This document shows, one piece after another, positions 1 to 64,000 of a stretch of 64,000 nucleotides of DNA (the stretch's first letter is position 1; each line of letters starts with the position of its first letter). The notes beneath the pieces are model-generated. The model saw only the letters and a list, made by a program, of their open reading frames with translations. It was not told the origin of the DNA and searched no databases. Made by a program: the position numbers and the translations under genes. This DNA comes from Microtetraspora sp. NBRC 13810 (GTDB lineage Bacteria > Actinomycetota > Actinomycetes > Streptosporangiales > Streptosporangiaceae), in contig NZ_BSRQ01000012.1 in the NCBI RefSeq assembly GCF_030268685.1, positions 62,001-126,000 on the forward strand, in the 5' to 3' direction.

Positions 1-480
1 AGCCCGAAGGCGAGCAGCGCGGAGCCCAGTCCCCTGTCCCAGGTCCAGCCCATCGCCAGCCCGCACAGCGCCATGACGAGCAGCCCGAGCGCGGAGTTCA
101 GCAGGTCGGCGGCGCACCGCCCGGTCACCACCGCCGAGGACGCCATCGGCATGGCCCGGAACCGGTCGGTCACCCCCTTGGACGCGTCCCCGGCCACCGC
201 CGCGTACGTGGTCTCCAGGCCGAAGACCATGGTCATGGCGAACATGCCGGGGACGAGGAAACTCCCGATAGCCGCCGCCCCCGGGCACCGACATCCCGCC
301 GCCGAACAGGTAGCCGAACATCAGCGCGATCATCACCGGGAAGAGCAGTCCGATCAGGATCTGCGCGGGCTGGTTGGCCCAGTGCGTCAGGTCGCGGCGG
401 GTGATGACCCAGCTGTCCAGCACCGCGTGGCGCAGCCGCTCGGCCGGTCCGCCGCGCCGCGCGTGAATGGTCGCCGTCAT
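1..480 (-). pseudogene. DrrB-like ABC-2 transporter permease, frameshifted, cut by window edge
   Basis: This is the membrane permease of a drug-export ABC transporter, the partner of the ATPase that ends at 477. Its ATG at 480-478 overlaps the ATPase stop (ATGA). Translation gives MTATIHARRGG, a membrane segment around LIGLLFPVMIALMFGYLFGG, then GGGYREF. The family motif YREFLVPGMF is broken: the codon after GAG reads TTT CCT instead of TTC CTC. One extra base lies in the A run at 259-261 on the plus strand. The correct frame resumes as LVPGMFAMTMVFGLETTYAAVAGDASKGVTDR and runs openly past position 1. This is either a real inactivating +1 shift or a homopolymer sequencing error. About 160 of the usual 250-280 residues lie inside the window. 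Confidence 0.8.
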
Positions 481-1457
481 GCCTCTCCTCCGGTGCCCGC
501 CGCCAGGGCGGACGGGCGGGTCAGGTGCAGGAACGCCTCGTCGAGGGTGGGGCGGCGCAGCGCGACGTCCTCGGCGACGATGCCGTGCTCGTCCAGCGCG
601 CGGACCACGGCGGTCAGGGCGGTCATCCGGTCCCGTACCGGGGCGCCGACCGCGCGCCGGTCCTGGTCGGTCTCGGTGGCCGCGCCGGTGACCTCGCCGA
701 CCAGGGCCGCCGCGCGGGGCAGGTCGGCGGCGTCGCGCAGCACGACGTCGAGCCGGTCGCCGCCGGCCAGCGACTTGAGCCGGTCCGGGGTGTCCTCGGC
801 GACGACCCGCCCGGCGTCGATCACCGAGATCCGGTCCGCGAGCTGGTCGGCCTCCTCCAGGTACTGGGTGGTGAGGAGCACCGTGGTGCCGCCCGCCACC
901 AGTCCGCGCACGGCGGTCCAGACCTCGTTGCGGGCCCGCGGGTCGAGGCCCGTGGTCGGCTCGTCCAGGAAGAGCACCGGCGGCGAGAGGATCATGCCCG
1001 CCGCCAGGTCGAGCCGCCTGCGCATGCCGCCGGAGTAGTCCGCGACCGGCTTGCGGCCGGTGTCCGCCAGGTCGAACCGGTCGAGCAGCTCCGCCGCCCG
1101 GCGGTCGGCCTCCCGGCCGCCCAGGTGGTACAGCCGGCCGAACATCGCGAGGTTCTGCCGGCCGCTCAGCAGCTCGTCCAGCGCGGCGTTCTGCCCCACC
1201 AGGCCGATCCGGAAGCGGACCTCGGCGGCCTGCCGTACGACGTCGAAGCCGGCGACCTCGGCGCGGCCGCCGTCGGGGCGCAGCAGGGTGGACAGGATCC
1301 GCACGCAGGTGGTCTTGCCCGCGCCGTTGGGGCCGAGCAGCCCGTGCACGGTGCCCGCGGGCACGGTCAGGTCGAGGCCGTCGAGCGCGGCCCGGTCTCC
1401 ATAGCGTTTGCGCAGCTCCTCCGCGATGACCGCGGGGCCGGTCGGACGCACAGTCAT
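477..1457 (-). CDS. DrrA-family ABC transporter ATP-binding protein
   Basis: This is the cytoplasmic ATPase of a DrrAB-type exporter for drugs or other hydrophobic compounds, 326 residues, the normal length for the family. It shows Walker A (GLLGPNGAGKTT, about residues 39-50), the ABC signature (YSGGMRRRLDLA), Walker B (VLFLDEPTTGLDPR), an H-loop region (LLTTQYLEEADQLADR), and the C-terminal extension of the daunorubicin-resistance family. The start is an ATG at 1457. Its stop overlaps the start of the permease, so the two are co-transcribed. It is divergent from a TetR regulator across a short gap that contains an inverted repeat, so TetR control is likely. The substrate cannot be read from the sequence. 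Confidence 0.93.
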   Translation of the reverse strand: MTVRPTGPAVIAEELRKRYGDRAALDGLDLTVPAGTVHGLLGPNGAGKTTCVRILSTLLRPDGGRAEVAGFDVVRQAAEVRFRIGLVGQNAALDELLSGRQNLAMFGRLYHLGGREADRRAAELLDRFDLADTGRKPVADYSGGMRRRLDLAAGMILSPPVLFLDEPTTGLDPRARNEVWTAVRGLVAGGTTVLLTTQYLEEADQLADRISVIDAGRVVAEDTPDRLKSLAGGDRLDVVLRDAADLPRAAALVGEVTGAATETDQDRRAVGAPVRDRMTALTAVVRALDEHGIVAEDVALRRPTLDEAFLHLTRPSALAAGTGGEA

Positions 1458-1466
1458 GGCCCTCCT

Positions 1467-1514
1467 AACTCTCTACACCGTATGGAATTACTTTAGCTTA
1501 CACTGTAGAGAGTT
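1467..1514. promoter_or_regulatory. Inverted-repeat operator between exporter and TetR gene
   Basis: Arms AACTCTCTACA (1467-1477) and TGTAGAGAGTT (1504-1514) are perfect reverse complements 26 bp apart. Each half also carries a small palindrome of the form TACACYGTA (1474-1482 and 1499-1507). The site fills the space between the divergent ABC exporter and TetR genes. That is the expected place for an autoregulated TetR operator which represses both promoters. The sequence symmetry is seen directly; binding by this TetR is inferred. Confidence 0.7.
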
Positions 1515-1518
1515 TGGT

Positions 1519-2310
1519 GTGCACAATGGAGGCGTGACGACGGAGTACACCGGGAGCGGAGACCCCAGGCGCAGCGTGGAGCTCCTGTGGGGCCTGCGCG
1601 ACGGGCCCAGGCGGGGGCCGAAGCCGCGCTTCTCGGTGCCGCAGATCGCGCGGGCCGCGATCGAGCTGGCCGACGCCGAGGGGCTGGCCGCGCTGTCCAT
1701 GCGCCGGGTGGCCGACCGGCTCGGCGTCACCGCCATGTCGCTCTACTCCTACGTGCCGGGCAAGGCCGAGCTGCTCGACGTCATGGTGGACACCGTGTAC
1801 GCCGAGACCGACCGGACCCGCGACCCGGCGTCCGGCTGGCGAGACGGCCTGGAGGCGGTCGCCAGGGACAACTGGGCGCTCTATCTACGCCACCCGTGGC
1901 TGCTCCAGGTGGCCGCCGTCGGCAGGCCCGTGCTCGGCCCCCACATGATCGCGAAGTACGACCACGAGCTGTCCGCGGTGGACGGCATCGGCCTGGCCGA
2001 CGTCGAGATGGACCTCGTGCTCGGCCTCGTCACCAACTACGTGCACGGCGCGGTGCGCGCCGCGGTGGAGGCCGCCCAGGTCGAGCAGCGCACCGGGCTC
2101 ACCGACGAGCAGTGGTGGGAGGCGTGGGCGCCGGTGCTCGGCAAGGTCCTCGACGAGGGCCGGCACCCGGTCGCCGCCCGGGTCGGCTCGGCGGCCGGCC
2201 GGGAGTACGGCGCCGCCTACGCGCCCGAGCGGTCCTTCGAGTTCGGTCTCCAGCGCCTTCTCGACGGCATCGAGGTTTTCGTGCGCGGCCGTTCCGGGCG
2301 GGACGGATGA
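1519..2310 (+). CDS. TetR family transcriptional regulator
   Basis: This is a one-component repressor, about 263 residues. The N-terminal helix-turn-helix is clear (IARAAIELADAEGLAALSMRRVADRLGVTAMSLYSYV). It is followed by a TetR_C-type ligand domain (WRDGLEAVARDNWALYLRHPWLL and later NYVHGAVRA). Candidate starts are GTG at 1519, with AGAGAG upstream, and GTG at 1534, where GGAGG sits too close. I chose 1519. It faces the DrrAB exporter across the inverted repeat at 1467-1514, so it most likely represses that exporter and itself until the exported compound binds. The long frame extends further 5' into the ATPase gene, but that part is antisense and not coding. Confidence 0.88.
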   Translation: MHNGGVTTEYTGSGDPRRSVELLWGLRDGPRRGPKPRFSVPQIARAAIELADAEGLAALSMRRVADRLGVTAMSLYSYVPGKAELLDVMVDTVYAETDRTRDPASGWRDGLEAVARDNWALYLRHPWLLQVAAVGRPVLGPHMIAKYDHELSAVDGIGLADVEMDLVLGLVTNYVHGAVRAAVEAAQVEQRTGLTDEQWWEAWAPVLGKVLDEGRHPVAARVGSAAGREYGAAYAPERSFEFGLQRLLDGIEVFVRGRSGRDG

Positions 2311-2396
2311 GGGGACCCATTATCCTTTATGGTGTCCGATGCTGATTTTTCTCATTCCCTTCCCTCCATATGGGCCACTGCACACAATGGGTTTTC

Positions 2397-3392
2397 ATGA
2401 CCGGCTTAGAGAACGCGCCCGACCCGATCGCCGCACTGTGGGAGCGGGTGCGGGAAGTGCTGGAGGACAGGGGCAATCCCACTCCGCACGCCATTGACCG
2501 GTTGGCGTCGGGACACGGTCACGCGCTGGCGCCGAGCACGGTCGCCGGATGGTTCAGGACCTGGACCGTGGTGCCCTCGTGGGACAGGTTCCAGGTGCTG
2601 CTGACCGCTCTCGGAGTGGCGCCCGGCGAGGACTGGCGGACCCTGCACGCCGCCGCCGAGCAGACCAGGAACGAGCGCAGGCAGCAGCGCAAGAGCGTGC
2701 CCCCGGGGGAGCCGGTCGCGCCGGGCAGGGAGCCGGCCGAGTGGGGCGGGACGCCCAGGGAACAGGACCTCGTGTCCGGGCTGCTGTTCGTGCTCGGCCG
2801 GTCGGCGACGATCATCGACCAGCTCGCGGCGCGCTGCGAGTCCCTGTCCCAGGAGACCGACAGGCTGCGCGAGCTGCTGCACCGCACCCGGTCGGACGCG
2901 GACCGCGAGCTGGCCGAGATGCGCCGGGCGCTGAAGGATTTGGAGCCCGGCGCGGCCGGGGCCGCGCCGGCGGGCCTGCGCGGCGGGATCCCCGACCAGG
3001 CGGCATGGGAGAGCGAGGAGCCGGACGCCGGGTGGCTGCCGGACGACCCGCCCTATTCGGCTCCGCTGGTGCGGCCCTACATGGTGACGAAAGGCCGTTC
3101 CAGCCCGCGTACGGACCTGGCGGTGGAGGCGCTGGTGTCCGCCGTCGCGCTGACCGACAGGGATATGTCGCTGATGATGCCTGAATATCACGATATTCAG
3201 CGCTTATGTCAGCAAGTTCGGTCGGTGGCCGAAATATCGGCTTTGCTTGGCATGCCGCTGGCGGTGGCCCGCATCCTCATCGCCGACATGGCCGCCGAGG
3301 CCCTCGTCCACGTCCACGAACCGGACCCGGACGAGGACAGCCTGGACCACGCCCTGCTGGAGAAGGTCCTCAACGGCCTGCGCAAACTGTGA
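2397..3392 (+). CDS. HTH-like/coiled-coil/DUF742 fusion protein
   Basis: About 331 residues. The N-terminus (residues 1-95) reads as a helix-turn-helix-like module (LAPSTVAGWFRTWTVVPSWDRFQVLLTALG). A charged linker and a coiled coil follow (QLAARCESLSQETDRLRELLHRTRSDADREL). The last 110 residues match DUF742: RPYMVTKGRSSPRTDL, then QRLCQQVRSVAEISALLGMPLAVARILIADMAAEALVHVH, and LLEKVLNGLRKL. DUF742 proteins are normally separate subunits of conservons next to a roadblock protein and a small GTPase, and no such partners lie here. No strong ribosome-binding site is seen. ATG 2397 was preferred to ATG 2370 because the conserved region starts soon after it. The role is probably transcriptional or signalling, but unproven. 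Confidence 0.75.
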   Translation: MTGLENAPDPIAALWERVREVLEDRGNPTPHAIDRLASGHGHALAPSTVAGWFRTWTVVPSWDRFQVLLTALGVAPGEDWRTLHAAAEQTRNERRQQRKSVPPGEPVAPGREPAEWGGTPREQDLVSGLLFVLGRSATIIDQLAARCESLSQETDRLRELLHRTRSDADRELAEMRRALKDLEPGAAGAAPAGLRGGIPDQAAWESEEPDAGWLPDDPPYSAPLVRPYMVTKGRSSPRTDLAVEALVSAVALTDRDMSLMMPEYHDIQRLCQQVRSVAEISALLGMPLAVARILIADMAAEALVHVHEPDPDEDSLDHALLEKVLNGLRKL

Positions 3393-3396
3393 CCGG

Positions 3397-4497
3397 TCAG
3401 CCGGCCAGCTCGGCCACCGGGATCCGGCGGAAGGCGATCGTCTCGTAGGGGCCGAAGTCGCCCGTCTCGTACAGCAGGCCCACCGTGCCGGCGTCCACCG
3501 GGACCAGGTCGGAGTAGGCGGCGGGCAGCCCGGAGACGGTGTGCACCGGGCGCCAGGTGACGCCGCCGTCCCGGCTCGCCCTGATCGTCATCAGGGCGCG
3601 GGCGTCCGGCGCGGCCGGGCCGGAGAAGAGCAGCACGTCCGGGTCGGGCCACTGCAGCACGCTGCCCTCGACCACCGGTCCCACCAGGCCGCTCTGCGGG
3701 CGGAACGGCAGCTCCAGGCTCTGCCCGCCGTTGCCGGAGTAGGCGTCCGCCCGGGTGCCGGGGGCGGCGGAGTCGTTGCGGGTGTTCAGGTAGACGCGGC
3801 CGTCGGGCAGTTCGGTGGCGGTGGTCTCGTTGACGTTCACGTAGGCGTCGGGATTGTCGTCCACGTAGCCGATCCGCCAGGTCTCGCCGCCGTCGTCGCT
3901 CAGCAGGCCGTGCCCGCCGTTGTACTTGCCCTCGGTGCCGTCGTCGCCGCGTCCCGGCGGCAGCGAGTGGTTGGCGGGCACGAGGAGGCGGCCCGCGTGC
4001 GGCCCGTGGCGCAACTCGACCGCGTGCCCCGGGGTGGTGGCGTACCAGCGCCACTCGGGCCGCTTCGCGGTCGCGGTGATCTCCCGGGGCGCGGTCCAGG
4101 TGGCGCCGTCGTCGTCGCTGCGCTGCACGTAGACGCGGCGGCCGTCGGCGGCGGCGACCTCGCCGCGCCTGATCCTGGCCTCGGTGGCGGTCGCGGCGTT
4201 CTGCACCGAGACGAGGACGATCCGCCCGGCGCCCGTCACCACGGGGGCGGGGTTGCCCGCGGTGCCGTCGCGGCCGTGCTCGGCGACCACCTGGAGGGCG
4301 CCCCAGGTGCGCCCGCCGTCGGTGGAGCGCTTGAGCACCAGGTCGATGTGTCCCGTGTCGGCGGCCGAGCCGCGCCTTCCCTCCGCGAAGGCGAGCAGCG
4401 TGCCGGAGACGGTGGCGACGGCGGCGGGGATCCGGAAGGTGTGGTAGCCCTCGGCGCCCGAGCGGAAGGGCACTGAGGTGACGTAGGGGGCGGGCAT
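3397..4497 (-). CDS. Exo-alpha-sialidase (GH33-like)
   Basis: This is a six-bladed propeller glycosidase that would release terminal sialic acids. It has 366 residues. The N-terminal FRIP motif is present (GYHTFRIPAAV). At least four Asp-boxes of the form SxDxGxTW are visible: STDGGRTW, SDDDGATW, SDDGGETW and SRDGGVTW. I see no signal peptide at this ATG, which has CGGAG upstream, so the enzyme looks cytoplasmic unless a start was missed. It is convergent with the DUF742 gene, with a 4-bp gap, and has no nan catabolic genes beside it. BNR-repeat proteins sometimes have other glycan targets, so the substrate is uncertain. Confidence 0.85.
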   Translation of the reverse strand: MPAPYVTSVPFRSGAEGYHTFRIPAAVATVSGTLLAFAEGRRGSAADTGHIDLVLKRSTDGGRTWGALQVVAEHGRDGTAGNPAPVVTGAGRIVLVSVQNAATATEARIRRGEVAAADGRRVYVQRSDDDGATWTAPREITATAKRPEWRWYATTPGHAVELRHGPHAGRLLVPANHSLPPGRGDDGTEGKYNGGHGLLSDDGGETWRIGYVDDNPDAYVNVNETTATELPDGRVYLNTRNDSAAPGTRADAYSGNGGQSLELPFRPQSGLVGPVVEGSVLQWPDPDVLLFSGPAAPDARALMTIRASRDGGVTWRPVHTVSGLPAAYSDLVPVDAGTVGLLYETGDFGPYETIAFRRIPVAELAG

Positions 4498-4714
4498 CGG
4501 GGCTCCGATCGGGGGGCGGGACTCCGGTCCCGGGCACGCTACCCACCGCCGCCCGCCCGGCCACGTGCGTTCGCCGATCCGCCCGCGCGTGTTCAGCCCG
4601 CCGACCGGGCCCGTTCAGCCCGGCGCCGGTGAACCGGCTAAACCCTATGCATCACGACAAAAAATGATAAATGGGGGATTATCGCGATTAGTTGTCCATA
4701 GTGATGAGGGATCG

Positions 4715-5638
4715 ATGTCGGGGGTCGTCGCGGCGTTCGCCGCCTTGGTGTCGGTCGCGCTGCTCGGGTACCTGGTGGGCCGCACCGGGGTGCTCCGGGC
4801 CCAGGACGAGCTGGTGCTGTCCAGGCTCGCGTTCTACGTCGCCACGCCCGCGCTGCTGTTCACCACCGTGGCCACCGCCGACCTCGGCTCGATCTTCTCC
4901 CCGGTGCTGGTCGCCCACGTGGCGGGCCTGGCCGTGGTCCAGGCGGTCGTCGTCGTGGTGGCGGTGTTCCGGCGCAGGGACGGGGCCGAGACGACCATCG
5001 GCGTGCTCGCCGCCTCCTACGTCAACGCCGGCAACCTCGGCGTCCCGCTCGGCGTCTACGTGCTCGGCGACGGCGCGCTCATCGCGCCGATCCTGCTCTT
5101 CCAGCTCCTCGTCATGGCCCCGGTCGCGTTCCACCGGCTGGACCGGCGCGGCGCGGCCGGGGCGTCGCTCCGGTCCGCGCTGCGCCGCCCGCTGACCAAC
5201 CCGCTCTCGGTCGCCTCCCTGCTCGGCCTGGCGGTCGCCCTCAGCGGCCTGACGATCCCCGCCGCGGTCACCCGGCCGATCGAACTCGTCGGCGCCGCCG
5301 CCGTACCGGTCGCGCTCATCTCCTACGGCCTGAGCCTGAGCGGCCGCGGCGCCGCCCGCCTCGGGGGAGAGGGCCGGAGCGCGGACGTCGCGCTCGTCGT
5401 CGCCCTCAAGTGCTTCGCGCACCCCGCCGTGTCGTACCTCATCGGCCGGTACGCCCTCGGCCTCGACGGTCCCGCCCTGCTGGCCGCCACGCTCTTCGCG
5501 GCCCTGCCCACGGCCCAGAACGTCTACGTCTACGCCGTCCACTACGACACCGGGAAGCGGCTCGCCCGCGGCGCGGTCTTCCTCAGCACGCTGATCTCCA
5601 TCCCGGTCATGCTGACAGTGAGCGGCCTGCTCGCCTGA
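4715..5638 (+). CDS. AEC family transporter (auxin efflux carrier type)
   Basis: Inner-membrane carrier of about 307 residues with roughly ten hydrophobic segments. It begins MSGVVAAFAALVSVALLGYLVGRTGVLRAQ and has the family-typical LSRLAFYVATPALLFTTVA near the N-terminus. A second conserved half starts near NPLSVASLLGLAVALSGL. The start is ATG 4715, which has GATGAGGG just upstream; the frame is open further 5' but without coding character. AEC proteins export or exchange small organic acids. No substrate is indicated by the neighbours. An inverted repeat follows at 5653-5687. Confidence 0.85.
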   Translation: MSGVVAAFAALVSVALLGYLVGRTGVLRAQDELVLSRLAFYVATPALLFTTVATADLGSIFSPVLVAHVAGLAVVQAVVVVVAVFRRRDGAETTIGVLAASYVNAGNLGVPLGVYVLGDGALIAPILLFQLLVMAPVAFHRLDRRGAAGASLRSALRRPLTNPLSVASLLGLAVALSGLTIPAAVTRPIELVGAAAVPVALISYGLSLSGRGAARLGGEGRSADVALVVALKCFAHPAVSYLIGRYALGLDGPALLAATLFAALPTAQNVYVYAVHYDTGKRLARGAVFLSTLISIPVMLTVSGLLA

Positions 5639-5652
5639 CCGGATCGTTCCGC

Positions 5653-5687
5653 AGGGAGCCCCGATGGTGTCTTATCGCAGGCTCCCT
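5653..5687. terminator. Inverted repeat downstream of AEC gene
   Basis: AGGGAGCC (5653-5660) and GGCTCCCT (5680-5687) are perfect reverse complements with a 19-base loop. They lie 15 bp after the AEC stop and 20 bp before the isochorismatase start. The repeat could be a terminator for the first gene or an operator for the second. There is no T-run, so termination would not be of the simple intrinsic kind. Confidence 0.4.
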
Positions 5688-5707
5688 CCCCAGGCCAGGC
5701 TGGAGGC

Positions 5708-6289
5708 ATGAGACGCGCATTGATCGTCATCGACGTCCAGGAGTCCTTCCGGCGGCGGGACACCTGGCGGGCGGTGTCCAACCCCGGCATCGTCGCCCAG
5801 GTGAACCGCCTGGTGGACCGGGCGAGGGCGGCGGGGGACCTCGTCGTCTGGGTCCTGCACGCCGAGCCGGGCAGCGGCACGGTGTTCGACCCACCCGCAG
5901 GCTTCGTCCGGATGATGGACGGGCTGGATCCCCGGGAGGGCGAGCCGGTGATCACCAAGACGTCCCGCAACGCCTTCACCACCACCAACCTCCAGCAGCT
6001 CCTCACCGCCGAGGGCATCCGCGACCTGGTCGTCTGCGGCATCCAGACCGAGCAGTGCTGCGAGACGACCACCCGGCTGGCCGCCGACCTCGGGTTCGAC
6101 GTCACGTTCGTCGTCGACGCCACCGCGACCTTCCCGATCCCGCACCGCGACGCGCCGCAGGGCCGCACCGTCGAGGAGATCGTCGCCGACCCGCGCACGC
6201 TGGGCGTCCGGGAGATCGTCGCCAGGACGGAGTACGCGCTCGCCGGCCGGTTCGCCGCCATCGCCTCCGTGGACGACTTGGTAGGCTGA
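5708..6289 (+). CDS. Isochorismatase-family cysteine hydrolase
   Basis: Cytoplasmic cysteine hydrolase of 193 residues, the usual length. The catalytic triad can be placed at D9 (ALIVIDVQ), K84 (VITKTSRNAF) and C117 (CGIQTEQC). The family includes nicotinamidases, N-carbamoylsarcosine amidases and isochorismatases. The single-domain form without an ArCP points to an amidase-like rather than siderophore role. It is followed 7 bp later by a GlxA-type regulator. In many actinobacteria GlxA regulators sit beside a cysteine hydrolase and control it, so the two probably form one unit. Confidence 0.88.
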   Translation: MRRALIVIDVQESFRRRDTWRAVSNPGIVAQVNRLVDRARAAGDLVVWVLHAEPGSGTVFDPPAGFVRMMDGLDPREGEPVITKTSRNAFTTTNLQQLLTAEGIRDLVVCGIQTEQCCETTTRLAADLGFDVTFVVDATATFPIPHRDAPQGRTVEEIVADPRTLGVREIVARTEYALAGRFAAIASVDDLVG

Positions 6290-6296
6290 CCGGATC

Positions 6297-7220
6297 GTGC
6301 TCAGAGTCGCCTTCCTGCTGCTTCCCGGGCTGCACCTGCTCGACCTCGCCGGTCCCGCCCAGGTGTTCTCCATGGCCGCCCAGCTCGGCTACGACTACGA
6401 GCTGTGCTACGTGGGGGAGCAGGAGGAAGTGCCGACCGCGCAGGGGCTCCCGGTGCGCGCCGGGCTGAGCTGGCCCGAGCTGCGCCCCGCCGACCTCGTG
6501 GTGGTGCCGGGCTGGCGGGCGCCCACGTTGCGGGAGAGCTCGCGGGTCGGCGCCGCCGGCGCGGCCCGGCTGGCCGCCCACCACGCGGCGGGCGGCACGG
6601 TGGCCAGCGTCTGCGCGGGCGCCGAGGCGCTCGGCCGGGCCGGGCTGCTGGACGGCAGGCGCTGCACCACCCACCACGACCTCCAGGACGAGCTGGCCGT
6701 CCGGTACCCGCGGGCGACCGTGGTGCGTGACGTGCTCTTCGTCGTGGACGACCGGGTGGTCACCTCGGCGGGCATCGCGAGCGGTATCGACCTCGCGCTG
6801 CACCTCGTCGCCGTGCGGCACGGGCCGGGCGCCGCCGCCAGGGTCGCCCGCGCGATGGTCGTCTACACCCGGCGCAACGGCGACGAACGGCAGGCGAGCG
6901 CCATGCTGCGGCACCGGGCGCACCTCAGCGACGTTGTGCACCGGGTGCAGGACCTCATCGACTCGCGGTTCGCCGAGCCGTTGCCGCTGGACGGCCTGGC
7001 CGCCGAGTCCGGGGTCAGCCCGCGTACCCTGACCAGGCTGTTCGGCGAGGCGACCGGCATGACCCCGCTGCGCTACCAGCAGACGCTGCGCGTGGAGCGG
7101 GCCGAGCACCTGATCGGCAGGGGCGCGACCGTGGAGTCCGCGGCCCGGGCCGTCGGCTTCACCGACGCCCGCATGCTCCGCAGGCTGCGGGGCCGGGGCA
7201 GGGAGATCACCCGTCCGTGA
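6297..7220 (+). CDS. GlxA-type AraC regulator with DJ-1/PfpI domain
   Basis: 307 residues. Residues 1-180 form a DJ-1/PfpI (amidase-like) sensing domain. The elbow motif VASVCAGAEALGRAGLLDGRRCTTHH carries the conserved Cys. The C-terminal 100 residues are an AraC double helix-turn-helix (PLPLDGLAAESGVSPRTLTRLFGEATGMTPLRYQQTLRVERAEHLI). The start is GTG 6297, right behind the isochorismatase stop, so it is co-transcribed. The 3' end overlaps the convergent acyltransferase by 14 bp. A second GlxA-type regulator is encoded at 12084. Confidence 0.9.
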   Translation: MLRVAFLLLPGLHLLDLAGPAQVFSMAAQLGYDYELCYVGEQEEVPTAQGLPVRAGLSWPELRPADLVVVPGWRAPTLRESSRVGAAGAARLAAHHAAGGTVASVCAGAEALGRAGLLDGRRCTTHHDLQDELAVRYPRATVVRDVLFVVDDRVVTSAGIASGIDLALHLVAVRHGPGAAARVARAMVVYTRRNGDERQASAMLRHRAHLSDVVHRVQDLIDSRFAEPLPLDGLAAESGVSPRTLTRLFGEATGMTPLRYQQTLRVERAEHLIGRGATVESAARAVGFTDARMLRRLRGRGREITRP

Positions 7221-8586
7221 CCCGCCCGCCGCCGGGTTCGGCGCGCGGCGGCGACCGTAGCAGCCGGAGGGTCGCCGCCCCGCCCAGAAAGGCCGCCAGC
7301 GCGACGGCGGGCAGCCCGAAGAGCGCGGGTTCGGTGTTGGGGAACAGGCTGTTCAGCAGCAGCCCGAGCGCGACCGCGGCCAGCCCCGCCACGGTCGCCG
7401 CCGGGCGCGCCCAGCCGAGCGCCCCGGAACGCGGCACGGCGGGAACCGGGCGGCGGCGGGCCGCCCGTATCTCGACCGGCCCGAAGATCGCGACCAGCAC
7501 CGCCAGCGCCGGCACCAGCATGACCAGCCACGGGATCCGCCAGGCCAGCCAGGACGCCGAGCCCACCCGCTGCACCGGCAGCACGCCCAGCAGGTCGAGC
7601 AGGCCGGTGAGCAGGATCGCGGCGGTGACGTGCCACAGGAAGATCGTCAGCACGACGGCGTTGACCGCGACCACCACCGTCCACGGCCCCCTGCGGCGCA
7701 GCCACCGCTCGGCCCGGTCCTTCACCAGCAGTGCCAGGCCGATCTGGACGGTGGCCACCGCGAGCAGGGCGAGGCTCGGCGGCGACATGTTGTGCAGCCG
7801 CTCCCCCGGCACGTTGATCATGCTGATCGGGTAGGGGCCGGCGAGGGTGAGCAGCAGCAATGCGCCGAGCCCGCCGAGCAGCAGCGGCAGCGCGACCCGG
7901 GGCCGGGCCGGCAGCAGGCCGTCCCGCCAGGCGAACCCCATCTGGTGAACGGCCAGCCAGCCGAACACGAAGCTGCCGTTCCCGAGAGACTCCGCGCCGT
8001 TCAGCCGGGCCACGTCCCCGGCGGCGACCAGGCCGGTCAGCACCACCGGGACGGCCAGGCCGTACCTGCGGTGCAGGGCGTGCATCGGCGGGGTGAGGAC
8101 GACCACGATCAGGTAGACCGACAGGAACCACAGCGGGATCGAGGCGAACCACACCACCGTCCGCACCCAGCCGGGATCGACGGGGAACAGCCGGGCGGCG
8201 AGCGCGGCGCCGGCCATCACCAGCACCAGGGCGGTGGTCGGCGGGACGAGCCGGCCGCCCCGGTCGAGCAGCCAGCCGGTCGTGTCCCCGCCCCGGCGGC
8301 GGCGCGACTCCAGGGACACCGCGTTCGCGTATCCGCCGACGAGGAAGAACAGCGGCAGCACCTGCACCACCCAGGTGAGCGGATGCGCCCACGGCAGGTC
8401 CGGCAGCGCCGAGCGGCCGGTCAGCCGGCCCTGCGCGTCGTGGCCGATCACGGTGGCCAGCCAGTGGCCGAGCACGACCGAGACGATGGCCACCGCCCGC
8501 AGCAGGTCGATGAACCGCTCCCTCGCGGGCGGCGTCCGATCCACCAGCAGGTGGAGCCCGCGGAGCGGGGCGCCGATACCGTGCAT
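7207..8586 (-). CDS. Membrane acyltransferase family protein (acyltransferase 3 type)
   Basis: 459 residues with about ten transmembrane segments. The N-terminus has the acyltransferase-3 signature (RFIDLLRAVAIVSVVLGHWLAT, then PLFFLVGGYANA). The conserved Arg and His of that first region are typical of proteins that transfer acyl groups to sugars, peptides or lipids. The start is ATG 8586 with GGAGGAC just before it. A GTG in the same frame about 15 codons in is an alternative. It resembles the acyltransferase at 45225 (shared LGHWL and LALFFLVGG type motifs), so two members of one family flank the island. The target molecule is unknown. Confidence 0.85.
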   Translation of the reverse strand: MHGIGAPLRGLHLLVDRTPPARERFIDLLRAVAIVSVVLGHWLATVIGHDAQGRLTGRSALPDLPWAHPLTWVVQVLPLFFLVGGYANAVSLESRRRRGGDTTGWLLDRGGRLVPPTTALVLVMAGAALAARLFPVDPGWVRTVVWFASIPLWFLSVYLIVVVLTPPMHALHRRYGLAVPVVLTGLVAAGDVARLNGAESLGNGSFVFGWLAVHQMGFAWRDGLLPARPRVALPLLLGGLGALLLLTLAGPYPISMINVPGERLHNMSPPSLALLAVATVQIGLALLVKDRAERWLRRRGPWTVVVAVNAVVLTIFLWHVTAAILLTGLLDLLGVLPVQRVGSASWLAWRIPWLVMLVPALAVLVAIFGPVEIRAARRRPVPAVPRSGALGWARPAATVAGLAAVALGLLLNSLFPNTEPALFGLPAVALAAFLGGAATLRLLRSPPRAEPGGGRVTDG

Positions 8587-8636
8587 GTCCTCCGGGGCAC
8601 CTTCCTGACCAGGGCGACGACCAGACTTCTACCCCG

Positions 8637-8996
8637 ATGACAGCGTTCTGTGCGGGGTTTGAAGCAGCGCTACGCCGATCTGTAGGCGACAAGGCCACGA
8701 TGAAAGCCCAGCTAGAGCAACTGATCACGATGTCCAAACGGCCGAACATCACTCTGCAGGTGCTCCCCTTCACCGCAGGTGGCCACGTAGCGATGGATGG
8801 TGGCTTCGTCGTCCTGGGGTTCGAGTCACCTGACCCCGACGTGATCTACCTGGAGAACCAGGTGGGAAGCCTCTACCTAGAGGAACAATCGCACGTGGAT
8901 CGGCATAACGTGGTCTTCAACCACCTCAGAGCGGCAGCGTTGGACCCGGTCCAGAGCCGCCGTCTCCTCTCAGCGGAAGCCAGGGACTTGCGATGA
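8637..8996 (+). pseudogene. 5'-truncated DUF5753 (Scr1-type) regulator
   Basis: The reading frame matches only the C-terminal half of a DUF5753 regulator: EAALRRSVGDKATMKAQLEQLI, ITLQVLPFTAGGHVAMDGGFVVLGF, and DVIYLENQVGSLYLEE. The N-terminal helix-turn-helix of about 150 residues is missing. Family homology begins abruptly near 8660, soon after the divergent acyltransferase start, so the gene was probably cut by a deletion or rearrangement. The 3' end is intact and overlaps the DUF397 start (ATGA). Without its HTH it cannot act as the usual DNA-binding antitoxin-like protein. Confidence 0.75.
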
Positions 8997-9205
8997 CCAA
9001 CATCGATGAGCTATCCGACGCGGTGTGGCGCAAGAGCGCACGCAGCAACAACGGCGGGAACTGTGTAGAGATCGCCGAGTTGTCTTCCGGACGCATCGGC
9101 ATGCGGGACAGCAAGGACCCGCACGGGACAGCGCTGATCTTCACGTCCGGCGAGTGGCAGACCTTCGTCGCCGGGATCAAGGCAGGCCAATTCGACTGGA
9201 CGTGA
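8993..9205 (+). CDS. DUF397 domain protein
   Basis: 70 residues covering a complete DUF397: VWRKSARSNNGGNCVEIAEL, then GRIGMRDSKDPHGTALIFTSGEWQTFVAGIKAGQFD. In actinomycetes DUF397 proteins are the small partners of Scr1/DUF5753 regulators and are thought to act as a toxin-antitoxin-like or developmental pair. Its ATG overlaps the stop of the truncated partner. Because the partner lacks its DNA-binding half, this copy may be an orphan. Confidence 0.85.
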   Translation: MTNIDELSDAVWRKSARSNNGGNCVEIAELSSGRIGMRDSKDPHGTALIFTSGEWQTFVAGIKAGQFDWT

Positions 9206-9287
9206 TCCATGGATGAGCAGACCATGCGCCCGATTGCCCAGTGCGATCGGGCGCTGATGCTTTGTTGGACTTTCGACCCTGGTACCG

Positions 9288-9328
9288 GGGTTGACGTTGA
9301 TACCGCGCAACAGGGCGACGTACCGCAT
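9288..9328 (-). pseudogene. Start fragment of a DUF1697 gene
   Basis: On the minus strand a strong ribosome-binding site (AAGGAGAG, RC of about 9336-9343) precedes ATG 9328. The first codons read MRYVALLRGINVNPGT. MRYVALLRGINV is the characteristic start of DUF1697 proteins, but family resemblance ends after about 12-14 codons, and the frame then runs antisense to the DUF397 gene. It is a remnant left by a rearrangement, and it marks the same scar as the truncated DUF5753 gene. Confidence 0.6.
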
Positions 9329-9448
9329 CGGCACTCTCCTTCCACCGGGATGTCGCAGGCGACCCTACGGGCCGTTCCTGCCGTCCTGTGTCAGGTTTTC
9401 CGCCGGGGGTGCGGGCAGGGGCATGGAGGTGAGGGGTGGTGAGCCGGC

Positions 9449-9679
9449 ATGTGGGGTGATCGGCGGGGCACCGAGCCGCGTAACGCCCGCAGCGCGCTGC
9501 GCACCCGGGCCGTGCTGTCCGGGATCGCGTTGCCACTGGCGCTGGCCGCGGCGGTCTTCTTCGGGATGCGGGCGGTGGGCACGGGGGAGGCGGTCTGGTG
9601 GGCCGAGACGGCGATCGCCCTCGTGGTCGTCGCCGTCGCCGCCGCCGACCTGGTGGTACTGGGCCGCAGGCTGCGCTGA
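9449..9679 (+). CDS. Small two-helix membrane protein (DUF6343-like)
   Basis: 76 residues: a short polar N-terminus with GTEPRNARSALRTR, then two hydrophobic helices (VLSGIALPLALAAAVFFGM and AETAIALVVVAVAAADLVVLG) and a basic tail (RRLR). The TEPxxARSxLRxR start and overall size resemble the DUF6343 family of small actinomycete membrane proteins. The function is unknown. Its stop codon lies inside the first copy of the 40-bp direct repeat that follows. Confidence 0.6.
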   Translation: MWGDRRGTEPRNARSALRTRAVLSGIALPLALAAAVFFGMRAVGTGEAVWWAETAIALVVVAVAAADLVVLGRRLR

Positions 9680-9775
9680 CCCGGCCACACCGCCCGGACG
9701 ACGGCCGTGACGTAGCTGACCCGGCCACACCGCCCGGACGACGGCCGGCGTAGCTGACCCGGTCACGCCGCCCGA
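9675..9775 (+). repeat. 40-bp direct repeat, 2.5 copies
   Basis: Copies at 9675-9714 and 9715-9752 begin GCTGACCCGGCCACACC and are nearly identical; the second lacks two bases. A third partial and diverged copy runs 9753-9775. The array covers the stop codon of the preceding small membrane protein and fills most of the gap to the next gene. It looks like recent slippage or unequal exchange. No hairpin or coding role is seen. Confidence 0.8.
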
Positions 9776-9874
9776 AAGGCGATCGGCGCGGCGGGTTCAT
9801 GAAAGCGGCGCGGAACGCGCGGCGGCATTCTGTGCTCTCCGAGCCGGTTTCATGACACGCAGGGAGCACAGGGG

Positions 9875-10246
9875 ATGGCCACTGCCGTGATCGCCGTCGT
9901 GGCGGTCTTCTTTCTCGCGATGGGCGTCTACGGGCTGGTCGCGCCCGCCGCGCTGATCAGGCCGTTCCGGATCGTGGCGGACTCGGGCCTGGCGCGGACC
10001 GAGATCCGCGCCGTGTACGGGGGCTTCGGCGTGGCCGTCGCCGGGTTGCTCGTGGCGGCGATGATCGACGCCGGCGGGATCCGCAGGGGCGCCGTCATCG
10101 CGGTCGCCGTCGCCCTGCTGGGCATGGCGTTCGGACGGCTGGTGGCGCGGGCGGTGGAGCGTCCGCCGGCGTTCTACCCCTCCTGGCTGTACTTCTGGGT
10201 GGAGATCGCCGGTGGCGGCGCGCTGCTGGCCGTCGCCGGCTGGTGA
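9875..10246 (+). CDS. DUF4345-like membrane protein
   Basis: 123 residues with four predicted transmembrane helices (for example VIAVVAVFFLAMGVYGLVAP, VAVAGLLVAAMIDA and AVIAVAVALLGMAFGRLVA). The pattern ARTEIRAVYGGFGVAVAG matches DUF4345, a family of small integral membrane proteins of unknown role. The start is ATG 9875 with GGAG eight bases upstream. Its 3' end overlaps the convergent AraC gene by about 70 bp. Confidence 0.7.
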   Translation: MATAVIAVVAVFFLAMGVYGLVAPAALIRPFRIVADSGLARTEIRAVYGGFGVAVAGLLVAAMIDAGGIRRGAVIAVAVALLGMAFGRLVARAVERPPAFYPSWLYFWVEIAGGGALLAVAGW

Positions 10247-11103
10247 GAACGGCCGGAGTCCTCCGCGGGCGTCCTGGAGTCCAGTGGCCGGATGGTCACG
10301 TCGTGGGCGAGCAGGTCGCTCGGCGGCAGGCCGAACAGGGCGTGGAACGCGCTGCTGAGATGGGACGGGCTGGCGAAGTACCCGTCCTGCGCGGCCCGGG
10401 TCAGGTTGCCCCCCGCGGCCAGCGCGCGGGCGGCCCGCTGCATCTGCGCCCACAGCCGGAACCTCCGGTACGACGTGCCGGTGCCCTCCCTGAACAGCCG
10501 GAGGAAGCGCGACTCCGACAACCCCACCTGCCCGGCCAGCACCCCGGCCGGCACCGGCTCGTCGGCGTCGAGCAGACGTCTGACAGCCGTGCCGATCCGC
10601 GGGTCCGCGCACGACGCCGTACCGCCGCCGGCCGCCTCGGCGATCCACCCGACGACCTCCGCGGACGTACTCCCGGCGGACAGTCCGGCGGCCCCGGCGA
10701 CGACGGCCGCCTCGGCCCGGTGCCCGACCAGGACACCGCGGTCCCCGGCGGTGAACCTCGTACGGCAGGCCCGGTCGGCCGCCGAGCCGGGATCGAGGTA
10801 GAGGAAGACCATGCGGCCCCCGCCCGCCGTGACGTGGTGCCGCACCCTCGGCGCGACCAGGGCCGTCCGCGCCGCCAGCCGTCCGGTGGCCGCGCGATCG
10901 ACGGCGAACGGCCCGTCCACCCCGACGACCAGGCACGCCACCGCTCCGGAGTGCGGGCCGAGCCGCAGCGAAGGGCCCGCGTACAGCGCTCCGCCGGACC
11001 ACACCCACACCGCCGCCCCGGGCCCGTCGCGACGGGTTCGTGGAAGCGCCGTCGCCTGCGTCTCCCACACTCTTGGCGGATCGACAACCTTCATGGAGGA
11101 CAT
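10174..11103 (-). CDS. AraC family transcriptional regulator
   Basis: About 309 residues. The N-terminal part is a cupin-like sensor region (GPSLRLGPHSGAVACLVVGVDGPFAVDR). The C-terminal part is an AraC DNA-binding domain (PAGVLAGQVGLSESRFLRLFREGTGTSYRRFRLWAQMQRAARAL, then FASPSHLSSAFHALFGLPPSDLL). I placed the start at ATG 11103, which has GGAAAGG upstream on that strand; ATG 11094 is also possible. The start region overlaps the start of the divergent membrane gene at 11105, so regulator and membrane protein probably share one promoter region. Confidence 0.8.
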   Translation of the reverse strand: MSSMKVVDPPRVWETQATALPRTRRDGPGAAVWVWSGGALYAGPSLRLGPHSGAVACLVVGVDGPFAVDRAATGRLAARTALVAPRVRHHVTAGGGRMVFLYLDPGSAADRACRTRFTAGDRGVLVGHRAEAAVVAGAAGLSAGSTSAEVVGWIAEAAGGGTASCADPRIGTAVRRLLDADEPVPAGVLAGQVGLSESRFLRLFREGTGTSYRRFRLWAQMQRAARALAAGGNLTRAAQDGYFASPSHLSSAFHALFGLPPSDLLAHDVTIRPLDSRTPAEDSGRSHQPATASSAPPPAISTQKYSQEG

Positions 11104-11104
11104 G

Positions 11105-11566
11105 ATGCGCCTTTCCGCCCGCACGATCGGCAAGCTGTTGTTCGGGGCCGTGGGGTTGCTCAACGTGGCACCGGGGCTCATCGCGTTGACACCGTCGCAA
11201 CTCGCCACCGTATACGGGGTGATGTCCGACGACGTCACCGGCACTCTGCTGCTCCGGCACCGCGCGGTCATGCTGGCCCTGCTCGGCGTGGCGCTCCTGG
11301 CCGCGGCCGTCATGCCGCGGCTGCGGACGCCGGTGGTGATCGTGGCCGCGGTCGGCAAGCTGTCGTTCATCGCGCTGGTCTGGACGACCCCGGGAGCGCA
11401 CCCGAAGCTGACCCCGGTCGCCCTCGCCGACGTGGGCGCGCTCGTCGCGCTGGGCACGGCCGCCTTCCTCCTCCGGGCACGGACGACCCAAGTACGGACG
11501 GCTGAGGCACGCACGGCCGAGGCACGCACGGCTGAGGCGCGGACGACTCCGGGCCGGACGGCATGA
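11105..11566 (+). CDS. Four-helix membrane protein with repetitive C-terminal tail
   Basis: 153 residues. Four hydrophobic segments are visible: KLLFGAVGLLNVAPGLIAL, AVMLALLGVALLAAAVM, VVIVAAVGKLSFIALVW and ALADVGALVALGTAAFLL. The C-terminus is a charged tail with RTAEA repeated three times. Two ATGs stand in tandem (11102 and 11105); GGAGGA at 11095 is better spaced for 11105. It is divergent from the AraC gene with overlapping start regions, and is probably its target. I do not recognise the family. Confidence 0.65.
   Translation: MRLSARTIGKLLFGAVGLLNVAPGLIALTPSQLATVYGVMSDDVTGTLLLRHRAVMLALLGVALLAAAVMPRLRTPVVIVAAVGKLSFIALVWTTPGAHPKLTPVALADVGALVALGTAAFLLRARTTQVRTAEARTAEARTAEARTTPGRTA
11498..11542 (+). 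repeat. 15-bp tandem repeat within a coding tail
   Basis: Three units of ACGGCYGAGGCACGC lie at 11498-11512, 11513-11527 and 11528-11542. They encode the repeated peptide RTAEA in the cytoplasmic tail of the preceding membrane protein. The unit length is a multiple of three, so copy-number change would keep the frame. Confidence 0.75.
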
Positions 11567-11582
11567 CCCCGTGCGCCGGGGC

Positions 11583-11984
11583 TCAGCAGGAGCGGTACTC
11601 GTCCTTGCGCCACAGCATGGCCGCCAGCATCAGCGGGAACATCGCGACGTGCGAGAAGATCATGACCGCGTCGCCGTCGACGAATCCCAGCCACAGCAGC
11701 GGGAAGAGCGGCACGACCGGCAGGAACATCGCGGCGCACATCTCCAGCGTGGGCGCCCACCGGTGGCCGCGGAAGCGCATCCAGGCGGCCATGCCGACCG
11801 ACATGTCGAACGCCATGAGCAGGTAGGCGAGCTCCGGCTGCGTCGCGTACGAGAAGGAGATGCCGACGGCGTCCCAGGCGATGCCGAGGACGATCATCCC
11901 GGCGAACATCGCGATGATCATCTCCACGTAGTGCCGGGCGAATCTGCCCCATCCGTGGCGGGTTTCCGAGCTGATCTGAGTCAT
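11583..11984 (-). CDS. Four-helix small membrane protein
   Basis: 133 residues beginning MTQISSETRHGWGRFARHYVEM. It has four hydrophobic helices (MIIAMFAGMIVLGIAWDA, LAYLLMAFDMSVGMAAWM, MCAAMFLPVVPLFPLLWLG and VMIFSHVAMFPLMLAAMLW) and ends KDEYRSC. Methionine-rich helices with a single His, Asp or Glu are notable and could bind metal, but this is inference. The start is ATG 11984; the open frame extends much further 5' only as antisense to the GlxA gene. It is divergent from that regulator, which may control it. Confidence 0.65.
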   Translation of the reverse strand: MTQISSETRHGWGRFARHYVEMIIAMFAGMIVLGIAWDAVGISFSYATQPELAYLLMAFDMSVGMAAWMRFRGHRWAPTLEMCAAMFLPVVPLFPLLWLGFVDGDAVMIFSHVAMFPLMLAAMLWRKDEYRSC

Positions 11985-12036
11985 GGCACCACTGTGTGGC
12001 GGCGGTCGCGCCGCGCCTAGGTGAGCACAGTGTGCG

Positions 12037-12071
12037 TGTCCGGAAACTTGGGCTGTCTGTCCTTTCCGACA
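12037..12071. promoter_or_regulatory. Imperfect inverted repeat upstream of second GlxA regulator
   Basis: TGTCCGGAAA (12037-12046) faces TTTCCGACA (12063-12071), reverse complements with one bulged base. The repeat sits between the divergent four-helix membrane gene and the GlxA-type regulator. It is a reasonable operator or promoter element for that pair. Binding is inferred from position only. Confidence 0.35.
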
Positions 12072-12083
12072 TATGGTCGCCGC

Positions 12084-13076
12084 ATGATCGTACGGCGTGT
12101 GACGCTCGTCGGCTATGAGGCGGCGGCGCTGCTCGACATCGCGTGCGTGGCCTCCACCCTGGAGACCGCCAACTGGCACGGCGCCGCGCCGCCCTACAAG
12201 CTGCGCCTGGTGACGCCGGGCGGCCGGCCCGTGCACAGCGGCAGCGGCATCACCCTCCAGTCGCACAAGGCGCTGGAGCAGGTCACCGGGCCGCTGGACA
12301 CGCTCATCGTGTCCGGCGGCATCGGTTCCGAGGACGCGGCGGCCGACCCGGTGATCGTGGCGCACGTGCGCCGGCTGGCCAGGGAGAGCCGGCGGATCGC
12401 GTCGGTGTGCACCGGGGCCGCCGTCCTGGCCGCGGCGGGCCTGCTCGACGGCAGGCGTGCCACCACGCACTGGGAGTCGGCGCACCTCCTCGCCGCCCGG
12501 TACCCGGAGGTCGAGGTCGATCCCGGCCCGATCTTCATCAGGGACGGCAACGTCGCCACGGCGGCCGGTGTCACCAGCGCGCTGGACCTGACCCTCGCCT
12601 TCGTCGAGGAGGACAACGGGGCCGAGGTGGCGCGGCGGGTGGCGCGCAGCCAGGTGACCTACATGCAGCGGCCGGGCAACCAGGCGCAGATGAGCATGTT
12701 CACCGCCACCGTCCCGCAACCGGGCAACCGGCTGGTCAGGCAGGTCGTCGAGCAGGTGACGGGCAACCTCGCCGGCGACCTGACCACGGCCGCCCTCGCG
12801 GCCGGCGCGGGCGTCAGCGAGCGCCACCTGACCCGGCTGTTCCTGAAGCACCTGGGCCACACCCCCGGCCGGTTCGTCCGGCAGGCCCGCGCCGAGGCGG
12901 CGGCCCACCTCCTGGCCTCGACCTCGCTGCCGATGGCGGCGGTGGCGGCCCGCTGCGGCCTCGGCACGGCCGAGAACCTGCGCCAGGTGTTCGTGGACCG
13001 CTACGGCATCCCGCCCTCGCGGTACCGGGTCGCGCACGGCACCACGTCACGGCCACTGGGCGTCGCGCAGCAGTGA
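12084..13076 (+). CDS. GlxA-type AraC regulator with DJ-1/PfpI domain
   Basis: About 330 residues from ATG 12084 (MIVRRVTLVGYEAAALLDIAC). The DJ-1/PfpI domain carries the elbow motif RIASVCTGAAVLAAAGLLDGRRATTHW. It is followed by an AraC domain (DLTTAALAAGAGVSERHLTRLFLKHLGHTPGRFVRQARAEAAAHLL, then GTAENLRQVFVDRYGIPPSRYR). An upstream in-frame start at 12021 is unlikely because the extra residues lack family similarity and cross the inverted repeat. The 3' end overlaps the convergent topoisomerase gene by 30 bp. It may control the divergent small membrane protein. Confidence 0.9.
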   Translation: MIVRRVTLVGYEAAALLDIACVASTLETANWHGAAPPYKLRLVTPGGRPVHSGSGITLQSHKALEQVTGPLDTLIVSGGIGSEDAAADPVIVAHVRRLARESRRIASVCTGAAVLAAAGLLDGRRATTHWESAHLLAARYPEVEVDPGPIFIRDGNVATAAGVTSALDLTLAFVEEDNGAEVARRVARSQVTYMQRPGNQAQMSMFTATVPQPGNRLVRQVVEQVTGNLAGDLTTAALAAGAGVSERHLTRLFLKHLGHTPGRFVRQARAEAAAHLLASTSLPMAAVAARCGLGTAENLRQVFVDRYGIPPSRYRVAHGTTSRPLGVAQQ

Positions 13077-14045
13077 GATGACCGACCGCTCGGCCGCCCC
13101 CTGGGTCGCCATGATCGGGTCGCCCTTGCCGAGCCCGGACAGGTCGATCGTCCGGCCCTTCTCGTAGAGGACGATGAGCCGCGGGTCGACGTACGACGCG
13201 CGGGCGACCGCCGGGGTGTTGCCCAGGTAGCCCGCCACCTCGTTCATCACCCTGGTCACCGCGCGTCTGCGTCCCGTCCTGGTGCGCGCCCTGGCCGACA
13301 CGGCGAGCCCGACGGCGGCGAGGACGGTGGCGTGCCAGGTGCGGAAGTCCTTGGCGGACACCTCGCGGCCGAACACCTCCCGCAGGTACTCGTTGACGTC
13401 GTTGCTGGTCACGTCGTGCCATTCCCCATTCTCCCGGTAGCGCAGCAACTCGGGGGCGGGCCGGGCCAGCAGCGACCGGATCACCTTGCAGACCGCCTCG
13501 TCGGCGACGACCTGCTCGCGCGGCTTGCCGCCCTTGGCGGGGTAGGAGCAGATCACCTTCCCCTTCCGGCAGGTGACGTGCTCGGAGCGGAGGGTGGCGA
13601 GGCCGAAGGAGTCGGTGTACTCGGCGCCGCCCACCCGGAAGAAGCCGATGTCGAGCATGCGCGCGGCGGCGGCGAGCACGCGGACGCGGGTCAGCCCGCG
13701 CCCGGCGAGATGCCCGGCCACCGTGTCGCGGAACTTCGGCAGCTCGGTGGCCAGGTCGAGCACGTGCTCGAACTTGTCCCTGTCCTGCTGCTCCCGCCAC
13801 AGGTCGTGGTAGCGGTACTGCCGCCGTCCAGCGGAGTCGGTGCCGACCGCCTGGAGGTGTCCTTCCGGGGTGGCGCAGATCCACACCTCCGTCCACGCCG
13901 GGGGGATGGCCAGCGCCCTGATCCTGGTCAGCGTCTCGGCGTCCTTGATCTGCTCGCCGCCGGAGTAGTAGCCGAACCCCCTGCCGTGGCGCCGCCGTAC
14001 GATGCCGGGCTCGTTCGGGTCGCTGCGGCGCAGGTCGCCGTTCAT
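13047..14045 (-). CDS. DNA topoisomerase IB (poxvirus/bacterial type)
   Basis: 332 residues. It relaxes supercoils through a 3'-phosphotyrosine intermediate. It begins MNGDLRRSDPNEPGIVRRRHGRGFGYY. The N-terminal topoisomerase IB domain (IPPAWTEVWICATPEGHLQAVGTDSAGRRQYRYHDLWR) is followed by the catalytic core: R137 (GFFRVGGAEY), R235 and H238 (KDFRTWHAT), and nucleophile Y285 (ARASYVDPRLI). Its ATG overlaps the acetate kinase stop (ATGA), so the two form an operon, a pairing with no obvious metabolic logic. This is the short bacterial form; some actinomycetes carry one in addition to TopA and gyrase. Confidence 0.92.
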   Translation of the reverse strand: MNGDLRRSDPNEPGIVRRRHGRGFGYYSGGEQIKDAETLTRIRALAIPPAWTEVWICATPEGHLQAVGTDSAGRRQYRYHDLWREQQDRDKFEHVLDLATELPKFRDTVAGHLAGRGLTRVRVLAAAARMLDIGFFRVGGAEYTDSFGLATLRSEHVTCRKGKVICSYPAKGGKPREQVVADEAVCKVIRSLLARPAPELLRYRENGEWHDVTSNDVNEYLREVFGREVSAKDFRTWHATVLAAVGLAVSARARTRTGRRRAVTRVMNEVAGYLGNTPAVARASYVDPRLIVLYEKGRTIDLSGLGKGDPIMATQGAAERSVISLLRDAQWP

Positions 14046-15181
14046 CCGCCGGCCAGCGTGGCCAGGGTCTCGCGGGCGAGCTGGAGCTCCTCGCGGGTCT
14101 CCACCACGAGCACCGGTACGGCGGCGCCGGGGGCGCTGACGAAGCCGTCCTCGTCGAGGTTCCCGGTGACCGGCGGGGTGACGCCGAGCATGCCGAGCCG
14201 CCGGCACACCGCCTCGCGCACCTCCGGCTGGTCCCAGCCGATCTCGCCGGCGAACACCAGCGCGTCCAGCCGGTCCAGCCCGGCCGTGGCCGCCGCCGCG
14301 ATCTCCCTGGCCACCCGGAAGGCGAACACGTCCAGCGCCAGCGCCGCGGCCGGGTCGTCGGACGCCACCAGGTCCCGGGTGTCGCCCGACCTCCCGCCGG
14401 ACAGCCCGAGCAGTCCCGACCGGTGCTCCAGCCCGTCCCGCAGCTCCTCCGCGGACAGCCGCCCGGACAGCAGCCAGAGCAGCATCCCGGGATCGACGCT
14501 GCCCGAGCGCTTGCTCATCGGCACCCCGTCGAACGGGGTGAACCCCATCGAGGTGTCCACGCTGCGCCCCTCCCGCACCGCGCACACCGAGGCGCCGCCG
14601 CCCAGGTGGGTGAGCACGAGGTGCAGTTCGCCCGCCGGTCGCCCGAGGAGTTCGGCGGCCCTGCCCAGGCTCCACGCGTAGGACAGCCCGTGGAAGCCGT
14701 AGCGCCGCAGGCCGTACCGGGCGCGCCACTCCGCGGGCAGCGCGTACGTCGCGGCCACCTCGGGCAGGTCGCGGTGGAAGCCGGTGTCCGGGCACAGGAC
14801 GTGCGGCACGCCGGGCAGCAGCGACCGCGCCGCCGCCACCAGCGCCAGCGCGGGCGGCACGTGCAGCGGCGCCAGGTCGGCGCACCCCCGCACCGCGCGC
14901 AGCACCTCGTCGTCCACCACCGTCGGCCCCCGTACGGCGTCGCCGCCGTGCACGAGCCGATGCCCCACGGCCGCCACCTTCCCCTCCGGCCCGTCCCCTG
15001 AGGACCCGTTCCCAAGAAACCCCGATGACCCGTCACCCAGGAACTCGGACAGCGTCTTGCGCGCGACATCCGGGTCCGGTGCCTGTTCGCTGTGCGAACT
15101 CCGCACCACCCGGCCGTCGCGGACGAGGTTCAGCCGCAGGCTGGAGGAGCCGGCGTTGACGGTCAGCACAACACGTGGCAT
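14042..15181 (-). CDS. ackA: Acetate kinase
   Basis: 379 residues, slightly shorter than the usual 395-400. It interconverts acetate and acetyl phosphate with ATP. Family motifs are clear: LTVNAGSSSLRLNLV at the start, GHRLVHGG, the YGFHGLSY region, HLGGGASVCAVREGRSVDTSMGFTPFDGVPMSKRSGSVDPG, and VFAGEIGWDQPEVREAVCRRLGMLG near the end. The PMSKRSGSVDPG stretch departs from the common VMGTRSGDIDPG, so this is a divergent member. The start is ATG 15181. No pta or phosphoketolase gene is adjacent. It is co-transcribed with the topoisomerase gene. Confidence 0.88.
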   Translation of the reverse strand: MPRVVLTVNAGSSSLRLNLVRDGRVVRSSHSEQAPDPDVARKTLSEFLGDGSSGFLGNGSSGDGPEGKVAAVGHRLVHGGDAVRGPTVVDDEVLRAVRGCADLAPLHVPPALALVAAARSLLPGVPHVLCPDTGFHRDLPEVAATYALPAEWRARYGLRRYGFHGLSYAWSLGRAAELLGRPAGELHLVLTHLGGGASVCAVREGRSVDTSMGFTPFDGVPMSKRSGSVDPGMLLWLLSGRLSAEELRDGLEHRSGLLGLSGGRSGDTRDLVASDDPAAALALDVFAFRVAREIAAAATAGLDRLDALVFAGEIGWDQPEVREAVCRRLGMLGVTPPVTGNLDEDGFVSAPGAAVPVLVVETREELQLARETLATLAGG

Positions 15182-15289
15182 GAGACGCCGTCTGCCCAGG
15201 CAGGCGGCATCGAATCCTCGGGTGAGGGGAGTGGCGGTGGCGCCGAGCCCGGCGAGCGCCTCTGCCACCGGGGAGATCCGCCCGGCCGC

Positions 15290-16054
15290 CTACGTGACGC
15301 CGTCCGGGGACAGGTTGTGCTCTCTGATCAGGCTCAGCGCCCTGGCCTCGTCGCGGTCGGCGATGGCGTCGACGATGGCGGTGTGCAGGAGCTGGCGTCC
15401 GCGCAGGTAGTCGGGCATGGAGTCCTGGTCCTTGCCGGGGAGCACGGCCAGCGTGTGCGACTCGATGAGGTCGAGCAGGCCGGTGTAGATCGACCGCAGC
15501 ACGTGGCTGGGGCTGATCGCGGCGATGGCGGCGTGCAGCTCCCAGTTGGCCCTGGTGAAGGCGGTGGCGTCGGCGGCGCCCGCCGCCTCGGCCATCACCG
15601 CCAGCCGTTCGCGCAGGCCGGCGACATCGGCGGGGGAGGCGTGCCACAGCGCGTCCTGCACCAGCAGCGGATCGAGCGCGTCGCGGATCCGCACGGCGTC
15701 GGCCACCGAGGTGTGGGCGGCGTCCAGCGAGAGCACCGCGTGCCCGAGGCGGACCATCGGCGACTGCTCGGCCGCGAAGAGGCCGCCGCCCGGCCCGGGG
15801 CGCACGGCCACCAGGCCGCGTGCCTGGAGCAGCCGCAGGGCTTCGTTGAACGTGCCGACGGACACCCCGCAGTGGGCGCGGAGCTCCTCCTTCGTGCCGA
15901 GTCGCGCGCCCGGCTCGGCCCGCCGGGCCAGCTCGGCGATCCGCTCGGCCGCCATCTCCGGCCGCGACCGCGGCGACGGCTCCTGCGCGGAGACCTGTGC
16001 GGAGACCTGTGCGGGAACGGCTTCCTGACGGGCAGGGGACACCTCGCGCACCAC
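15290..16054 (-). CDS. GntR family (FadR/FCD) transcriptional regulator
   Basis: About 255 residues. A winged helix-turn-helix (ARLGTKEELRAHCGVSVGTFNEALRLLQARGLVAVRPGPGGGLF) is followed by an all-helical FCD ligand domain with metal-binding His residues (ANWELHAAIA, LLHTAIVDAI). The best start is GTG 16054, preceded by GGAGGGAGG on that strand; an ATG at 16087 is poorly placed for translation. It is divergent from an FAH-family enzyme, with a palindrome at 16118-16133 between them, so it most likely represses that enzyme until a carboxylic-acid ligand binds. Confidence 0.88.
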   Translation of the reverse strand: MVREVSPARQEAVPAQVSAQVSAQEPSPRSRPEMAAERIAELARRAEPGARLGTKEELRAHCGVSVGTFNEALRLLQARGLVAVRPGPGGGLFAAEQSPMVRLGHAVLSLDAAHTSVADAVRIRDALDPLLVQDALWHASPADVAGLRERLAVMAEAAGAADATAFTRANWELHAAIAAISPSHVLRSIYTGLLDLIESHTLAVLPGKDQDSMPDYLRGRQLLHTAIVDAIADRDEARALSLIREHNLSPDGVT

Positions 16055-16117
16055 GCCTCCCTCCTTGAGCATCACCGAGCTTGACATACCTTCCGGGCGA
16101 CGGCAAGAATCCACCGT

Positions 16118-16133
16118 ATTCATCATGGTGAAT
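16118..16133. promoter_or_regulatory. Palindromic operator between GntR and FAH genes
   Basis: ATTCATCATGGTGAAT is a near-perfect 16-bp palindrome (7 of 8 pairs). It lies directly before the AAGGAGG of the FAH-family gene and 64 bp from the GntR start. GntR/FadR proteins bind such short palindromes, and binding here would block ribosome access or the promoter of the enzyme. The symmetry is observed and the binding is inferred. Confidence 0.65.
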
Positions 16134-16148
16134 AAGGAGGCGTTTCCC

Positions 16149-16988
16149 TTGCGTATCGCCAATCTGGCCGGTCGGCTCGTGCTGCTCTCCGGCGACGGCG
16201 CCGTGGACGTCGAGCGGGCGAGCGGCGGGGTGTTCTCCGCCGACCCGCAGGCCGTGTTCGAGCGCTGGGACGAGTTCACGGCGTGGGCCGGGCAGGCCGA
16301 CGTCAGCGGCGCGGAGCCGTACGCGGTGGGCGACCTGGGGGCGCCGGTGCCCGCGCCCCGGCAGATCCTGGCCATCGGGCTCAACTACCGCGACCACGCC
16401 ACCGAGTCCGGCTTCGACATCCCGCAGAACCCGGTGGTGTTCACCAAGTTCGTCTCCTCGCTCACCGGCCCGACCGGCGACATCGCGCTGCCCGAGGGCA
16501 ACGTCGACTGGGAGGTCGAGCTGGTGGCGGTGATCGGCCGCCGGGCCTACCGGGTGTCCGCCGAGCAGGGCTGGGACCACGTGGCCGGGCTGACCGTCGG
16601 GCAGGACGTCTCCGAGCGGATCAGCCAGTTCAACGCCCCGCCTGCGCAGTTCAACATGGGCAAGTCGTTCCCCGGCTTCGGGCCGCTCGGCCCCGTCCTG
16701 GTCACGCCGGACGAGCTCGACGACCGCGACGACATCGAGCTGGGCTGCACGCTCAACGGCGAGAGCGTGCAGAAGGGCCGCACCAGCGACCTGATCTTCA
16801 GCATCCCGGTGCTGATCGAGCGGCTGTCCGCGGTGATGCCGCTGCTCCCCGGCGACATCATCTTCACCGGCACCCCCGCCGGCGTGGGGATGGGCCGCAC
16901 CCCGGCGCGGTGGATCTCCGTGGGCGACGAGCTGGTCACCTACGTCAAGGGCATCGGCGAGATGCGCCACCGTTTCGTGGCCCCCTGA
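16149..16988 (+). CDS. Fumarylacetoacetate hydrolase family protein
   Basis: About 279 residues. It belongs to the FAH superfamily of acylpyruvases, 2-hydroxyhepta-2,4-dienedioate isomerases and oxaloacetate decarboxylases. The metal site is visible: ILAIGLNYRDHATES, then VDWEVELVAVIGR with the acidic ligands, and DIIFTGTPAGVGMG at the C-terminus. The start is TTG 16149, eight bases after AAGGAGG at 16134-16140; ATG 16125 has no ribosome-binding site and lies inside the operator. A GntR/FCD regulator is divergent, so the enzyme is probably induced by an organic acid. Confidence 0.9.
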   Translation: MRIANLAGRLVLLSGDGAVDVERASGGVFSADPQAVFERWDEFTAWAGQADVSGAEPYAVGDLGAPVPAPRQILAIGLNYRDHATESGFDIPQNPVVFTKFVSSLTGPTGDIALPEGNVDWEVELVAVIGRRAYRVSAEQGWDHVAGLTVGQDVSERISQFNAPPAQFNMGKSFPGFGPLGPVLVTPDELDDRDDIELGCTLNGESVQKGRTSDLIFSIPVLIERLSAVMPLLPGDIIFTGTPAGVGMGRTPARWISVGDELVTYVKGIGEMRHRFVAP

Positions 16989-17016
16989 CACCGCCCGCCT
17001 GGCACGCCCGGGTGCC

Positions 17017-18207
17017 TCAGGCCCGGACGGCGCTCCGCCGGGCCAGCCGCCGGCCGAGGGACTGCATCGGCTTCTCCACGTAGCGGTAGCTGAGCCAGCT
17101 CGCCGTCAGGACCAGGCCGACGCAGACCGCGATCGCGGCGAGCTGCACCACCAGGCCCGGCTCGCCCAGGTCGTCGGCGAGCATGCCGGCGGCCCGCAGG
17201 ATCGGATAGTGCACCAGGTAGAGCGAATAGCTGACCAGGCCGAGCCAGGTCAGGAAGCGCGGCACCCGCCTTCGCCGGAGCGCCATCGCCCCGGCGAAGG
17301 TCACCGCCGCCAGCGCGATCGTGGCGATCCACGGCCCCGGCTGCACCCACCACCAGCCCGCCTGCCCGGAGAAGAACGGGCTCACCACCACCAGCACCGC
17401 CGTCACCGGCACCGGCCACAGCGGCCCGGTGCCCCGCTCCCACCGGTAGATCGCGGTGCCGGTGAACATCACCGCGAGGATCGCCGCGGAGAACCACGGG
17501 ATGAAGCTCGTCGCGACCAGCAGCACGAGCCCCATCAGGCCGAGCGCGTAGGCGGCGAACGTGCTGCCCCACCCGGTCAGCAGGCACGCCATCCCGGCCA
17601 GGAAGAGCGCGCACGACGCGTACACCGGCCAGGTCTGCGGGATCATCGGCCCGATGACCAGCAGCCCGCACACCACGGCGCCGACCCCGAAGCAGATCGC
17701 GAAGAGCCCGCTGCGCCGGTGCACCCCGCCCACGAAGAGCGCGGTGACCACCAGGTAGAAGACCATCTCGTAGGAGAGGGTCCACATCGTGTTGACGACG
17801 CCGCCCATGTGCACGGCGTCCAGCAGCATGGTGAGGTGGGAGGCCACCGCGGACAGGTCGCGCGGCACGGCGTCGCGCACCGGCATCCACCACGACAGTG
17901 CCAGCGTCAGCGCGATGACGGCGAGGTAGAGCGGGTAGAGCCGGAAGACCCTGCCGATCCAGAAGGCCCTGACGTCTCCCCGGTGTTCCAGCGAGGCCGG
18001 GATGATGTAGCCGCTGACCAGGAAGAACACCAGCACGCCGTAGGTGCCGATGCTGAAGGAGTAAGGCCGGTCGAAGGGGAGGAGCCCGGCGGGCATGTGC
18101 TCGGTCACGACCGCCGTGGCGCCGATGCCCCGGAGCGCGTCCAGCCAGCCGAGGCGGGCGGTGCCGGAGGTCTGAGACGGCGCCGTGACCGGTAGAGCTC
18201 TAACCAT
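17017..18207 (-). CDS. Acyltransferase 3 family membrane protein
   Basis: 396 residues with about ten transmembrane helices. It starts MVRALPVTAPSQTSGTARLGWLDALRGIGATAVVTEHM, with the acyltransferase-3 DALRGI motif and catalytic-type His. Later motifs are VLVFFLVSGYIIPASLE, RFRLYPLY-like RVFRLYPLY, and YVEKPMQSLGRRL at the end, all typical of O-acetyltransferases such as OafA. ATG 18207 has GGTTGGGTGGA upstream; a TTG at 18216 is less likely. It may modify surface glycans or a small molecule. No glycan genes are adjacent, although the sialidase at 3397 is in the same general region. Confidence 0.88.
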   Translation of the reverse strand: MVRALPVTAPSQTSGTARLGWLDALRGIGATAVVTEHMPAGLLPFDRPYSFSIGTYGVLVFFLVSGYIIPASLEHRGDVRAFWIGRVFRLYPLYLAVIALTLALSWWMPVRDAVPRDLSAVASHLTMLLDAVHMGGVVNTMWTLSYEMVFYLVVTALFVGGVHRRSGLFAICFGVGAVVCGLLVIGPMIPQTWPVYASCALFLAGMACLLTGWGSTFAAYALGLMGLVLLVATSFIPWFSAAILAVMFTGTAIYRWERGTGPLWPVPVTAVLVVVSPFFSGQAGWWWVQPGPWIATIALAAVTFAGAMALRRRRVPRFLTWLGLVSYSLYLVHYPILRAAGMLADDLGEPGLVVQLAAIAVCVGLVLTASWLSYRYVEKPMQSLGRRLARRSAVRA

Positions 18208-18278
18208 TCCACCCAACCTATCTACCTGAGCATGATCATGTTGGTCGGGCGGTGGCCGCGGTTTGACCTCTTCCAGGA

Positions 18279-19820
18279 TCAGACCACCTGGAAATCCGCC
18301 ATCATCGCCATGTCCTCGTGTTCGAGATTGTGGCAGTGCAGCATGTATCGTCCCCGATATCCGGTAAAGCGCACAAGGACATCGACAATTTCGTATGGGC
18401 GCACGTCAACGGTGTCCTTCCAGCCGGCATCCGTGGCGGAAGGGCCCTTGTCGCCGCGGGAGAGCACCTGGAAGTGGCCCAGGTGCACGTGCACCGGGTG
18501 GTGGAAGTCACTCGCGAAGCGCCACACCTCCGTGCTGCCGAGCCGCGGTTCGGCGAGCGGCACCCCGGGGCGGTAGGGCCGCCCGTTGATCGTCCACGCC
18601 TGGTCCGGCCCCTGTCCGGTGCGGCGGAAGTCGAACACCCGGGTCACCGCGGCGCCGGCCCGGTCGGCGGGCTCCACGTCCGACAGCCGCGCGGGCACCC
18701 TGCTGTCGTCCCGTACGGCACGCGTGACGCGGAACCGCATGACGTCCCGGGCCCGGCCCTGGCCCAGCGTGTTGACCAGGGTGATCTCGGCGCCCACGGG
18801 ACGATCGGAGAAGTCCGCCACCACGTCGAACCGCTCCCCCGGCGCGATCGTGATCGACTGGTGCGTGACCGGCGCCGCCAGCAGGCCGAGGTCGCTGCCC
18901 ACCTGGACGAACCGGCCGCCGCCGGTCAGTTCCAGCCGGTACCTGCGGGCGTTGGAGGCGTTCAGCAGGCGCAGCCGGTAGCGGGCGGTGTCCACGTCGA
19001 GCACCGGCCACGGCGCGCCGTTGACCAGGATCACGTCCCCTTCGACGCCCGCCATGTACCCGCCCTCGACCCCGGCCCGCACCAGCAGGCTCGGATCCAG
19101 CGACGGATAGCGGAACGAGCCGTCCTCCTCGAACGCCCGGTCGCAGATCATCAGCGGGATGTCCCGCTCCCCCTTGGGCAGCGGCAGCGCGTCGTCCTCG
19201 TCGTCGCGCACCACCATCATCCCGGCGAGCCCCCGCCACACCTGCGGCGCGGTGAAGTCCATCCGGTGGTCGTGGTACCAGAGCGTGGCCGCCCGCTGGT
19301 CGAGCGGGTAGACGTAGTCCTTGCTCCCGGGGTTGAACGTCCACTGGCCGGGGTCGTGGTGGCCGTGCGCGCTGGGCGGCGGCCGGAAACCGCGGCCCGC
19401 CGCCACCACGACGTCGGTCGGGTAGCCGTCGGACTCCGGCGGCGTCACCCCGCCGTGCAGGTGCGTCGAGGTGGGCACGCGCAGTTCGTTGCGCACCCGG
19501 ACCGTGGCCGTCGCACCGCGCCGCACGTCGAACGTCGGGCCGGGGAAGGTCCCCTCGAACCCCCACACCTCGGTCGTCGTCCCGGGGATGATCTCCACCT
19601 TGGCGGCCCGCTGGGTCACCTCGTACCGGCCGGGGCTAACCGGTCTCGCGGTCGCCGGGATCGGCAGCGGCACCGTGAAGGCCCGTGGCAGCGGCAGCGC
19701 GCTGGACAGCGCCTTGCCCGACACCTCGGCCCCGGCGACGCCGCAGCCCGCGAGCCCGGCTCCGGCGAGGCCCGCTCCGGCGAGCGTGCCGAGGAACCCG
19801 CGGCGGGTCAGGCCGCTCAC
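18279..19820 (-). CDS. Multicopper oxidase, Tat-exported (CotA/laccase-like)
   Basis: 513 residues. The N-terminus has a twin-arginine signal (LTRRGFLGTLAGAGLAGAGLAG) ending near a Cys (GCG), so it may be a lipoprotein. The cupredoxin domains carry all copper motifs: HLHGG, WYHDHRMD, HPVHVHLGHFQVL and HCHNLEHEDMAMM. The methionine after the last His is consistent with a type 1 copper axial ligand. The starting codon is GTG, overlapping the stop of the upstream membrane gene (GTGA). It could oxidise phenols, bilirubin-like compounds or metals. The partner membrane protein and the divergent two-component system suggest an envelope role. Confidence 0.92.
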   Translation of the reverse strand: MSGLTRRGFLGTLAGAGLAGAGLAGCGVAGAEVSGKALSSALPLPRAFTVPLPIPATARPVSPGRYEVTQRAAKVEIIPGTTTEVWGFEGTFPGPTFDVRRGATATVRVRNELRVPTSTHLHGGVTPPESDGYPTDVVVAAGRGFRPPPSAHGHHDPGQWTFNPGSKDYVYPLDQRAATLWYHDHRMDFTAPQVWRGLAGMMVVRDDEDDALPLPKGERDIPLMICDRAFEEDGSFRYPSLDPSLLVRAGVEGGYMAGVEGDVILVNGAPWPVLDVDTARYRLRLLNASNARRYRLELTGGGRFVQVGSDLGLLAAPVTHQSITIAPGERFDVVADFSDRPVGAEITLVNTLGQGRARDVMRFRVTRAVRDDSRVPARLSDVEPADRAGAAVTRVFDFRRTGQGPDQAWTINGRPYRPGVPLAEPRLGSTEVWRFASDFHHPVHVHLGHFQVLSRGDKGPSATDAGWKDTVDVRPYEIVDVLVRFTGYRGRYMLHCHNLEHEDMAMMADFQVV

Positions 19821-20245
19821 GCCGGGCTCCCCGCGCGCGCGGCCGGGGCGGCGGCCCTGCCCGCCTCACTCCGCCAGGACTGGACCGCGAGGCCCACCGA
19901 CAGGCCGAAGATCAGCACGCCCAGCGGGAAGTGCACCTGGAGCACCCGCAGGTAGCCGAACGCCGACTGCGCGCCCTCCAGCACGAGCAGCCCCACGGCG
20001 GGCAGGATCCACCGGGCGCTGCCACGGCCGGGCCGCCAGCGCAGCACCAGCAGGACGAGCATCGACAGCGCCAGGCCGAGCAGCACGCCGGCGTTGAGCG
20101 CGTGCGTCTCCAGCAGGGCGACGTCGCCGGTGACGAACATCCCGGCCGTCATCGCCTGGCCGAGCACCGCGACCACGTTCACGGCGGCGACGATCCGCAG
20201 CGACCACACGATCCAGCCGGGGACCGCGGTAGGGGGCGAGTTCAT
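19817..20245 (-). CDS. Four-helix membrane protein (DUF6220-like), oxidase partner
   Basis: 142 residues from ATG 20245, which has GGAGG upstream. Four hydrophobic helices are seen: WIVWSLRIVAAVNVVAVLGQAM, ALNAGVLLGLALSMLVLLVL, WILPAVGLLVLEGAQSAFGYL and FPLGVLIFGLSVGLAVQSW. Conserved-looking His residues lie at ETHALNAG and QVHFPLG. The pattern resembles DUF6220 proteins. It overlaps the multicopper oxidase start, so the two are one operon. A role in handling electrons, oxygen or copper for the oxidase is plausible but unproven. Confidence 0.7.
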   Translation of the reverse strand: MNSPPTAVPGWIVWSLRIVAAVNVVAVLGQAMTAGMFVTGDVALLETHALNAGVLLGLALSMLVLLVLRWRPGRGSARWILPAVGLLVLEGAQSAFGYLRVLQVHFPLGVLIFGLSVGLAVQSWRSEAGRAAAPAARAGSPA

Positions 20246-20441
20246 GGAAACCTCCGATCGATGTGCGGTGCCCATGCTCGTCCCGGGACGGGCTCCCGTC
20301 GTCAGCCCGGTGAGGCGTCACGCCGTACATCTCGTGGGGTACGCCGGAGGAGATACGGCCCCGCCGTACACCGTGCGGAGTAGACCGGGGCTCCGCCGCG
20401 GGAGGGGCGGCGGGGCGGGGACACTGATCTACCGTGAAGGT

Positions 20442-21593
20442 GTGACACGCCGGTGGAGGATCGACGGGTGGCGGCTCGACGCGCTGGTCGCCGTGGTCGC
20501 GCTGGGCGCGATGCTCGAAGGGGCCTACGCCGGCGTGCCCCGCGGCGGGATCGCCTTCCGGCCGATGGACGCCCCCGGGCTCGTCGTCATCACGGTGCTG
20601 ACGCTGGCCCTGGCCGCGCGCACGGCCGCGCCGCTGCCCGCCGCGCTGGTCACCGCGTCCGGCGGCGTCGTCTACTACGGCCTCGGCTACCCGGGGGTCT
20701 TCGCCGCCGCGCCCGCGCTGATCTGCATCTACACGCTCACCACCCGGGGCCGCAGGCTCCAGGCGATCCTGGTCGCGGTCGCGATGACGACGGGCGTCTA
20801 CGTCATCATCGCGCTGGCCGACACCGATCCGGGCCCGGACGACGGCTTCCAGTGGATCATGGGCTGGCTGGTGGCGTCCGTGGTCGCCGGCGAGGTGGTC
20901 CGCAACCGGCGGGCCTACCTGGAGGAGGTCGAGCGGCGGCTGTGCCAGGCCGAGCGCACCAAGGAGGAGGCGGCCCTGCGCCGGGCCGGCGAGGAGCGGC
21001 TGTGGATCGCCCAGGAACTGCACGACAGCCTCACCCACAGCATCTCCGTCATCAACGTCCAGGCCGGCGTCGCCATGCACCTGATCGACCGGGACCCGGC
21101 CCAGACCAGGGAGGCGCTCGCCGCGATCAAGGAGTCGGGCCAGGAGGCCATGCGCGAGCTGCGGGCCACGCTGGGCGTGCTCCGGCAGGCCGACGGGGAC
21201 GGCCCGCCGGCCGGCCTGGCCCGGCTGCCGCGCCTGGTGGCCAGGGCCGAGGCGGTCGGGCTGCCGGTGTCCGTCGTCGCGACCGGCGAGCGCCGCACGC
21301 TGCCCGGCGACGTGGACCGCGCGGCCTACCGGATCCTCCAGGAGGCGTTCACCAACGTGCTCCGGCACGCGGGCCCCGCGTCGGTCACCGTGACGACCGC
21401 CTACCATCCAGACAAGATCATCCTTACCGTGGACGACGACGGCCGCTCCGTGGCCGGGGCGGGAGCCGACGGCATGGGCATCATCGGGATGCGCGAGCGC
21501 GCGGTCGCCGTGGGCGGCACGCTCACCGCGGGGCCACGCCCGCAGGGCGGCTTCGGCGTGCACGCCGAGCTGCCGCTGCCGGAGACGCCGTGA
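20442..21593 (+). CDS. NarL-type sensor histidine kinase
   Basis: About 383 residues. The N-terminal 150 residues hold four or five transmembrane segments. They are followed by a HisKA_3 dimerisation helix with the phosphoacceptor His (WIAQELHDSLTHSISVINVQAGVAMH) and an HATPase_c domain (YRILQEAFTNVLRHAGPASVTVT, VDDDGRS, GADGMGIIGMRERAVAVGG). The start is GTG 20442. It overlaps the response regulator (GTGA), and it is divergent from the multicopper oxidase operon with about 195 bp between, so that operon is a candidate target. Confidence 0.92.
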   Translation: MTRRWRIDGWRLDALVAVVALGAMLEGAYAGVPRGGIAFRPMDAPGLVVITVLTLALAARTAAPLPAALVTASGGVVYYGLGYPGVFAAAPALICIYTLTTRGRRLQAILVAVAMTTGVYVIIALADTDPGPDDGFQWIMGWLVASVVAGEVVRNRRAYLEEVERRLCQAERTKEEAALRRAGEERLWIAQELHDSLTHSISVINVQAGVAMHLIDRDPAQTREALAAIKESGQEAMRELRATLGVLRQADGDGPPAGLARLPRLVARAEAVGLPVSVVATGERRTLPGDVDRAAYRILQEAFTNVLRHAGPASVTVTTAYHPDKIILTVDDDGRSVAGAGADGMGIIGMRERAVAVGGTLTAGPRPQGGFGVHAELPLPETP

Positions 21594-22249
21594 TCAGGGT
21601 CCTGCTCGCCGACGACCAGCCGCTGATCAGGGCGGGCTTTCGCGCGCTCCTCGACTCCGAGGCCGACATCACCGTCGTCGGCGAGGCCGGCGACGGCCTC
21701 CAGGCCGTCGAGCGGGCCAGGGAGCTCATCCCGGATGTCGCGCTGCTCGACGTCAGGATGCCCGGCCTCGACGGCATCCAGACGACCAGGCGGATCGGCG
21801 CCGACCCCGCGCTCGACACGGTCAAGGTGGTGATCCTCACCAACTACGCCCTCGACGAGTACGTCTTCGCCGCCCTGCGCGCCGGGGCCAGCGGCTTCCT
21901 GCTCAAGGACATCGAACCGGTCGAACTGCTCCAGTCCGTGCGGGTCGCCGCCCGGGGCGACGCCCTGCTGTCCCCCGCCGTCACCAGGCGGCTGATCGAG
22001 GAGTACGTCGCCACCCCGCCCCGGCCGCCCGCCGTACCGGCCCTGGACCGGCTGACCGGCCGGGAGCGCGAGGTGACCGCGCTGGTGGCGTCCGGCATGT
22101 CCAACGAGGAGATCGCCGGGCACCTCTCCATCAGCCACGCCACGGTCAAGACGCACGTGAGCAGATCCCTGCTCAAACTGGGCGCCCGCGACCGGGCCCA
22201 GCTCGTCGTCTTCGCCTACGAATCCGGCCTGGTCGTCCCGGGCCGCTGA
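21590..22249 (+). CDS. NarL/LuxR-type response regulator
   Basis: 219 residues. The receiver domain has the acidic pocket (LLADDQPLIRAGF) and the phosphoacceptor Asp (DVALLDVRMPGLDG), plus the conserved Lys (GFLLKD). The C-terminal LuxR helix-turn-helix reads LTGREREVTALVASGMSNEEIAGHLSISHATVKTHVSRSLLKLGARDR. The GTG start at 21590 overlaps the kinase stop. It is the cognate regulator of the kinase before it. Its targets may include the divergent oxidase operon. Confidence 0.93.
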   Translation: MIRVLLADDQPLIRAGFRALLDSEADITVVGEAGDGLQAVERARELIPDVALLDVRMPGLDGIQTTRRIGADPALDTVKVVILTNYALDEYVFAALRAGASGFLLKDIEPVELLQSVRVAARGDALLSPAVTRRLIEEYVATPPRPPAVPALDRLTGREREVTALVASGMSNEEIAGHLSISHATVKTHVSRSLLKLGARDRAQLVVFAYESGLVVPGR

Positions 22250-22269
22250 CCAGGAAGGAAGGACACCGG

Positions 22270-23097
22270 GTGGAGCGCGCGGTGGCCGGGGCCGGGGTAC
22301 GCCTCACGGCACACGTGCACGAGGGGCCGGGGACGCCCGTCGTGCTGCTGCACGGGCTGGCCGGGCACGCCGGCGAATGGGCGCACGCGGCAGGGTGGCT
22401 GCGCGAACGGCACCGGGTGATCGCCCTTGACCAGCGCGGCCACGGGGCGAGCGAGCGCCACCCGGCCGACATGTCCAGGGCGGCGTACGTCGCGGACGTC
22501 GTCTCCGTCCTGGACGACCTGGGCGTGGCCGAGGCGATCGTCGCGGGCCAGTCGCTCGGCGGCCACACGGCCCTGCTGACGGCGGCGGCCCACCCGGACC
22601 GGGTCGGCGCGCTGGTCCTCGTCGAGGCCGGTCCCGGCGGCGCGGGACCCGGCCATCCCCAGGTCATCGAACGCTGGCTCGCGTCCTGGCCGGTGCCCTT
22701 CCCGTCGGTGGCAGCCGCGGCCGAGTTCTTCGGCGGCGGTCCGGCCGGCGCCGGATGGGCGGCCGGGCTGGAGGAACGCGCCGGCGGGTGGTGGCCGCGG
22801 TTCGAGCCCGAGCTCATGGTCGCCTCGGTGGCCGAGCTGTCCCGGCGCTCGTACTGGGCCGAGTGGGAAAGGGTGACCTGCCCGGCCCTGCTCGTCGTCG
22901 CGGAAACCGGGATCATCCCGGCGGAGGAGGTGCGGGAGATGGTGCGTCGCCGGCCGGACACGACCGTGGTACGCGTGCCCGGCGCGGGCCACGACGTGCA
23001 CCTGGAACAGCCGGACGCCGTACGGGCCGCGATCGCCGCCTTCCTAGACGGGGTGGCGGTGCAGGCGGCGCAGGGCGAACGCGAGCTGGAGCCGTAG
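22270..23097 (+). CDS. Alpha/beta hydrolase
   Basis: 275 residues, single domain, no signal peptide. The oxyanion motif VVLLHGLAGHAGEW, the nucleophile elbow AGQSLGGHT (Ser nucleophile), an acid and the catalytic His near GAGHDVHLEQP are in the usual order. The start is GTG 22270 behind AAGGAAGGA, 20 bp after the response regulator, so it is probably in the same transcript. The last 54 bp overlap a convergent PucR-type regulator. The substrate is unknown; esterase, epoxide hydrolase-like and lactonase activities all occur in this family. Confidence 0.85.
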   Translation: MERAVAGAGVRLTAHVHEGPGTPVVLLHGLAGHAGEWAHAAGWLRERHRVIALDQRGHGASERHPADMSRAAYVADVVSVLDDLGVAEAIVAGQSLGGHTALLTAAAHPDRVGALVLVEAGPGGAGPGHPQVIERWLASWPVPFPSVAAAAEFFGGGPAGAGWAAGLEERAGGWWPRFEPELMVASVAELSRRSYWAEWERVTCPALLVVAETGIIPAEEVREMVRRRPDTTVVRVPGAGHDVHLEQPDAVRAAIAAFLDGVAVQAAQGERELEP

Positions 23098-24057
23098 CCG
23101 CCCGCGCGGGGTGCGCACGCTCCAGCCGAGCAGGTGCTCCGCGTGCGCCAGCCGGTCCTGCAAGGTCGAATGGTGCACGGTCAGCTCCGCCGCCGCCGTA
23201 CGCAGGCTCGGCGCATACGCGAACGCGTGCAACGTGGGCAGCATCCAGGGGGCCGCGGCACCCGCGTGGTCCAGGGAGCGCACGTCGGGCGGCGGTTCGG
23301 ATCCCGGCCCGACCGCCGCGGCCAGCACCGCCAGCCCGCCCAGCTCGTCCGCGTACACCACCCGCGGCCCCGGATCCTGGTCGGTCCCCTCCGCGGCCAG
23401 CCGCAACGCCGTACGCGCCGGCGGCCACGAATCCGGCAGGTCCAGCACCGGCACGGCCGGCCCGATCCCGGCCCGCCGCCCGCCCAGGTCGCCGGACGGA
23501 TCGGCCGGGGGCGAACCTGGCACGATCCGCGCCTCGCCGCCTTCGAGCGCCACGGCACGGGCCGGGGCCGTCTTCGCCAATCCCAGGTCGCGGGCCGCCT
23601 GGAGCCGGGCCTCGCGCGGCGCCGACGCGTCCAGCAGCAGCTCGACCAGGGCGGGATCCTCACGGCGACCTTTCGACGGCGCCCGGCCCCTGGTGCGGTC
23701 CAGCACCTCACGCGCCGCGGCGGCGGCCCGCTCCAGCACCATCGCGCCCACCGGCCCGGCCGGGCCCGGACGCTCCAGCCACAGCCGCGCCGTCCCGCCC
23801 GGCACCGGCACGGTCGGCCACTGCGGATCCGGCGGCGGCCCGGCGTCCTGCCGAAGCCCGTCGGCCAGCACCCGGACCCGCACCCGGCGGTCGGCGTCGA
23901 CCAGACGGGCCGGGCACCCGGCGAGCACGGCGGCCCCACGGACGATCGCCTCCAGACCGGCACGATCCGCCACGAGCCGGTCGAAGTAGGCGATGACCTG
24001 GATCGCTGCGCCGGCGTCCGGATCCAGCGCGGACAGCCGGCCGGCAAGCTCCTTCAT
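23044..24057 (-). CDS. PucR-type helix-turn-helix regulator
   Basis: 337 residues. The C-terminal 70 residues match the PucR HTH (APSLRTAAAELTVHHSTLQDRLAHAEHLLGWSVRTPRGRLRLQLAFALRRL). The N-terminal part is a GAF-like or signal-sensing region (AIQVIAYFDRLVADRAGLEAIVRGAAVLAGCPARLVD) without the purine-catabolism domain name residues I would need to specify a ligand. The 3' end overlaps the convergent alpha/beta hydrolase by 54 bp. The upstream neighbour, transcribed the same way, is a hormone-sensitive-lipase-type esterase. Confidence 0.75.
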   Translation of the reverse strand: MKELAGRLSALDPDAGAAIQVIAYFDRLVADRAGLEAIVRGAAVLAGCPARLVDADRRVRVRVLADGLRQDAGPPPDPQWPTVPVPGGTARLWLERPGPAGPVGAMVLERAAAAAREVLDRTRGRAPSKGRREDPALVELLLDASAPREARLQAARDLGLAKTAPARAVALEGGEARIVPGSPPADPSGDLGGRRAGIGPAVPVLDLPDSWPPARTALRLAAEGTDQDPGPRVVYADELGGLAVLAAAVGPGSEPPPDVRSLDHAGAAAPWMLPTLHAFAYAPSLRTAAAELTVHHSTLQDRLAHAEHLLGWSVRTPRGRLRLQLAFALRRLHRHPV

Positions 24058-24126
24058 CAGCCCATCCTGCCTCGCCTCCCGGCCGGGGGCGCGGCCGGAT
24101 GCCTCCCGACCGGCCGCGGGTACCGG

Positions 24127-25110
24127 TCAGGCGTCGAGCAGCCGCCGCAGCCAGCGCACCCGGGCCGCCTTGGCGTCCTGGGACACCATGGCCTGCGGGG
24201 CGAGCAGGTCGAAACCGTGGAAACCGCCCGGCCACACGTGCAGCTCGGCCCGGCCGCCCGCCTGCCAGATCCTGGAGGCGTAGGCCACGTCCTCGTCGCG
24301 GAACGTCTCGGCCGAGCCCACGTCGATGAACGCGGGCGGCAGGCCGGACAGGTCGGTGGCCCGCGCCGGGGCGGCGTACGGCGACACGTCCGGGCCGCCG
24401 CGCCGGTCGCCCAGCAGCGCCGTCCAGCCGGTCTCGTTGGCGCTGTGGTCCCACACGCCCACGCCCGCCATCTGCAGGGCGGACGGGGTGTCGTTGCGGT
24501 CGTCGAGCATCGGGCACAGCAGGAGCTGGCCGATCAGCGCGGGGCCGCCCCGGTCGCGGGCGAGCAGCGCGATCGCCGCCGCGAGCCCGCCGCCCGCGCT
24601 GGTGCCGCCGACCACGATGCGATCGGGGTCGATGCCCAGCTCCTCGGCGTGCTCGGCGGTCCACGTCAGACCCGCGTAGCAGTCCTCGACGGGGGCGGGG
24701 TGCGGGTGCTCGGGCGCGAGCCGGTACTCCACCGACACGACCACGAGCTGAAGCTCCCGCGCGATGTCGAGCATGTCGGGGATGCCCGTCCGGTTGTCCC
24801 CGATGATCATCCCGCCGCCGTGCGTGTGGTAGATCGCCGGCAGCGGCGTGGTGACCTCCGCCGGACGGCAGATCAGCAGGGAGATGTCCGGTTCCCCCGC
24901 CGGCCCGGGAACCGTCCGGTCCTCCACCAGGAACGCCCCGTCCCGGCTGAGCTCCTCGTGCGGGAGAGTCACCCCCTGCCGCATCGCCGGCAGCATCTCC
25001 AGGGTGAACGCCGGCATTTCGCCCATCAGGGTCAGGGCCGCGGCCAGCTCGGAGTCGAAGGGCGGCGGCGGCCCCACGGGAGCCGGGGTGGCAGGCAGGT
25101 CGATGCTCAT
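24127..25110 (-). CDS. Alpha/beta hydrolase fold-3 esterase (HSL family)
   Basis: 327 residues from ATG 25110, which has GGAGGCC upstream. The HGGG oxyanion motif (YHTHGGGMIIGD), nucleophile elbow GGTSAGGGLAAA, catalytic Asp region (FIDVGSAETFRDED) and His (GGFHGFDLL) define a hormone-sensitive-lipase-type carboxylesterase, cytoplasmic with no signal peptide. The longer open frame to 25560 crosses the 30-bp repeat array and is not coding. It would hydrolyse short acyl esters. It is followed after about 70 bp by the PucR-type gene on the same strand. Confidence 0.88.
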   Translation of the reverse strand: MSIDLPATPAPVGPPPPFDSELAAALTLMGEMPAFTLEMLPAMRQGVTLPHEELSRDGAFLVEDRTVPGPAGEPDISLLICRPAEVTTPLPAIYHTHGGGMIIGDNRTGIPDMLDIARELQLVVVSVEYRLAPEHPHPAPVEDCYAGLTWTAEHAEELGIDPDRIVVGGTSAGGGLAAAIALLARDRGGPALIGQLLLCPMLDDRNDTPSALQMAGVGVWDHSANETGWTALLGDRRGGPDVSPYAAPARATDLSGLPPAFIDVGSAETFRDEDVAYASRIWQAGGRAELHVWPGGFHGFDLLAPQAMVSQDAKAARVRWLRRLLDA

Positions 25111-25284
25111 AGGGGCCTCCGGTGCGGTGACGACGTTCCGACTCCATCGTGAAACACGCCGGCCGCGGACATCGAGCGCCACCCGCAGGGCCTGCCCCGC
25201 CATTTGGCGGTCCTCCGCGAAGACCGCGAAGCCCCCCGCCGGGCACGGCAGAGGGCTTCGGGGCGGCGCGGAATGCGCCTCGTG

Positions 25285-25404
25285 GTGGCCTGGATCAGTC
25301 CTCGTCGCCCTCGAGTGGCCTGGATCAGTCCTCGTCGCCCTCGAGTGGCCTGGATCAGTCCTCGTCGCCCTCGAGTGGCCTGGATCAGTCCTCGTCGCCC
25401 TCGA
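25285..25404 (-). repeat. Four perfect 30-bp tandem repeats across the SpoOM stop codon
   Basis: Units start at 25285, 25315, 25345 and 25375, each 30 bp and identical. A unit begins GTGGCCTGGATCAGTCC on the plus strand. Read on the minus strand it holds the last codons of SpoOM (EGDED) and its TGA stop. Three further copies of the same tail and stop follow downstream of the real stop. The copies are contiguous, with no spacers, so this is not CRISPR. The perfect identity indicates recent expansion. Confidence 0.92.
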
Positions 25405-26344
25405 AGAAGTCGCCGACCTCGTCGATGGCCTCCGCCGCGACAAATCCGGCCACCACCCCCGCCGCGCCCGCGGCGACGACGGTCCCCATCCCCGGGCCGC
25501 CGTGGCGGTGGTGGTGGTGGTCGTCGTCGTGGTGGTAGTGGCTGTGGCCGCCGTGGTCACCGCCGTAATGGTGCTGCTGCGAGAGCCTGGACAGCCAGGC
25601 GTGGATCTCGCCCGCCCAGTCCATCCGCAGGGCGTCGTCGTGCGACACGTGGAAGCGGCCGACGGAGTCGCCGCCGGAGCCGAACATGCCGCCCCGCTTG
25701 TCGGCCTCCAGGATGATCTCCACGGAGCCGGGGTCGGCGACGAAGGTCAGCTCGATCTCGTTGACCCGCCCGGCGAAGTCGGCCGGCGGGTAGAACTCGA
25801 TCTCCTGGAAGAACGGCAGCTGCTGGTGCACGCCGTGCAGCCGGCCCACCTCCAGGTCGGCCCCCTTGAACCGGCACCCCAGTTGCCCGAACGCCTCCAG
25901 CACCCGGGTCTGCGCGGGCAGCGGGCTGATCGACACCGGGTCGAGGTCGCCCTTGTCCACCGCCTTGGCGATGGCCAGCTCGGTGCGCACGCCCAGGGCC
26001 ATGCCGTGCAGCGGCTGCCCGTCGACCTCGGTGATCGGCGTCTCCCACGGCACCGGGAGCTGGAACGGGACGGTCCGCTCCTCGCCCTTCGCGAGCCGGA
26101 ACGGCCCCGAGACGTCACCGCGGAAGAACTCCAGCACACCGGACGACTCGCCCTCCGCGTGCTCGGCCTCCACCCTGGCGACCAGCCCGAGGGTGACCCG
26201 CTCGATCTCGGCTTCGAAATCGCCGCCCTTGATCCGCACCTCACCGGTGAGGATGCCCCCCGGCAGCACACGCGGGGTGGACAGCACGGTGTCCACCGAC
26301 GGGGCCCCGACGCCGAAGGCGCCCAACATCCGTTTGAAGACCAC
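25385..26344 (-). CDS. SpoOM family sporulation protein, His-rich C-terminus
   Basis: 319 residues from GTG 26344, with GAGAGG upstream. The first 230 residues are the arrestin-like SpoOM fold (VFKRMLGAFGVGAPSVDTVLSTPRVLPGGILTGEVRIKGG, VPFQLPVPWETPITEV). In Bacillus SpoOM influences entry to sporulation; actinomycete homologues are common but poorly studied. The tail is unusual: a His/Asp-rich stretch (HHYGGDHGGHSHYHHDDD followed by HHHHRHGG) that could bind metal, then a Gly/Ala-rich hydrophobic helix (GTVVAAGAAGVVAGFVAAEA) and an acidic end. The stop codon lies in the fourth 30-bp repeat. Confidence 0.85.
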   Translation of the reverse strand: MVFKRMLGAFGVGAPSVDTVLSTPRVLPGGILTGEVRIKGGDFEAEIERVTLGLVARVEAEHAEGESSGVLEFFRGDVSGPFRLAKGEERTVPFQLPVPWETPITEVDGQPLHGMALGVRTELAIAKAVDKGDLDPVSISPLPAQTRVLEAFGQLGCRFKGADLEVGRLHGVHQQLPFFQEIEFYPPADFAGRVNEIELTFVADPGSVEIILEADKRGGMFGSGGDSVGRFHVSHDDALRMDWAGEIHAWLSRLSQQHHYGGDHGGHSHYHHDDDHHHHRHGGPGMGTVVAAGAAGVVAGFVAAEAIDEVGDFFEGDED

Positions 26345-26510
26345 GGATTCCTCTCTCCCTCGCAGAGCCTGCATTGACCGACTGGGAAACGGCCGGGGAA
26401 GGGCTCCGGTTCCCAGATCGTGAAGGTGTCGGATTTCCGCCAGCAGGATGTCCGAGAAGCCGGAATGCTTGGCGTACGACTTGGCCCTGACGCACGGAAG
26501 GAAGCGCAGC

Positions 26511-26996
26511 ATGGACCGGGTGCACACCGTGATCGACAGCCCGATGGGGCCGCTGACCCTCGTGGCCGACCGCGGCGCGCTCGCGGGCGTCTACATGGAC
26601 TCCCAGCTCTACCGCCCGCCGCAGGAGACCTTCGGCGTGCGCGACGACGAGCCGCTCGCCGAGGCCGCCGGGCAGCTGGCGGAGTACTTCGAGGGGCGCA
26701 GGACCGTCTTCGACCTCCCGATGCGCCTGTCCGGCACGCCGTTCCAGCGCACGGTCTGGGCCGCCCTGCAGGAGATCCCGTACGGCGAGACCGCCACGTA
26801 CGGCGAGCTGGCCGCGCGGATCGGCCGGCCGGGGTCGGCCAGGGCGGTCGGGCACGCCAACGGCCGCAACCCCGCCGGCATCATCGTGCCCTGCCACCGC
26901 CTGGTCGGCTCCACCGGCGAGCTGCGCGGCTACGGCGGCGGCATCGACCGCAAGGAACGCCTCCTCGCCTTCGAGCGGCGCGGCGGCACACCGTGA
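26511..26996 (+). CDS. ogt: Methylated-DNA--protein-cysteine S-methyltransferase
   Basis: 161 residues. It removes methyl groups from O6-methylguanine in a suicide reaction. The active-site motif IIVPCHRLVG places the acceptor at Cys128. The helix-turn-helix region YGETATYGELAARIGRPGSARAVGHANGRNP is intact, and the N-terminal Ogt domain (HTVIDSPMGPLTLVAD) is short. The start is ATG 26511 with GGAAGGAAGC upstream. It is divergent from SpoOM and has no adjacent ada regulator. Confidence 0.92.
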   Translation: MDRVHTVIDSPMGPLTLVADRGALAGVYMDSQLYRPPQETFGVRDDEPLAEAAGQLAEYFEGRRTVFDLPMRLSGTPFQRTVWAALQEIPYGETATYGELAARIGRPGSARAVGHANGRNPAGIIVPCHRLVGSTGELRGYGGGIDRKERLLAFERRGGTP

Positions 26997-27167
26997 CCGG
27001 GCGAACGCGGACCGTGGCAAGGCGCGCTCCGGATGGCGGAAACTCGGGAACGTGTTCTGTGGCAAACCGGGCGGCACCCGGATAGCTTGCTAGGCTGCAA
27101 AGAACCGTTAGAACCGGGCGTCGTCTCACCCCGGCAGGTGAGACCGTCGAAGAAGTGGGGTCACACC

Positions 27168-27287
27168 GTGAAGAAGCTGCTCGTTCTGGCGCTGGTCGCT
27201 CTTGGGGGGCTGCTCGTCTGGCGCAAGGTGCAGGCCGACCGCGCCGAGCTTGATCTGTGGACCGAGGCGACCGGCAGCGACAACTGA
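27168..27287 (+). CDS. DLW-39 family protein
   Basis: A 39-residue protein from GTG 27168, starting MKKLLVLALVALGGLLVW and ending with the eponymous DLW motif (AELDLWTEATGSDN). DLW-39 is a tiny, highly conserved actinobacterial family whose name records both the motif and the length. One N-terminal hydrophobic helix suggests membrane anchoring. In many actinobacteria it lies near the gyrase genes; here it precedes a HAD hydrolase. The function is unknown. Confidence 0.88.
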   Translation: MKKLLVLALVALGGLLVWRKVQADRAELDLWTEATGSDN

Positions 27288-27346
27288 CCGTCTCGGCCGC
27301 CGTAACGCGGGTGTCCCTGATCCACGAACGCGACGGAGGGGTAGGC

Positions 27347-28075
27347 ATGACCACGGCCACGCCCGTCAGGTTGGCGTGTCTGGATCTCGCAGGCACCACG
27401 ATCGGTGACATCGCCATGGTCGAACGCGCGTTCACCGAGGCGATCGCCACGCAGGGCATCGTCCCCGGGACCGGGGCCTACGCACGTGCCATGGTGCACG
27501 TGCACCGGGCCCGGGGATGCCCCAAGATCGACGTCTTCCGGGGCATCTTCCCCGGCAACGAGGCGCAGGCCCAGGCGGCCAACCTGACGTTCGAGCGATC
27601 CTACGAGGGCGCGATCGAGCGAGCCGGCCTGGTCCCGTTGCCCGGCACCGTCGAAGCCCTCGACAAGCTCCGCGGCGCCGACATCAAGATCGCTCTGATC
27701 ACCGGCTTCAGCCGCGGCACCCTGGGCAGGGTCCTCGCCAACATCGACTGGTTCGACAAGGTCGACCTGGCCATCTGCCCCGAAGACGCCGGCCGCGGCC
27801 GCCCCTGGCCGGACATGGTGCTGACCGCCGTCCTCCGCCTCGGCATCGCCGACGTCCGCGAGGTCGCCGTCGCCGGCGACTCCGAGAGCGACATGCTGTG
27901 CGGCAGACGCGCAGGCGCCCCCATCGTCGCCGGCGTCCTCACCGGCGTCCACAGCAAGGACCGCCTTCTCAAAGGCGGCGCCACCCACATCCTCGACTCC
28001 ATAGCCGACTTCCCCACCCTCCTCCTCGACACCCCCCACCCCGCCGAATCCCATACAGAGGCACGGCGAAGCTAA
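27347..28075 (+). CDS. Phosphonatase-like HAD hydrolase
   Basis: 242 residues from ATG 27347, with GGAGGGG upstream. The first motif is LACLDLAGTT: nucleophile D13 is present but the position two residues later is Ala15 instead of Asp. That is the pattern of the phosphonatase branch, which uses a Schiff-base Lys in the cap instead of the general acid. The cap contains ARAMVHVHRARGCPKIDVFRGIF with a candidate Lys. Motif III/IV residues lie at CPEDAGRGRPWPDMV and VAVAGDSESDMLCGRRAG. The likely substrate is a phosphonate or a phosphorylated metabolite. No phn genes are adjacent. Confidence 0.82.
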   Translation: MTTATPVRLACLDLAGTTIGDIAMVERAFTEAIATQGIVPGTGAYARAMVHVHRARGCPKIDVFRGIFPGNEAQAQAANLTFERSYEGAIERAGLVPLPGTVEALDKLRGADIKIALITGFSRGTLGRVLANIDWFDKVDLAICPEDAGRGRPWPDMVLTAVLRLGIADVREVAVAGDSESDMLCGRRAGAPIVAGVLTGVHSKDRLLKGGATHILDSIADFPTLLLDTPHPAESHTEARRS

Positions 28076-28103
28076 GACGCAGCACAGCGGGACCCTCAGA
28101 CAG

Positions 28104-28392
28104 CGAAACCTCCACACTCGGAGCCCGCGGCGGCAGCGAAACGCGGACACAGGGATCCTGCACCCAAAACCTCCACACTGCACTCCACGAGGGCACCACG
28201 ACGGCGAACGTGGCACGGCGGAGCTCCAGGGCCACGAACCCTCCACACCGGGGTCCGCGTCGGCGGCGAGATGTGGAGGGCGAGACGTGCACGGCGAGAC
28301 GCGGATGGCGAGACGTGGACACAGGCAGCCGCCACCCCAAAGCCTCCACGCTGCAATCAACAAGGGCGCCGCGACGGTGAGACGTGGTACGG
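28104..28392. repeat. Non-coding degenerate repeat array between HAD and nitrilase genes
   Basis: The 400-bp gap 28076-28474 holds no gene I recognise. Variants of AAACCTCCACACTG occur at about 28105, 28166, 28236 and 28338. Each is followed by a second motif of the type GGCGARACGTGGACACAGG (about 28134, 28202, 28307 and 28375). Within it, 28266-28321 is a 14-bp tandem repeat with four units of GCGAGAYGTGGAYG type. The two motifs alternate, so the region looks like a decayed 60-100 bp repeat. Its function is unknown. Confidence 0.65.
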
Positions 28393-28474
28393 CGGTGCCC
28401 GGCGCCCCCGTACGGCGCCCAGGGAGAGACCGCCCCAAAGGCGGCACAGAAGCCGGCTGCTAACGTGCGGCCCC

Positions 28475-29314
28475 GTGACCCCCACACACCCCATCCGCAT
28501 CGCCGCCGCACAGGCCCAGGCGATGCCAGGCGACGTAGACGCCAACGCGGCAACCGTGGCCGCGATGGTGACCCAGGCCGGCGCCGACGTCATCGTCTTC
28601 CCCGAGAAGTTCCTCACCGGCTACGAACCCGCCCTCATCCAATCCGCCCCCACCCGCCACGCCGTACAGCGGGACGACCCCCGCCTCACCCCCATCACCA
28701 CCGCCTGCCGGGAGACCGCCACCGTCGCCATCGTCGGGGCCGCCGTCCTGGACGAGGACGACCTGTACGTCTCCGCCCTCGTGATCGGCCGCGACGGCCG
28801 CCTCGTCACCCGCTACGACAAGCAGATGCTCTTCAAGCACGAGCAGCAGGTCTACCGCCCCGGCAAGGCGGGCTGCACCCTCGATGTGGATGGCTGGCGC
28901 CTCGGCCTCGGTATCTGCTACGACTCAGGCTTCCCCGAACACGCCCGCGCCGCCGCCCTCGACGGCTGCCACGCCTACGTCGTGGGCGCCCTGTTCAGCG
29001 TCGGCCACGGCTACCACGAGTCGCGTACGTGGTTCCCCGCCCGCGCCCTCGACAACACCTGCTACGCCGTACTCTCCAACCACATCGGCCGCACCGGCGG
29101 CTGGGACACCTGCGGCGCCAGCGCCATCTGGGGCCCGGACGGCCACCTGATCACCGAAGCGTCCCCCACCCACCCCGAGATCATCACCGCCACCCTCGAC
29201 CCCCACACCCTCCAAACCACCCGCGCCACCGAAACCCTCCTCCACGACCTCACCCACCACCCCCTGCCCCCCACCCCACGCACCCACCACGCAATCCCTC
29301 ACCCCCGACCCTGA
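28475..29314 (+). CDS. Carbon-nitrogen hydrolase (nitrilase superfamily)
   Basis: 279 residues from GTG 28475. The catalytic triad is E44 (VFPEKFLTGYE), K116 (RYDKQMLFKHE) and C148 (LGICYDSGFPE). This is the general amidase/carbamoylase branch rather than a true nitrilase. The C-terminus is a low-complexity His/Pro/Thr-rich tail (HHPLPPTPRTHHAIPHPRP). It hydrolyses a small amide or carbamoyl compound. The upstream repeat array separates it from the HAD gene, and the tRNA-Ala follows 200 bp later. Confidence 0.88.
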   Translation: MTPTHPIRIAAAQAQAMPGDVDANAATVAAMVTQAGADVIVFPEKFLTGYEPALIQSAPTRHAVQRDDPRLTPITTACRETATVAIVGAAVLDEDDLYVSALVIGRDGRLVTRYDKQMLFKHEQQVYRPGKAGCTLDVDGWRLGLGICYDSGFPEHARAAALDGCHAYVVGALFSVGHGYHESRTWFPARALDNTCYAVLSNHIGRTGGWDTCGASAIWGPDGHLITEASPTHPEIITATLDPHTLQTTRATETLLHDLTHHPLPPTPRTHHAIPHPRP

Positions 29315-29512
29315 CCCCGCCCCCCATCCGCCCCCAAGACAGACTCGCCGCCGTCACCCCCCCGGCACCGGTTCTCACAGATCACCCCGAGCCCCCTCCC
29401 AGAACGCACCCGCCAAGGACGCGCCCCCGCATATCAAGTGGCGCGAAGACGGCCCGATTGCTACCGTGTACGACCGGAGCCCAGAACCATCACGCCAGGC
29501 CACGGCTCCCGC

Positions 29513-29588
29513 GGGGCCTTAGCTCAGCTGGCAGAGCGCCTGCTTTGCAAGCAGGATGTCAGGAGTTCGAATCTCCTAGGCTCCACCA
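29513..29588 (+). tRNA. tRNA-Ala (TGC)
   Basis: The acceptor stem pairs GGGGCCT with AGGCTCC (one G-U pair). The D arm contains TAGCTCAGCTGGCAGAGC. The anticodon stem-loop CCTGCTTTGCAAGCAGG has anticodon TGC, and the T arm is AGGAGTTCGAATCTCCT. The discriminator is A29585 followed by an encoded CCA to 29588. Its 3' half is the core of the direct repeats at 40760 and 43615, so it is the attachment site for integrated elements and is restored intact after integration. Confidence 0.97.
29544..29585 (+). repeat. Direct repeat DR1: attL core in the tRNA-Ala 3' end
   Basis: This 42-bp core runs from TTTGCAAGCAGGATGTC to CTAGGCTCCA, from the anticodon loop to the end of the tRNA. It recurs with one mismatch at 40760-40801 and with one mismatch plus a 2-bp insertion at 43615-43658. 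Downstream sequence (29586-29653) is about 85 percent like the sequence after the third copy, by eye, so the element end next to the core is conserved too. Confidence 0.88.
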
Positions 29589-29654
29589 CCATCAGCCCAG
29601 GTCAGAGCACCACGGTCGGCCTGGGCTTCGTGCTGCTGCGGCGATCTGAGAGCC

Positions 29655-29680
29655 GTACAGCAGCGAAGTACAGCAACGGC
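29655..29680 (+). promoter_or_regulatory. Left arm-type site of element 1
   Basis: Two GTACAGCA words separated by five bases, followed by ACGGC, lie about 70 bp inside the left end of element 1. The same arrangement recurs at 40654-40679 near the right end with one or two changes. Such paired short repeats flanking an att core are the usual form of tyrosine-integrase arm sites. Function is inferred. Confidence 0.55.
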
Positions 29681-29772
29681 CACTGCCTCCTCCCGGCGCA
29701 GGTTGCTCGGCACGTCGCCGTGCCGTCAGCGCGACCAGGTCATCAAGCAGCGCGACGCACTCGGGACGTGAG

Positions 29773-30081
29773 GTGGCCAGTGCCGAGAGGCGCAGGCCGT
29801 ACGGGGTCTTCGTGAGTTCCTGTCTGGCGCCGCACGTCGCTCTTGAGCAGGCCGGGTGTGTCCGGCTGGACTGGATCCAGCCACGAGGGGATACGCGGCA
29901 CAGGGTGATCGCCTGGACGTGCCATTGTCAGGACGTCGTGTTTGAGGTGTGCACAGCCGGCGGGCTCAGCTACCTCAGGCGTACAAATCAAGGCCGGCTC
30001 TCCACACACGAAACTCACCGGGTATCCGTCTGCGAGGGCTGGGGCATGTGGCTCGCGCTTCTGACAGGGCAAGCAGCGTAG
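29773..30081 (+). CDS. Small conserved actinomycete protein, element-associated
   Basis: 102 residues from GTG 29773. The C-terminal part (HRVIAWTCHCQDVVFEVCTAGGLSYLRRT, ending WGMWLALLTGQAA) resembles a family of short actinomycete proteins of unknown role with a CxC pair and a LLTGxA ending. I know it only as a hypothetical family. It is the first gene of element 1, next to the left arm, and is separated from the AIPR gene by about 630 bp without a recognised gene. GTGAG just upstream is a weak ribosome-binding site. Confidence 0.5.
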   Translation: MASAERRRPYGVFVSSCLAPHVALEQAGCVRLDWIQPRGDTRHRVIAWTCHCQDVVFEVCTAGGLSYLRRTNQGRLSTHETHRVSVCEGWGMWLALLTGQAA

Positions 30082-30711
30082 AACTTACAGCGGGACGAGC
30101 GCTGCATCGAGGCCGTTGCCGCGCTTCGGACCAACGGGGACACGAGCAGGCGACTCAAGATCACAAAATCGCCCGGTCTGCTGGATGAGAACTTTCTCTA
30201 CGTCCTTAAAGGCGGGGCCCACCGCGCGTGAACGGTCGGCGGCCGCGCTGCGGCTCTCCGGCCGGTCGCGACCGCCGCCGCTCACGCGCTGAGGAATGCC
30301 AAGCGGCAGCCTCAGGTGAGAAAACTTTCGGCAGCCTGGATGTCCTGTCCGTAAGGCTGCCGCGCGGCTTCCGTTCCTCAGGCCTGGCGGCCTTGCGGTA
30401 CGGGTCCACTTGCCATCGAATGAAGGCGTGAGCCGCGACCGAAAGTCCCGTGGGGCGGAAGCTCTGCGCGAACGCTCCGGCAACTCGTGTTAGGTCCGGG
30501 ATGCGCCCAGACACCCGAGCCCGCTCGAAATCGTCGCTTACAGCAGAGTCGAGACGTCAGGAGACTCAGCGGCCGGAGGCTTACGGGCAGCAGCGGGAAC
30601 GAGGATCACCTCCCCACGCTCCCGGTCGGCCACGGTAACGAATGGACCCGCACAGATCCGCTGTAGCGGCCGACCCCCTATCGTCCTAAAGAGCATGACG
30701 CTGCTGGCAAC
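30082..30711. other. Gene-poor stretch of element 1
   Basis: I see no gene here. Open frames on both strands (for example minus 30085-30483) lack recognisable motifs and a convincing ribosome-binding site. A missing integrase or excisionase would be expected near this end, but no tyrosine recombinase R-H-R-Y pattern or serine recombinase motif can be read in any frame. The stretch probably represents decayed element backbone. Confidence 0.5.
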
Positions 30712-32838
30712 CTACTCGTCATAGCCTTCTTCGCGTTGCGCGAGGACATCGAGCGCCAGTTGCCAGAGGGTGCCTTCCCCCTTGATCGCCCAACGAGAAG
30801 GTCCTTGAACCGCGACCGGACGCACCTCGGGATCCCAGCTCGCTCTGTTCCAGATCTCCGTCACCAGGCCTGTCGGCGAGTAGTTCTTGCCATCAACGGC
30901 CCAGACGAGTGGCTTGGAGCGATCGTTGGTCCATGCCGCCTGGCCTCGGCGAGAATCTTCAGCCAGCCAACGCTCGATAGCCTCACGCTCAGGCTTGGTG
31001 GCACACTCGAACGCCAGGATGGCGCCTTCTTGGATTCGTCCAGCATCCACGAGGGTGGGGACCGCGTTCGGTCGTCTCGGACGCTTCGGGCGGGGTGCGG
31101 GCCTGTAGTCGGCCGGCAGGTCGGGGACGAGTGCGGTATCCGCCACATGGGCTACAACGAGATCGACGAGCTGCACGCAGCGAGAAGGGTTCATGATCGT
31201 GCTGCTGATAAAGGATGTGACTCCAAATTCGGAGTCGATCGCAACGATCAACCAGGTCAGGATGGAAGCAACCAGGTCCGGGATTCTCGCGAGCACCGAC
31301 GTGAGGTCATAGTCGGGCGTGTCGATGCCTTCTAGATCAATGCATCTGAACACGATGTGAGTGACCAGAAAATCTGCCTGATCAGCCACAGACCGGGCGC
31401 GTCCTGTCCACTGGATCTTGGCGTCTTGGAGGGCCGCGCCTACAGCCCTCATGATGACGACGGAGTGCCAGATCTGGAAGGCGCTGGGCGCGGGCTTGAA
31501 CAGGAGCGCGTAGGTTTCGGCCTCCCACAGGAGATCTGTGCTTCGCTTCGCTCGAACGGCTAGGTCGACCTTGCGGTGTGCGCACGCCAGCGCGGTCGCC
31601 GCCTGCACGACAGAACAGCCGGCCTCGGGAAGCGGGTCGGGCTCACCCCGCCGGAATGTATAGGTCTTGTCAAGCGAGAGGGCGAAGTCCTCGCGGATCT
31701 CGACCTGTGCTGGATCCAGCGCGACGACAAGGTCCCTCTGTTCAACACGGTTCTGAACATTCGTCGCCCGTGTGACGGAGTTGCCGAAACCCGCTGGGCA
31801 GTTACCCGTGCTGATGACCTTGACCGCGACATACGCCTCCGCGACCTGGTCAGGATTCCTACGCGCGGCCTCTGCGATGGCCGCTACAGTTTGGGCACCG
31901 TTAACCACACTCGCGCCATCCATGAGCACCTCGGCAGGACCCTTGTGACTCAGGCTCCATGCCTTCCGGTCGACGCGATCGCACAAGACAGTAATCCCGT
32001 TGTTGAAGTACCAGAAGTCGTCAGGGCTGGTGAGGAGAGTGTTCACCAGCTCGTGATTCACTGCGGTGAGACCCAGCGAGCGCCGGATGTTCTTCGAAAA
32101 GAGCCGATCTCCATTCGCCACGTACCACTGCGCGATTTCGACAGCCGACACCCGCCCCTGGTATGCATCGTAGGGCTCGCCGATGCGGAGCCATTCGTCC
32201 ATGTGAGCGCTCAGATGGATCGGTGGCTCCGCGAGCCCGTCTCGCACGGCTTCCCAGACGCGCTGGAGCGACCAAACATCATGGTCGAGCTTCTTGTCGA
32301 AGCCGACGTTGAACTCATCCTCTAGGGCGTGGAAGCGTTCCAACACCGCCGCGGACAGAGCCCCCTCACCCATGAGCACGACCACGAGCGTGATGCGGCC
32401 TCGCGGATCTGTGAGAACCGTCTTGACCTGCTCCGCATGTGCCTCAAACCGCTCGTTGAACCGCTCGAACTTCTGCTGGTCGATTGAGGTGAGCCCATCC
32501 CAGAACGCACGGGCGTCGTCGATGCCGAAGCCCGCGGTTCCTTTGTCCTTCCACTTGCTCTGGATCAAGAGCAAATGCAGGCCGTTGTCCGCGAACGCGA
32601 TCGCGTCGATGCCGACATCGTTTGCGCCATCAATGACGGCTTCAGCGGCTTGCTCTGGCGTGAGATCGGCAAGTCGCCGGGCGACGAAGGCCGCCAAGGC
32701 CCGGCTGAGGAACTTTCGCTCGAACTCCTCGGGCGCCATCTTCTTCGAGTCGGCCATGTGGATCAGGCCATCGAACTCCTTGTGCAGCGCGCCTGCGACG
32801 TGCTGAACTCGCAACGGCATCCCGCCTGGCTTGGCCAT
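30712..32838 (-). CDS. AIPR-family protein with Mrr-like nuclease motif
   Basis: 708 residues. Residues 65-100 read as a restriction-endonuclease core: GANDVGIDAIAFADNG, then LLLIQSKWK, giving D78 and Q93-S-K95 of the Mrr-type D...QxK site. The middle holds the AIPR (abortive infection phage resistance) motifs RVSAVEIAQWYVANGDRLFSKNIRRSLG, VNTLLTSPDDFWYFNNGITVL, and DGASVVNGAQTVAAI. The end (AGRIQEGAILAFEC and PLVWAVDGKNYSPTGLV) resembles a RAMA/DUF4357-type module found in restriction-modification proteins. ATG 32838 has AAGGGGAG upstream. It follows hsdM after 109 bp on the same strand, so it may be the last gene of the operon or have its own promoter. It is likely a phage-triggered effector. 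Confidence 0.85.
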   Translation of the reverse strand: MAKPGGMPLRVQHVAGALHKEFDGLIHMADSKKMAPEEFERKFLSRALAAFVARRLADLTPEQAAEAVIDGANDVGIDAIAFADNGLHLLLIQSKWKDKGTAGFGIDDARAFWDGLTSIDQQKFERFNERFEAHAEQVKTVLTDPRGRITLVVVLMGEGALSAAVLERFHALEDEFNVGFDKKLDHDVWSLQRVWEAVRDGLAEPPIHLSAHMDEWLRIGEPYDAYQGRVSAVEIAQWYVANGDRLFSKNIRRSLGLTAVNHELVNTLLTSPDDFWYFNNGITVLCDRVDRKAWSLSHKGPAEVLMDGASVVNGAQTVAAIAEAARRNPDQVAEAYVAVKVISTGNCPAGFGNSVTRATNVQNRVEQRDLVVALDPAQVEIREDFALSLDKTYTFRRGEPDPLPEAGCSVVQAATALACAHRKVDLAVRAKRSTDLLWEAETYALLFKPAPSAFQIWHSVVIMRAVGAALQDAKIQWTGRARSVADQADFLVTHIVFRCIDLEGIDTPDYDLTSVLARIPDLVASILTWLIVAIDSEFGVTSFISSTIMNPSRCVQLVDLVVAHVADTALVPDLPADYRPAPRPKRPRRPNAVPTLVDAGRIQEGAILAFECATKPEREAIERWLAEDSRRGQAAWTNDRSKPLVWAVDGKNYSPTGLVTEIWNRASWDPEVRPVAVQGPSRWAIKGEGTLWQLALDVLAQREEGYDE

Positions 32839-32947
32839 GATCTCCCCTTGTCGGAACGTGACAAAGAGATCATGGCACCGGCGGGGTGCAAATCTAGACC
32901 ATCCGGATGTTTATCCCCGGACATCCCGACCCATAGCTCCGAGGGCG

Positions 32948-34507
32948 CTACTGCCCCTCCCTGGCAGGTATCGACAAGGATTCGGCTATTGTTCGGATAT
33001 GCTCCAGGGCGGCTTCAAGGTCGGCGGCAATGGAGTTGGCAATCTCGTATGGCGACAACTCCTCATCGAGGTCAGCCGACGTGTCCTTAAGCCAGGAGAT
33101 GTCGAGGTTGACCTTGTCCCGTGCCAGGAGTTGTTCGTATGTGAACGGCTTGAAGCGTTCGGTTTCGACGCGCTCCTCTCGATCCTTGCCCGGCAGATAG
33201 GCGTTGACGAACTCCTGGAGGTGCTCGCGACGGAGTGGGCGCTGCTTGAGAGTGAAGCGCTCCCCCGTGCGGAAGTCGTACACCCAAAGCTTCTTGGTCC
33301 ACGGCTCAGCCGCAGGTCGCTTCCGCTCGAAGAACAGTACGTTGGCCTTGACGCCACCTGCGTAAAAGATCCCGGTGGGGAGACGCAGCATGGTGTGCAC
33401 GTCGTAGTCCTTGAGCAGTTCCCGGCGAATCTTCTCCCCGGCGCCACCCTCGAAGAGAACGTTGTCGGGCAGGACCACCGCCGCTCGACCGCCGATCTTC
33501 ATCAGCTTGGCGATGTGCTGCACGAAGTTGAGCTGCTTATTCTTCGTCTTCACCCAGAAATCGCGCTCGGAGTAGATCGCCTCGTCCTTGACGACCTTGC
33601 CGTTCTCGTCGACCACGTTGATGGCGGTCTTCTGCCCGAACGGCGGATTGGCCAGGACCAGAGTCGCGTGGACTGTCGGCTCGTTAACCAGGGCGTCGCC
33701 GACCTTGATGATCTCGTAGTGCTCGTCCGGCACCACCCCATGCGTCAGCATGTTCATCGCCGCGAGACGGGCGGTCGCCCGCACCAGCTCAACCCCATGG
33801 AACGCCAATCCCTTGGTCACCCGATTCCGCTGGTCCGGGTTGAGTGCTTCCATCCGGAACTCTCGGCGGATGTACTCGTTGGCCAGCAGCAGGAAGCCAC
33901 CAGTTCCGCAGGAAGGGTCAACGATCATGTCGTCCGGGGTGGGTTGCATCACGTCCACCATGGCCCGGATCAACGGCCTCGGCGTGAAGTACTGCCCCGC
34001 ACCGGACTTGACGTCGCTCGCGCTGCGCGACAAGAGCTCCTCGTAGGCGTCACCCTTGACGTCAACGCCTTCCCGGGACCAGTGAATCTTGCCGATCAGC
34101 TCCTTGATCAGGCGCTCCAGCAGCGAGGTCGTCTGGATCCTGTTCTGCGCTCCCGCGAAGATCAGGCCGAACATTCCCTTGCGCTTGCCGAGCTCGCGCA
34201 GCAGATGCTCGTAGTAGTCCTTGAGGTCTGGACCCTTCTTGCTGGCCAAGAGGTCCCAGCTGATCCCCACGGGGAGAATCGGCGGTGGCGTGGGCAGCTT
34301 GCGCCGCTCCGCCTTCTCTTTGGCCTTCTTCTCCTTCTCGTCCATCATCTTGAGGAAGAGCAGGAATGTGAGCTGTTCGACATAGTCGATCGCGGGCACT
34401 CCGGCATCCCTGAGGACATCGCAGTAGCTCCACAGCTTGTCCACTAGCGCTCGGGTGTGCGCCGCCGTCTCCACAGACTCCGGATCAATCACATCCACCT
34501 GCGTCAC
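32948..34507 (-). CDS. hsdM: Type I restriction-modification DNA methyltransferase subunit
   Basis: 519 residues. The N-terminal helical domain (VDKLWSYCDVLRDAGVPAIDYVEQLTFLLFLKMMDE) is followed by the N6-adenine methyltransferase core. The motifs are GQYFTPRPLIRAMV (171-184), motif I DPSCGTGGF (197-205), and catalytic motif IV NPPF (287-290). With two HsdM and one HsdS it methylates the host recognition site and protects it. Its ATG overlaps the hsdS stop (ATGA). A short inverted repeat GGATGT/ACATCC (32915-32936) lies between its stop and the AIPR gene. Confidence 0.95.
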   Translation of the reverse strand: MTQVDVIDPESVETAAHTRALVDKLWSYCDVLRDAGVPAIDYVEQLTFLLFLKMMDEKEKKAKEKAERRKLPTPPPILPVGISWDLLASKKGPDLKDYYEHLLRELGKRKGMFGLIFAGAQNRIQTTSLLERLIKELIGKIHWSREGVDVKGDAYEELLSRSASDVKSGAGQYFTPRPLIRAMVDVMQPTPDDMIVDPSCGTGGFLLLANEYIRREFRMEALNPDQRNRVTKGLAFHGVELVRATARLAAMNMLTHGVVPDEHYEIIKVGDALVNEPTVHATLVLANPPFGQKTAINVVDENGKVVKDEAIYSERDFWVKTKNKQLNFVQHIAKLMKIGGRAAVVLPDNVLFEGGAGEKIRRELLKDYDVHTMLRLPTGIFYAGGVKANVLFFERKRPAAEPWTKKLWVYDFRTGERFTLKQRPLRREHLQEFVNAYLPGKDREERVETERFKPFTYEQLLARDKVNLDISWLKDTSADLDEELSPYEIANSIAADLEAALEHIRTIAESLSIPAREGQ

Positions 34508-35937
34508 GACGACACCTCTCCCTGCTCGAACAGACTCTCCTGGCCCCCGGCCGAGACAACCCCTCCAGCATCAGCGGGGAATGAGATCTTCTTGATCCTA
34601 GTACGACTTACGCCACGTTTGGTGCGATTGCGAGGCATCGCCTCCGCCGCCCGCTCAAGCCGAATTCGATCGAGCAGCCCCTCCGCCGGCTCGTCACCGA
34701 CCTCTGGCTGCGTCAATCGACCTCGGAATGCCTCTCCGAAAAGGCGGCGCCGGAGATCGCGGCATCGACTTATCGAGACAGTGGCTGCTCCACCAATCGT
34801 TCCAACGAGGGCTTCTGCCTCCTGGATCGTGGCCACGATCTGTGCCTGCTTCTCCAGCGGTGGGAGGGGAATCCTGATCCCCTCCAAGATGGACTGGTTG
34901 ATCTTGTAGATTCCGGCAGTCGTTCGAGCCGCACCTTCGATCTGCTGACGGACTAGATATGACTGCCAGACGATACGTAGGAATTCAGAATCGATACGCT
35001 CACGATTAGCACGGATTCGGATCATGGTGTCCGGGAAGGCAACTGGGTCGGGTTCATCCATCAGAAGCGCGCCTCGCCCGACCAGCGAAAGCGAGCCGTT
35101 GCCTCTGCTCACGAAGAAGTCGCCGCGCTTCACCAAATGGGGGCGTGCCTCGCGCTCCGTCCAGTCGCCCCCTTTTCGCTCACAGAGGTCAAGATAGCCG
35201 GAAGCCATCGCAGTAAGCCTCAAGACTGGGAAGCCGTCGTCACGTGTAGGGACAGAGCGTCCATTGATGAGCTTCTCGGCGAGAATAGTGCCCAGTTCAA
35301 CTGACTCGATATGGTCAAGCTCACGCGCAACCACAGCCTCCAGATACCTTCCAACTCGGCCATTCGCCTGCGTCAGAGCTGATATTGCTGCGTCGACCTC
35401 CACCAAGCGATCGTTGAGGATCGTGACAATGCGCTGTTGTTCTGCCAGAGGCGGGATAGGAAGGGGAAGTTCTTTGATTCGCGAGAGACTGAGCGAGGCG
35501 AGATTTGTTGTCTGCTTTCCATTCGTCTCGAACCACGTTTGAGCGCACTCGTTGGCGAACCACGCCAGAAGCCTCGGATCAAGAATCCCGTCGATGACGC
35601 GTGCTCGGAAAACGTGATTTTGATGGATGCAATTCGGAATCTCGCCGTCCCACACCCAGCCGCGACCGAGCTTGTCTCGATCGCCCCCTTCGTTCAGCAA
35701 CACGTCCCCGGGCAACAGCTGTAGCCGTTCAGCAGTCGCTTCGGGTACTCGGATCTCAGTCACGGTCGTCAGATCAAGACGACCTCGCTGGACATTAGCG
35801 ACACGCAGGTACGGGACAAGCGGGAGATTAGGATCCGACTGCTTCTTGGCATCCTTCGTGACGCCTCCGACGACATCGGCGATCTCACCGAGAGTTGTCC
35901 ACGCCCACGAGTCAGGAGTCGGGAGCAATGGCGTCAT
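34504..35937 (-). CDS. hsdS: Type I restriction-modification specificity subunit
   Basis: 477 residues. Two target-recognition domains are each followed by a conserved helix: LPIPPLAEQQRIVTILNDRLVEVDAAISAL in the middle and IPLPPLEKQAQIVATIQEAEAL near the end. The protein reads a bipartite DNA target. Its first half starts PTPDSWAWTTLGEIADVVGG. GC content is lower than in the flanking chromosome, as often seen for exchanged HsdS genes. It overlaps hsdR upstream and hsdM downstream by ATGA junctions. The specificity cannot be read from sequence alone. Confidence 0.93.
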   Translation of the reverse strand: MTPLLPTPDSWAWTTLGEIADVVGGVTKDAKKQSDPNLPLVPYLRVANVQRGRLDLTTVTEIRVPEATAERLQLLPGDVLLNEGGDRDKLGRGWVWDGEIPNCIHQNHVFRARVIDGILDPRLLAWFANECAQTWFETNGKQTTNLASLSLSRIKELPLPIPPLAEQQRIVTILNDRLVEVDAAISALTQANGRVGRYLEAVVARELDHIESVELGTILAEKLINGRSVPTRDDGFPVLRLTAMASGYLDLCERKGGDWTEREARPHLVKRGDFFVSRGNGSLSLVGRGALLMDEPDPVAFPDTMIRIRANRERIDSEFLRIVWQSYLVRQQIEGAARTTAGIYKINQSILEGIRIPLPPLEKQAQIVATIQEAEALVGTIGGAATVSISRCRDLRRRLFGEAFRGRLTQPEVGDEPAEGLLDRIRLERAAEAMPRNRTKRGVSRTRIKKISFPADAGGVVSAGGQESLFEQGEVSS

Positions 35938-38900
35938 GCGGTGAGTTCCTTCGTCAGGTCGTCCAGGAGTGCTGTGGCGCGGTCGCCGAACGCATCGTAG
36001 AAGGCGTCCTCACCCCCGCGTGAGTCGAACGGCGCACAATCCAGCGTGTCATCGGCAATTTCGGCGCTACCAATGACGATCTCGCACAGTCGGTCCAAGA
36101 ACCACTTCTGCATCGGCGAGAACTGCCCCTGAGCCGACTCGTGACGAGTCAGCCAGGCAGTGTAGCGCTCCTCAACGACCGTACGGAACGGCTTCAGCTC
36201 GGAGTCCAGTCCAAGCTCGTAGCGCAGGATCGAGACCAGGTCCGTGGGCTTCGCCTCATGCCCGCGCGTTCCCATCGGAGTGCCTGACGCCTCGTAACAA
36301 GTCCACAGTCGAGTCACGTTGCCGACCTTGGGAAGCCGCTCGATCCGATTGGTCAGGTCCGTCACTTCCCCCCAGGACAACTTGGCAGTGCCGCCACCCT
36401 CGACGGCTCGAATAAGCATGATCGAATCATGGTGCTCCGCCAGATAGGCGCGGAACGACTCAACCGTCTGCTGCGCCAGCTGCTCCCTGGTGAAGATCAC
36501 GGTGTGCGTGACCTCGTCCTGGCTGATCTCGTCAATCGTCTGATCATGCTTGGTCCGGATCTCCGCGATGCGCTCGCGCAGCTCAGGGTTGTCGGCCAGG
36601 GGCTGAACAGCCTGGCGTAGCCGTTCACTCACGGCGCCCTGCCCACCCTCGTCAGCCAACAGGGTGAGCGTCTGGGTGTCCACCGCCGAGGCGAGTCGCC
36701 GTACCAGGTCGCGTAGCGAAGTCCCCTGTCCAACAGCAGCCAGCTCGTCACGCTCAACGTCGCTGATCTGCCGATCCAGAGCATCCAGCCGAGATGCCAA
36801 GGTTGCGGTCTGGTTCTCGTCCAGACCCATGCGGGCGGCACGTGCCAACAGTTGGCGAAGGCTGAGGCGGTTATCGGGGTCGCGGTTGAGCGGGGTGGCA
36901 TCGACCAGTGGGTGATCGGTGACGCCGACCGCGTCCACAATGACGAACCGGTCCTTGCGGAGCACCCTTTCGTCAGGAGTGACCGCCTGGAAGTCGTCCG
37001 GATCGATCGTCCGGCTGCCGCGGCCTTTCATCTGCTCGAAGTAGATCGGGCTCTTCACGCTGCGCATGAAGAACACGCACTCCAAGGGCTTAACGTCAGT
37101 CCCCGTCGCGATCATGTCCACGGTGACCGCGATGCGCATCTCCGAGGTGGTCCGAAAGCGACGCAGGAGCTCCTTTGGGTCGTTGCCGGCCGCCTTGGAG
37201 CGATAGGTGATCTTCGCGCAGAAGTCGTTGCCCTTACCGAAGACCTCACGCACCATCTGCACGATGTCATCAGCGTGGGAGTCGTCCTTGGCGAAGATCA
37301 GCGTCTTAGGCACCGAGGTGGTGTACTGCTCAAAGAGTGCGGGCAACACGCGATCCCGGTAGGCGGTGATCACCGTGCGGATCTGATCACGGGCGACAAC
37401 AGACCGGCCGATCTCCTCGGCGCCGTACGTGAGGTCCTCATCGAGCTCTTCGTACCACTGCTGCCTCGTACGGCGGTCGCGGCGCGGCACCACCGTCCGG
37501 GTGCCCTCCTCATCCAGCCCTGGAATGGTCGAGCCCGACTCGCCGATCTTCGTCTTAACCCGAAACACCGCGAAGTCGACGTTGACCTTGTCTTGCACCG
37601 ACTCGTCGTAGGTGTATTCGCTGACCGGCTCGCCGAAGAAGGCTCGCGATTGCACGCTCGGCGTGGCGGTCAGGCCGATCACCGGGGCGTCGAAGTAGGA
37701 CAGGACCGCCCGCCAGCGGCCGAAGATCGAGCGGTGGCACTCGTCTACCACGATCAGGTCGAATGCCTCTGGTGGCAGCCCCTCGTTGTAGACGGCGTCG
37801 ACCGGGGCCGGCGGCTCGAACTCGTCGATAGCCTCATCATCGGCATCCCCCGCGGGGAGTGGCTGGCCGGACAGCGCCCGGTACAGCCGCTGAATCGTCG
37901 TGACGACCACGCTGGCCGAATCCAGCACCGTGCCTGAGGACAGGCGCTGAACGGTGTAGTCCTCGCCCAGGGTCTGCCCGCTGTTGGTGACATAGCGGGC
38001 GAATTCTCCTGCTGCCTGATCGCCTAGGTTGTTGCGATCCACGAGGAACAAGACACGCTTGGCTCCACCGTACTCAAAGAGCCGGTAGGCCAGCGAAACC
38101 GCTGTGAAGGTCTTGCCAGCGCCCGTAGCCATCTGCACCATCGCCCGGCGGTGGCCGCTGCTCAGATGGCCTTCCGTGTTTCGAATTGCCGTCGCCTGGG
38201 CGGGACGCAGACTCGACTCATCCAGCGTGGGCATGGCCTGAAGCCGAGCGCGGAAGGTCGGAGCCTCAGGGTTGTCGTCGGCCTCGGCCATCCAACGGGC
38301 GAGTGTCTCTGGCCGGTGGAAGGAGAATACTTCGCGCGAGGCGGCGTCCGGGTCGAGCCTGAAGGTGAAGCGGGTCTCGATGCCGGTGCTTTCGTAGCGG
38401 AACGGCAGCGGCTCGTCGCGCCGCCACACTGCCATCCGGTAATCACCAGGAATCGCGCCGGCGTAGTCGCCCGACTGCCATTCCACGCCGATGAGCGAGG
38501 TGCCCTCACGCTTGGCCTCGATGACGCCGACAAGCTTGCGGTCGACGAACAGGACGTAGTCTGCGCGCTTGCGCCCAACGGGGAACTCACGCACCACGAT
38601 GCCGCGCCCGGCGGAGTGGTCGATCTGATCTAGGTCCTGGACCACCCAGCCGGATTCAGCGAGAGCCTGGTCGATCTTCGTACGGGTCTGAGCCTCGGTC
38701 AGTGGCGCGGCCCGCCGTGCCCGCTGAGCAATGGCCTCTCGCTGGCTGGGCCGTACCTTGACCGGCTCGCGACCCTCGAACTCCTTGCGTAGGCCTTGGA
38801 GCTGCTTCTCCATCGCCAGCACCTGATCCGCCGCCGTCTGGCGTTCGGCGCGTGCCTTGGCGAGCTCGGCCTCGGCTTGCTGACGTGCTTCAGCCTCGGC

Positions 38901-39446
38901 CTGCTGACGCGTTCGGGTGCCGTCCATCGCGAGCTTGGCGTCAGCCAGCTCGTTCTTCAGCCGCTCCAGTTCGGCGGCGAGGTCTGGGGTGGTGATGGCG
39001 GCCGACGGCGGCTGGGGTGGTACGAACGCGACCAGTTCGCGTGCACCACTGATGGCGCGGTGTAGCAGCAACCCAAGCTGGAAGCAGCGCTCCAGACAGC
39101 GCAGGGCGCTGGCGGCCTCAGCCATGTGCCGGTGCACCGCGGCGTTGCCGGTCTTGCGGATCTCGTGCAGGGCGGAAGCGACACCTGGGGTGATCACATC
39201 TGCGCGGCTCAGCGCCCGGATCTGATCGACCAGGTCAGTTCCCTCAACGGGGATCCCCGTTGCTCGCACCAGCACCGAGGCGAAGACTTCGATGAACTGC
39301 CGGCACTTAACCAGCGCGCCGTTCGGGTCGGTGAAGACGATCGACTCCGCGCCAGCGCCATAGGCCACAAGCAGCGATTCATGCTGCAGGAGGAAGCCAA
39401 AGTTCGCCGAATGCTCCGCGAGAACCCGCAAGCGAGGATCAACCGC
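35934..39446 (-). CDS. hsdR: Type I restriction enzyme R subunit (nuclease-translocase)
   Basis: About 1170 residues from GTG 39446, which has GGAGGGT eight bases upstream; the open frame runs to a TTG at 39512. Order of parts: DUF4145-type HEPN-like N-terminal domain (SALHEIRKTGNAAVHRH), coiled coil (QQAEAEARQQAEAELAKARAERQ), PD-(D/E)XK nuclease (GRKRADYVLF ... GVIEAKR, about D296, E310, K312), then SF2 helicase with GAGKT (about 442-446), DECH (about 568-571), LTATPS and QMKGRGSR. It cleaves unmodified DNA after translocation. It is the first gene of a leftward hsdR-hsdS-hsdM operon, an unusual order. It is divergent from the HEPN gene. Confidence 0.93.
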   Translation of the reverse strand, partial: AVDPRLRVLAEHSANFGFLLQHESLLVAYGAGAESIVFTDPNGALVKCRQFIEVFASVLVRATGIPVEGTDLVDQIRALSRADVITPGVASALHEIRKTGNAAVHRHMAEAASALRCLERCFQLGLLLHRAISGARELVAFVPPQPPSAAITTPDLAAELERLKNELADAKLAMDGTRTRQQAEAEARQQAEAELAKARAERQTAADQVLAMEKQLQGLRKEFEGREPVKVRPSQREAIAQRARRAAPLTEAQTRTKIDQALAESGWVVQDLDQIDHSAGRGIVVREFPVGRKRADYVLFVDRKLVGVIEAKREGTSLIGVEWQSGDYAGAIPGDYRMAVWRRDEPLPFRYESTGIETRFTFRLDPDAASREVFSFHRPETLARWMAEADDNPEAPTFRARLQAMPTLDESSLRPAQATAIRNTEGHLSSGHRRAMVQMATGAGKTFTAVSLAYRLFEYGGAKRVLFLVDRNNLGDQAAGEFARYVTNSGQTLGEDYTVQRLSSGTVLDSASVVVTTIQRLYRALSGQPLPAGDADDEAIDEFEPPAPVDAVYNEGLPPEAFDLIVVDECHRSIFGRWRAVLSYFDAPVIGLTATPSVQSRAFFGEPVSEYTYDESVQDKVNVDFAVFRVKTKIGESGSTIPGLDEEGTRTVVPRRDRRTRQQWYEELDEDLTYGAEEIGRSVVARDQIRTVITAYRDRVLPALFEQYTTSVPKTLIFAKDDSHADDIVQMVREVFGKGNDFCAKITYRSKAAGNDPKELLRRFRTTSEMRIAVTVDMIATGTDVKPLECVFFMRSVKSPIYFEQMKGRGSRTIDPDDFQAVTPDERVLRKDRFVIVDAVGVTDHPLVDATPLNRDPDNRLSLRQLLARAARMGLDENQTATLASRLDALDRQISDVERDELAAVGQGTSLRDLVRRLASAVDTQTLTLLADEGGQGAVSERLRQAVQPLADNPELRERIAEIRTKHDQTIDEISQDEVTHTVIFTREQLAQQTVESFRAYLAEHHDSIMLIRAVEGGGTAKLSWGEVTDLTNRIERLPKVGNVTRLWTCYEASGTPMGTRGHEAKPTDLVSILRYELGLDSELKPFRTVVEERYTAWLTRHESAQGQFSPMQKWFLDRLCEIVIGSAEIADDTLDCAPFDSRGGEDAFYDAFGDRATALLDDLTKELTA

Positions 39447-39623
39447 CACCCGTACACCCTCCGTCCGGCCCGTCTCCTTAAGTGTGCCCGACGCACATCG
39501 TGCGACCGGCAATAAAATGCGCGTCTCGTGCGCGCAAGGTAGGGCACAATCTGATCACGGGTTCTCCCGTGTCGCCGTGGGCATAACTGCCCAGCTGGAG
39601 CAGCCACCCCCGAAGGACGCCGC

Positions 39624-40289
39624 GTGCCCCAATACCCGCAGAAGACTCAGGCCTTTGTTGATTTTGAGCGCAACTTGGCCTACGCCAAGCAGCTCATCCA
39701 CGCGGGCAGTCACCTGGCGGCTATGGGAGTCACATCCTGCGATGTCGATGACCTGCACAGGGCTGCTTGGGTCCAGGGCGTGGCCGCGCTCGACCACTGG
39801 GTGCACCAGGAGGTCTATCACCGCACGATCCTGCTCGCTCAACAGCCCGGCATCACCAAGCCACGCAAGTTCCTCGAATTCAGCATCCCCATGGAGCTGT
39901 TTGAGAAGGTGCACCACTCGGATCTCCCCCTGGACGTCGCCCTCCGCCGCCATCTGCGCACGGTCATCGGGCGGAAGACCTACCAGGGCCCTGACGACAT
40001 CAAGGACGGCTTCGCCATCGTCAGCGACGTCTCCCTCTGGGCTACGGTCACCCGAATCGTCAACGATGAACGCGAGGCAGGTGCCGAGAAGCTGAGTGTC
40101 AACCAGGTTCGCAAGTTGCTCGGCTCAATCGTCTGGCGGCGAAACAAGATCGCTCACGAGTCAGATCGCGACCACGACAACAACGATGAGAAGCGCCCCA
40201 TCAACGCCGCGCAGGCCATGGAGGCCGTCGAGACGCTCGAAATGATCGCCGCCGCAATACTCGTGGCCATCGACGGGGCGCCTTCATAG
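39624..40289 (+). CDS. HEPN-domain protein, putative RNase effector
   Basis: 221 residues from GTG 39624, with GAAGGAC upstream. The sequence is largely helical. The N-terminal half has a HEPN-type helix (DLHRAAWVQGVAALDHWVHQEVYHR). The C-terminal half carries the HEPN active-site motif R-x4-H as R173-NKIA-H178 in VWRRNKIAHESDRD. HEPN proteins with this motif are metal-independent RNases used in toxin-antitoxin, abortive infection and CRISPR systems. It is divergent from hsdR with about 177 bp between. By analogy with PrrC, which sits with a type I system and cuts tRNA when the system is inhibited, it may be a guard RNase; this is inference. No MNT-type antitoxin is adjacent. Confidence 0.72.
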   Translation: MPQYPQKTQAFVDFERNLAYAKQLIHAGSHLAAMGVTSCDVDDLHRAAWVQGVAALDHWVHQEVYHRTILLAQQPGITKPRKFLEFSIPMELFEKVHHSDLPLDVALRRHLRTVIGRKTYQGPDDIKDGFAIVSDVSLWATVTRIVNDEREAGAEKLSVNQVRKLLGSIVWRRNKIAHESDRDHDNNDEKRPINAAQAMEAVETLEMIAAAILVAIDGAPS

Positions 40290-40315
40290 CGGCTGAGCAG
40301 GAGTTTCTTCCAGTG

Positions 40316-40639
40316 ATGGACACTGATGGACGATCTCTAGCTGGGTACGGATCGGATGCGGACGTCCCGTCGACAGCGTACGAGGCGATCACGCCCGAAA
40401 TGGTGGATGCACGGCTACTTGAGGCCACGGCGACCAAACGCGTAGATCGTGTTGTGGGAAGGAGCAAAGGCGAGGACGCAGGTGCCAAGAGACGGATCAT
40501 GTCCAAGGTGGCGCGGGACCCGGACAGTCCGAGCGCCCAGCGAGACCTCGGCCGGATCGCCCAGTCAGGTGCCGATCGGAACAACCTGGCGAATGAAGAG
40601 GATCGCCGGCACCTGGAGGAGGATGAGGAGGGCCCCTGA
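40316..40639 (+). CDS. Small charged protein downstream of HEPN gene
   Basis: 107 residues from ATG 40316, 26 bp after the HEPN stop and on the same strand. It is highly charged (VDARLLEATATKRVDRVVGRSKGEDAGAKRRIMSKVARDPDSP, ending EEDRRHLEEDEEGP) with no hydrophobic segment. I do not recognise it. Its position makes it a candidate antitoxin or regulator for the HEPN protein. It could also be spurious: no strong ribosome-binding site is seen, and it is the last frame before the right arm site. Confidence 0.45.
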   Translation: MDTDGRSLAGYGSDADVPSTAYEAITPEMVDARLLEATATKRVDRVVGRSKGEDAGAKRRIMSKVARDPDSPSAQRDLGRIAQSGADRNNLANEEDRRHLEEDEEGP

Positions 40640-40653
40640 TGAGGTGGGTTGCT

Positions 40654-40679
40654 GTACAGCAGAGAAGTACAGCAACAGG
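40654..40679 (+). promoter_or_regulatory. Right arm-type site of element 1
   Basis: GTACAGCA, five bases, GTACAGCA, then ACAGGG, lie about 80 bp before the second tRNA core. This matches the left arm at 29655-29680 in sequence and orientation. The matching distance from the cores at both ends supports an integrase arm-site role. Confidence 0.55.
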
Positions 40680-40759
40680 GCCGCGCAGCGCCTCACTCTG
40701 ACACCCATCAGCGCACGCCTGAGCATGGGGGATGCCTCAACAACGTGTGACTGGCTCCC

Positions 40760-40801
40760 GTTTGCAAGCAGGATGTCAGGAGTTCGGATCTCCTAGGCTC
40801 C
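40760..40801 (+). repeat. Direct repeat DR2: junction of elements 1 and 2
   Basis: This is a copy of the tRNA-Ala 3' 42 bp with one mismatch (GTTCGG for GTTCGA). The preceding bases GTGACTGGCTCCCG match those before DR3 but not the tRNA, so they are element sequence. The following AGCTCAGGTCAGAG matches the element ends after DR1 and DR3. The surrounding 40640-41048 holds no gene I recognise. It cannot be a functional tRNA because the acceptor and D arms are missing. Confidence 0.85.
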
Positions 40802-41048
40802 ACTCAAACGAAAGCTCAGGTCAGAGGCCATATCCTCCGTCTGGGCGTTGACCAGGGGTTTTTCGAAGGCTTCGTGCCCGGCGCGGCTCTCGCATGCTCG
40901 ATGCGGCCGAAGGCGAGCGCAAACGCAGAGGAAACGGCGGAGCTGATTTCCTGACGCAGGCTCTGCCCGGACTCCTCCACCGCGACCGCCGGGGAAACGG
41001 GCCGGGCAGATCGCCGCCGAAATCGCCACGACCCTCAGGAGCCCGGCC

Positions 41049-42395
41049 ATGCACGACGAAGAGACTCTTCCGGGACTGGATCGTCGACAGTTCCTGCGAC
41101 GCGCGGGGCTGGCCGCCGGAGTAGGTGCGGCGCTGCCGCTGCTCGGCATGGGTGGCGCGAGCGCCATGGCCGCCGCTCCGTGGTCCGCCGACGACCCCGA
41201 CCAACTGTTCAAGGACGGTCATTTCAAGCGTGCCGAGCAAGGTTACCGGCGCCGGCTGAAGGAGAACGCGGACAACGCGCAGGCCGCCGCGCAGATCGGC
41301 TACATCGCTCTGCTGTCCAACCGGTTCGCCGACGCCGAGAAGTTCCTCAAACGCGCCGTCAGCCTGAAGCCCGACGACGAATTCTCCCTCTACCAGCTCG
41401 CGGACTGCTACGTCCGCCAGGACAGGCTTTCGGAAGCCGTGCCCTGGCTGCGCAAACGCGGCGAGCTGACCGGTTCGCAGACCGACCTCGCCTTCGCCAA
41501 GCTGTACGAGACGATCCGGGGCACCCCCTGGCAGGTGCACGGCCCGCAGACCACCCGGATCCCCTTCCTCGGGCTCGAACCCCTGCCGCACATGATGATC
41601 TCCATCAACGGGACACAGCCGAGGATCTTCCAACTCGACACGGGAGCGACGACGGCCGGCCTCAGCATGCAACTGGCGAAGGAGGCCGGCCTGGAGGTGA
41701 TCTCCGAGAGCAGGGGAAGCGCCGACGGGCAGCAGTTCACGATGTATTACGGCATCGCCAAGTCGGTGCGTATCGGCGACCTGGAGGTCCGCAACGCGCC
41801 CGTCCACTGGAACGAGGCCGACCGGCCGGACCTGCCCGACGGCACCGAGGCGCAGGGCACCATCGGCACCGTGCACTTCTACCATTTCCTGACCACCATG
41901 GACTACGGTCACCAGCAGTTCATCATGCGCCGCAAGACCGAGGCCAACCTGCGCAGGGTCCGTACCGAGGCCGCACGGCTCAAGGGTGACGTCCTGCCGC
42001 TGTGGCTGGCGAAGGACCATTTCCCCTGCACGCTGGGCTCGCTCAACGACTTCGGGCCCCGGGTCGTCACCTTCGACACCGGCGGCCCCGGCCGGGGCGT
42101 CGGCACTTCGCTCGACCTCGCCGGACGCGCCGGCATCGAGCTTGGTGAGCCCGAGCAGGGGCGGGGCGGGGTGCGCTACCCCATCGCTCCCGAGCGGATC
42201 AGCCTCGGCAAGGCGACGCGGCGGCGGGTCAAGGGGTGGGCGGAGGAAAGGCCCAAGGTCGGCGCTGGGATGAAGTTCGACACGATCGCCAACTTCACCC
42301 ACGACTTCTTCAAGCCGTTCGCCATCACCTTCGACTACGCCCACATGAACCTGTACATCACCGGCGACTCCATGAACCCGGACATGGGCCGCTAG
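41049..42395 (+). CDS. Tat-exported TPR/retropepsin-like aspartic protease
   Basis: 448 residues. A twin-arginine signal (LDRRQFLRRAGLAAGVGAALPLLG) is followed by about two and a half TPR repeats at residues 50-140 (FKDGHFKRAEQGYRRRLKENADNAQAAAQIGYIALLSNRFADAEKFLKRAVSLKPDD). The C-terminal 280 residues carry two DTG motifs: FQLDTGATTAGLS (Asp197) with a later GTIG, and VTFDTGGPGRGVG (Asp343). Bacterial retropepsin-like proteins usually have one DTG and dimerise, so a single chain with two DTG sites could form its own active site. It is the first gene of element 2 and probably acts outside the membrane. Confidence 0.75.
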   Translation: MHDEETLPGLDRRQFLRRAGLAAGVGAALPLLGMGGASAMAAAPWSADDPDQLFKDGHFKRAEQGYRRRLKENADNAQAAAQIGYIALLSNRFADAEKFLKRAVSLKPDDEFSLYQLADCYVRQDRLSEAVPWLRKRGELTGSQTDLAFAKLYETIRGTPWQVHGPQTTRIPFLGLEPLPHMMISINGTQPRIFQLDTGATTAGLSMQLAKEAGLEVISESRGSADGQQFTMYYGIAKSVRIGDLEVRNAPVHWNEADRPDLPDGTEAQGTIGTVHFYHFLTTMDYGHQQFIMRRKTEANLRRVRTEAARLKGDVLPLWLAKDHFPCTLGSLNDFGPRVVTFDTGGPGRGVGTSLDLAGRAGIELGEPEQGRGGVRYPIAPERISLGKATRRRVKGWAEERPKVGAGMKFDTIANFTHDFFKPFAITFDYAHMNLYITGDSMNPDMGR

Positions 42396-42654
42396 GGGTG
42401 GAGGGCGGCCTGGGGTTGGAGATGGGCCCCGGAGGTAGGCCGCGTTTGGCGGTACGTGTTGTACGGCGAACGCAGCATTACGGCCTCTCCAGGTATCTGA
42501 GGGCGGCGTGCGCACAGCGGCCGCCCTGCCTGAAAATTGGGCGGCCTCTCTGAGCTGTGGGCGCATCCAAGGAATTAGGTGATCGCCTGGTCTTTAAGCG
42601 CTATCTCTTCCGACGGGACCTCGCTGTAGATGTTCATGCTTACCGAGATCGGCT

Positions 42655-42831
42655 ATGCCGGAGAATCTGCAACGCCACTCGTGGGTGGACATCGAGGGGG
42701 ACGAGCAGGTCTTCCGCGTGGCGTGGGCGTGTACCTTGCGGACGCCGGCATCGGTGAAGCTTCGCCGAAAGTTACCAGGTCAGCAGTGGTACGAGACTGC
42801 CCGCGGTGCTCGTACTACATCCGTGTCCTGA
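42655..42831 (+). CDS. Candidate small ORF in element 2
   Basis: 58 codons from ATG 42655, reading MPENLQRHSWVDIEGDEQVF and continuing RVAWACTLRTPASVKLRRKL. The first two thirds favour G/C in third positions as real genes here do, and the composition is protein-like. No ribosome-binding site is obvious and I know no family. It could be the remnant of a longer gene. The rest of 42396-43008 shows nothing further. Confidence 0.3.
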   Translation: MPENLQRHSWVDIEGDEQVFRVAWACTLRTPASVKLRRKLPGQQWYETARGARTTSVS

Positions 42832-43008
42832 CCTGCGAAGTACCGGGGAGCTGACAAAGGGCCGGTACAGCCCTGTGGTCCTGGCCCTCCCTTGAACGCA
42901 TGCCCGTCTTGGTTGACGATGGCAAAGACGCTCTCACGAGCCGAAGCACGGGACCACGAAGCCAGCAGTCCCTCTAATGCGAGGGACGGAGCGGGAAGGG
43001 GCTGGAGT

Positions 43009-43512
43009 ATGGCGGCAGTTTATCCTGAGCGTAGGCAGTGGTTGACCGACAACCTCATGAGTGGCGGTATTTTCGACTACACATCCATTCATATCGGCAC
43101 GATCCGGGGACTTAAGCTCTGGGCCCACAGCTCTGACGATTTCACTCCCTCGAAGGAGGAGGTGGACACCATCATGAGAGCCTGTGAATCTATGATAAAT
43201 CCCTATAGCGTCGACATCGCCGGCCAAACGTACTGGCTACCCGGATGGAGCATTCACCACCCGGAGTGGCTTGATGACGGCCTCTTTCATGGTCGCCGGG
43301 AGGATAACGGTGGAGCCTTCTGCCTGGTGGCCAACGTGGGGAATGAACAAGTGAGGCGAACAATGGGCGTCATCGCGGTACACTCCCGACCTCCCGGCTT
43401 CATCGACTCCACCCCCGGGGATGCTGTGCTTACGGGGGAATTTTTTGAGAAAGGTGAGCAGTTGGTGCGCGACGCCGCGCTCGCGCTCGACAAACACCTC
43501 TGGCACTCATAG
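43009..43512 (+). CDS. Profilin-like protein
   Basis: 167 residues from ATG 43009, eight bases after GGAAGGGG. The order of features follows profilin: an N-terminal helix with RRQWLTDNLMSGGIFDYTSI, then LKLWAHSSDDFTPSKEEVDTIM (compare profilin VWAQS and xxFxxEEI), VDIAGQTYWLP (compare GxxYxVI), DNGGAFCLVANV (compare GGxxxxK), and a C-terminal helix GEQLVRDAALALDKHLW. Profilins bind actin and are almost confined to eukaryotes and some archaea, with scattered bacterial examples. The match is by eye and modest. It sits in a mobile element and may target an actin-like protein, but that is speculation. Confidence 0.55.
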   Translation: MAAVYPERRQWLTDNLMSGGIFDYTSIHIGTIRGLKLWAHSSDDFTPSKEEVDTIMRACESMINPYSVDIAGQTYWLPGWSIHHPEWLDDGLFHGRREDNGGAFCLVANVGNEQVRRTMGVIAVHSRPPGFIDSTPGDAVLTGEFFEKGEQLVRDAALALDKHLWHS

Positions 43513-43614
43513 CAGCGAAACCGCCAACACCAATCCACCTGAAACGACGAAGGGCCCCAGCCGGCACGGCAGAGCAGGGGTCCATCACGTCAAGCGCTGG
43601 GTGACCGGCTCCCG

Positions 43615-43658
43615 TTTGCGAGCAGGATGTCAGGAGTTCGAATCTCCTAGGCTCTCCA
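43615..43658 (+). repeat. Direct repeat DR3: third copy of the tRNA-Ala 3' end
   Basis: The core matches the tRNA from TTTGCGAGCAGGATGTC (one A to G change) to the end, with an extra CT in GGCTCTCCA. The bases before it (GTGACCGGCTCCCG) match those before DR2. The 65 bp after it match the element end after the tRNA by eye at about 85 percent. Confidence 0.85.
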
Positions 43659-44254
43659 CGACCATAAGCTCAGGTCAGAGCGCCATGCTCGGCCTTGGCT
43701 TCGTGCTGCTGAGGGCGATCTGGGGGCGATCTGGGACGTGCGGCCTGAGGGCCGGTCCCGGCGGCGCGCAGGACTTCGGGCCGTCGCCGCACGCCCGCCG
43801 CGCCGTACCTACGCCATCCACCGGGCCCTGGGTCGCGCCGCCGCCCCCATGCAGCACGACGATCGCCACGGGGTGGCCCAGGTCTGCCGTGGTCGGGGGC
43901 GATCTGCGAGCCGGGGTTCGTTCCTCACCTCGGCTCGCCGGGTAATGGGGCTGATCACTGTGTGGACGACACCTGTCTATCGGCGCTACAGATCATCGGA
44001 GATACCACGGCAGCAGCTCTCCAGCGGCAGGGCCGCTTGGCAGTGCGGCCCGCGACAGTGAGACTCCGGACCGCTCGTACGCGGGGGTCCCGGTGTGAAC
44101 CGCGCCTCCGCCGACCGGGCAGGCGTGCCCCCTACCCGTAGTACTCCAGAGCTACAGGAGAAGTGCGCTCCTCGGCAGGACGCCGACCACGAAGTGGGAT
44201 CCATAGCTTCGGCACCCGAAGCATGAGAGATCCACTACGGAAGGACCGTCCCCC
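43659..44254. other. Non-coding stretch after DR3
   Basis: The first 65 bp repeat the element left end found after the tRNA (ACCATAAGCTCAGGTCAGAG, CTTCGTGCTGCTG). Beyond that I see no gene: open frames lack motifs and ribosome-binding sites. The stretch probably combines the remains of a third element and the promoter region of the hydrolase operon starting at 44255. Confidence 0.5.
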
Positions 44255-45232
44255 ATGGGGTCCCACTCGCCCGGGAGTCGTCTGCGCCGCACCCTGCTCG
44301 CCTCGTTCGTCGCCGCGTCGGTGGCCGTGCCGGTGTCGGGTGCGGCCCGTGCCGCGGCCGTACCCGCGCCCGTTCCCGGCGCCTCTGCCGCTTCGGCCCC
44401 GCTGCCGGCCATGACCCTCGCGGCTCTGGACCGGCGGTACACCGCCGGCCGTGCCGCCATCCGCGCGGCCGGACGGACAGCCACCCGTCACGGTGACCGA
44501 TGGCGGGCCTCGATGCTGCGCGCCATGGCGGACCCGGCGCGTCACTTCCTGTTCTTCGACGGCCGCGACGGCGGCCGTACCGCGGAGGTATTCGGCGAAC
44601 TTTCCGGGGCCGGGCGGATCGCCGTGGTGGTCCCCGGGGCCGACACCAACCTCGACAAGTACGGACCCCTGCGCGGCGGCTCGATGCGACTGCTGCGCAT
44701 GCTCGGCGACCGGTCGGCCGTCATCGCCTGGCTGGGCTACCGGACACCTGGCACGGTGAGTCTCGAAGCGATGACACCCGATCGGGCGGAGGAGGCCGCC
44801 CCCGGGCTCCGCGCCTTCGTGCGGGAGCTGCGCACTGCCAAACCGGCTGCCCGGATCTCGCTGCTGTGCCACTCCTACGGGAGTGCGGTCTGCGCCCGGG
44901 CCGCCCCCGGGCTGGACGTCGCGGACATCGTCCTGTACGGCAGCGCCGGCACCACCGCCGACAATGTCGCCGCGCTGCGCACCCGGGCGACCGTCTGGGC
45001 TGCCCGGGGCACCGGCGACTGGGTCGGCGGAGTACCGCACACGCGGCTTCGCCTGCCCTTCGCCACCATCGGGCTCGGCGCCGATCCGGTCGATCCGGAG
45101 TTCGGCGCCCGCGTCTTCGCGGCGGGCGACGGCGGCCACAGCGCCTACCTGTCCGCCGGGTCCCTGTCGCTGCGGAACATCGCCAGGATCGTCTCCGGAC
45201 AGGTTCCCTCTGAGGCGGGCAGGGGTGCGTGA
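44255..45232 (+). CDS. Secreted alpha/beta hydrolase (DUF1023 type)
   Basis: 325 residues. A Sec-type signal peptide (RLRRTLLASFVAASVAVPVSGAARA) is followed by an Ala/Pro-rich linker and a hydrolase domain of the Abhydrolase_8/DUF1023 kind: GRIAVVVPGADTNLDKY, then SLLCHSYGSAVCARAA with the nucleophile Ser, and a late His in GDGGHSAYL. The start is ATG 44255 with GGAAGGACC upstream. It overlaps the next gene by 8 bp and heads a four-gene operon with an acyltransferase and a two-component system. It may hydrolyse an ester or amide in the envelope. Confidence 0.85.
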   Translation: MGSHSPGSRLRRTLLASFVAASVAVPVSGAARAAAVPAPVPGASAASAPLPAMTLAALDRRYTAGRAAIRAAGRTATRHGDRWRASMLRAMADPARHFLFFDGRDGGRTAEVFGELSGAGRIAVVVPGADTNLDKYGPLRGGSMRLLRMLGDRSAVIAWLGYRTPGTVSLEAMTPDRAEEAAPGLRAFVRELRTAKPAARISLLCHSYGSAVCARAAPGLDVADIVLYGSAGTTADNVAALRTRATVWAARGTGDWVGGVPHTRLRLPFATIGLGADPVDPEFGARVFAAGDGGHSAYLSAGSLSLRNIARIVSGQVPSEAGRGA

Positions 45233-46373
45233 CCTCATCCGGCGCATCGACGCGGCGACCCCGCCCGAACGCGACCGCGCCGTCGACGCACTACGCGCGC
45301 TGGCCGTCTTCGGCGTGGTGCTCGGCCACTGGCTGGTGACCGCTCTGGTCTCCGACAGCGGCACCTTGCACACCACCAGCCCGCTCCGGCACATGCCCCA
45401 GCTCGCCCCCGTTTCCTGGCTGTTCCAGACGCTCGCGCTCTTCTTCCTGGTGGGCGGGCAGGTGGGGGCGGCGAGTCACGCCTCGGCTCGCGCCCGGGGC
45501 ACGGGGTACGGGCGGTGGCTCGGCGCCCGGCTGGCCCGGCTGGTTCGGCCCGTCGCCGCTGTGCTGGTCGTGTGGAGCGTGGCGGCGGGTGCGATGCTCG
45601 CCTCCGGGGCCAGTTGGGAGACCATACGCACGCTGGTCAAACTGGTGTACTCCCCGCTGTGGTTCCTGCTGGTCTTCGTGGCGCTGACGGCGGCGACCCC
45701 GCTGGCCGCCAAGCTGCACCCGCTGTGGCCGCTCGCCGCCGTCACGCTCGTCGACCTGGTCCGGTACGGCCTGGACGGGCCCGCCTGGCTCGGCTGGCTC
45801 AACGTGGTGGCCGGCTGGTCGGTGCCGTACTGCCTGGGCGCGGCCCGGGCCCGCGGCAGCCTGTGCGGCCGGGTGACCGGGTGGGCGCTGCTGCTCGGCG
45901 GTGCGGCAGCCGCCTCAGGGCTCGTCCTGTGGGCCGGTTACCCGGCCGCCATGGTCGGGGTGCCCGGCGCGGCCGCCTCGAACCTCGACCCGCCCACCCT
46001 CGCGGTCGTCACCTTCGGGCTCGCCCAGTGCGGGGCGGCCCTGCTGCTGCTCGGCCCGCTGCGGCGGGTGCTGCGCCGCCCGGCCGTATGGGTGGCGGTG
46101 GCACTGGTCAATCTGTCCGCGATGACGGTCTTCCTCTGGCACCAGACCGCGATGATCGCGGTGACGGCGATCGGCATGGTCGCGAGCGGGCCGCTGCCGG
46201 GCCTGCACACCGTCCCCGATGACTTCGGCTGGGTGCTCGCCCGGCTGGCCTGGCTTCCGGCGTTCGCGCTGGCCCTGCTGGTGTGTTGTGCCGCATTTCG
46301 TGTCCACGAGCAGAGAGCAGGTGCTGAACGCGAGAGGCGGCCCGCCGGGGCGCCGGAGGTGGAGCGTGTCTAG
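45225..46373 (+). CDS. Membrane acyltransferase family protein
   Basis: 382 residues from GTG 45225, overlapping the hydrolase stop. About ten transmembrane segments are present. The acyltransferase-3 N-terminal motif is VDALRALAVFGVVLGHWLVTAL, then LFQTLALFFLVGGQVGAASH. It is the same family as the protein at 7207-8586. The next gene begins 8 bp before its stop, so hydrolase, acyltransferase, kinase and regulator are translationally linked. The transferase and the secreted hydrolase could add and remove acyl groups on one envelope molecule. Confidence 0.87.
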   Translation: MRDLIRRIDAATPPERDRAVDALRALAVFGVVLGHWLVTALVSDSGTLHTTSPLRHMPQLAPVSWLFQTLALFFLVGGQVGAASHASARARGTGYGRWLGARLARLVRPVAAVLVVWSVAAGAMLASGASWETIRTLVKLVYSPLWFLLVFVALTAATPLAAKLHPLWPLAAVTLVDLVRYGLDGPAWLGWLNVVAGWSVPYCLGAARARGSLCGRVTGWALLLGGAAAASGLVLWAGYPAAMVGVPGAAASNLDPPTLAVVTFGLAQCGAALLLLGPLRRVLRRPAVWVAVALVNLSAMTVFLWHQTAMIAVTAIGMVASGPLPGLHTVPDDFGWVLARLAWLPAFALALLVCCAAFRVHEQRAGAERERRPAGAPEVERV

Positions 46374-47682
46374 GGTGACTTCCGTGCAGGAGATCGGCGC
46401 CATGAGGCGGCTGAAGGCGGCGCTGCGGGCGGCACCGGGTAACCTGCGCGACGACCTGTGGACGACGGCGTACGAACCGCTGCCGCGTACGGGGCGGCCC
46501 AGCTGGCGGGACTGGCTTCCGGCGTTCGCGATGCTGTTGCTGCTGCCCGCGGGTGCCCTCGCCGCTCTCAACATCAATCAGCTCGGCGACCAGTACGGGC
46601 TTGAGATGTCGTACGCCGCGCTGCTCGGCGGGCTCCAGGCGGTGGCGCTTCTCCTCGCGCTCGTCCAGCCGGTGCCGGCCTGGTGGGCGGTGACGATCGC
46701 CATGGTCGTCATCGCGGGACTCTCGGAGCCCCGCGTCCCCGTGTTGTTTCCGTGGACCAGCCCCGGGCTCGCCCTGCAGGCCGGGGTGCTGTTCCTGCTG
46801 GCGTTGCGGGTCCGCTCCCGGGCCGCGGTCGAGGCGCTGGTGATCACTGTCCTGGCGGGCCTGGTGTGCAGCACGTTCATCTCCCAGGCGCACGGCGACA
46901 ACGTCGGCGGTGCCGCCGTGATCCTCGCCGCCGTGGTGGTGGTGGGCGCCGCGCTGCGCGGCAGCCGGGTGGCTCGTACGGAGCTGGTCAAACAGGAGGA
47001 GCTCACGGCCGAGGAGCGGGCCCGGCGCACCCTGCTGGAGGAGCGCAACCGGATCGCCCGTGAACTGCACGACGTGCTCGCCCACCACATGTCGTTGATC
47101 TCCATCCAGGCGCAGGTGGCTCCGCACCTGGTCCAGGACCCGCCCGAGGAGTTGAAGGAGAACCTCGCGGGAATCCGGGAGAACGCGGTGGAGGCGCTGA
47201 CCGAGCTGCGCAGGGTGCTGGGCGTGCTGCGCTCGGAGGAAGCCGAGCCGGAGGAGGTACGGCACGCCCCGCAGCCCACCCTCGACCGGCTGGGCGAGTT
47301 GGTCGACAATGTGCGCGGCGCCGGGCAGACGATCACCACCCGGATCACCGGCGAACCACGTCCGCTGTCACCGGGCATCGAGCTGTCGGCGTTCCGGATC
47401 GTCCAGGAGGCGCTCAGCAACGTGATGCGGCATGCGCCCGGGACGGAGGCACGGGTGGAGGTCGGGTACCGGCGGGACGCCCTCACCATCCGAGTCACCA
47501 ACACCGCGCCGGACGCGCCCGCCCCGTCCTGTCCGGCCGCCGGACACGGGCTGTTGGGCATGCGCGAGCGCGCGGCCATGCTGGGCGGCGAACTGGCCGT
47601 CGGTCCCACCCCCGGCGGAGGCTACGAAGTGACCGCGGTCCTGCCCGCCACTCTTCCCCAACCGCCCCGCCGACCCGATTGA
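46366..47682 (+). CDS. NarL-type sensor histidine kinase
   Basis: 438 residues from GTG 46366, with GGAGGTGGAG upstream. Five or six transmembrane helices lie at residues 50-210 with almost no extracytoplasmic domain, so it likely senses within the membrane. The HisKA_3 helix with the phosphoacceptor is RIARELHDVLAHHMSLISIQAQVAPH. The ATPase domain has FRIVQEALSNVMRHAPGTEARV and GHGLLGMRERAAMLGGEL. It overlaps the acyltransferase gene and precedes its regulator by 9 bp. Confidence 0.92.
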   Translation: MSRVTSVQEIGAMRRLKAALRAAPGNLRDDLWTTAYEPLPRTGRPSWRDWLPAFAMLLLLPAGALAALNINQLGDQYGLEMSYAALLGGLQAVALLLALVQPVPAWWAVTIAMVVIAGLSEPRVPVLFPWTSPGLALQAGVLFLLALRVRSRAAVEALVITVLAGLVCSTFISQAHGDNVGGAAVILAAVVVVGAALRGSRVARTELVKQEELTAEERARRTLLEERNRIARELHDVLAHHMSLISIQAQVAPHLVQDPPEELKENLAGIRENAVEALTELRRVLGVLRSEEAEPEEVRHAPQPTLDRLGELVDNVRGAGQTITTRITGEPRPLSPGIELSAFRIVQEALSNVMRHAPGTEARVEVGYRRDALTIRVTNTAPDAPAPSCPAAGHGLLGMRERAAMLGGELAVGPTPGGGYEVTAVLPATLPQPPRRPD

Positions 47683-47691
47683 GGACTCCTC

Positions 47692-48363
47692 TTGAGGAAC
47701 ATCCGCGTGCTGATCGCCGACGACCAGATGATGGTCCGCCAGGGCTTCACGGTGCTGCTCAACGCCGAACCCGGCATCGAGGTCGTCGGCCAGGCCGTGA
47801 ACGGCCTCGACGCCGTCGCCAAGGTCGCCGAACTCGCCCCGGACGTCGTCCTGATGGACATCCGGATGCCCCAGCTCGGCGGCATCGAGGCGACCCGCCG
47901 CATCACGGAACCGGCCGGCACCGCCGTCAAGGTCCTCGTGCTGACCACTTTCGATCTCGACGAGTACGTGTACGAGGCGCTGCGCGCGGGTGCCTCGGGT
48001 TTCCTGCTGAAGGACGCCTCGGCCGCCGACCTCGCTCAGGCGGTACGTGTGGTGGCGGCCGGTGACGCCCTGCTCGCCCCGAACATCACCAAGCGCCTCA
48101 TCGCCGAGTTCACCCGGATGACCGCTGCCCCCCGCACCCCGAGCAAGGACCGCGTCGGCGACCTGACGGAGCGCGAGTCCGAGGTGCTGTCTCTGATCGC
48201 GCAGGGCCTGTCCAACGCGGAGATCGCCGAGCGGCTGGTGGTGGCGGAACAGACGGTGAAGACCCATGTGAGCCGCATCCTGGTCAAGCTGGGCCTGCGT
48301 GACCGGACCCAGGCCGCGGTCTTCGCGTACGAAACGGGACTGGTGCGCCCGTCCGGACACTAA
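47692..48363 (+). CDS. NarL/LuxR-type response regulator
   Basis: 223 residues from TTG 47692. The receiver domain has VLIADDQMMVRQGF, the phosphoacceptor Asp in DVVLMDIRMPQLGG, and GFLLKDAS. The LuxR domain is LTERESEVLSLIAQGLSNAEIAERLVVAEQTVKTHVSRILVKLGLRDR. It is the last gene of the four-gene operon, followed by a hairpin at 48443-48475. It probably controls the operon itself and other envelope genes. Confidence 0.93.
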   Translation: MRNIRVLIADDQMMVRQGFTVLLNAEPGIEVVGQAVNGLDAVAKVAELAPDVVLMDIRMPQLGGIEATRRITEPAGTAVKVLVLTTFDLDEYVYEALRAGASGFLLKDASAADLAQAVRVVAAGDALLAPNITKRLIAEFTRMTAAPRTPSKDRVGDLTERESEVLSLIAQGLSNAEIAERLVVAEQTVKTHVSRILVKLGLRDRTQAAVFAYETGLVRPSGH

Positions 48364-48442
48364 GGGCTCGCCTGGAGGGATGGGGGTCGATCCGCCGATG
48401 GAGACGCTTGTAGACTCTCGGCCATATTGATGGCAGTGCTGC

Positions 48443-48475
48443 AAACCTCCGGGTTTCCCGCACGACCGGAGGTTT
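48443..48475. terminator. Hairpin after the two-component operon
   Basis: AAACCTCCGG (48443-48452) and CCGGAGGTTT (48466-48475) form a perfect 10-bp stem with a 13-base loop, 80 bp after the response-regulator stop. The AAA/TTT ends would give a short U-tract in the transcript. It fits an intrinsic terminator readable from either side. Confidence 0.7.
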
Positions 48476-48528
48476 CATGACGTGTCCAAGATGAACCTCC
48501 GCCATCGTGCGCTGCTATAGGGAGGGTC

Positions 48529-48870
48529 ATGGCCGGCACCATCGCATCCCTGAAGCGAATCGCGTGGTTGGCCCCGCTCGCCGTCAACGCCCTGTTCGGT
48601 TACCTGGCAATTGTTCCGCTGTTTCTCGTCTGGTACTTCCTCGCCAATTACCCGCTGGCCGCTCTGGGCCTGACGGAACGGGACCCTACCGACAATGACG
48701 GAATCCTGCCCCACCTGATCATGCTTGGCGGCGTGGGACTCTTCATCGCCCTATGGGCGGTGGTCAATCTCGCGGTCCGGGCACTTTTGAGATTGCCCGC
48801 ACGGTCCTATTGGCTGGTCTCGGTGGCCCTGTTGCTCGGCTCGCTGAGCCTCACCATGATGTCTCTTTGA
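48529..48870 (+). CDS. Three-helix small membrane protein
   Basis: 113 residues from ATG 48529, with AGGGAGGGTC upstream. Three or four hydrophobic helices are seen (LAPLAVNALFGYLAIVPLFLVWYFLA, PHLIMLGGVGLFIALWAVVNLAV and YWLVSVALLLGSLSLTMMSL), with a polar loop TERDPTDNDG between the first two. I do not recognise the family. It stands alone between the hairpin and the convergent propeller gene. Confidence 0.65.
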   Translation: MAGTIASLKRIAWLAPLAVNALFGYLAIVPLFLVWYFLANYPLAALGLTERDPTDNDGILPHLIMLGGVGLFIALWAVVNLAVRALLRLPARSYWLVSVALLLGSLSLTMMSL

Positions 48871-48949
48871 ACGACGGCCCCCTGAGCCGCTGATACAGAT
48901 AAGGGCGGAGATCATCGCTGCCTTCCACGTCCGTCGCCGTAGCACCGGC

Positions 48950-49969
48950 CTAACGCGTGTCGACGGCGATCATTCTCAGGGTTCCCTTCGTCACCACGAT
49001 CATCTCCCCCATGCCAAGGTCGACCAGTGCGCTGACCCTGGAGCGCAAAGAGGACCGCTCCACGAGGTGGCCGTCGGGTCGCAGCCGGAAGAGCACGCCA
49101 GGTTGGCTGACGAGCACAAAACCCTTGTCGTCGTGACCGACCCCCTCGGCAAACGGCTGCCCGGCATCCATTTTCCACAACGCCGATCCGTCCTCAGGGT
49201 CGACGGCGACATAACCGCCCCTCCGCTCTCTCAACAACACCACGCCACCGGTGAACTCGGCAGCCGAGGTCACGAGGTCGGCGTCATGCCGGAAGAGGGG
49301 ATGTACGAGATCCGATGAGAGCCGGATGACTGCGACGGACCGGGAGCCGCACAACACCAGGCAACGGTCATGATCGATGAGAGTGAACGGCGAGTGGTTG
49401 TCGCTCCACGCCAGTGGTTCCGGCAGTCGCCAGCGGGCGAGTTCCCGGCCCTCTCGCGGATCGATCAGCCATGCGTCCGTGCCGCTTCCCAGCAGCACGC
49501 CGCCGCTCCACGGCACAGGAAGCACCGTGTCCGTGGCGCGCTGTGTCGACCACAGCAGCCGTCCGTCGTCCAAGTTGAAACCGGTCATGGGCGTGTACCC
49601 GCGCCAGCCGCCCACGATGACCGTCTCCGGGGTCGCCACGACATGCCCCGAGTACGCTCGCAGGCCGGCGCGCCACATCAATGATCCCGTCGTGAGATCG
49701 ACGCAGGACAGTTGGTCGCTGTTCTGGGGTAGACAGAGACAGCGCTCGTCGGTGACCGCCACGCCACGTGGCCACGTTCCCATGGGTACGTCCCAGCGGA
49801 CCGAGCCGTCATGGCGATTCAGGCAGACAAGCCGAGTGTGGCGTTCGTGGACGACGACGCAGTCTTCCCCGGCTGCCAGCGCGCCGGCGTCACCCCTTTG
49901 ATGGAGCTGCCGCTCCCACAGTGTCGTCCCGATCATCTGACCAGTGCACCAGGCAGGCGCCGGTGCCAT
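48950..49969 (-). CDS. PQQ-like beta-propeller repeat protein
   Basis: About 339 residues from ATG 49969; the frame stays open to an ATG at 50062, but those 31 residues look non-coding. Propeller blades follow the pattern of outer-membrane BamB or PQQ dehydrogenases: LVCLNRHDGSVRWDVPM, LSCVDLTTGSLMWRAGL, TGFNLDDGRLLWST, WLIDPREGRELARW and AVDPEDGSALWKMDAG. No signal peptide or haem site is seen, so it is probably a cytoplasmic or structural propeller. It is divergent from the 888-residue gene at 50191, with about 220 bp between. Confidence 0.75.
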   Translation of the reverse strand: MAPAPAWCTGQMIGTTLWERQLHQRGDAGALAAGEDCVVVHERHTRLVCLNRHDGSVRWDVPMGTWPRGVAVTDERCLCLPQNSDQLSCVDLTTGSLMWRAGLRAYSGHVVATPETVIVGGWRGYTPMTGFNLDDGRLLWSTQRATDTVLPVPWSGGVLLGSGTDAWLIDPREGRELARWRLPEPLAWSDNHSPFTLIDHDRCLVLCGSRSVAVIRLSSDLVHPLFRHDADLVTSAAEFTGGVVLLRERRGGYVAVDPEDGSALWKMDAGQPFAEGVGHDDKGFVLVSQPGVLFRLRPDGHLVERSSLRSRVSALVDLGMGEMIVVTKGTLRMIAVDTR

Positions 49970-50190
49970 CAACCGCAGGCGCGGGGCGACCAACGCGACC
50001 CGATGGCTGCAGGATCTGCGTCGTACTGGTTTGTCGGTACCCATCGATACTGTCCCGCGCATGGCTGGTGCGGTGTCGTCGCCGGTCTCGTGTGCGCCTG
50101 GACGTGGTGGACGGACTGCCGGGGCACGCGTGGTCCCTGTAAAGACGCGCCCGCCGCCCGGCGGGCTCGCGGTTCGGCGGAGGTATCGGC

Positions 50191-52857
50191 GTGAACCCGT
50201 GGCAGCATGTCCGCGACTGGATCGAGACCGGCGAGAACAACGCCGGACTGCCGGCCTTCCTGGCGGGCCTCAGTGATCTGGGCCGTAAGGCGATCGCTGT
50301 GCAACTGCCCGGATACCTGGCCGAGCGGCTGCGCGGCGAGGGCGCGTCCCGCTGGGAGGTCGTCGAGCAGGCCCCCGCCTTCCGTATCGTGGGAGCCGCC
50401 TGCCTGTCCGGTGCCGCTCAGGTCGCGGCGTGGCTCAATCGCCGCGAGTTCCGTGACCCGCGTGCGCCGAAGGTGGACGCCGAGCGCATCCTGCGCGTGG
50501 TTCGCGACCGGCAGGAGGAGTGGCGCCGGGATCTGGCCCACCGGCTGGTCGCCGGTTTGCGGCCAAGCACACGCGGGGGCTGGTCGAATGCGGAGGGAGA
50601 GCCCGGCTGGGAACTGGCCGCCTCCCTGGTGATCGAGACGGGCATCGCGCCTCCGGAGAACGACGCCTTCGTCGTGGGCTGGGTCTGGGACCTTCACCGC
50701 AAGCTGCGGGTGGGCGCGAAGATCGACGTGGTCCGGGAGCATCCCCTCCTGGACGCCATGGTTCCCCGGCTGTTCCACGCCGAGGGCGTCGCCGTCGCAC
50801 TGACCCAGGACTGGCGATGGAACAACGGAGACGGCAGCCTCTCCGTCATCGGTGCGCTGGCCGACCTGGCGGCCGAGGGCCGGGTGGACCGGCGGAGCCT
50901 GCTCAACGGCTGCGCGGCACGGTTCCTGACCGCCGGCCAGGCCCGGGACATCGAGCCGTTCGTGATCCTGTGGAATGAGCTGCGGCCGGCACTCACCGAG
51001 GTGCCCGTGGTGGACCTGGTCCGGGTGCTGCCGGTCGCCGCCTCCCCGCTGGCCCGGCTGGCCGCCGACGAGCTGCGCCGCGTCGACGACGCTGCCGGAC
51101 TGGACCAGGATCTGTTCGCCGAGGCGGTCGGAGCGCTGGCGTTCCGGCCGGAGAAGAAACTCGTCACGACCGCGCTGCAGTGGATCGCCGGGGCGGCGCC
51201 CGAGCGCGCCGACGGCTCCCTGGCCGCGCTCGCGCTGATCTTCGGCCAGGAAACGCCTGCGTTGCGCGATCGGGCGGTACGGCTGGCGCTCAAGCTGGCG
51301 CCGCACGCGAGCCCGGCGACCGCCGACGTGATCCGCGAGGCTGCGGCGGCTCTCCCGGCGGAACTCCTCGGTCAGATCGCCGGCGCTTTCGGCGAGGTCG
51401 TTCCGGCGCTGCCCGAGTCACCGGTGGCCGGCACCCTGCCGGCGACGGTCTCGCTTCCCGATCTGCCGCCGGAGATCGTTTCCGTGGCCGAGCTGGCCGG
51501 CAAGATATCCCCTGGCCGGCTCTCGTACGGACCCATGGAGATCGAGCGGATCCTGGCCGCGATGGTCGAGTGGACCCACCGCGACCGCGCCGCGACCGCC
51601 GAAGCCCTGCGACCCTGGTGGGAGGAGAGCTGGGCGCGATGGGGCCGCACGGCCTACCCCTACGTGGACAGCCACGTCGCCTACAGTCCCTACTCGTTGC
51701 TGCGCCACTGCGCGCTCGCGATCGTGTCCCCGGCGGACAGTGTCCGGTGCTCCGGGCAGATCACTGAATATCTGGACAAGAATCCGCCATACCGCACGGT
51801 GCTCGACTGGCTGGTCCGGGACCGGCTGCGCGAGGTCATCGCCCTGCTGGAGTCCGGCCGGACGATCCCGGTGCTGCTGGCCACCCCGACCGCTCCCACC
51901 GGGCACCTCGACCCCGGAACGCTGGTCAGCCGCCTGGAACTCCTGGGAGACAGTGAACCGCTTCCCCTCGACTTCTGTCAGGCTCTGCTCCGCCTGCCCC
52001 GATCCGTCGCCCCCGAGGTTGTCGCCCGCGCCGAGAACCTGACCTCGCCGGCGGGCCGGCGACTGGCCGCGTGGCTGCGGGACGGCGGTCTGGCCGATCC
52101 GGTCATGGAGTACGGCATAGAGGCGACGAGCCGTAGCGTGTCGTACCAGACCTACGCCCGGATCCCCGCGATGCACGTCCGCATGAATCCACCGGCGCAG
52201 GATCTGCCGGAAGCGATCGGCGACCTGTGTGTCCTGGAGCCGAAGGAGTGGTGGGCGGGGCATTCGGACGAGACGGAGTGGTGGCCGGTGACCATGCCGT
52301 CGCACCGGGAGGTGATCGCCGCCCATGTGCTTGAATGCTTCGCCGTGGGCCTCCAGGTCAATCGCGCCCAACCGGAGGTGCTGATCCCACTGGTTCAGGG
52401 TGAGGGCCCGGTAGGGCGGGCGACTGCGAGCGCCATCGTGACGGTGCTGGGGCACAGGCAACCCGCACAGCGGGCACTGGCCGTCGACGCGGCGAAGATC
52501 CTCGCCGTGCGTGGAGAACTCGTCGGAGGCGATTTCGGCTGGGCGCTGGGGCGACTGGTCCGCGCGGACGTCGTGAAGCTCAACCGGGTCGCACCGGCCC
52601 TGGAGGACCTCGCGCTGTCAGGGGCGCATCACGAAACGTGGGCCGTCCTGGCCGACGCGCTTCCCGCTCTGCTGCCCGCCGCCGGAGAACGGCCGCTGAC
52701 CGGCCTGGCGGCCCTCCTGGCCGTCGCGGTCAAGGCCGCCGCGCTCGCGGGGGCGCAGGCCGATGTCCCAGGACTGGCGGAGACGGCCGCGCGCAAGGGC
52801 GGCAGCCGCGTGGTCGAGGAAGCTCGCCGTCTCCTGCGGACGATCAACACGAGATGA
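50191..52857 (+). CDS. Large helical-repeat protein (DUF6493-like)
   Basis: 888 residues from GTG 50191, with GGAGGTATC upstream. It is almost entirely amphipathic helices in repeated pairs, like an armadillo or HEAT solenoid (for example LLNGCAARFLTAGQARDIEPFVILWNELRP and RDRAVRLALKLAPHASPATADVIREAAAALP). No catalytic motif or membrane segment is seen. Length, the start (MNPWQHVRDWIETGENNAGLPAFLAGLSDLGRKAIA) and repeat style resemble DUF6493 proteins, which accompany SWIM-domain and MoxR-type genes in actinomycetes; none of these is adjacent here. The function is unknown. Confidence 0.7.
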   Translation: MNPWQHVRDWIETGENNAGLPAFLAGLSDLGRKAIAVQLPGYLAERLRGEGASRWEVVEQAPAFRIVGAACLSGAAQVAAWLNRREFRDPRAPKVDAERILRVVRDRQEEWRRDLAHRLVAGLRPSTRGGWSNAEGEPGWELAASLVIETGIAPPENDAFVVGWVWDLHRKLRVGAKIDVVREHPLLDAMVPRLFHAEGVAVALTQDWRWNNGDGSLSVIGALADLAAEGRVDRRSLLNGCAARFLTAGQARDIEPFVILWNELRPALTEVPVVDLVRVLPVAASPLARLAADELRRVDDAAGLDQDLFAEAVGALAFRPEKKLVTTALQWIAGAAPERADGSLAALALIFGQETPALRDRAVRLALKLAPHASPATADVIREAAAALPAELLGQIAGAFGEVVPALPESPVAGTLPATVSLPDLPPEIVSVAELAGKISPGRLSYGPMEIERILAAMVEWTHRDRAATAEALRPWWEESWARWGRTAYPYVDSHVAYSPYSLLRHCALAIVSPADSVRCSGQITEYLDKNPPYRTVLDWLVRDRLREVIALLESGRTIPVLLATPTAPTGHLDPGTLVSRLELLGDSEPLPLDFCQALLRLPRSVAPEVVARAENLTSPAGRRLAAWLRDGGLADPVMEYGIEATSRSVSYQTYARIPAMHVRMNPPAQDLPEAIGDLCVLEPKEWWAGHSDETEWWPVTMPSHREVIAAHVLECFAVGLQVNRAQPEVLIPLVQGEGPVGRATASAIVTVLGHRQPAQRALAVDAAKILAVRGELVGGDFGWALGRLVRADVVKLNRVAPALEDLALSGAHHETWAVLADALPALLPAAGERPLTGLAALLAVAVKAAALAGAQADVPGLAETAARKGGSRVVEEARRLLRTINTR

Positions 52858-52903
52858 AGGCCCGCCGCCTGCTGGGTGCAGTCCGCACGCACGATCAAGC
52901 GTC

Positions 52904-53554
52904 TCAGGACCGCAGGAGAATCGCCATGGCCTCGGCCGCGTCGGCTGCCGTGTGATCCGGGCCGGGGATGTCGTGGAGCCAGGGGCGGCCACGGTCGATC
53001 CACACCGTTCGCAGGCCGGCCGCTCGCCCGCCGGCCATGTCCGCCGCCGCGCTGTCGCCGATCATCCAGCCGCCGCCCGCCAAGGTCGTACCGCATCGCT
53101 CGGCCGCGATCTCGAAGAGCCGCCTTTCCGGCTTGCGTGCGTTCTCGGCTCCGGAGATCGCCCATCCGTGCACGTGCCCGGCGACGCCGCTGCTCGTGAT
53201 GGTGGCGAGCTGGACGTCGGCCAGGCCGTTGGTGACCAGGCCGACGAGCCAGTCCTGCCGGCGCAGCCGGGCGAGTCCGGCCAGCGCGCCGGGGAAGGCG
53301 GGGATCAGGGCAGGGTGGCGCCTGCGGTACTGCGCCCACAGCTCCGCCACCGGCTCGGCGAGCGAGTACCGCTCCTTGATCTGGGCGAAGAACGTCTCCT
53401 TGGGCACGAGGCCGTCACCGTCGGCCTTGACGATCCACTCGACGTCGTCTGCTCTGAGCCCGTGCGACGCGCGGAACTCCTGCGCCCACAGGCGAAGGCC
53501 GGCAGCGCGGTCCACGAGGGTGTTGTCCAGGTCGAAGAGCGCGAGGCGTCGCAC
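52904..53554 (-). CDS. HAD family hydrolase
   Basis: 216 residues. The start is GTG 53554. The classical HAD motifs are all present: LALFDLDNTLVD (nucleophile D8 and acid D10), LVGLVTNG, ARKPERRLFE with the Lys, and WMIGDSAAADMAGGRAAG. The helical cap between residues 20 and 90 places it in subclass I, near phosphoglycolate phosphatase-like and haloacid-type enzymes. The substrate is not indicated by the neighbours. Confidence 0.88.
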   Translation of the reverse strand: MRRLALFDLDNTLVDRAAGLRLWAQEFRASHGLRADDVEWIVKADGDGLVPKETFFAQIKERYSLAEPVAELWAQYRRRHPALIPAFPGALAGLARLRRQDWLVGLVTNGLADVQLATITSSGVAGHVHGWAISGAENARKPERRLFEIAAERCGTTLAGGGWMIGDSAAADMAGGRAAGLRTVWIDRGRPWLHDIPGPDHTAADAAEAMAILLRS

Positions 53555-53632
53555 AGCGGCTCACCCGCTCGACGGTCTTGCGAAACTCGACCGCTGATCC
53601 AGGATGTCGGAGCCGGACGGCATGATCGGGAT

Positions 53633-53989
53633 GTGGACGATGTGCTGGCGGGGCTTCGGCGGGAGTTCGAAGCGGGGGATGACACCTTCCTGCTGAAGCT
53701 GCGGGGTGATCGCCTGGAATGGGACAGGGACGCCTTCAGCCGGTTGGAGCGGGCGATGCGGGCGGCGTGTGAGCTGTACCAGGGGCGCGACCGGCTGGAC
53801 CGCTGGGTCGCCGAGGGGTTCTACGACGTCTCGCGCTGGGTGCGGGACTGGACTTCCCATCCGCACTTCCCGCGGCCGAAGCCCGCCGAGTACCACGACG
53901 CGTGCCTGGAACGGCTCGACGACCTTGCCGACTGGTTCTTCCGCGGATTCCACAGCTACATCGAACCGCACACCTGGCCGGACCTCTGA
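53633..53989 (+). CDS. Conserved hypothetical, Trp/Asp-rich
   Basis: 118 residues from GTG 53633, transcribed divergently from the HAD gene. The sequence is well composed (DDVLAGLRREFEAGDDTFLLKLRGDRLEWDRDAFSRLERAMRAAC, then WFFRGFHSYIEPHTWPDL). It is the sort of small soluble protein often found in Streptomyces and relatives without an assigned role. No strong ribosome-binding site is visible. No metal or catalytic motif stands out. Confidence 0.6.
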   Translation: MDDVLAGLRREFEAGDDTFLLKLRGDRLEWDRDAFSRLERAMRAACELYQGRDRLDRWVAEGFYDVSRWVRDWTSHPHFPRPKPAEYHDACLERLDDLADWFFRGFHSYIEPHTWPDL

Positions 53990-54021
53990 CAGCCGTATGG
54001 CACCCTGCGCTCACACCGGAA

Positions 54022-54077
54022 GGGGCGGTCCGGGAATCGCTGCCGGATAGGGGCGGCTAGGGAATCGCTGCCGGATA
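54022..54077 (+). repeat. 28-bp tandem duplication upstream of the type VII-like pair
   Basis: Two adjacent 28-bp units (54022-54049 and 54050-54077) begin GGGGCGG and end in the identical 18 bp GGGAATCGCTGCCGGATA. They lie 57-112 bp before the first gene of the type VII-like operon, where a promoter or activator site is expected. Their function is inferred from position. Confidence 0.6.
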
Positions 54078-54133
54078 AATGACCGAAGATGCTAGATTGT
54101 CGGGGCTATTGATGTTGGTCTGACAGCAGAGGC

Positions 54134-54448
54134 ATGACTCACGTGGCAGGGCTGGAGATCTACTTCGACGCGCTGGAGGACTGCGCGACCAAGGTCAAGG
54201 GAGTCGCGAACCAGTTCAAGAGCGCGGCTGACGAGGCTCCCGCGAGCGTCGGCGCCTCCTGTTTCGGTGGTCTCGAAGGCTTCTCCGACAAGCTCACCAA
54301 GGCCGTCAACGACCTTGAGGCGAAGATCGACGCCGAGACCCGGCACGCCCAGCAGAACCTCACCAAGGTCGAGGCGGCGATCCATCAGGTCGTCGGCAAC
54401 ATCCGCAGGACCGACCGTCCCGACGTCCCCCGGACGGAGCAGGCGTGA
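54134..54448 (+). CDS. WXG100-like small helical protein
   Basis: 104 residues from ATG 54134. It forms a helical hairpin with a Gly-containing turn (ASCFGGLEGFSDKL) and is rich in Ala, Lys and Glu. Size and style match ESX/type VII secretion helper or substrate proteins, although the canonical W-x-G is replaced by F-G-G. Its stop overlaps the start of the NlpC/P60 gene (GTGA), so the two are co-translated and may be secreted as a heterodimer. No type VII ATPase lies in the window. Confidence 0.6.
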   Translation: MTHVAGLEIYFDALEDCATKVKGVANQFKSAADEAPASVGASCFGGLEGFSDKLTKAVNDLEAKIDAETRHAQQNLTKVEAAIHQVVGNIRRTDRPDVPRTEQA

Positions 54449-55569
54449 CGGATGTCTGGGACGGGTACCTCAGCCCCATCCAGGCCGTCATCGACGACCT
54501 GAACGGCGACCAGGCCGAGATCACCAGGATCTCGAAGCGCTGGCGGGCGCTGGCGACCGACATCACCACGGAGACCGGCGCCGTAAGACGCGCGGTCACC
54601 ACGGTGAACAACGCGTGGAACGGCGACGCCGCCGAGGACTTCGCCACCTACATGGCCAGGTATCCCCAGTCCGGTACGGCGTTGAGCGACGCCCTGATCG
54701 GCTGCGCCGGCAAGCTGGACGCCGCGGGGACCGCGCTCGACACGGCCAGGAGCGAGGTCCAGGCCCTCTACCGGGAGAAACGCGCCTGGCTGGATGCGCA
54801 GCGCAGCGACTCCGACAGCAGCACGATCTCGATGACGAGCATCAGGTCCCAGGTGTCCGACGCCCTTGAGCGGGCCAGAGTACATACGGACAAGGCGACC
54901 GAGGCCCTCGGCCAGGCCACCGCCGAGATCGACAAGTACCTCGGCGAGGTGCGGTTCTTCACCGGCATCCCCGCTCCCGGCGATCAGGTCTTCGTCCCGG
55001 GCAACGATCCCGCGGCGCGCTGGGTCCCCGACCCCGACTTCCGGCCCCAGGGCACGCAGCTGGCGTCCTCCAACGGGAACGGCGCGCCGGCCGCCGGCGG
55101 CGGGTACGGCACGACCGGGGCGGGCGGTGGCGGCGGCGGCGGCGGTGCGGGCGCTCCTTCGCTGGCCGTCCCGCCGAACGCCCACAGCCTGGCGCCCAAC
55201 CCCCGCGCCCAGGCCGTCATCGACTACGCCCTCAAGCAGATCGGCGACCCGTACAGGTGGGGAGCGACCGGCCCCGACTCCTTCGACTGCTCCGGGCTGA
55301 CACTACGCGCGTACGAGTCGGCGGGGACCGCCATCCCCCGGGTCGCCAACGATCAGTGGCTGCGCGGACCGCGCATCCCTGACGGCAGTGCGCAGCCCGG
55401 GGATCTCGTCTTCTTCGACAACACCGGTGACGGCGTCGCCGACCATGTGGGCATCGTGCTCGACCCCGAGAAGAACACGATGATCCACGCCCCCAGAACA
55501 GGCTCCGACGTCAAGATCGCCCCCTACGGCGGCACCCCCATGGGCTTCACCCGCCCGGGAATGAACTGA
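54445..55569 (+). CDS. WXG100-like/NlpC-P60 peptidase, type VII-type substrate
   Basis: 374 residues. The N-terminal 180 residues are a long helical hairpin with a WNG turn (NNAWNGDAAEDFATYM, residues 56-70). A Gly-rich linker (about 215-240) leads to an NlpC/P60 domain with catalytic Cys282 (SFDCSGLTLRAY), His334 (ADHVGIVLD) and His348 (MIHAPRTG). It would cleave peptidoglycan stem peptides outside the cell, either as a cell-wall remodelling enzyme or as a toxin against rivals. There is no cleavable signal peptide, which fits export with the small partner just upstream by a type VII system. GTG start. Confidence 0.85.
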   Translation: MTDVWDGYLSPIQAVIDDLNGDQAEITRISKRWRALATDITTETGAVRRAVTTVNNAWNGDAAEDFATYMARYPQSGTALSDALIGCAGKLDAAGTALDTARSEVQALYREKRAWLDAQRSDSDSSTISMTSIRSQVSDALERARVHTDKATEALGQATAEIDKYLGEVRFFTGIPAPGDQVFVPGNDPAARWVPDPDFRPQGTQLASSNGNGAPAAGGGYGTTGAGGGGGGGGAGAPSLAVPPNAHSLAPNPRAQAVIDYALKQIGDPYRWGATGPDSFDCSGLTLRAYESAGTAIPRVANDQWLRGPRIPDGSAQPGDLVFFDNTGDGVADHVGIVLDPEKNTMIHAPRTGSDVKIAPYGGTPMGFTRPGMN

Positions 55570-55779
55570 CCCGCCCTTCCCACGGCTGGAACCCGAAACC
55601 CGGTGACGTGTGATCACGTAAGCCGGTGTCGCTGGACGGAGCACACGGGAAGACGCCCGAGGGCGTACCTGTCGTGGTTCGTCAGGTATGTCCGGCAGAC
55701 TCAAACCCAGGTGACCGGCGTACCGGAAAGGGGCGCGCATGACCATCTGTAGCGGCGGGGTGTCCTGGGGAGGCCGGGT

Positions 55780-56958
55780 GTGAGGCGGATCGGGGTGGGG
55801 GAGCGGCGGGCGCGGCTGGGGGTGCGGCACCGGCTGGCTCGGGAGAGTCGTGCCGCGAGTGCCGTGGAGGTGGCGCGCAGCCTGGTGGCGTTGCATGCCA
55901 CGGATCCGGCGACGGTGGTGATCTCGGCGCTGGCGCGACTGCGGGCGGGCGGGCCGGAGGCGGTGGAGAGCGCCCTGTACGAGGAGCGCACGCTGGTCAG
56001 GCTGCTCGGCATGCGGCGGACGGTGTTCGTGGTGCCGGTCGAGCTGGGGCCGGTGGTACAGGCGTCCAGCACCCGGGCGCTGATCCCGGGTGAGCGGCGG
56101 CGGCTGGTCAGGCTGATCGAGGAGCACGGCATCGCGGCCGACGGGGACGGGTGGCTGGCGGAGCTGGAGGACGCCACGGTCCGGGCGCTGGCGGCCCGCG
56201 GCCCGGCGACCGCGGCGGAGCTCGCGGCGGAGGTGCCGGGGCTGCGCGAGGAGATCACGATGCACCCGGACAAGAGCTACGGAGGGCGGCAGCGGCTGAC
56301 CGGCCGGGTGCTGTTCCTCCTCTCGGCCGCCGGGCGCATCGTGCGCGGCCGGCCCGGCGGCTCGTGGCTCAGCAGCCAGTACCAGTGGGCCACCGCGGAG
56401 TCCTGGCTGCCGGGCGGCACGGCCGAACCGGCGGCCGACGTCGCCCAGGCCGAGTTGCTGCGGCACTGGCTCGCGGCCTTCGGGCCCGCCACGTCCGACG
56501 ACGTCAGGTGGTGGACCCGGTGGACGGTCCGCGAGGTTCGGCGCGCCCTCGCGAAGGTCGGCGCGGCCGAGGTGGAACTCGACGACGGGACCACCGGCTA
56601 CGTGCTCGCCGACGACCTCGAACCGGTGGCCGCGCCCGAGCCGTGGGCGGCCCTGCTGCCGGCCCTGGACGCGACCCCGATGGGCTGGGCGCAGCGGGAC
56701 TGGTACCTGGGCGGACATCGGGCGGCGTTGTTCGACCGTACCGGGAACATCGGCCCGACGGTGTGGTGGGAGGGCCGGATCGTCGGCGGGTGGGCCCAGC
56801 GTAAGGATGGCGAGGTCGTGTTCCGGATGCTGGAGGACGCCGGCGCGGAGGCGGTCCGGGCGGTGGAGCACGCGGCGGGCGAGCTTCGGGGGCGGCTGGG
56901 CGGCATCCAGGTCACTCCCCGCTTCCGGACGCCTCTGGAGAAGGAGCTGACCGGGTGA
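55780..56958 (+). CDS. AlkZ-like winged-helix DNA-binding protein
   Basis: 392 residues from GTG 55780, with GGGGAGGCC upstream. It matches the HTH_42 (AlkZ/YcaQ-type) family of winged-helix proteins that includes DNA glycosylases for crosslinks and alkylated bases. The motif at the expected catalytic position is SLVALHATDPATV (H39-x-x-D42) instead of the QxQ or QxD of characterised AlkZ enzymes, a known subfamily variant of uncertain activity. Other conserved parts are VRLLGMRRTVFVVP and GRVLFLLSAAGRIVRG. Its 3' end overlaps the convergent sigma factor by 47 bp. Confidence 0.8.
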   Translation: MRRIGVGERRARLGVRHRLARESRAASAVEVARSLVALHATDPATVVISALARLRAGGPEAVESALYEERTLVRLLGMRRTVFVVPVELGPVVQASSTRALIPGERRRLVRLIEEHGIAADGDGWLAELEDATVRALAARGPATAAELAAEVPGLREEITMHPDKSYGGRQRLTGRVLFLLSAAGRIVRGRPGGSWLSSQYQWATAESWLPGGTAEPAADVAQAELLRHWLAAFGPATSDDVRWWTRWTVREVRRALAKVGAAEVELDDGTTGYVLADDLEPVAAPEPWAALLPALDATPMGWAQRDWYLGGHRAALFDRTGNIGPTVWWEGRIVGGWAQRKDGEVVFRMLEDAGAEAVRAVEHAAGELRGRLGGIQVTPRFRTPLEKELTG

Positions 56959-58204
56959 GGCACTCGGACAGCCGGTTGCGCAGGAAACGGCGTTCGGCGT
57001 CGGTGGGGGCGAGGGCGAGCGCCGAGCGGTAGCCGTCGGCCGCCTCCCGGGTACGGCCGGCGCGGCGTAGCAGGTCGGCGCGGGTGGCGTGCAGCAGGTG
57101 GTAGTCGTCGAGCTGCCCGGCCCCGGCGATCGCGTCGACCAGGGGGAGCGCCGCCTCGGGACCGTCGGCCATGCCGATCGCCACGGCACGGTTCAGATCC
57201 ACGACCGGGCTCGGTGCGATGCGCGCGAGCTGCGTGTACAGCCCGACGATCTGTGGCCAGTCCGTCTGCGCCGCGAGCGGCGCGGTCGCGTGGCACGCCG
57301 CGATGGCCGCCTGAAGCTGGAACGGTCCGGCGCGGCCCCGGCGTAGCGCTCGTTCGCAGAGCGCGGCGCCCTCCGCGATCCGCGCCCGGTCCCACAGCGT
57401 GCGGTCCTGCTCGTCCAGGGTGACCAGGTCGCCCGCCGCGTCCACGCGGGCCGGCCGCCGCGCGTCGTGCAGCAGCATCAGCGCGAGCATGCCCTGAGCT
57501 TCGGGCTCGTCGGGCATCAACGCCGTCACCACCCGCGCCAGGCGGATGGCCTCCTGGCACAGCCGGGCCTTCCGCAGGTCTCCGTAACCTTCGTTGAACA
57601 GCAGGTAGAGCACGTGGAGCACGGCGGGAAGGCGGTCCGGCAGCAGGTGCGCGGGCGGCACCCGGAACGGGATGCCCGCGTGCGCGACCTTCTGTTTGGC
57701 CCGGAAGATCCGCTGGCCCATGGTGCGTTCCGGCACCAGGAACGCGCGCGCGATCTCGGCGGTGCTCATACCGGCCAGGCTGCGCAGGGTCAACGCCACC
57801 TGGGCGTCGAGACTCAGCGACGGATGGCAGCAGGTGAACATGAGCTCCAGACGCTCGTCGGGGATCTCGCCGTCACTCAGGTAGGGCTGCGGCTCCGGGT
57901 CCATCGTGGCCGCCTCCCGTAGTTTCGCCGCCTCGGCCGACGCGCGACGCATGCGGTCGATCGCGCGGTGCCGTGCCGTGGTGGTCAGCCACGCCAGCGG
58001 CTGGTCAGGTATGCCCGATTCCGGCCACCTCTGGAGTGCCTTGGCGAACGCGTCCTGCGTGCACTCCTCGGCCAGGTCCCAGTCGCCGCCGGTGAACCGG
58101 ATCATGGTGGCCACGATCCGGCTCCACCCTTCGGCGTAGATCCCGGTGATCCGGTCCCGGATCTGAGCTGTCACCGGCGTCGTCCGAACGCTAGTCCTCG
58201 TCAT
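56912..58204 (-). CDS. ECF42 RNA polymerase sigma factor with TPR-like C-terminus
   Basis: 430 residues. Sigma-2 (MIRFTGGDWDLAEECTQDAFAKALQRW) and sigma-4 regions (SLAGMSTAEIARAFLVPERTMGQRIFRAKQKV) occupy the first 180 residues. The rest is the extended helical C-terminal domain of group ECF42 with TPR-like repeats (LLHATRADLLRRAGRTREAADGYRSALALAPTDAERRFL). ECF42 sigma factors are linked to DGPF-motif proteins and not to anti-sigma factors; here the DGPF gene precedes it with a 14-bp overlap. The C-terminal domain is thought to be needed for activity. Confidence 0.93.
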   Translation of the reverse strand: MTRTSVRTTPVTAQIRDRITGIYAEGWSRIVATMIRFTGGDWDLAEECTQDAFAKALQRWPESGIPDQPLAWLTTTARHRAIDRMRRASAEAAKLREAATMDPEPQPYLSDGEIPDERLELMFTCCHPSLSLDAQVALTLRSLAGMSTAEIARAFLVPERTMGQRIFRAKQKVAHAGIPFRVPPAHLLPDRLPAVLHVLYLLFNEGYGDLRKARLCQEAIRLARVVTALMPDEPEAQGMLALMLLHDARRPARVDAAGDLVTLDEQDRTLWDRARIAEGAALCERALRRGRAGPFQLQAAIAACHATAPLAAQTDWPQIVGLYTQLARIAPSPVVDLNRAVAIGMADGPEAALPLVDAIAGAGQLDDYHLLHATRADLLRRAGRTREAADGYRSALALAPTDAERRFLRNRLSECLTRSAPSPEASGSGE

Positions 58205-58532
58205 CCGGCCAGAACGGCCGCAGCTCGATCATCCCGGCCCACGCCATCGGGTGTCTGGACGCGACGTCGATGGCCTCGTCGAGGTCGGCGCAGTCGAGGA
58301 TGTCGAACCCGGCCATCTGGTCCTTGGTCTCCGCGTACGGGCCGTCGGTCAGCAGCACCTCGCGGTTGCGCACCCGGACCGTGGTCGCGTCGCCCGCCGG
58401 CCGGGTACGGCTGCCCGCCAGCCGGATCCCCCTGTCGTCCATCTCCTTGACCCAGTCCTCCACATCCGGGGCGCCGTCGTCCTGGCCGGGCGTGTAGTTC
58501 GGGTCGGTGCACACCAGCATGAGGTACTTCAT
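58191..58532 (-). CDS. YciI-like DGPF domain protein
   Basis: 113 residues from ATG 58532, with GGAGTAGCCCG upstream. The YCII-related fold has the signature LLTDGPYAETKDQMAGF (DGPF motif) and conserved Asp/His (SRHPMAWAGMIELRPF). It starts MKYLMLVCTDPNYTPGQDD. These proteins accompany ECF42 sigma factors in actinomycetes. It overlaps the sigma gene and, at the other end, the SRPBCC gene (ATGA). Confidence 0.92.
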   Translation of the reverse strand: MKYLMLVCTDPNYTPGQDDGAPDVEDWVKEMDDRGIRLAGSRTRPAGDATTVRVRNREVLLTDGPYAETKDQMAGFDILDCADLDEAIDVASRHPMAWAGMIELRPFWPDDED

Positions 58533-59029
58533 CGGGCTACTCCTGTCGTGAGATCGGCGGTGGCCATCGCGGCGATCGTGGTGGTCATGTTCCGGCAGAG
58601 GGTGACCAGGCGCCTGTCGAGCGCCCGCGGGTCGGCTTCGGCACTCGTGCGGGCGCCGCTGGCGCCGGGGCCATGGGTGAACGAGTGACCGACCCGGGTG
58701 CTCCCCGGCTCGTCGCCATCCGTGAGCTCGTAGCGCCACGCCGAGCCGACCAGGCCGGCGTGGTCCAGAACGGTCCAGGCGAAGACGCCCGGCCGTTCCG
58801 CTGCCGTGACCACGCAGGTCACCATACTTTCAAACCCGTCGGCGAACCGGTTACGGCAGGTGAACCGGGCACCCGGAGCCGCGCCGGCGCCGTCGCACCA
58901 GGCGCCGCCGGTGGCCTCCGGGCTCCACTCGCCGATCCGGTCCACCGCGGTGACCAGATCCCACATGCGCTCCCGTGGCACCGGGACGGTCAGCACGACC
59001 GCCACCTGTGCACCGGTGACCAGGTCCAT
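58529..59029 (-). CDS. SRPBCC (START-like) domain protein
   Basis: 166 residues. The helix-grip fold reads LVTGAQVAVVLTVPVPRERMWDLVTAVDRIGEWSPEATGGAW, with a central beta region (GARFTCRNRF and WRYELTDGDEPGSTRVGHSF). Such proteins bind small hydrophobic ligands; many are polyketide cyclases or stress proteins of unknown ligand. It is the first gene of the SRPBCC-DGPF-ECF42 operon, an arrangement that adds a putative ligand-binding protein to the usual ECF42 pair. Confidence 0.8.
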   Translation of the reverse strand: MDLVTGAQVAVVLTVPVPRERMWDLVTAVDRIGEWSPEATGGAWCDGAGAAPGARFTCRNRFADGFESMVTCVVTAAERPGVFAWTVLDHAGLVGSAWRYELTDGDEPGSTRVGHSFTHGPGASGARTSAEADPRALDRRLVTLCRNMTTTIAAMATADLTTGVAR

Positions 59030-59163
59030 GGGTGTTCTCCTCTCTCGTTCGTCAGGTGGATGACGAACGGGAGAGGCTCTCCACTACAGGCTCACCTCAA
59101 GATTCTTCCAAGCGGCTGCTCAGTGACCTTGGTCTGACGGCGACGCGGAGCCGGGGAGAGAGG

Positions 59164-60348
59164 TCACACGTGGGCGGGCTGGCGGCGTCTGAAGTGGAGG
59201 ACCGCGGCGGTGAGGACTCCGGCGGTCAGGCCCCAGAAGGCCGAGCCGATGCCGAACAGGGTCATGCCGGACGCGGTGGCCAGGAACGTGACCACCGCGG
59301 GCTCGCGCAGGCGGTCGTCGGCCAGGGCGGAGGTGAGGGAACCGCCGATGGTGCCGAGCAGTCCGAGACCGGCGATGCCCAGGATGAGGGCGCTGGGCAG
59401 GGCGGTGAGGAGCAGGCCCACGGTCCCGCCGAGGAGTCCCACGCACAGGATGAACACGCCGGCCCACACGGCCGCCAGGTAGCGCCGCCGGGGGTCCGGG
59501 TGGGCTTCGCGGCCGGTGCAGATGGCCGCGGTGATCGCGGCGAGGTTGAGCCCGAAGCAGCCGAACGGCGCGAGCACCACGTTCACCGCCCCGGTCCAGG
59601 TGATCAGCGGCGAGATCGGCACGTCGTACCCGTCGTTGCGCAGGACCGCCACCCCGGGCAGGTTCTGCGAGGCCATCGTCACCACGAACAGCGGCAGGCC
59701 GATGCCCACGATCACCTGCCAGGAGAACTCGGGCCAGACGAAGACCGGTTGGGCCAGCGTCAGGTTCACCGTCTCCAGGCGCAGGGTGCCCTGTATCGCG
59801 GCCACCAGGATCCCGGCCGCCAGCGCGATGATGATCGCGTACCGGGGCAGCCAGCGGCGGCACAGCAGGTACGCGGCGAACATCCCGAACGCGACCGCGA
59901 AGTTTCCCTCCATCGCGGTGAACAGGCCGGCGCCGAACTGGACGAGCACACCGGCCAGCAGCGCCGCGGCCAGCGGCACCGGGATCCGGTTCATGACGCG
60001 TTCGAACCAGCCGGTCAGCCCGCTCAACGTGATCAGCGCCGCGGACACCACGAAGGCACCGATGGCCTGGGCCATCGGCACGCCTTCGAGGCCGACGGCG
60101 AGCAGCGCCGCCCCGGGCGTCGACCAGGCGGTCACCACCGGCGTCCGGTAGCGCAGGGACAGCCCGATGCAGGTCACTCCCATGCCGACGCCGAGCGCCA
60201 GCATCCACGAGCTGAGTTGCTCCGCGGTGGCCCCCGCCGCCTGGGCCGCGGTGAAGACGATCGCCGCCGAGCTGGTCACCCCGACGAGCACCGCGATCAG
60301 GCCGGCGGTCACCGCCGAGGCGGGCGCGAACCGGTTGACGGCCGCCAT
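59164..60348 (-). CDS. benE: BenE family benzoate/H+ symporter
   Basis: 394 residues with about twelve transmembrane helices. It begins MAAVNRFAPASAVTAGLIAVLVGVTSSAAIVFTAAQAAGA, with TPGAALLAVGLEGVPMAQAIGAFVV characteristic of BenE, and ends in AVLHFRRRQPAHV. BenE takes up benzoate or related aromatic acids with protons. Its ATG overlaps the Rieske oxygenase stop (TGATG), so it is in the leftward operon. It might import an aromatic precursor or export a product of the pathway. Confidence 0.9.
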   Translation of the reverse strand: MAAVNRFAPASAVTAGLIAVLVGVTSSAAIVFTAAQAAGATAEQLSSWMLALGVGMGVTCIGLSLRYRTPVVTAWSTPGAALLAVGLEGVPMAQAIGAFVVSAALITLSGLTGWFERVMNRIPVPLAAALLAGVLVQFGAGLFTAMEGNFAVAFGMFAAYLLCRRWLPRYAIIIALAAGILVAAIQGTLRLETVNLTLAQPVFVWPEFSWQVIVGIGLPLFVVTMASQNLPGVAVLRNDGYDVPISPLITWTGAVNVVLAPFGCFGLNLAAITAAICTGREAHPDPRRRYLAAVWAGVFILCVGLLGGTVGLLLTALPSALILGIAGLGLLGTIGGSLTSALADDRLREPAVVTFLATASGMTLFGIGSAFWGLTAGVLTAAVLHFRRRQPAHV

Positions 60349-61511
60349 CAGGCCCCGGCCTGGCCTGGGCCGTCTCCGAACAGATAGCTCTCGATGGCCT
60401 CGTTGTACCGCTGCAACGCGTGCTCCTGGGTGCCGAAGCAGTGTTCCTTGTTGGCACCCGCCGAAAGGCCGATCTGAATCTCTCGGTAGATCTCCAAGTC
60501 CTCGTACTGTACCTGGTAGGTCAGCTTCCGGTTCTCCTCCCACCGCTCGGCGCCGTCCCCGGCGAGCGAGCCCTTCGGCACGATGAGGCGCAGCTTCACC
60601 AGCGTCCGGGTCGGTCCGAGCGGGTGCGCGGTCATCCACAGGAAGTGGTCGGACTGGTGCAGGACGGTCTCGTTGGGGAAAAGGGTGTGGATCACGTTGG
60701 CGACCGCGTGCAGCCGCCGGTCGGCGGGCGCGGTCCGGGTCACGAAGTTGATCGACCGTTTCGGCAGGATCGAGCGGAGATGGGGGCCGAAGCTGTCGAA
60801 GAAGAAGATCCCGTTCTCGAACAGCGGGTTGGCGCTCTTGGGGTGCAGGAACGGGAAGTGGTAGCCCTCAAGCGTCCCCTCCACGAACAGCTTCCAGTTG
60901 ATCTCCCATTCGTGGCTCTCGGCCCCGTAGATCTCGAACGACTCCAGGCCGAGGTCGGCGAAGTCGGGCCGGATGCCGCCGAGGAAGCGGTCGAGGTCGG
61001 CCCGGTGCGGCGCCTCCTCCGGCATCAGCCAGACGAACCCGTGGGCTTCGACGGAGGGCAGCGCCACCAGGTTGCGCTCGCTTCTCTCCAGCGTGGGGAA
61101 GCACTGTTCGCTGGGCACGTTCACCAGGGTGCCGTCGGTGCCGTACTTCCAGGCGTGGTAGGAGCAGGTGAAGTTCTTGCGCCTGCCCGCGGGCTCCTTC
61201 TCCAGGCGCGCCCCCCGGTGCCGGCAGACGTTGAGGAAGACGTGGGCGACGCCCTCCCGGTCCCGGCTGACCAGCAGCGGACGGCCGAAGTGGACCATCG
61301 TCACGAACGTCCCCGGCTCGGGGAGTTCGGAGCCGTGCGCGAGCATGGACGGCACCCGGTGGAAGATCCGGTCGAGTTCCATCCGGTACCAGCTCTCCGA
61401 CTGGTACCGCTCCAGGCTGATCCGGGTGTCGGTGTCGGTCAGCGCGAGATCCTTGCCCCGGACCCGGTCCAGGGCGTGGTCCAGCAGCCGCAGTTCCTCG
61501 GCACGGTCCAT
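60348..61511 (-). CDS. Rieske aromatic-ring-hydroxylating oxygenase, alpha subunit
   Basis: 387 residues from ATG 61511. The Rieske [2Fe-2S] ligands are in CRHRGARL and CSYHAWKY (C-x-H then C-x2-H). The mononuclear iron site is in VEGTLEGYHFPFLH, the E-x-x-x-x-H-x4-H pattern, with a downstream Asp/Glu. No beta subunit, ferredoxin or reductase gene is in the window, so this is a stand-alone alpha subunit fed by host redox partners. It may hydroxylate a ring or an amino-acid-derived group on a carrier-bound or free substrate. It stands between the dehydrogenase and BenE. Confidence 0.92.
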   Translation of the reverse strand: MDRAEELRLLDHALDRVRGKDLALTDTDTRISLERYQSESWYRMELDRIFHRVPSMLAHGSELPEPGTFVTMVHFGRPLLVSRDREGVAHVFLNVCRHRGARLEKEPAGRRKNFTCSYHAWKYGTDGTLVNVPSEQCFPTLERSERNLVALPSVEAHGFVWLMPEEAPHRADLDRFLGGIRPDFADLGLESFEIYGAESHEWEINWKLFVEGTLEGYHFPFLHPKSANPLFENGIFFFDSFGPHLRSILPKRSINFVTRTAPADRRLHAVANVIHTLFPNETVLHQSDHFLWMTAHPLGPTRTLVKLRLIVPKGSLAGDGAERWEENRKLTYQVQYEDLEIYREIQIGLSAGANKEHCFGTQEHALQRYNEAIESYLFGDGPGQAGA

Positions 61512-61513
61512 GG

Positions 61514-62671
61514 CTATCTCAGCTCCTCGAATCCGCTCCGGGCCACGATGTCGCGCATGACCTCGCTGGCTCCGGCGGCGACGGTGGCGGCTTGGGCGTC
61601 CTGCACGCGGCGGACGAAGGGGGACTGCGCCCGGAAGCCCTCGGCGCCGTGCAGGCGCTGGCAGTGTTCGGCGACGGTCCGGGCCAGCTCGGTCGCCTTC
61701 AGTTTGATCATCGAGCACTCGTTGATCGACAGGGGGTCGCGGGCGTAGCTCCAGGCGGCGTGGTAGGCGAGCTGGCGGGTGGCGGTCACCTCGGTGAGCA
61801 GGTCGGCCATCTGATGCCGGACCGCCTGCTTGGCGCTGAGCGTCGAGCCGAACATCTCGCGCTCCCTCAGGAACCGCCAGGTGGCCTCCAGCCGCTCCGC
61901 CGCGTCGCCGACCGCCGTGATCCCCGCGGCGAGCCGTTCCAGCTGCATGTTCTTCATGATCTGCATGAAGCCGGAGTTGCGGCGGCCGATCAGGTTCGCC
62001 TTCGGGACGCGTACGCCGGTGAACGTGACGTCGGCCATGCCCGAGGCCCGCCAGGAGACGCAGTCGTTGGGCACGACCCGGACGCCGGGGCTGTCGCCGT
62101 CCACCACGCACAGGGACAGGTCGCCCTGGCCCGTCGCCGACGCGCCCGTACGGATGGCGGTCACGAAGAAGTCGGCGAAGAGGCCGTTGACGATGAAGCG
62201 CTTCTCGCCGTCGATGACGAGGTCGTCGCCGTCGTCCCGGACCGTCGCCGCCAGCAGGGACAGGTCGGAGCCGGCCTGCGGTTCGGTGATCGCCAGTGCG
62301 GCGATCCTCTCACCGGCCACCGCCGGGCGCAGGTACCGCTCCCGGAGGTCGGCCGAGCCGCCGGTGCTCAGGTAACTCGTGGCCATGTAGGCGTGCAGGG
62401 CGACGGCGAACCGTACCCCGCCGAACCCCATGCGGCCCAGTTCCTCCAGGAAGACGACCGAGTGGAAGATGTCCTTCTCGGCTCCGCCGACGGAGCGCGG
62501 GTGGTTGAGGCCCAGCAGCCCCTCGGCCGCGAAGGCCAGCCACGCCGAGCGGGGCATCGTCCCGTCCCGCTCCCAGTCGGGGGCGTACGGGGTCACTTCC
62601 TTGCGCAGGAACGTGCGCACGGACTGCCGGAACGCTTCGTGCTCGTCGGTGAGATAGGGCGAGCCGGTCAT
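61514..62671 (-). CDS. Acyl-CoA dehydrogenase family protein
   Basis: 385 residues, an FAD flavoprotein. It has the ACAD motifs AITEPQAGSDLSLL and VNGLFADFFVTAIRTG, the middle beta domain (GMADVTFTGVRVPKANLIG), and the C-terminal helices (SMIKLKATELARTVAEHCQRLHGAEGF). The glutamate base is not obvious at the short-chain position by eye. Its start overlaps the thioesterase stop. Placed after an adenylation domain and a carrier protein, it may desaturate an aminoacyl or acyl group on the carrier, as prolyl-PCP dehydrogenases do in pyrrole formation, but the substrate is unproven. Confidence 0.87.
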   Translation of the reverse strand: MTGSPYLTDEHEAFRQSVRTFLRKEVTPYAPDWERDGTMPRSAWLAFAAEGLLGLNHPRSVGGAEKDIFHSVVFLEELGRMGFGGVRFAVALHAYMATSYLSTGGSADLRERYLRPAVAGERIAALAITEPQAGSDLSLLAATVRDDGDDLVIDGEKRFIVNGLFADFFVTAIRTGASATGQGDLSLCVVDGDSPGVRVVPNDCVSWRASGMADVTFTGVRVPKANLIGRRNSGFMQIMKNMQLERLAAGITAVGDAAERLEATWRFLREREMFGSTLSAKQAVRHQMADLLTEVTATRQLAYHAAWSYARDPLSINECSMIKLKATELARTVAEHCQRLHGAEGFRAQSPFVRRVQDAQAATVAAGASEVMRDIVARSGFEELR

Positions 62672-63438
62672 GTCGCCATCCGCAGGGTGTGCAGCCGGGC
62701 GGCGATAGTCGCGACGAAGTCCTCCTGCCGCTCCTGGAGCACGAAGTGGCCGGCCGGGAAGGAGCGGATGGCGAAGTCCGCGGACGTGTGGTCACGCCAC
62801 CCCACCATGTCCTGGTAGGGGTCGATGTCGTCGCGCTCTCCGCACAGCGCGAGGATCGGCGCGCCGACCCGGCCGGTGGACGCGACCCACGTCTCCGCGA
62901 GCCGCAGGTCGGCCCGCAGGACGCGGTCGAGCAGGGCCATCATGTGCCGGTTGGCCAGCACCTCCTCCGGGACGCCGTTCATCTCGCGGAGCCTGTCGGT
63001 CAGCGCCGGGCCGTCCATGCTGTGCATCGGCGGCCAGCGCGGCGGCACGCCGGGCGCCCGGCAGGCCGACACCACGAGGAGTTCGGGCGGGCGGTGGCCG
63101 TCCGCCTGGAGCCGGTGGGTCAGCTCGTAGGCCAGGCGCGCGCCGAGGCTGTGCCCGAAGAGCGCGTAGGGCCGCTGGACGACCTCACGGGCGAAGACAC
63201 CGGCCAGCGTCTCGACGGCCTCCGGCCACGTGCCGACGGGCGGTTCGCGGAAGCGCTGTTCGCGCCCCGGCAGGCTGACCCCGGTGACCCCGACGTCCGG
63301 CGGCAGCAGCGCCTGCCAGCTCCGGAAGAGCTGCGCGCCGCCACCGGCGTACGGGAAGCAGAGGAGCTGGAGGGCGACCGGTGCCTCGCCGGAGAACCGG
63401 ACGAGCGGTGTTCCCGGTGTCACCGCGGCCGTGTTCAC
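62668..63438 (-). CDS. Type II thioesterase
   Basis: 256 residues. This is an external editing thioesterase of NRPS/PKS systems. It has LLCFPYAGGGAQLFRSW at the start, VSLPGREQRFREPPVG, the nucleophile elbow ALFGHSLGARLAYEL, ALCGERDDIDPYQ with the Asp, and a His in SFPAGHFVLQE. It removes misloaded or stalled groups from carrier domains. Its GTG start overlaps the carrier-protein stop, and its stop overlaps the dehydrogenase start. Confidence 0.93.
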   Translation of the reverse strand: MNTAAVTPGTPLVRFSGEAPVALQLLCFPYAGGGAQLFRSWQALLPPDVGVTGVSLPGREQRFREPPVGTWPEAVETLAGVFAREVVQRPYALFGHSLGARLAYELTHRLQADGHRPPELLVVSACRAPGVPPRWPPMHSMDGPALTDRLREMNGVPEEVLANRHMMALLDRVLRADLRLAETWVASTGRVGAPILALCGERDDIDPYQDMVGWRDHTSADFAIRSFPAGHFVLQERQEDFVATIAARLHTLRMAT

Positions 63439-63686
63439 GTGGTCGCGGACGCCGTCGCCTGGTCGATGGCCTTGGCCAGGCTGGCGACTCTGGCGTCCTC
63501 GTAGAGGGTCTCCGGGAGGAGGGCGTCCACGCCGAACCGCTCCTCCACCCGCGCCAGGAACTTGATCGCGGTGAGGGAGTTGCCGCCGAAGGCGAAGAAG
63601 TCGTCCTCCGAGCCGACCTCGGTGACTCCGAACAGCTCGGTCCAGATCTCGGCGATCGCTTCCTCGGTGGGCGTGAGACTCATCAT
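63435..63686 (-). CDS. Acyl/peptidyl carrier protein
   Basis: 83 residues. The phosphopantetheine attachment Ser is in FFAFGGNSLTAIKFLARVEERFGVD. It begins MMSLTPTEEAIAEIWTELFG. The sequence is closer to peptidyl carrier domains (GGNSL) than fatty-acid ACPs. It is a free-standing protein between the adenylation domain and the type II thioesterase and would carry the activated acid or amino acid. It overlaps both neighbours (ATGA and GTGA). Confidence 0.92.
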   Translation of the reverse strand: MMSLTPTEEAIAEIWTELFGVTEVGSEDDFFAFGGNSLTAIKFLARVEERFGVDALLPETLYEDARVASLAKAIDQATASATT

Positions 63687-64000
63687 CGGCTCCTAGCTTG
63701 CGAAGGGCCGCCCTCGTGAGCGGCCAGGAGGGCGTGCCGGTCGATCTTGCCGGTCGCCGTCAGGGGGAGTGCGTCGCAGAGGTGGACGCGGGCGGGCACC
63801 ATGTAGGCGGGCAGCCGGGCGCGCAGGTGGTCGCGCACGGACGCCGCCGTGCACGCCGGGTCGTCGGTGACCACGAAGGCGAGCAGCGACCTGCCGCCGA
63901 GCGTGCTCACCGCGACGTGGCTCTGCCTGACCGCCGGGTGGCGGTTCAGGTGGTAGGAGATCTCGCCGAGCTCGATCCGGAAACCGTTGATCTTGACCTG
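63683..64000 (-). CDS. NRPS adenylation-domain protein, C-terminal part (cut by window edge)
   Basis: The frame enters from the right edge as QVKINGFRIELGEISYHLNRHPAV, adenylation core motif A8 and the hinge. It ends at the A10 lysine motif LPLTATGKIDRHALLA, followed by a short tail and a TGA that overlaps the carrier-protein start. The carrier is separate, so this is a stand-alone adenylation domain or the last domain of a larger protein. It activates an amino or aryl acid with ATP and loads it on the carrier. The specificity pocket is outside the window. Confidence 0.93.
   Translation of the reverse strand, partial: QVKINGFRIELGEISYHLNRHPAVRQSHVAVSTLGGRSLLAFVVTDDPACTAASVRDHLRARLPAYMVPARVHLCDALPLTATGKIDRHALLAAHEGGPSQARSR

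What the first reader, a model, noticed from the sequence alone, without database searches (positions are those of the whole stretch)
43009..43512. Profilin-like protein in a mobile element of a bacterium
The 167-residue protein follows the order of profilin features: an N-terminal helix with a Trp, LWAHSSDDFTPSKEEVDTIM, a G-x-x-Y strand, a GG-containing strand and a long C-terminal helix. Profilins act on actin, and bacterial examples are rare. Carriage on a tRNA-integrated element suggests horizontal movement. It might target a bacterial actin-like protein, a polyproline sequence, or a host cell.
Basis: inference. Interest (0 to 1): 0.62.

Follow-up and report, generated by a model that had tools for sequence, protein, structure and literature searches.

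The report
Divergent profilin relative on bacterial island
A bacterium carries, on a small island beside a tRNA gene, a strongly changed relative of profilin, a protein that controls actin in animal, plant and fungal cells, although no such actin was found in the bacterium, so what the protein binds is an open and testable question.

Summary
The ORF is real and the profilin reading holds, for a highly divergent protein. Alone it scores 21 bits (E 3.8e-4) against Pfam Profilin, below the curated cut-off of 25. A profile of seven other actinomycete profilins ranks it above 5000 of 5000 shuffles; a Roadblock profile does not. An alignment-based AlphaFold model matches profilins at Z 14.4; the single-sequence model is inconclusive. 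The same genome holds two more profilin genes, one textbook (139 bits), one with an in-frame TGA. Profilins occur in 6 of 341 genomes of its family and 7 of 392 of another genus; these 13 carriers give only weak actin-profile hits. The gene lies in a 2.9-kb stretch bounded by partial tRNA-Ala copies; the C6 gene lies in a like array at tRNA-Val beside a pSAM2-type element, the C9 gene 2.3 kb from tRNA-Tyr. A dispersed repeat lies near all three. Function is unproven. Closest precedent: Microcystis PfnM, which has an actin partner.

The parts
43009..43512 (+). divergent profilin-like gene, 167 aa
41049..42395 (+). other gene of the same tRNA-bounded stretch: TPR plus aspartyl-protease domains; the start looks like a twin-arginine signal (by eye)
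29513..29588 (+). tRNA-Ala (TGC), intact; inferred integration site
40761..40803 (+). partial copy of the tRNA-Ala 3' end (43 nt, 98%), inner boundary of the profilin stretch
43615..43722 (+). partial copy of the tRNA-Ala 3' end plus flank (108 nt, 89%), outer boundary, 102 bp after the profilin stop codon
43701..43857 (+). copy of a dispersed repeat (BLAST extent 43739-43944); a strong copy lies about 20 bp from the C9 profilin, and a weak one 161 bp from the C6 profilin, whose nearest strong copy is 6 kb away
30712..32838 (-). AIPR/AbiU-like gene of the inner stretch
32948..34507 (-). type I restriction-modification methylase (HsdM) of the inner stretch
34504..35937 (-). type I specificity subunit (HsdS)
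35934..39512 (-). type I restriction subunit (HsdR)

Best explanation
The gene is a far-diverged descendant of a profilin gene that actinomycetes took from eukaryotes and that now moves between them as cargo of tRNA-borne islands (shown: homology, island position, paralogues; inferred: eukaryotic donor, direction of transfer, present mobility). Because no carrier genome shows a eukaryote-type actin, the product most likely no longer works as partner of an actin of its own. I commit to this mechanism: it stays in the cell as a small profilin-fold binding protein that uses its sheet and C-terminal-helix face to hold a bacterial partner, a peptide or a subunit of a filament protein such as MreB (inferred; no partner was shown).
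For: Homology: Pfam Profilin E 3.8e-4; above 5000/5000 shuffles with profiles of 7 and of 8 other bacterial profilins; alignment-based model with the profilin order of elements, whose first 39 listed entries are profilins, profilin-like proteins or profilin fusions, Z 14.4 to 11.6, the first other fold a Roadblock domain at 11.1. Paralogues in the same genome: C6, 139 bits over the whole domain, best PDB match S. pombe profilin E 1.5e-29, and C9, 30.5 bits. Islands. No eukaryote-type actin: 13 of 13 carriers; in the first six the best hit frame bears an MreB motif. A function is kept in at least one lineage: four related profilins of the genus of G081 show dN/dS 0.26-0.42 in 6 of 6 pairs (ratios from dN and dS). 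No signal peptide seen by eye. In that other lineage, genes of SpoIIE-phosphatase or STAS type lie next to or within 2 kb of profilins at 4 of 5 loci looked at with Pfam (L027, L084, L086, L087; not L085), which leans towards an internal role, though these families are common in such genomes (recalled).
Against: The protein alone is under Pfam's cut-off (21 of 25 bits) and hhalign gives only 37% probability. The good structural match comes from a model whose alignment holds profilins; the single-sequence model (pLDDT 47.5, pTM 0.48) resembles GAF domains at least as much as profilins (best Z 6.3 GAF, 5.3 Loki profilin), and plain Foldseek listed no profilin in its top 50 for either model. No close relative of this exact protein was found: in 341 family genomes only the gene itself and one short weak match in G526 (E 0.003), none in genome contigs, viral contigs or plasmids, so selection on it could not be measured. 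The C9 and G646 copies carry an in-frame TGA, and 4 of 6 computed pairs of the family's other copies have dN/dS 0.73-0.99. No partner was identified.
Confidence: 0.4

Rival explanations
1. A protein against eukaryotes: once released or injected it binds the actin (or proline-rich proteins) of amoebae, fungi or plants and disturbs their cytoskeleton.
For: Carriers show no eukaryote-type actin. The paralogue C6 is close to fungal profilin and keeps W3, Y6, W31 and the last Tyr. Fast protein change in the family (4 of 6 computed pairs at dN/dS 0.73-0.99) would fit conflict. Microcystis PfnM still binds rabbit actin (PMC3254629, Discussion read).
Against: No signal peptide by eye; no delivery gene among the neighbours scanned with Pfam. 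No gene family found beside the window's gene recurs beside the other profilins. In this protein W3 and the last Tyr are lost. No search for secretion systems of the genome was made.
Confidence: 0.27
2. Decaying cargo: copies of captured eukaryotic genes ride on islands for a while and drift without a function.
For: In-frame TGA in C9 and G646; unrecognisable N-terminal third in the Streptomyces RLB1-9 plasmid copy; identity between open copies close to neutral drift (observed 0.53 and 0.74, simulated 0.48 and 0.71); frames stay open by chance in 13-37% of neutral runs.
Against: Full-domain Pfam scores of about 100-140 bits in six copies; purifying selection in four related genes of another genus; this frame is open over 167 codons after great divergence, with coding-like codon positions.
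Confidence: 0.25
3. Not a profilin but a Roadblock/LC7 or other member of the same fold class, common in actinomycetes.
For: Roadblock domains come next in the structure list (3kye, Z 11.1), and the weak hits of the profiles in other genomes are mostly Roadblock-like by eye.
Against: A Roadblock profile gives it -1.2 bits, rank 539 of 2934 listed sequences, while both profilin profiles rank it directly under the C9 copy and above every shuffle. Pfam lists Profilin, not Robl_LC7.
Confidence: 0.06

Closest known systems
PfnM/ActM of Microcystis aeruginosa PCC 7806 (PMC3254629: abstract, Introduction and Discussion read)
   Same: Eukaryote-type profilin in a bacterium, on a genomic island, ascribed to transfer from a eukaryote.
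   Different: The paper gives PfnM 84% identity to eukaryotic profilin, beside a eukaryote-type actin that it binds. Here no such actin was found, the genes are scattered and in three copies, and the window's protein is highly divergent.
Eukaryotic profilins (Pfam PF00235; S. pombe 3d9y, Acanthamoeba 1acf)
   Same: Predicted fold and order of elements; profile match.
   Different: Below the Pfam cut-off, two insertions of 7-8 residues and about 15 more C-terminal residues in the alignment, W3 lost.
Asgard archaeal profilins (PMC8410842, passages read)
   Same: Profilin fold in a prokaryote.
   Different: Asgard archaea have actins of their own (passages read); the window's paralogue C6 has eukaryotic profilins as its best PDB matches.
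'profilin' WP_164331309.1 of the Streptomyces sp. RLB1-9 plasmid
   Same: Actinomycete profilin on a plasmid, already annotated by name.
   Different: Only a database annotation; N-terminal third not recognisable.
pSAM2-type integrative elements of actinomycetes
   Same: The C6 paralogue lies in an array beside FtsK, RepSA and integrase genes at tRNA-Val.
   Different: No such core was found in the window's stretch.

Membership tests
Pfam PF00235 Profilin | score over the curated cut-off of 25 bits | tested here: not met
   21 bits, E 3.8e-4, residues 10-78. Met by the C6 paralogue (139 bits) and the C9 copy (30.5 bits) of the same genome.
Pfam PF00235 Profilin | profilin fold: helix, two strands, helix, strands, long C-terminal helix | tested here: inconclusive
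   Seen in the alignment-based model, but that model was given profilin sequences; the single-sequence model is of low confidence.
Pfam PF00235 Profilin | sequence homology beyond chance | tested here: met
   5000 of 5000 shuffles beaten with two profiles.
Pfam PF00235 Profilin | polyproline-binding aromatics W3, Y6, W31, C-terminal Y (positions recalled) | tested here: inconclusive
   In this protein R, W, W, and no terminal Tyr by the alignment; all four kept in C6.
Pfam PF00235 Profilin | binding of actin monomers | not testable with these tools
   No eukaryote-type actin seen in the 13 carriers.
Roadblock/LC7 | match to the family profile | tested here: not met
   -1.2 bits with a profile of 8 actinomycete Roadblock-like proteins; no Pfam hit.
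tRNA-borne genomic island | partial copies of the tRNA 3' end bounding the stretch | tested here: met
autonomous integrative element (pSAM2 type) | own integrase, replication and transfer genes | tested here: not met
   None among 12 ORFs scanned inside 29.6-43.6 kb; present beside the C6 paralogue.

The most novel reading that the evidence does not exclude
Actinomycetes share a mobile pool of actin-less profilins, captured from eukaryotes perhaps more than once and spread by tRNA islands, which they use as weapons against, or signals to, eukaryotic neighbours, or to steer bacterial actin-family filaments. The window's gene is among the most remodelled members.
Probability: 0.3. Interest if true: 0.85.

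Novelty: new variant of a known kind. Interest (0 to 1): 0.58.

Why it matters
Profilin is known as an actin regulator. A profilin family kept and moved among bacteria without a eukaryote-type actin would show that the fold has a life apart from actin, and gives small proteins on which that can be tested directly. It also widens the 2012 statement that PfnM was the only known prokaryotic profilin (PMC3254629).

Tried and rejected
Roadblock/LC7 as the true identity: rejected. Eukaryotic contamination: rejected, since the three genes lie inside contigs of 263-408 kb (C12, C9, C6) beside bacterial genes. A conserved operon partner of the window's gene: none found in comparisons of called ORFs around 11 and then 17 loci. 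One search did show some genes shared among L084, L085 and L086, about 1-10 kb from their profilins, and SpoIIE-type phosphatases at L009, L027, L084 and L086; at L009 the phosphatase is about 6 kb from the C9 profilin. Viral carriage: no relative in IMG/VR with this protein or with two profilin alignments, no match of the C6 protein in phages (this protein itself was not searched there), no PHROGs family for three proteins. An RNA in the region: no Rfam match in 40600-44300; none of five repeat copies folded clearly better than its shuffles. Promoter and terminator scan: nothing. Plain Foldseek: no profilin in the top 50. Tree: the grouping of this protein with the C6 type has weak support (86.1/59) on a very long branch, so the donor is left open. 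The G039 match, the G526 match and the nine weakest matches were not counted as profilins; G039 and eight of those nine look Roadblock-like by eye, L053 looked like neither. The dN/dS pairs are six that I chose (one of the C6 type, five of the six possible among L014, L016, L017, L018). The repeat: the profile was built from four of the copies it then found and was run on fetched stretches only; the copy beside C6 is weak (E 3e-5) and was not in the whole-genome BLAST, which scored 40 of 242 candidates, so weak copies elsewhere are not excluded. My chance estimate (about 6e-10) was made after seeing the pattern, with an assumed copy number; I do not rest on it. In one search the third 'cluster' column printed is residue 32, not W31; W31 was read by eye. 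The first phrase search for 'bacterial profilin' was swamped by 'bacterial profiling'. Searches whose listings showed no paper on actinomycete profilins: (open-licence PMC papers only; 10 to 20 titles listed of sometimes hundreds).

Full report
What is there. Window 43009-43512 (+) encodes 167 residues. The gene is poorer in GC (57%) than the window (70%) and its three codon positions (0.59, 0.44, 0.68) look coding. It stands alone, about 0.6 kb after a TPR/aspartyl-protease gene.

Is it a profilin? Pfam's best family is Profilin with E 3.8e-4 and 21 bits over residues 10-78; the curated cut-off is 25 bits, and the next family, ANAPC4, has E 0.0075. NCBIfam and phmmer against the PDB give nothing better than E 0.1. 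A profile of seven profilins from other places gives 11.1 bits, more than any of 5000 shuffles (best 7.6); with the C9 copy added, 13.0 against 5.8. A Roadblock/LC7 profile gives -1.2 bits. hhalign against the seven gives E 3.5e-4 but 37% probability. AlphaFold with an eight-row alignment gives pLDDT 71 and the profilin order of elements; in the second look at Foldseek's 1000 best chains, the first 39 listed entries are profilins, profilin-like proteins or profilin fusions (Z 14.4, 2.5 A over 122 residues for Acanthamoeba profilin), the next a Roadblock domain at Z 11.1. The other rows of that alignment are profilins, so this is not independent. The single-sequence model is poor (pLDDT 47.5) and no nearer to profilins than to GAF domains. 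Plain Foldseek listed no profilin in the top 50 for either model. I conclude that it is a divergent profilin homologue, not a member by Pfam's cut-off.

The genome. The window lies in an 8.97-Mb genome with two more profilin genes: C6:257486-257875(-), 139 bits, and C9:21257-21577(+), 30.5 bits with one in-frame TGA. The C6 protein matches S. pombe profilin at E 1.5e-29 over almost its whole length. In the same family 6 of 341 genomes have a profilin over the cut-off; by contig name and length three of them are Nonomuraea longispora (two copies), N. rhodomycinica and Actinomadura sp. J1-007. In the genus of G081, unnamed and presumably Streptomyces, 7 of 392 have one; in a draw over the phylum, 1 of 396, the own genome. 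Plasmid records with one are Streptomyces sp. RLB1-9, annotated 'profilin', and two records of Streptantibioticus cattleyicolor. An NCBIfam scan of three bacterial profilins found no model.

No actin partner seen. An actin-profile search of the 13 carriers gives stretches of at most 30.2 bits (48.1 with neighbours in the frame) and 45.8 bits (up to 51.3 with neighbours); a eukaryote-type actin should score in the hundreds (inference). In the first six the best hit frame bears an MreB motif, and a second one in G612 looks MreB-like by eye; in the seven others I went by score alone.

Mobility. The tRNA-Ala gene at 29513 has partial 3' copies at 40761-40803 and 43615-43722. The inner stretch carries a type I restriction system and an AIPR/AbiU gene, the outer the protease gene and the profilin. 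On C6, tRNA-Val at 274207-274280 has copies at 261656-261730 and 259370-259419 and a weak one (28 nt) at 252177-252204; the profilin lies between the last two, and the array holds FtsK, pSAM2-type RepSA and integrase genes beside the tRNA. The C9 copy lies 2.3 kb from a tRNA-Tyr; no second tRNA copy was found there. A dispersed repeat of about 160 bp lies about 20 bp behind the C9 profilin and 189 bp behind the window's; a weak copy lies 161 bp before the C6 profilin. A whole-genome BLAST gave six places, three of them strong, in the three profilin regions, the strong C6 one 6 kb from its gene. Other copies on C6 and C15 lie near pSAM2-like sequence.

Selection. Nei-Gojobori dN/dS for six chosen pairs of the family's open copies is 0.73, 0.86, 0.28, 0.83, 0.99 and 0.53, against 0.09-0.23 for 15 MreB pairs (ratios). 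Neutral simulation gives protein identities close to those seen and leaves the frame open in 13-37% of runs, so drift cannot be excluded there. The two N. longispora copies are 72.7% identical in the gene, 74% upstream and 85.6% in the 170 bp behind it; for the C6 pair the figures are 86%, 83.5% and 60%. Four related genes of the other genus give 0.26-0.42 (ratios), so selection keeps those. The method ignores codon bias, which is strong in these genomes.

How it may work. The C6 protein keeps all four polyproline-site aromatics (positions recalled); the window's protein keeps W31 and has W for Y6. Residues shared with any of four eukaryotic profilins are 10 of 35 compared positions in the N-terminal part and 23 of 60 in the sheet and C-terminal helix, the part that faces actin in eukaryotes (recalled). 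In the other genus and S. cattleyicolor, SpoIIE-type phosphatase or STAS genes lie next to or within 2 kb of the profilin at 4 of 5 loci examined with Pfam; this was seen after the fact and the families are common there (recalled), but it leans towards internal signalling. With no actin of its own, no signal seen and no delivery gene among the scanned neighbours, an internal binding role is my first choice (0.4), a protein against eukaryotes the second (0.27), decay the third (0.25).

Compared with what is known. Microcystis PfnM, with its actin ActM, was called the only known prokaryotic profilin in 2012 (PMC3254629, Introduction and Discussion read). Seven searches of the open-licence library listed no paper on actinomycete profilins among the titles shown, though databases already use the name. 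Hence: new variant of a known kind.

Noticed in passing
L004:1549-1551 (C9 copy) and L015 (G646 copy): Both broken profilins carry an in-frame TGA at a place where aligned relatives have Trp; probably TGG to TGA changes, but two cases in two genomes are worth a look at the reads.
   Followed up: partly
window 43701-43857: Dispersed repeat of about 160 bp near all three profilin genes of the genome and in two places on C15 near pSAM2-like sequence; no Rfam match, no fold signal.
   Followed up: partly
window 29589-43614: Two tandem tRNA-Ala-bounded stretches in which no integrase was found; the inner one holds a full type I restriction system and an AIPR/AbiU gene.
   Followed up: partly
L027:8379-9512, L084:8291-9139, L086:6449-7915, L087:10382-11257: SpoIIE-type phosphatase (three) or STAS (one) genes beside or within about 2 kb of profilin genes; a possible link of that profilin subgroup to partner-switching regulation.
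   Followed up: partly
L084-L087 (G813, G1143, G806, G947): A distinct profilin subgroup (100/100 support) in the genus of G081 under purifying selection, with the aromatic polyproline site largely gone.
   Followed up: partly
L008:11766-12296: A SUKH (SMI1/KNR4) family gene in the C6 array, in the stretch next to the profilin's.
   Followed up: no
L023:10356-11813: A Tn3-type transposase gene, on the other strand, ends about 70 bp behind the N. rhodomycinica profilin.
   Followed up: no
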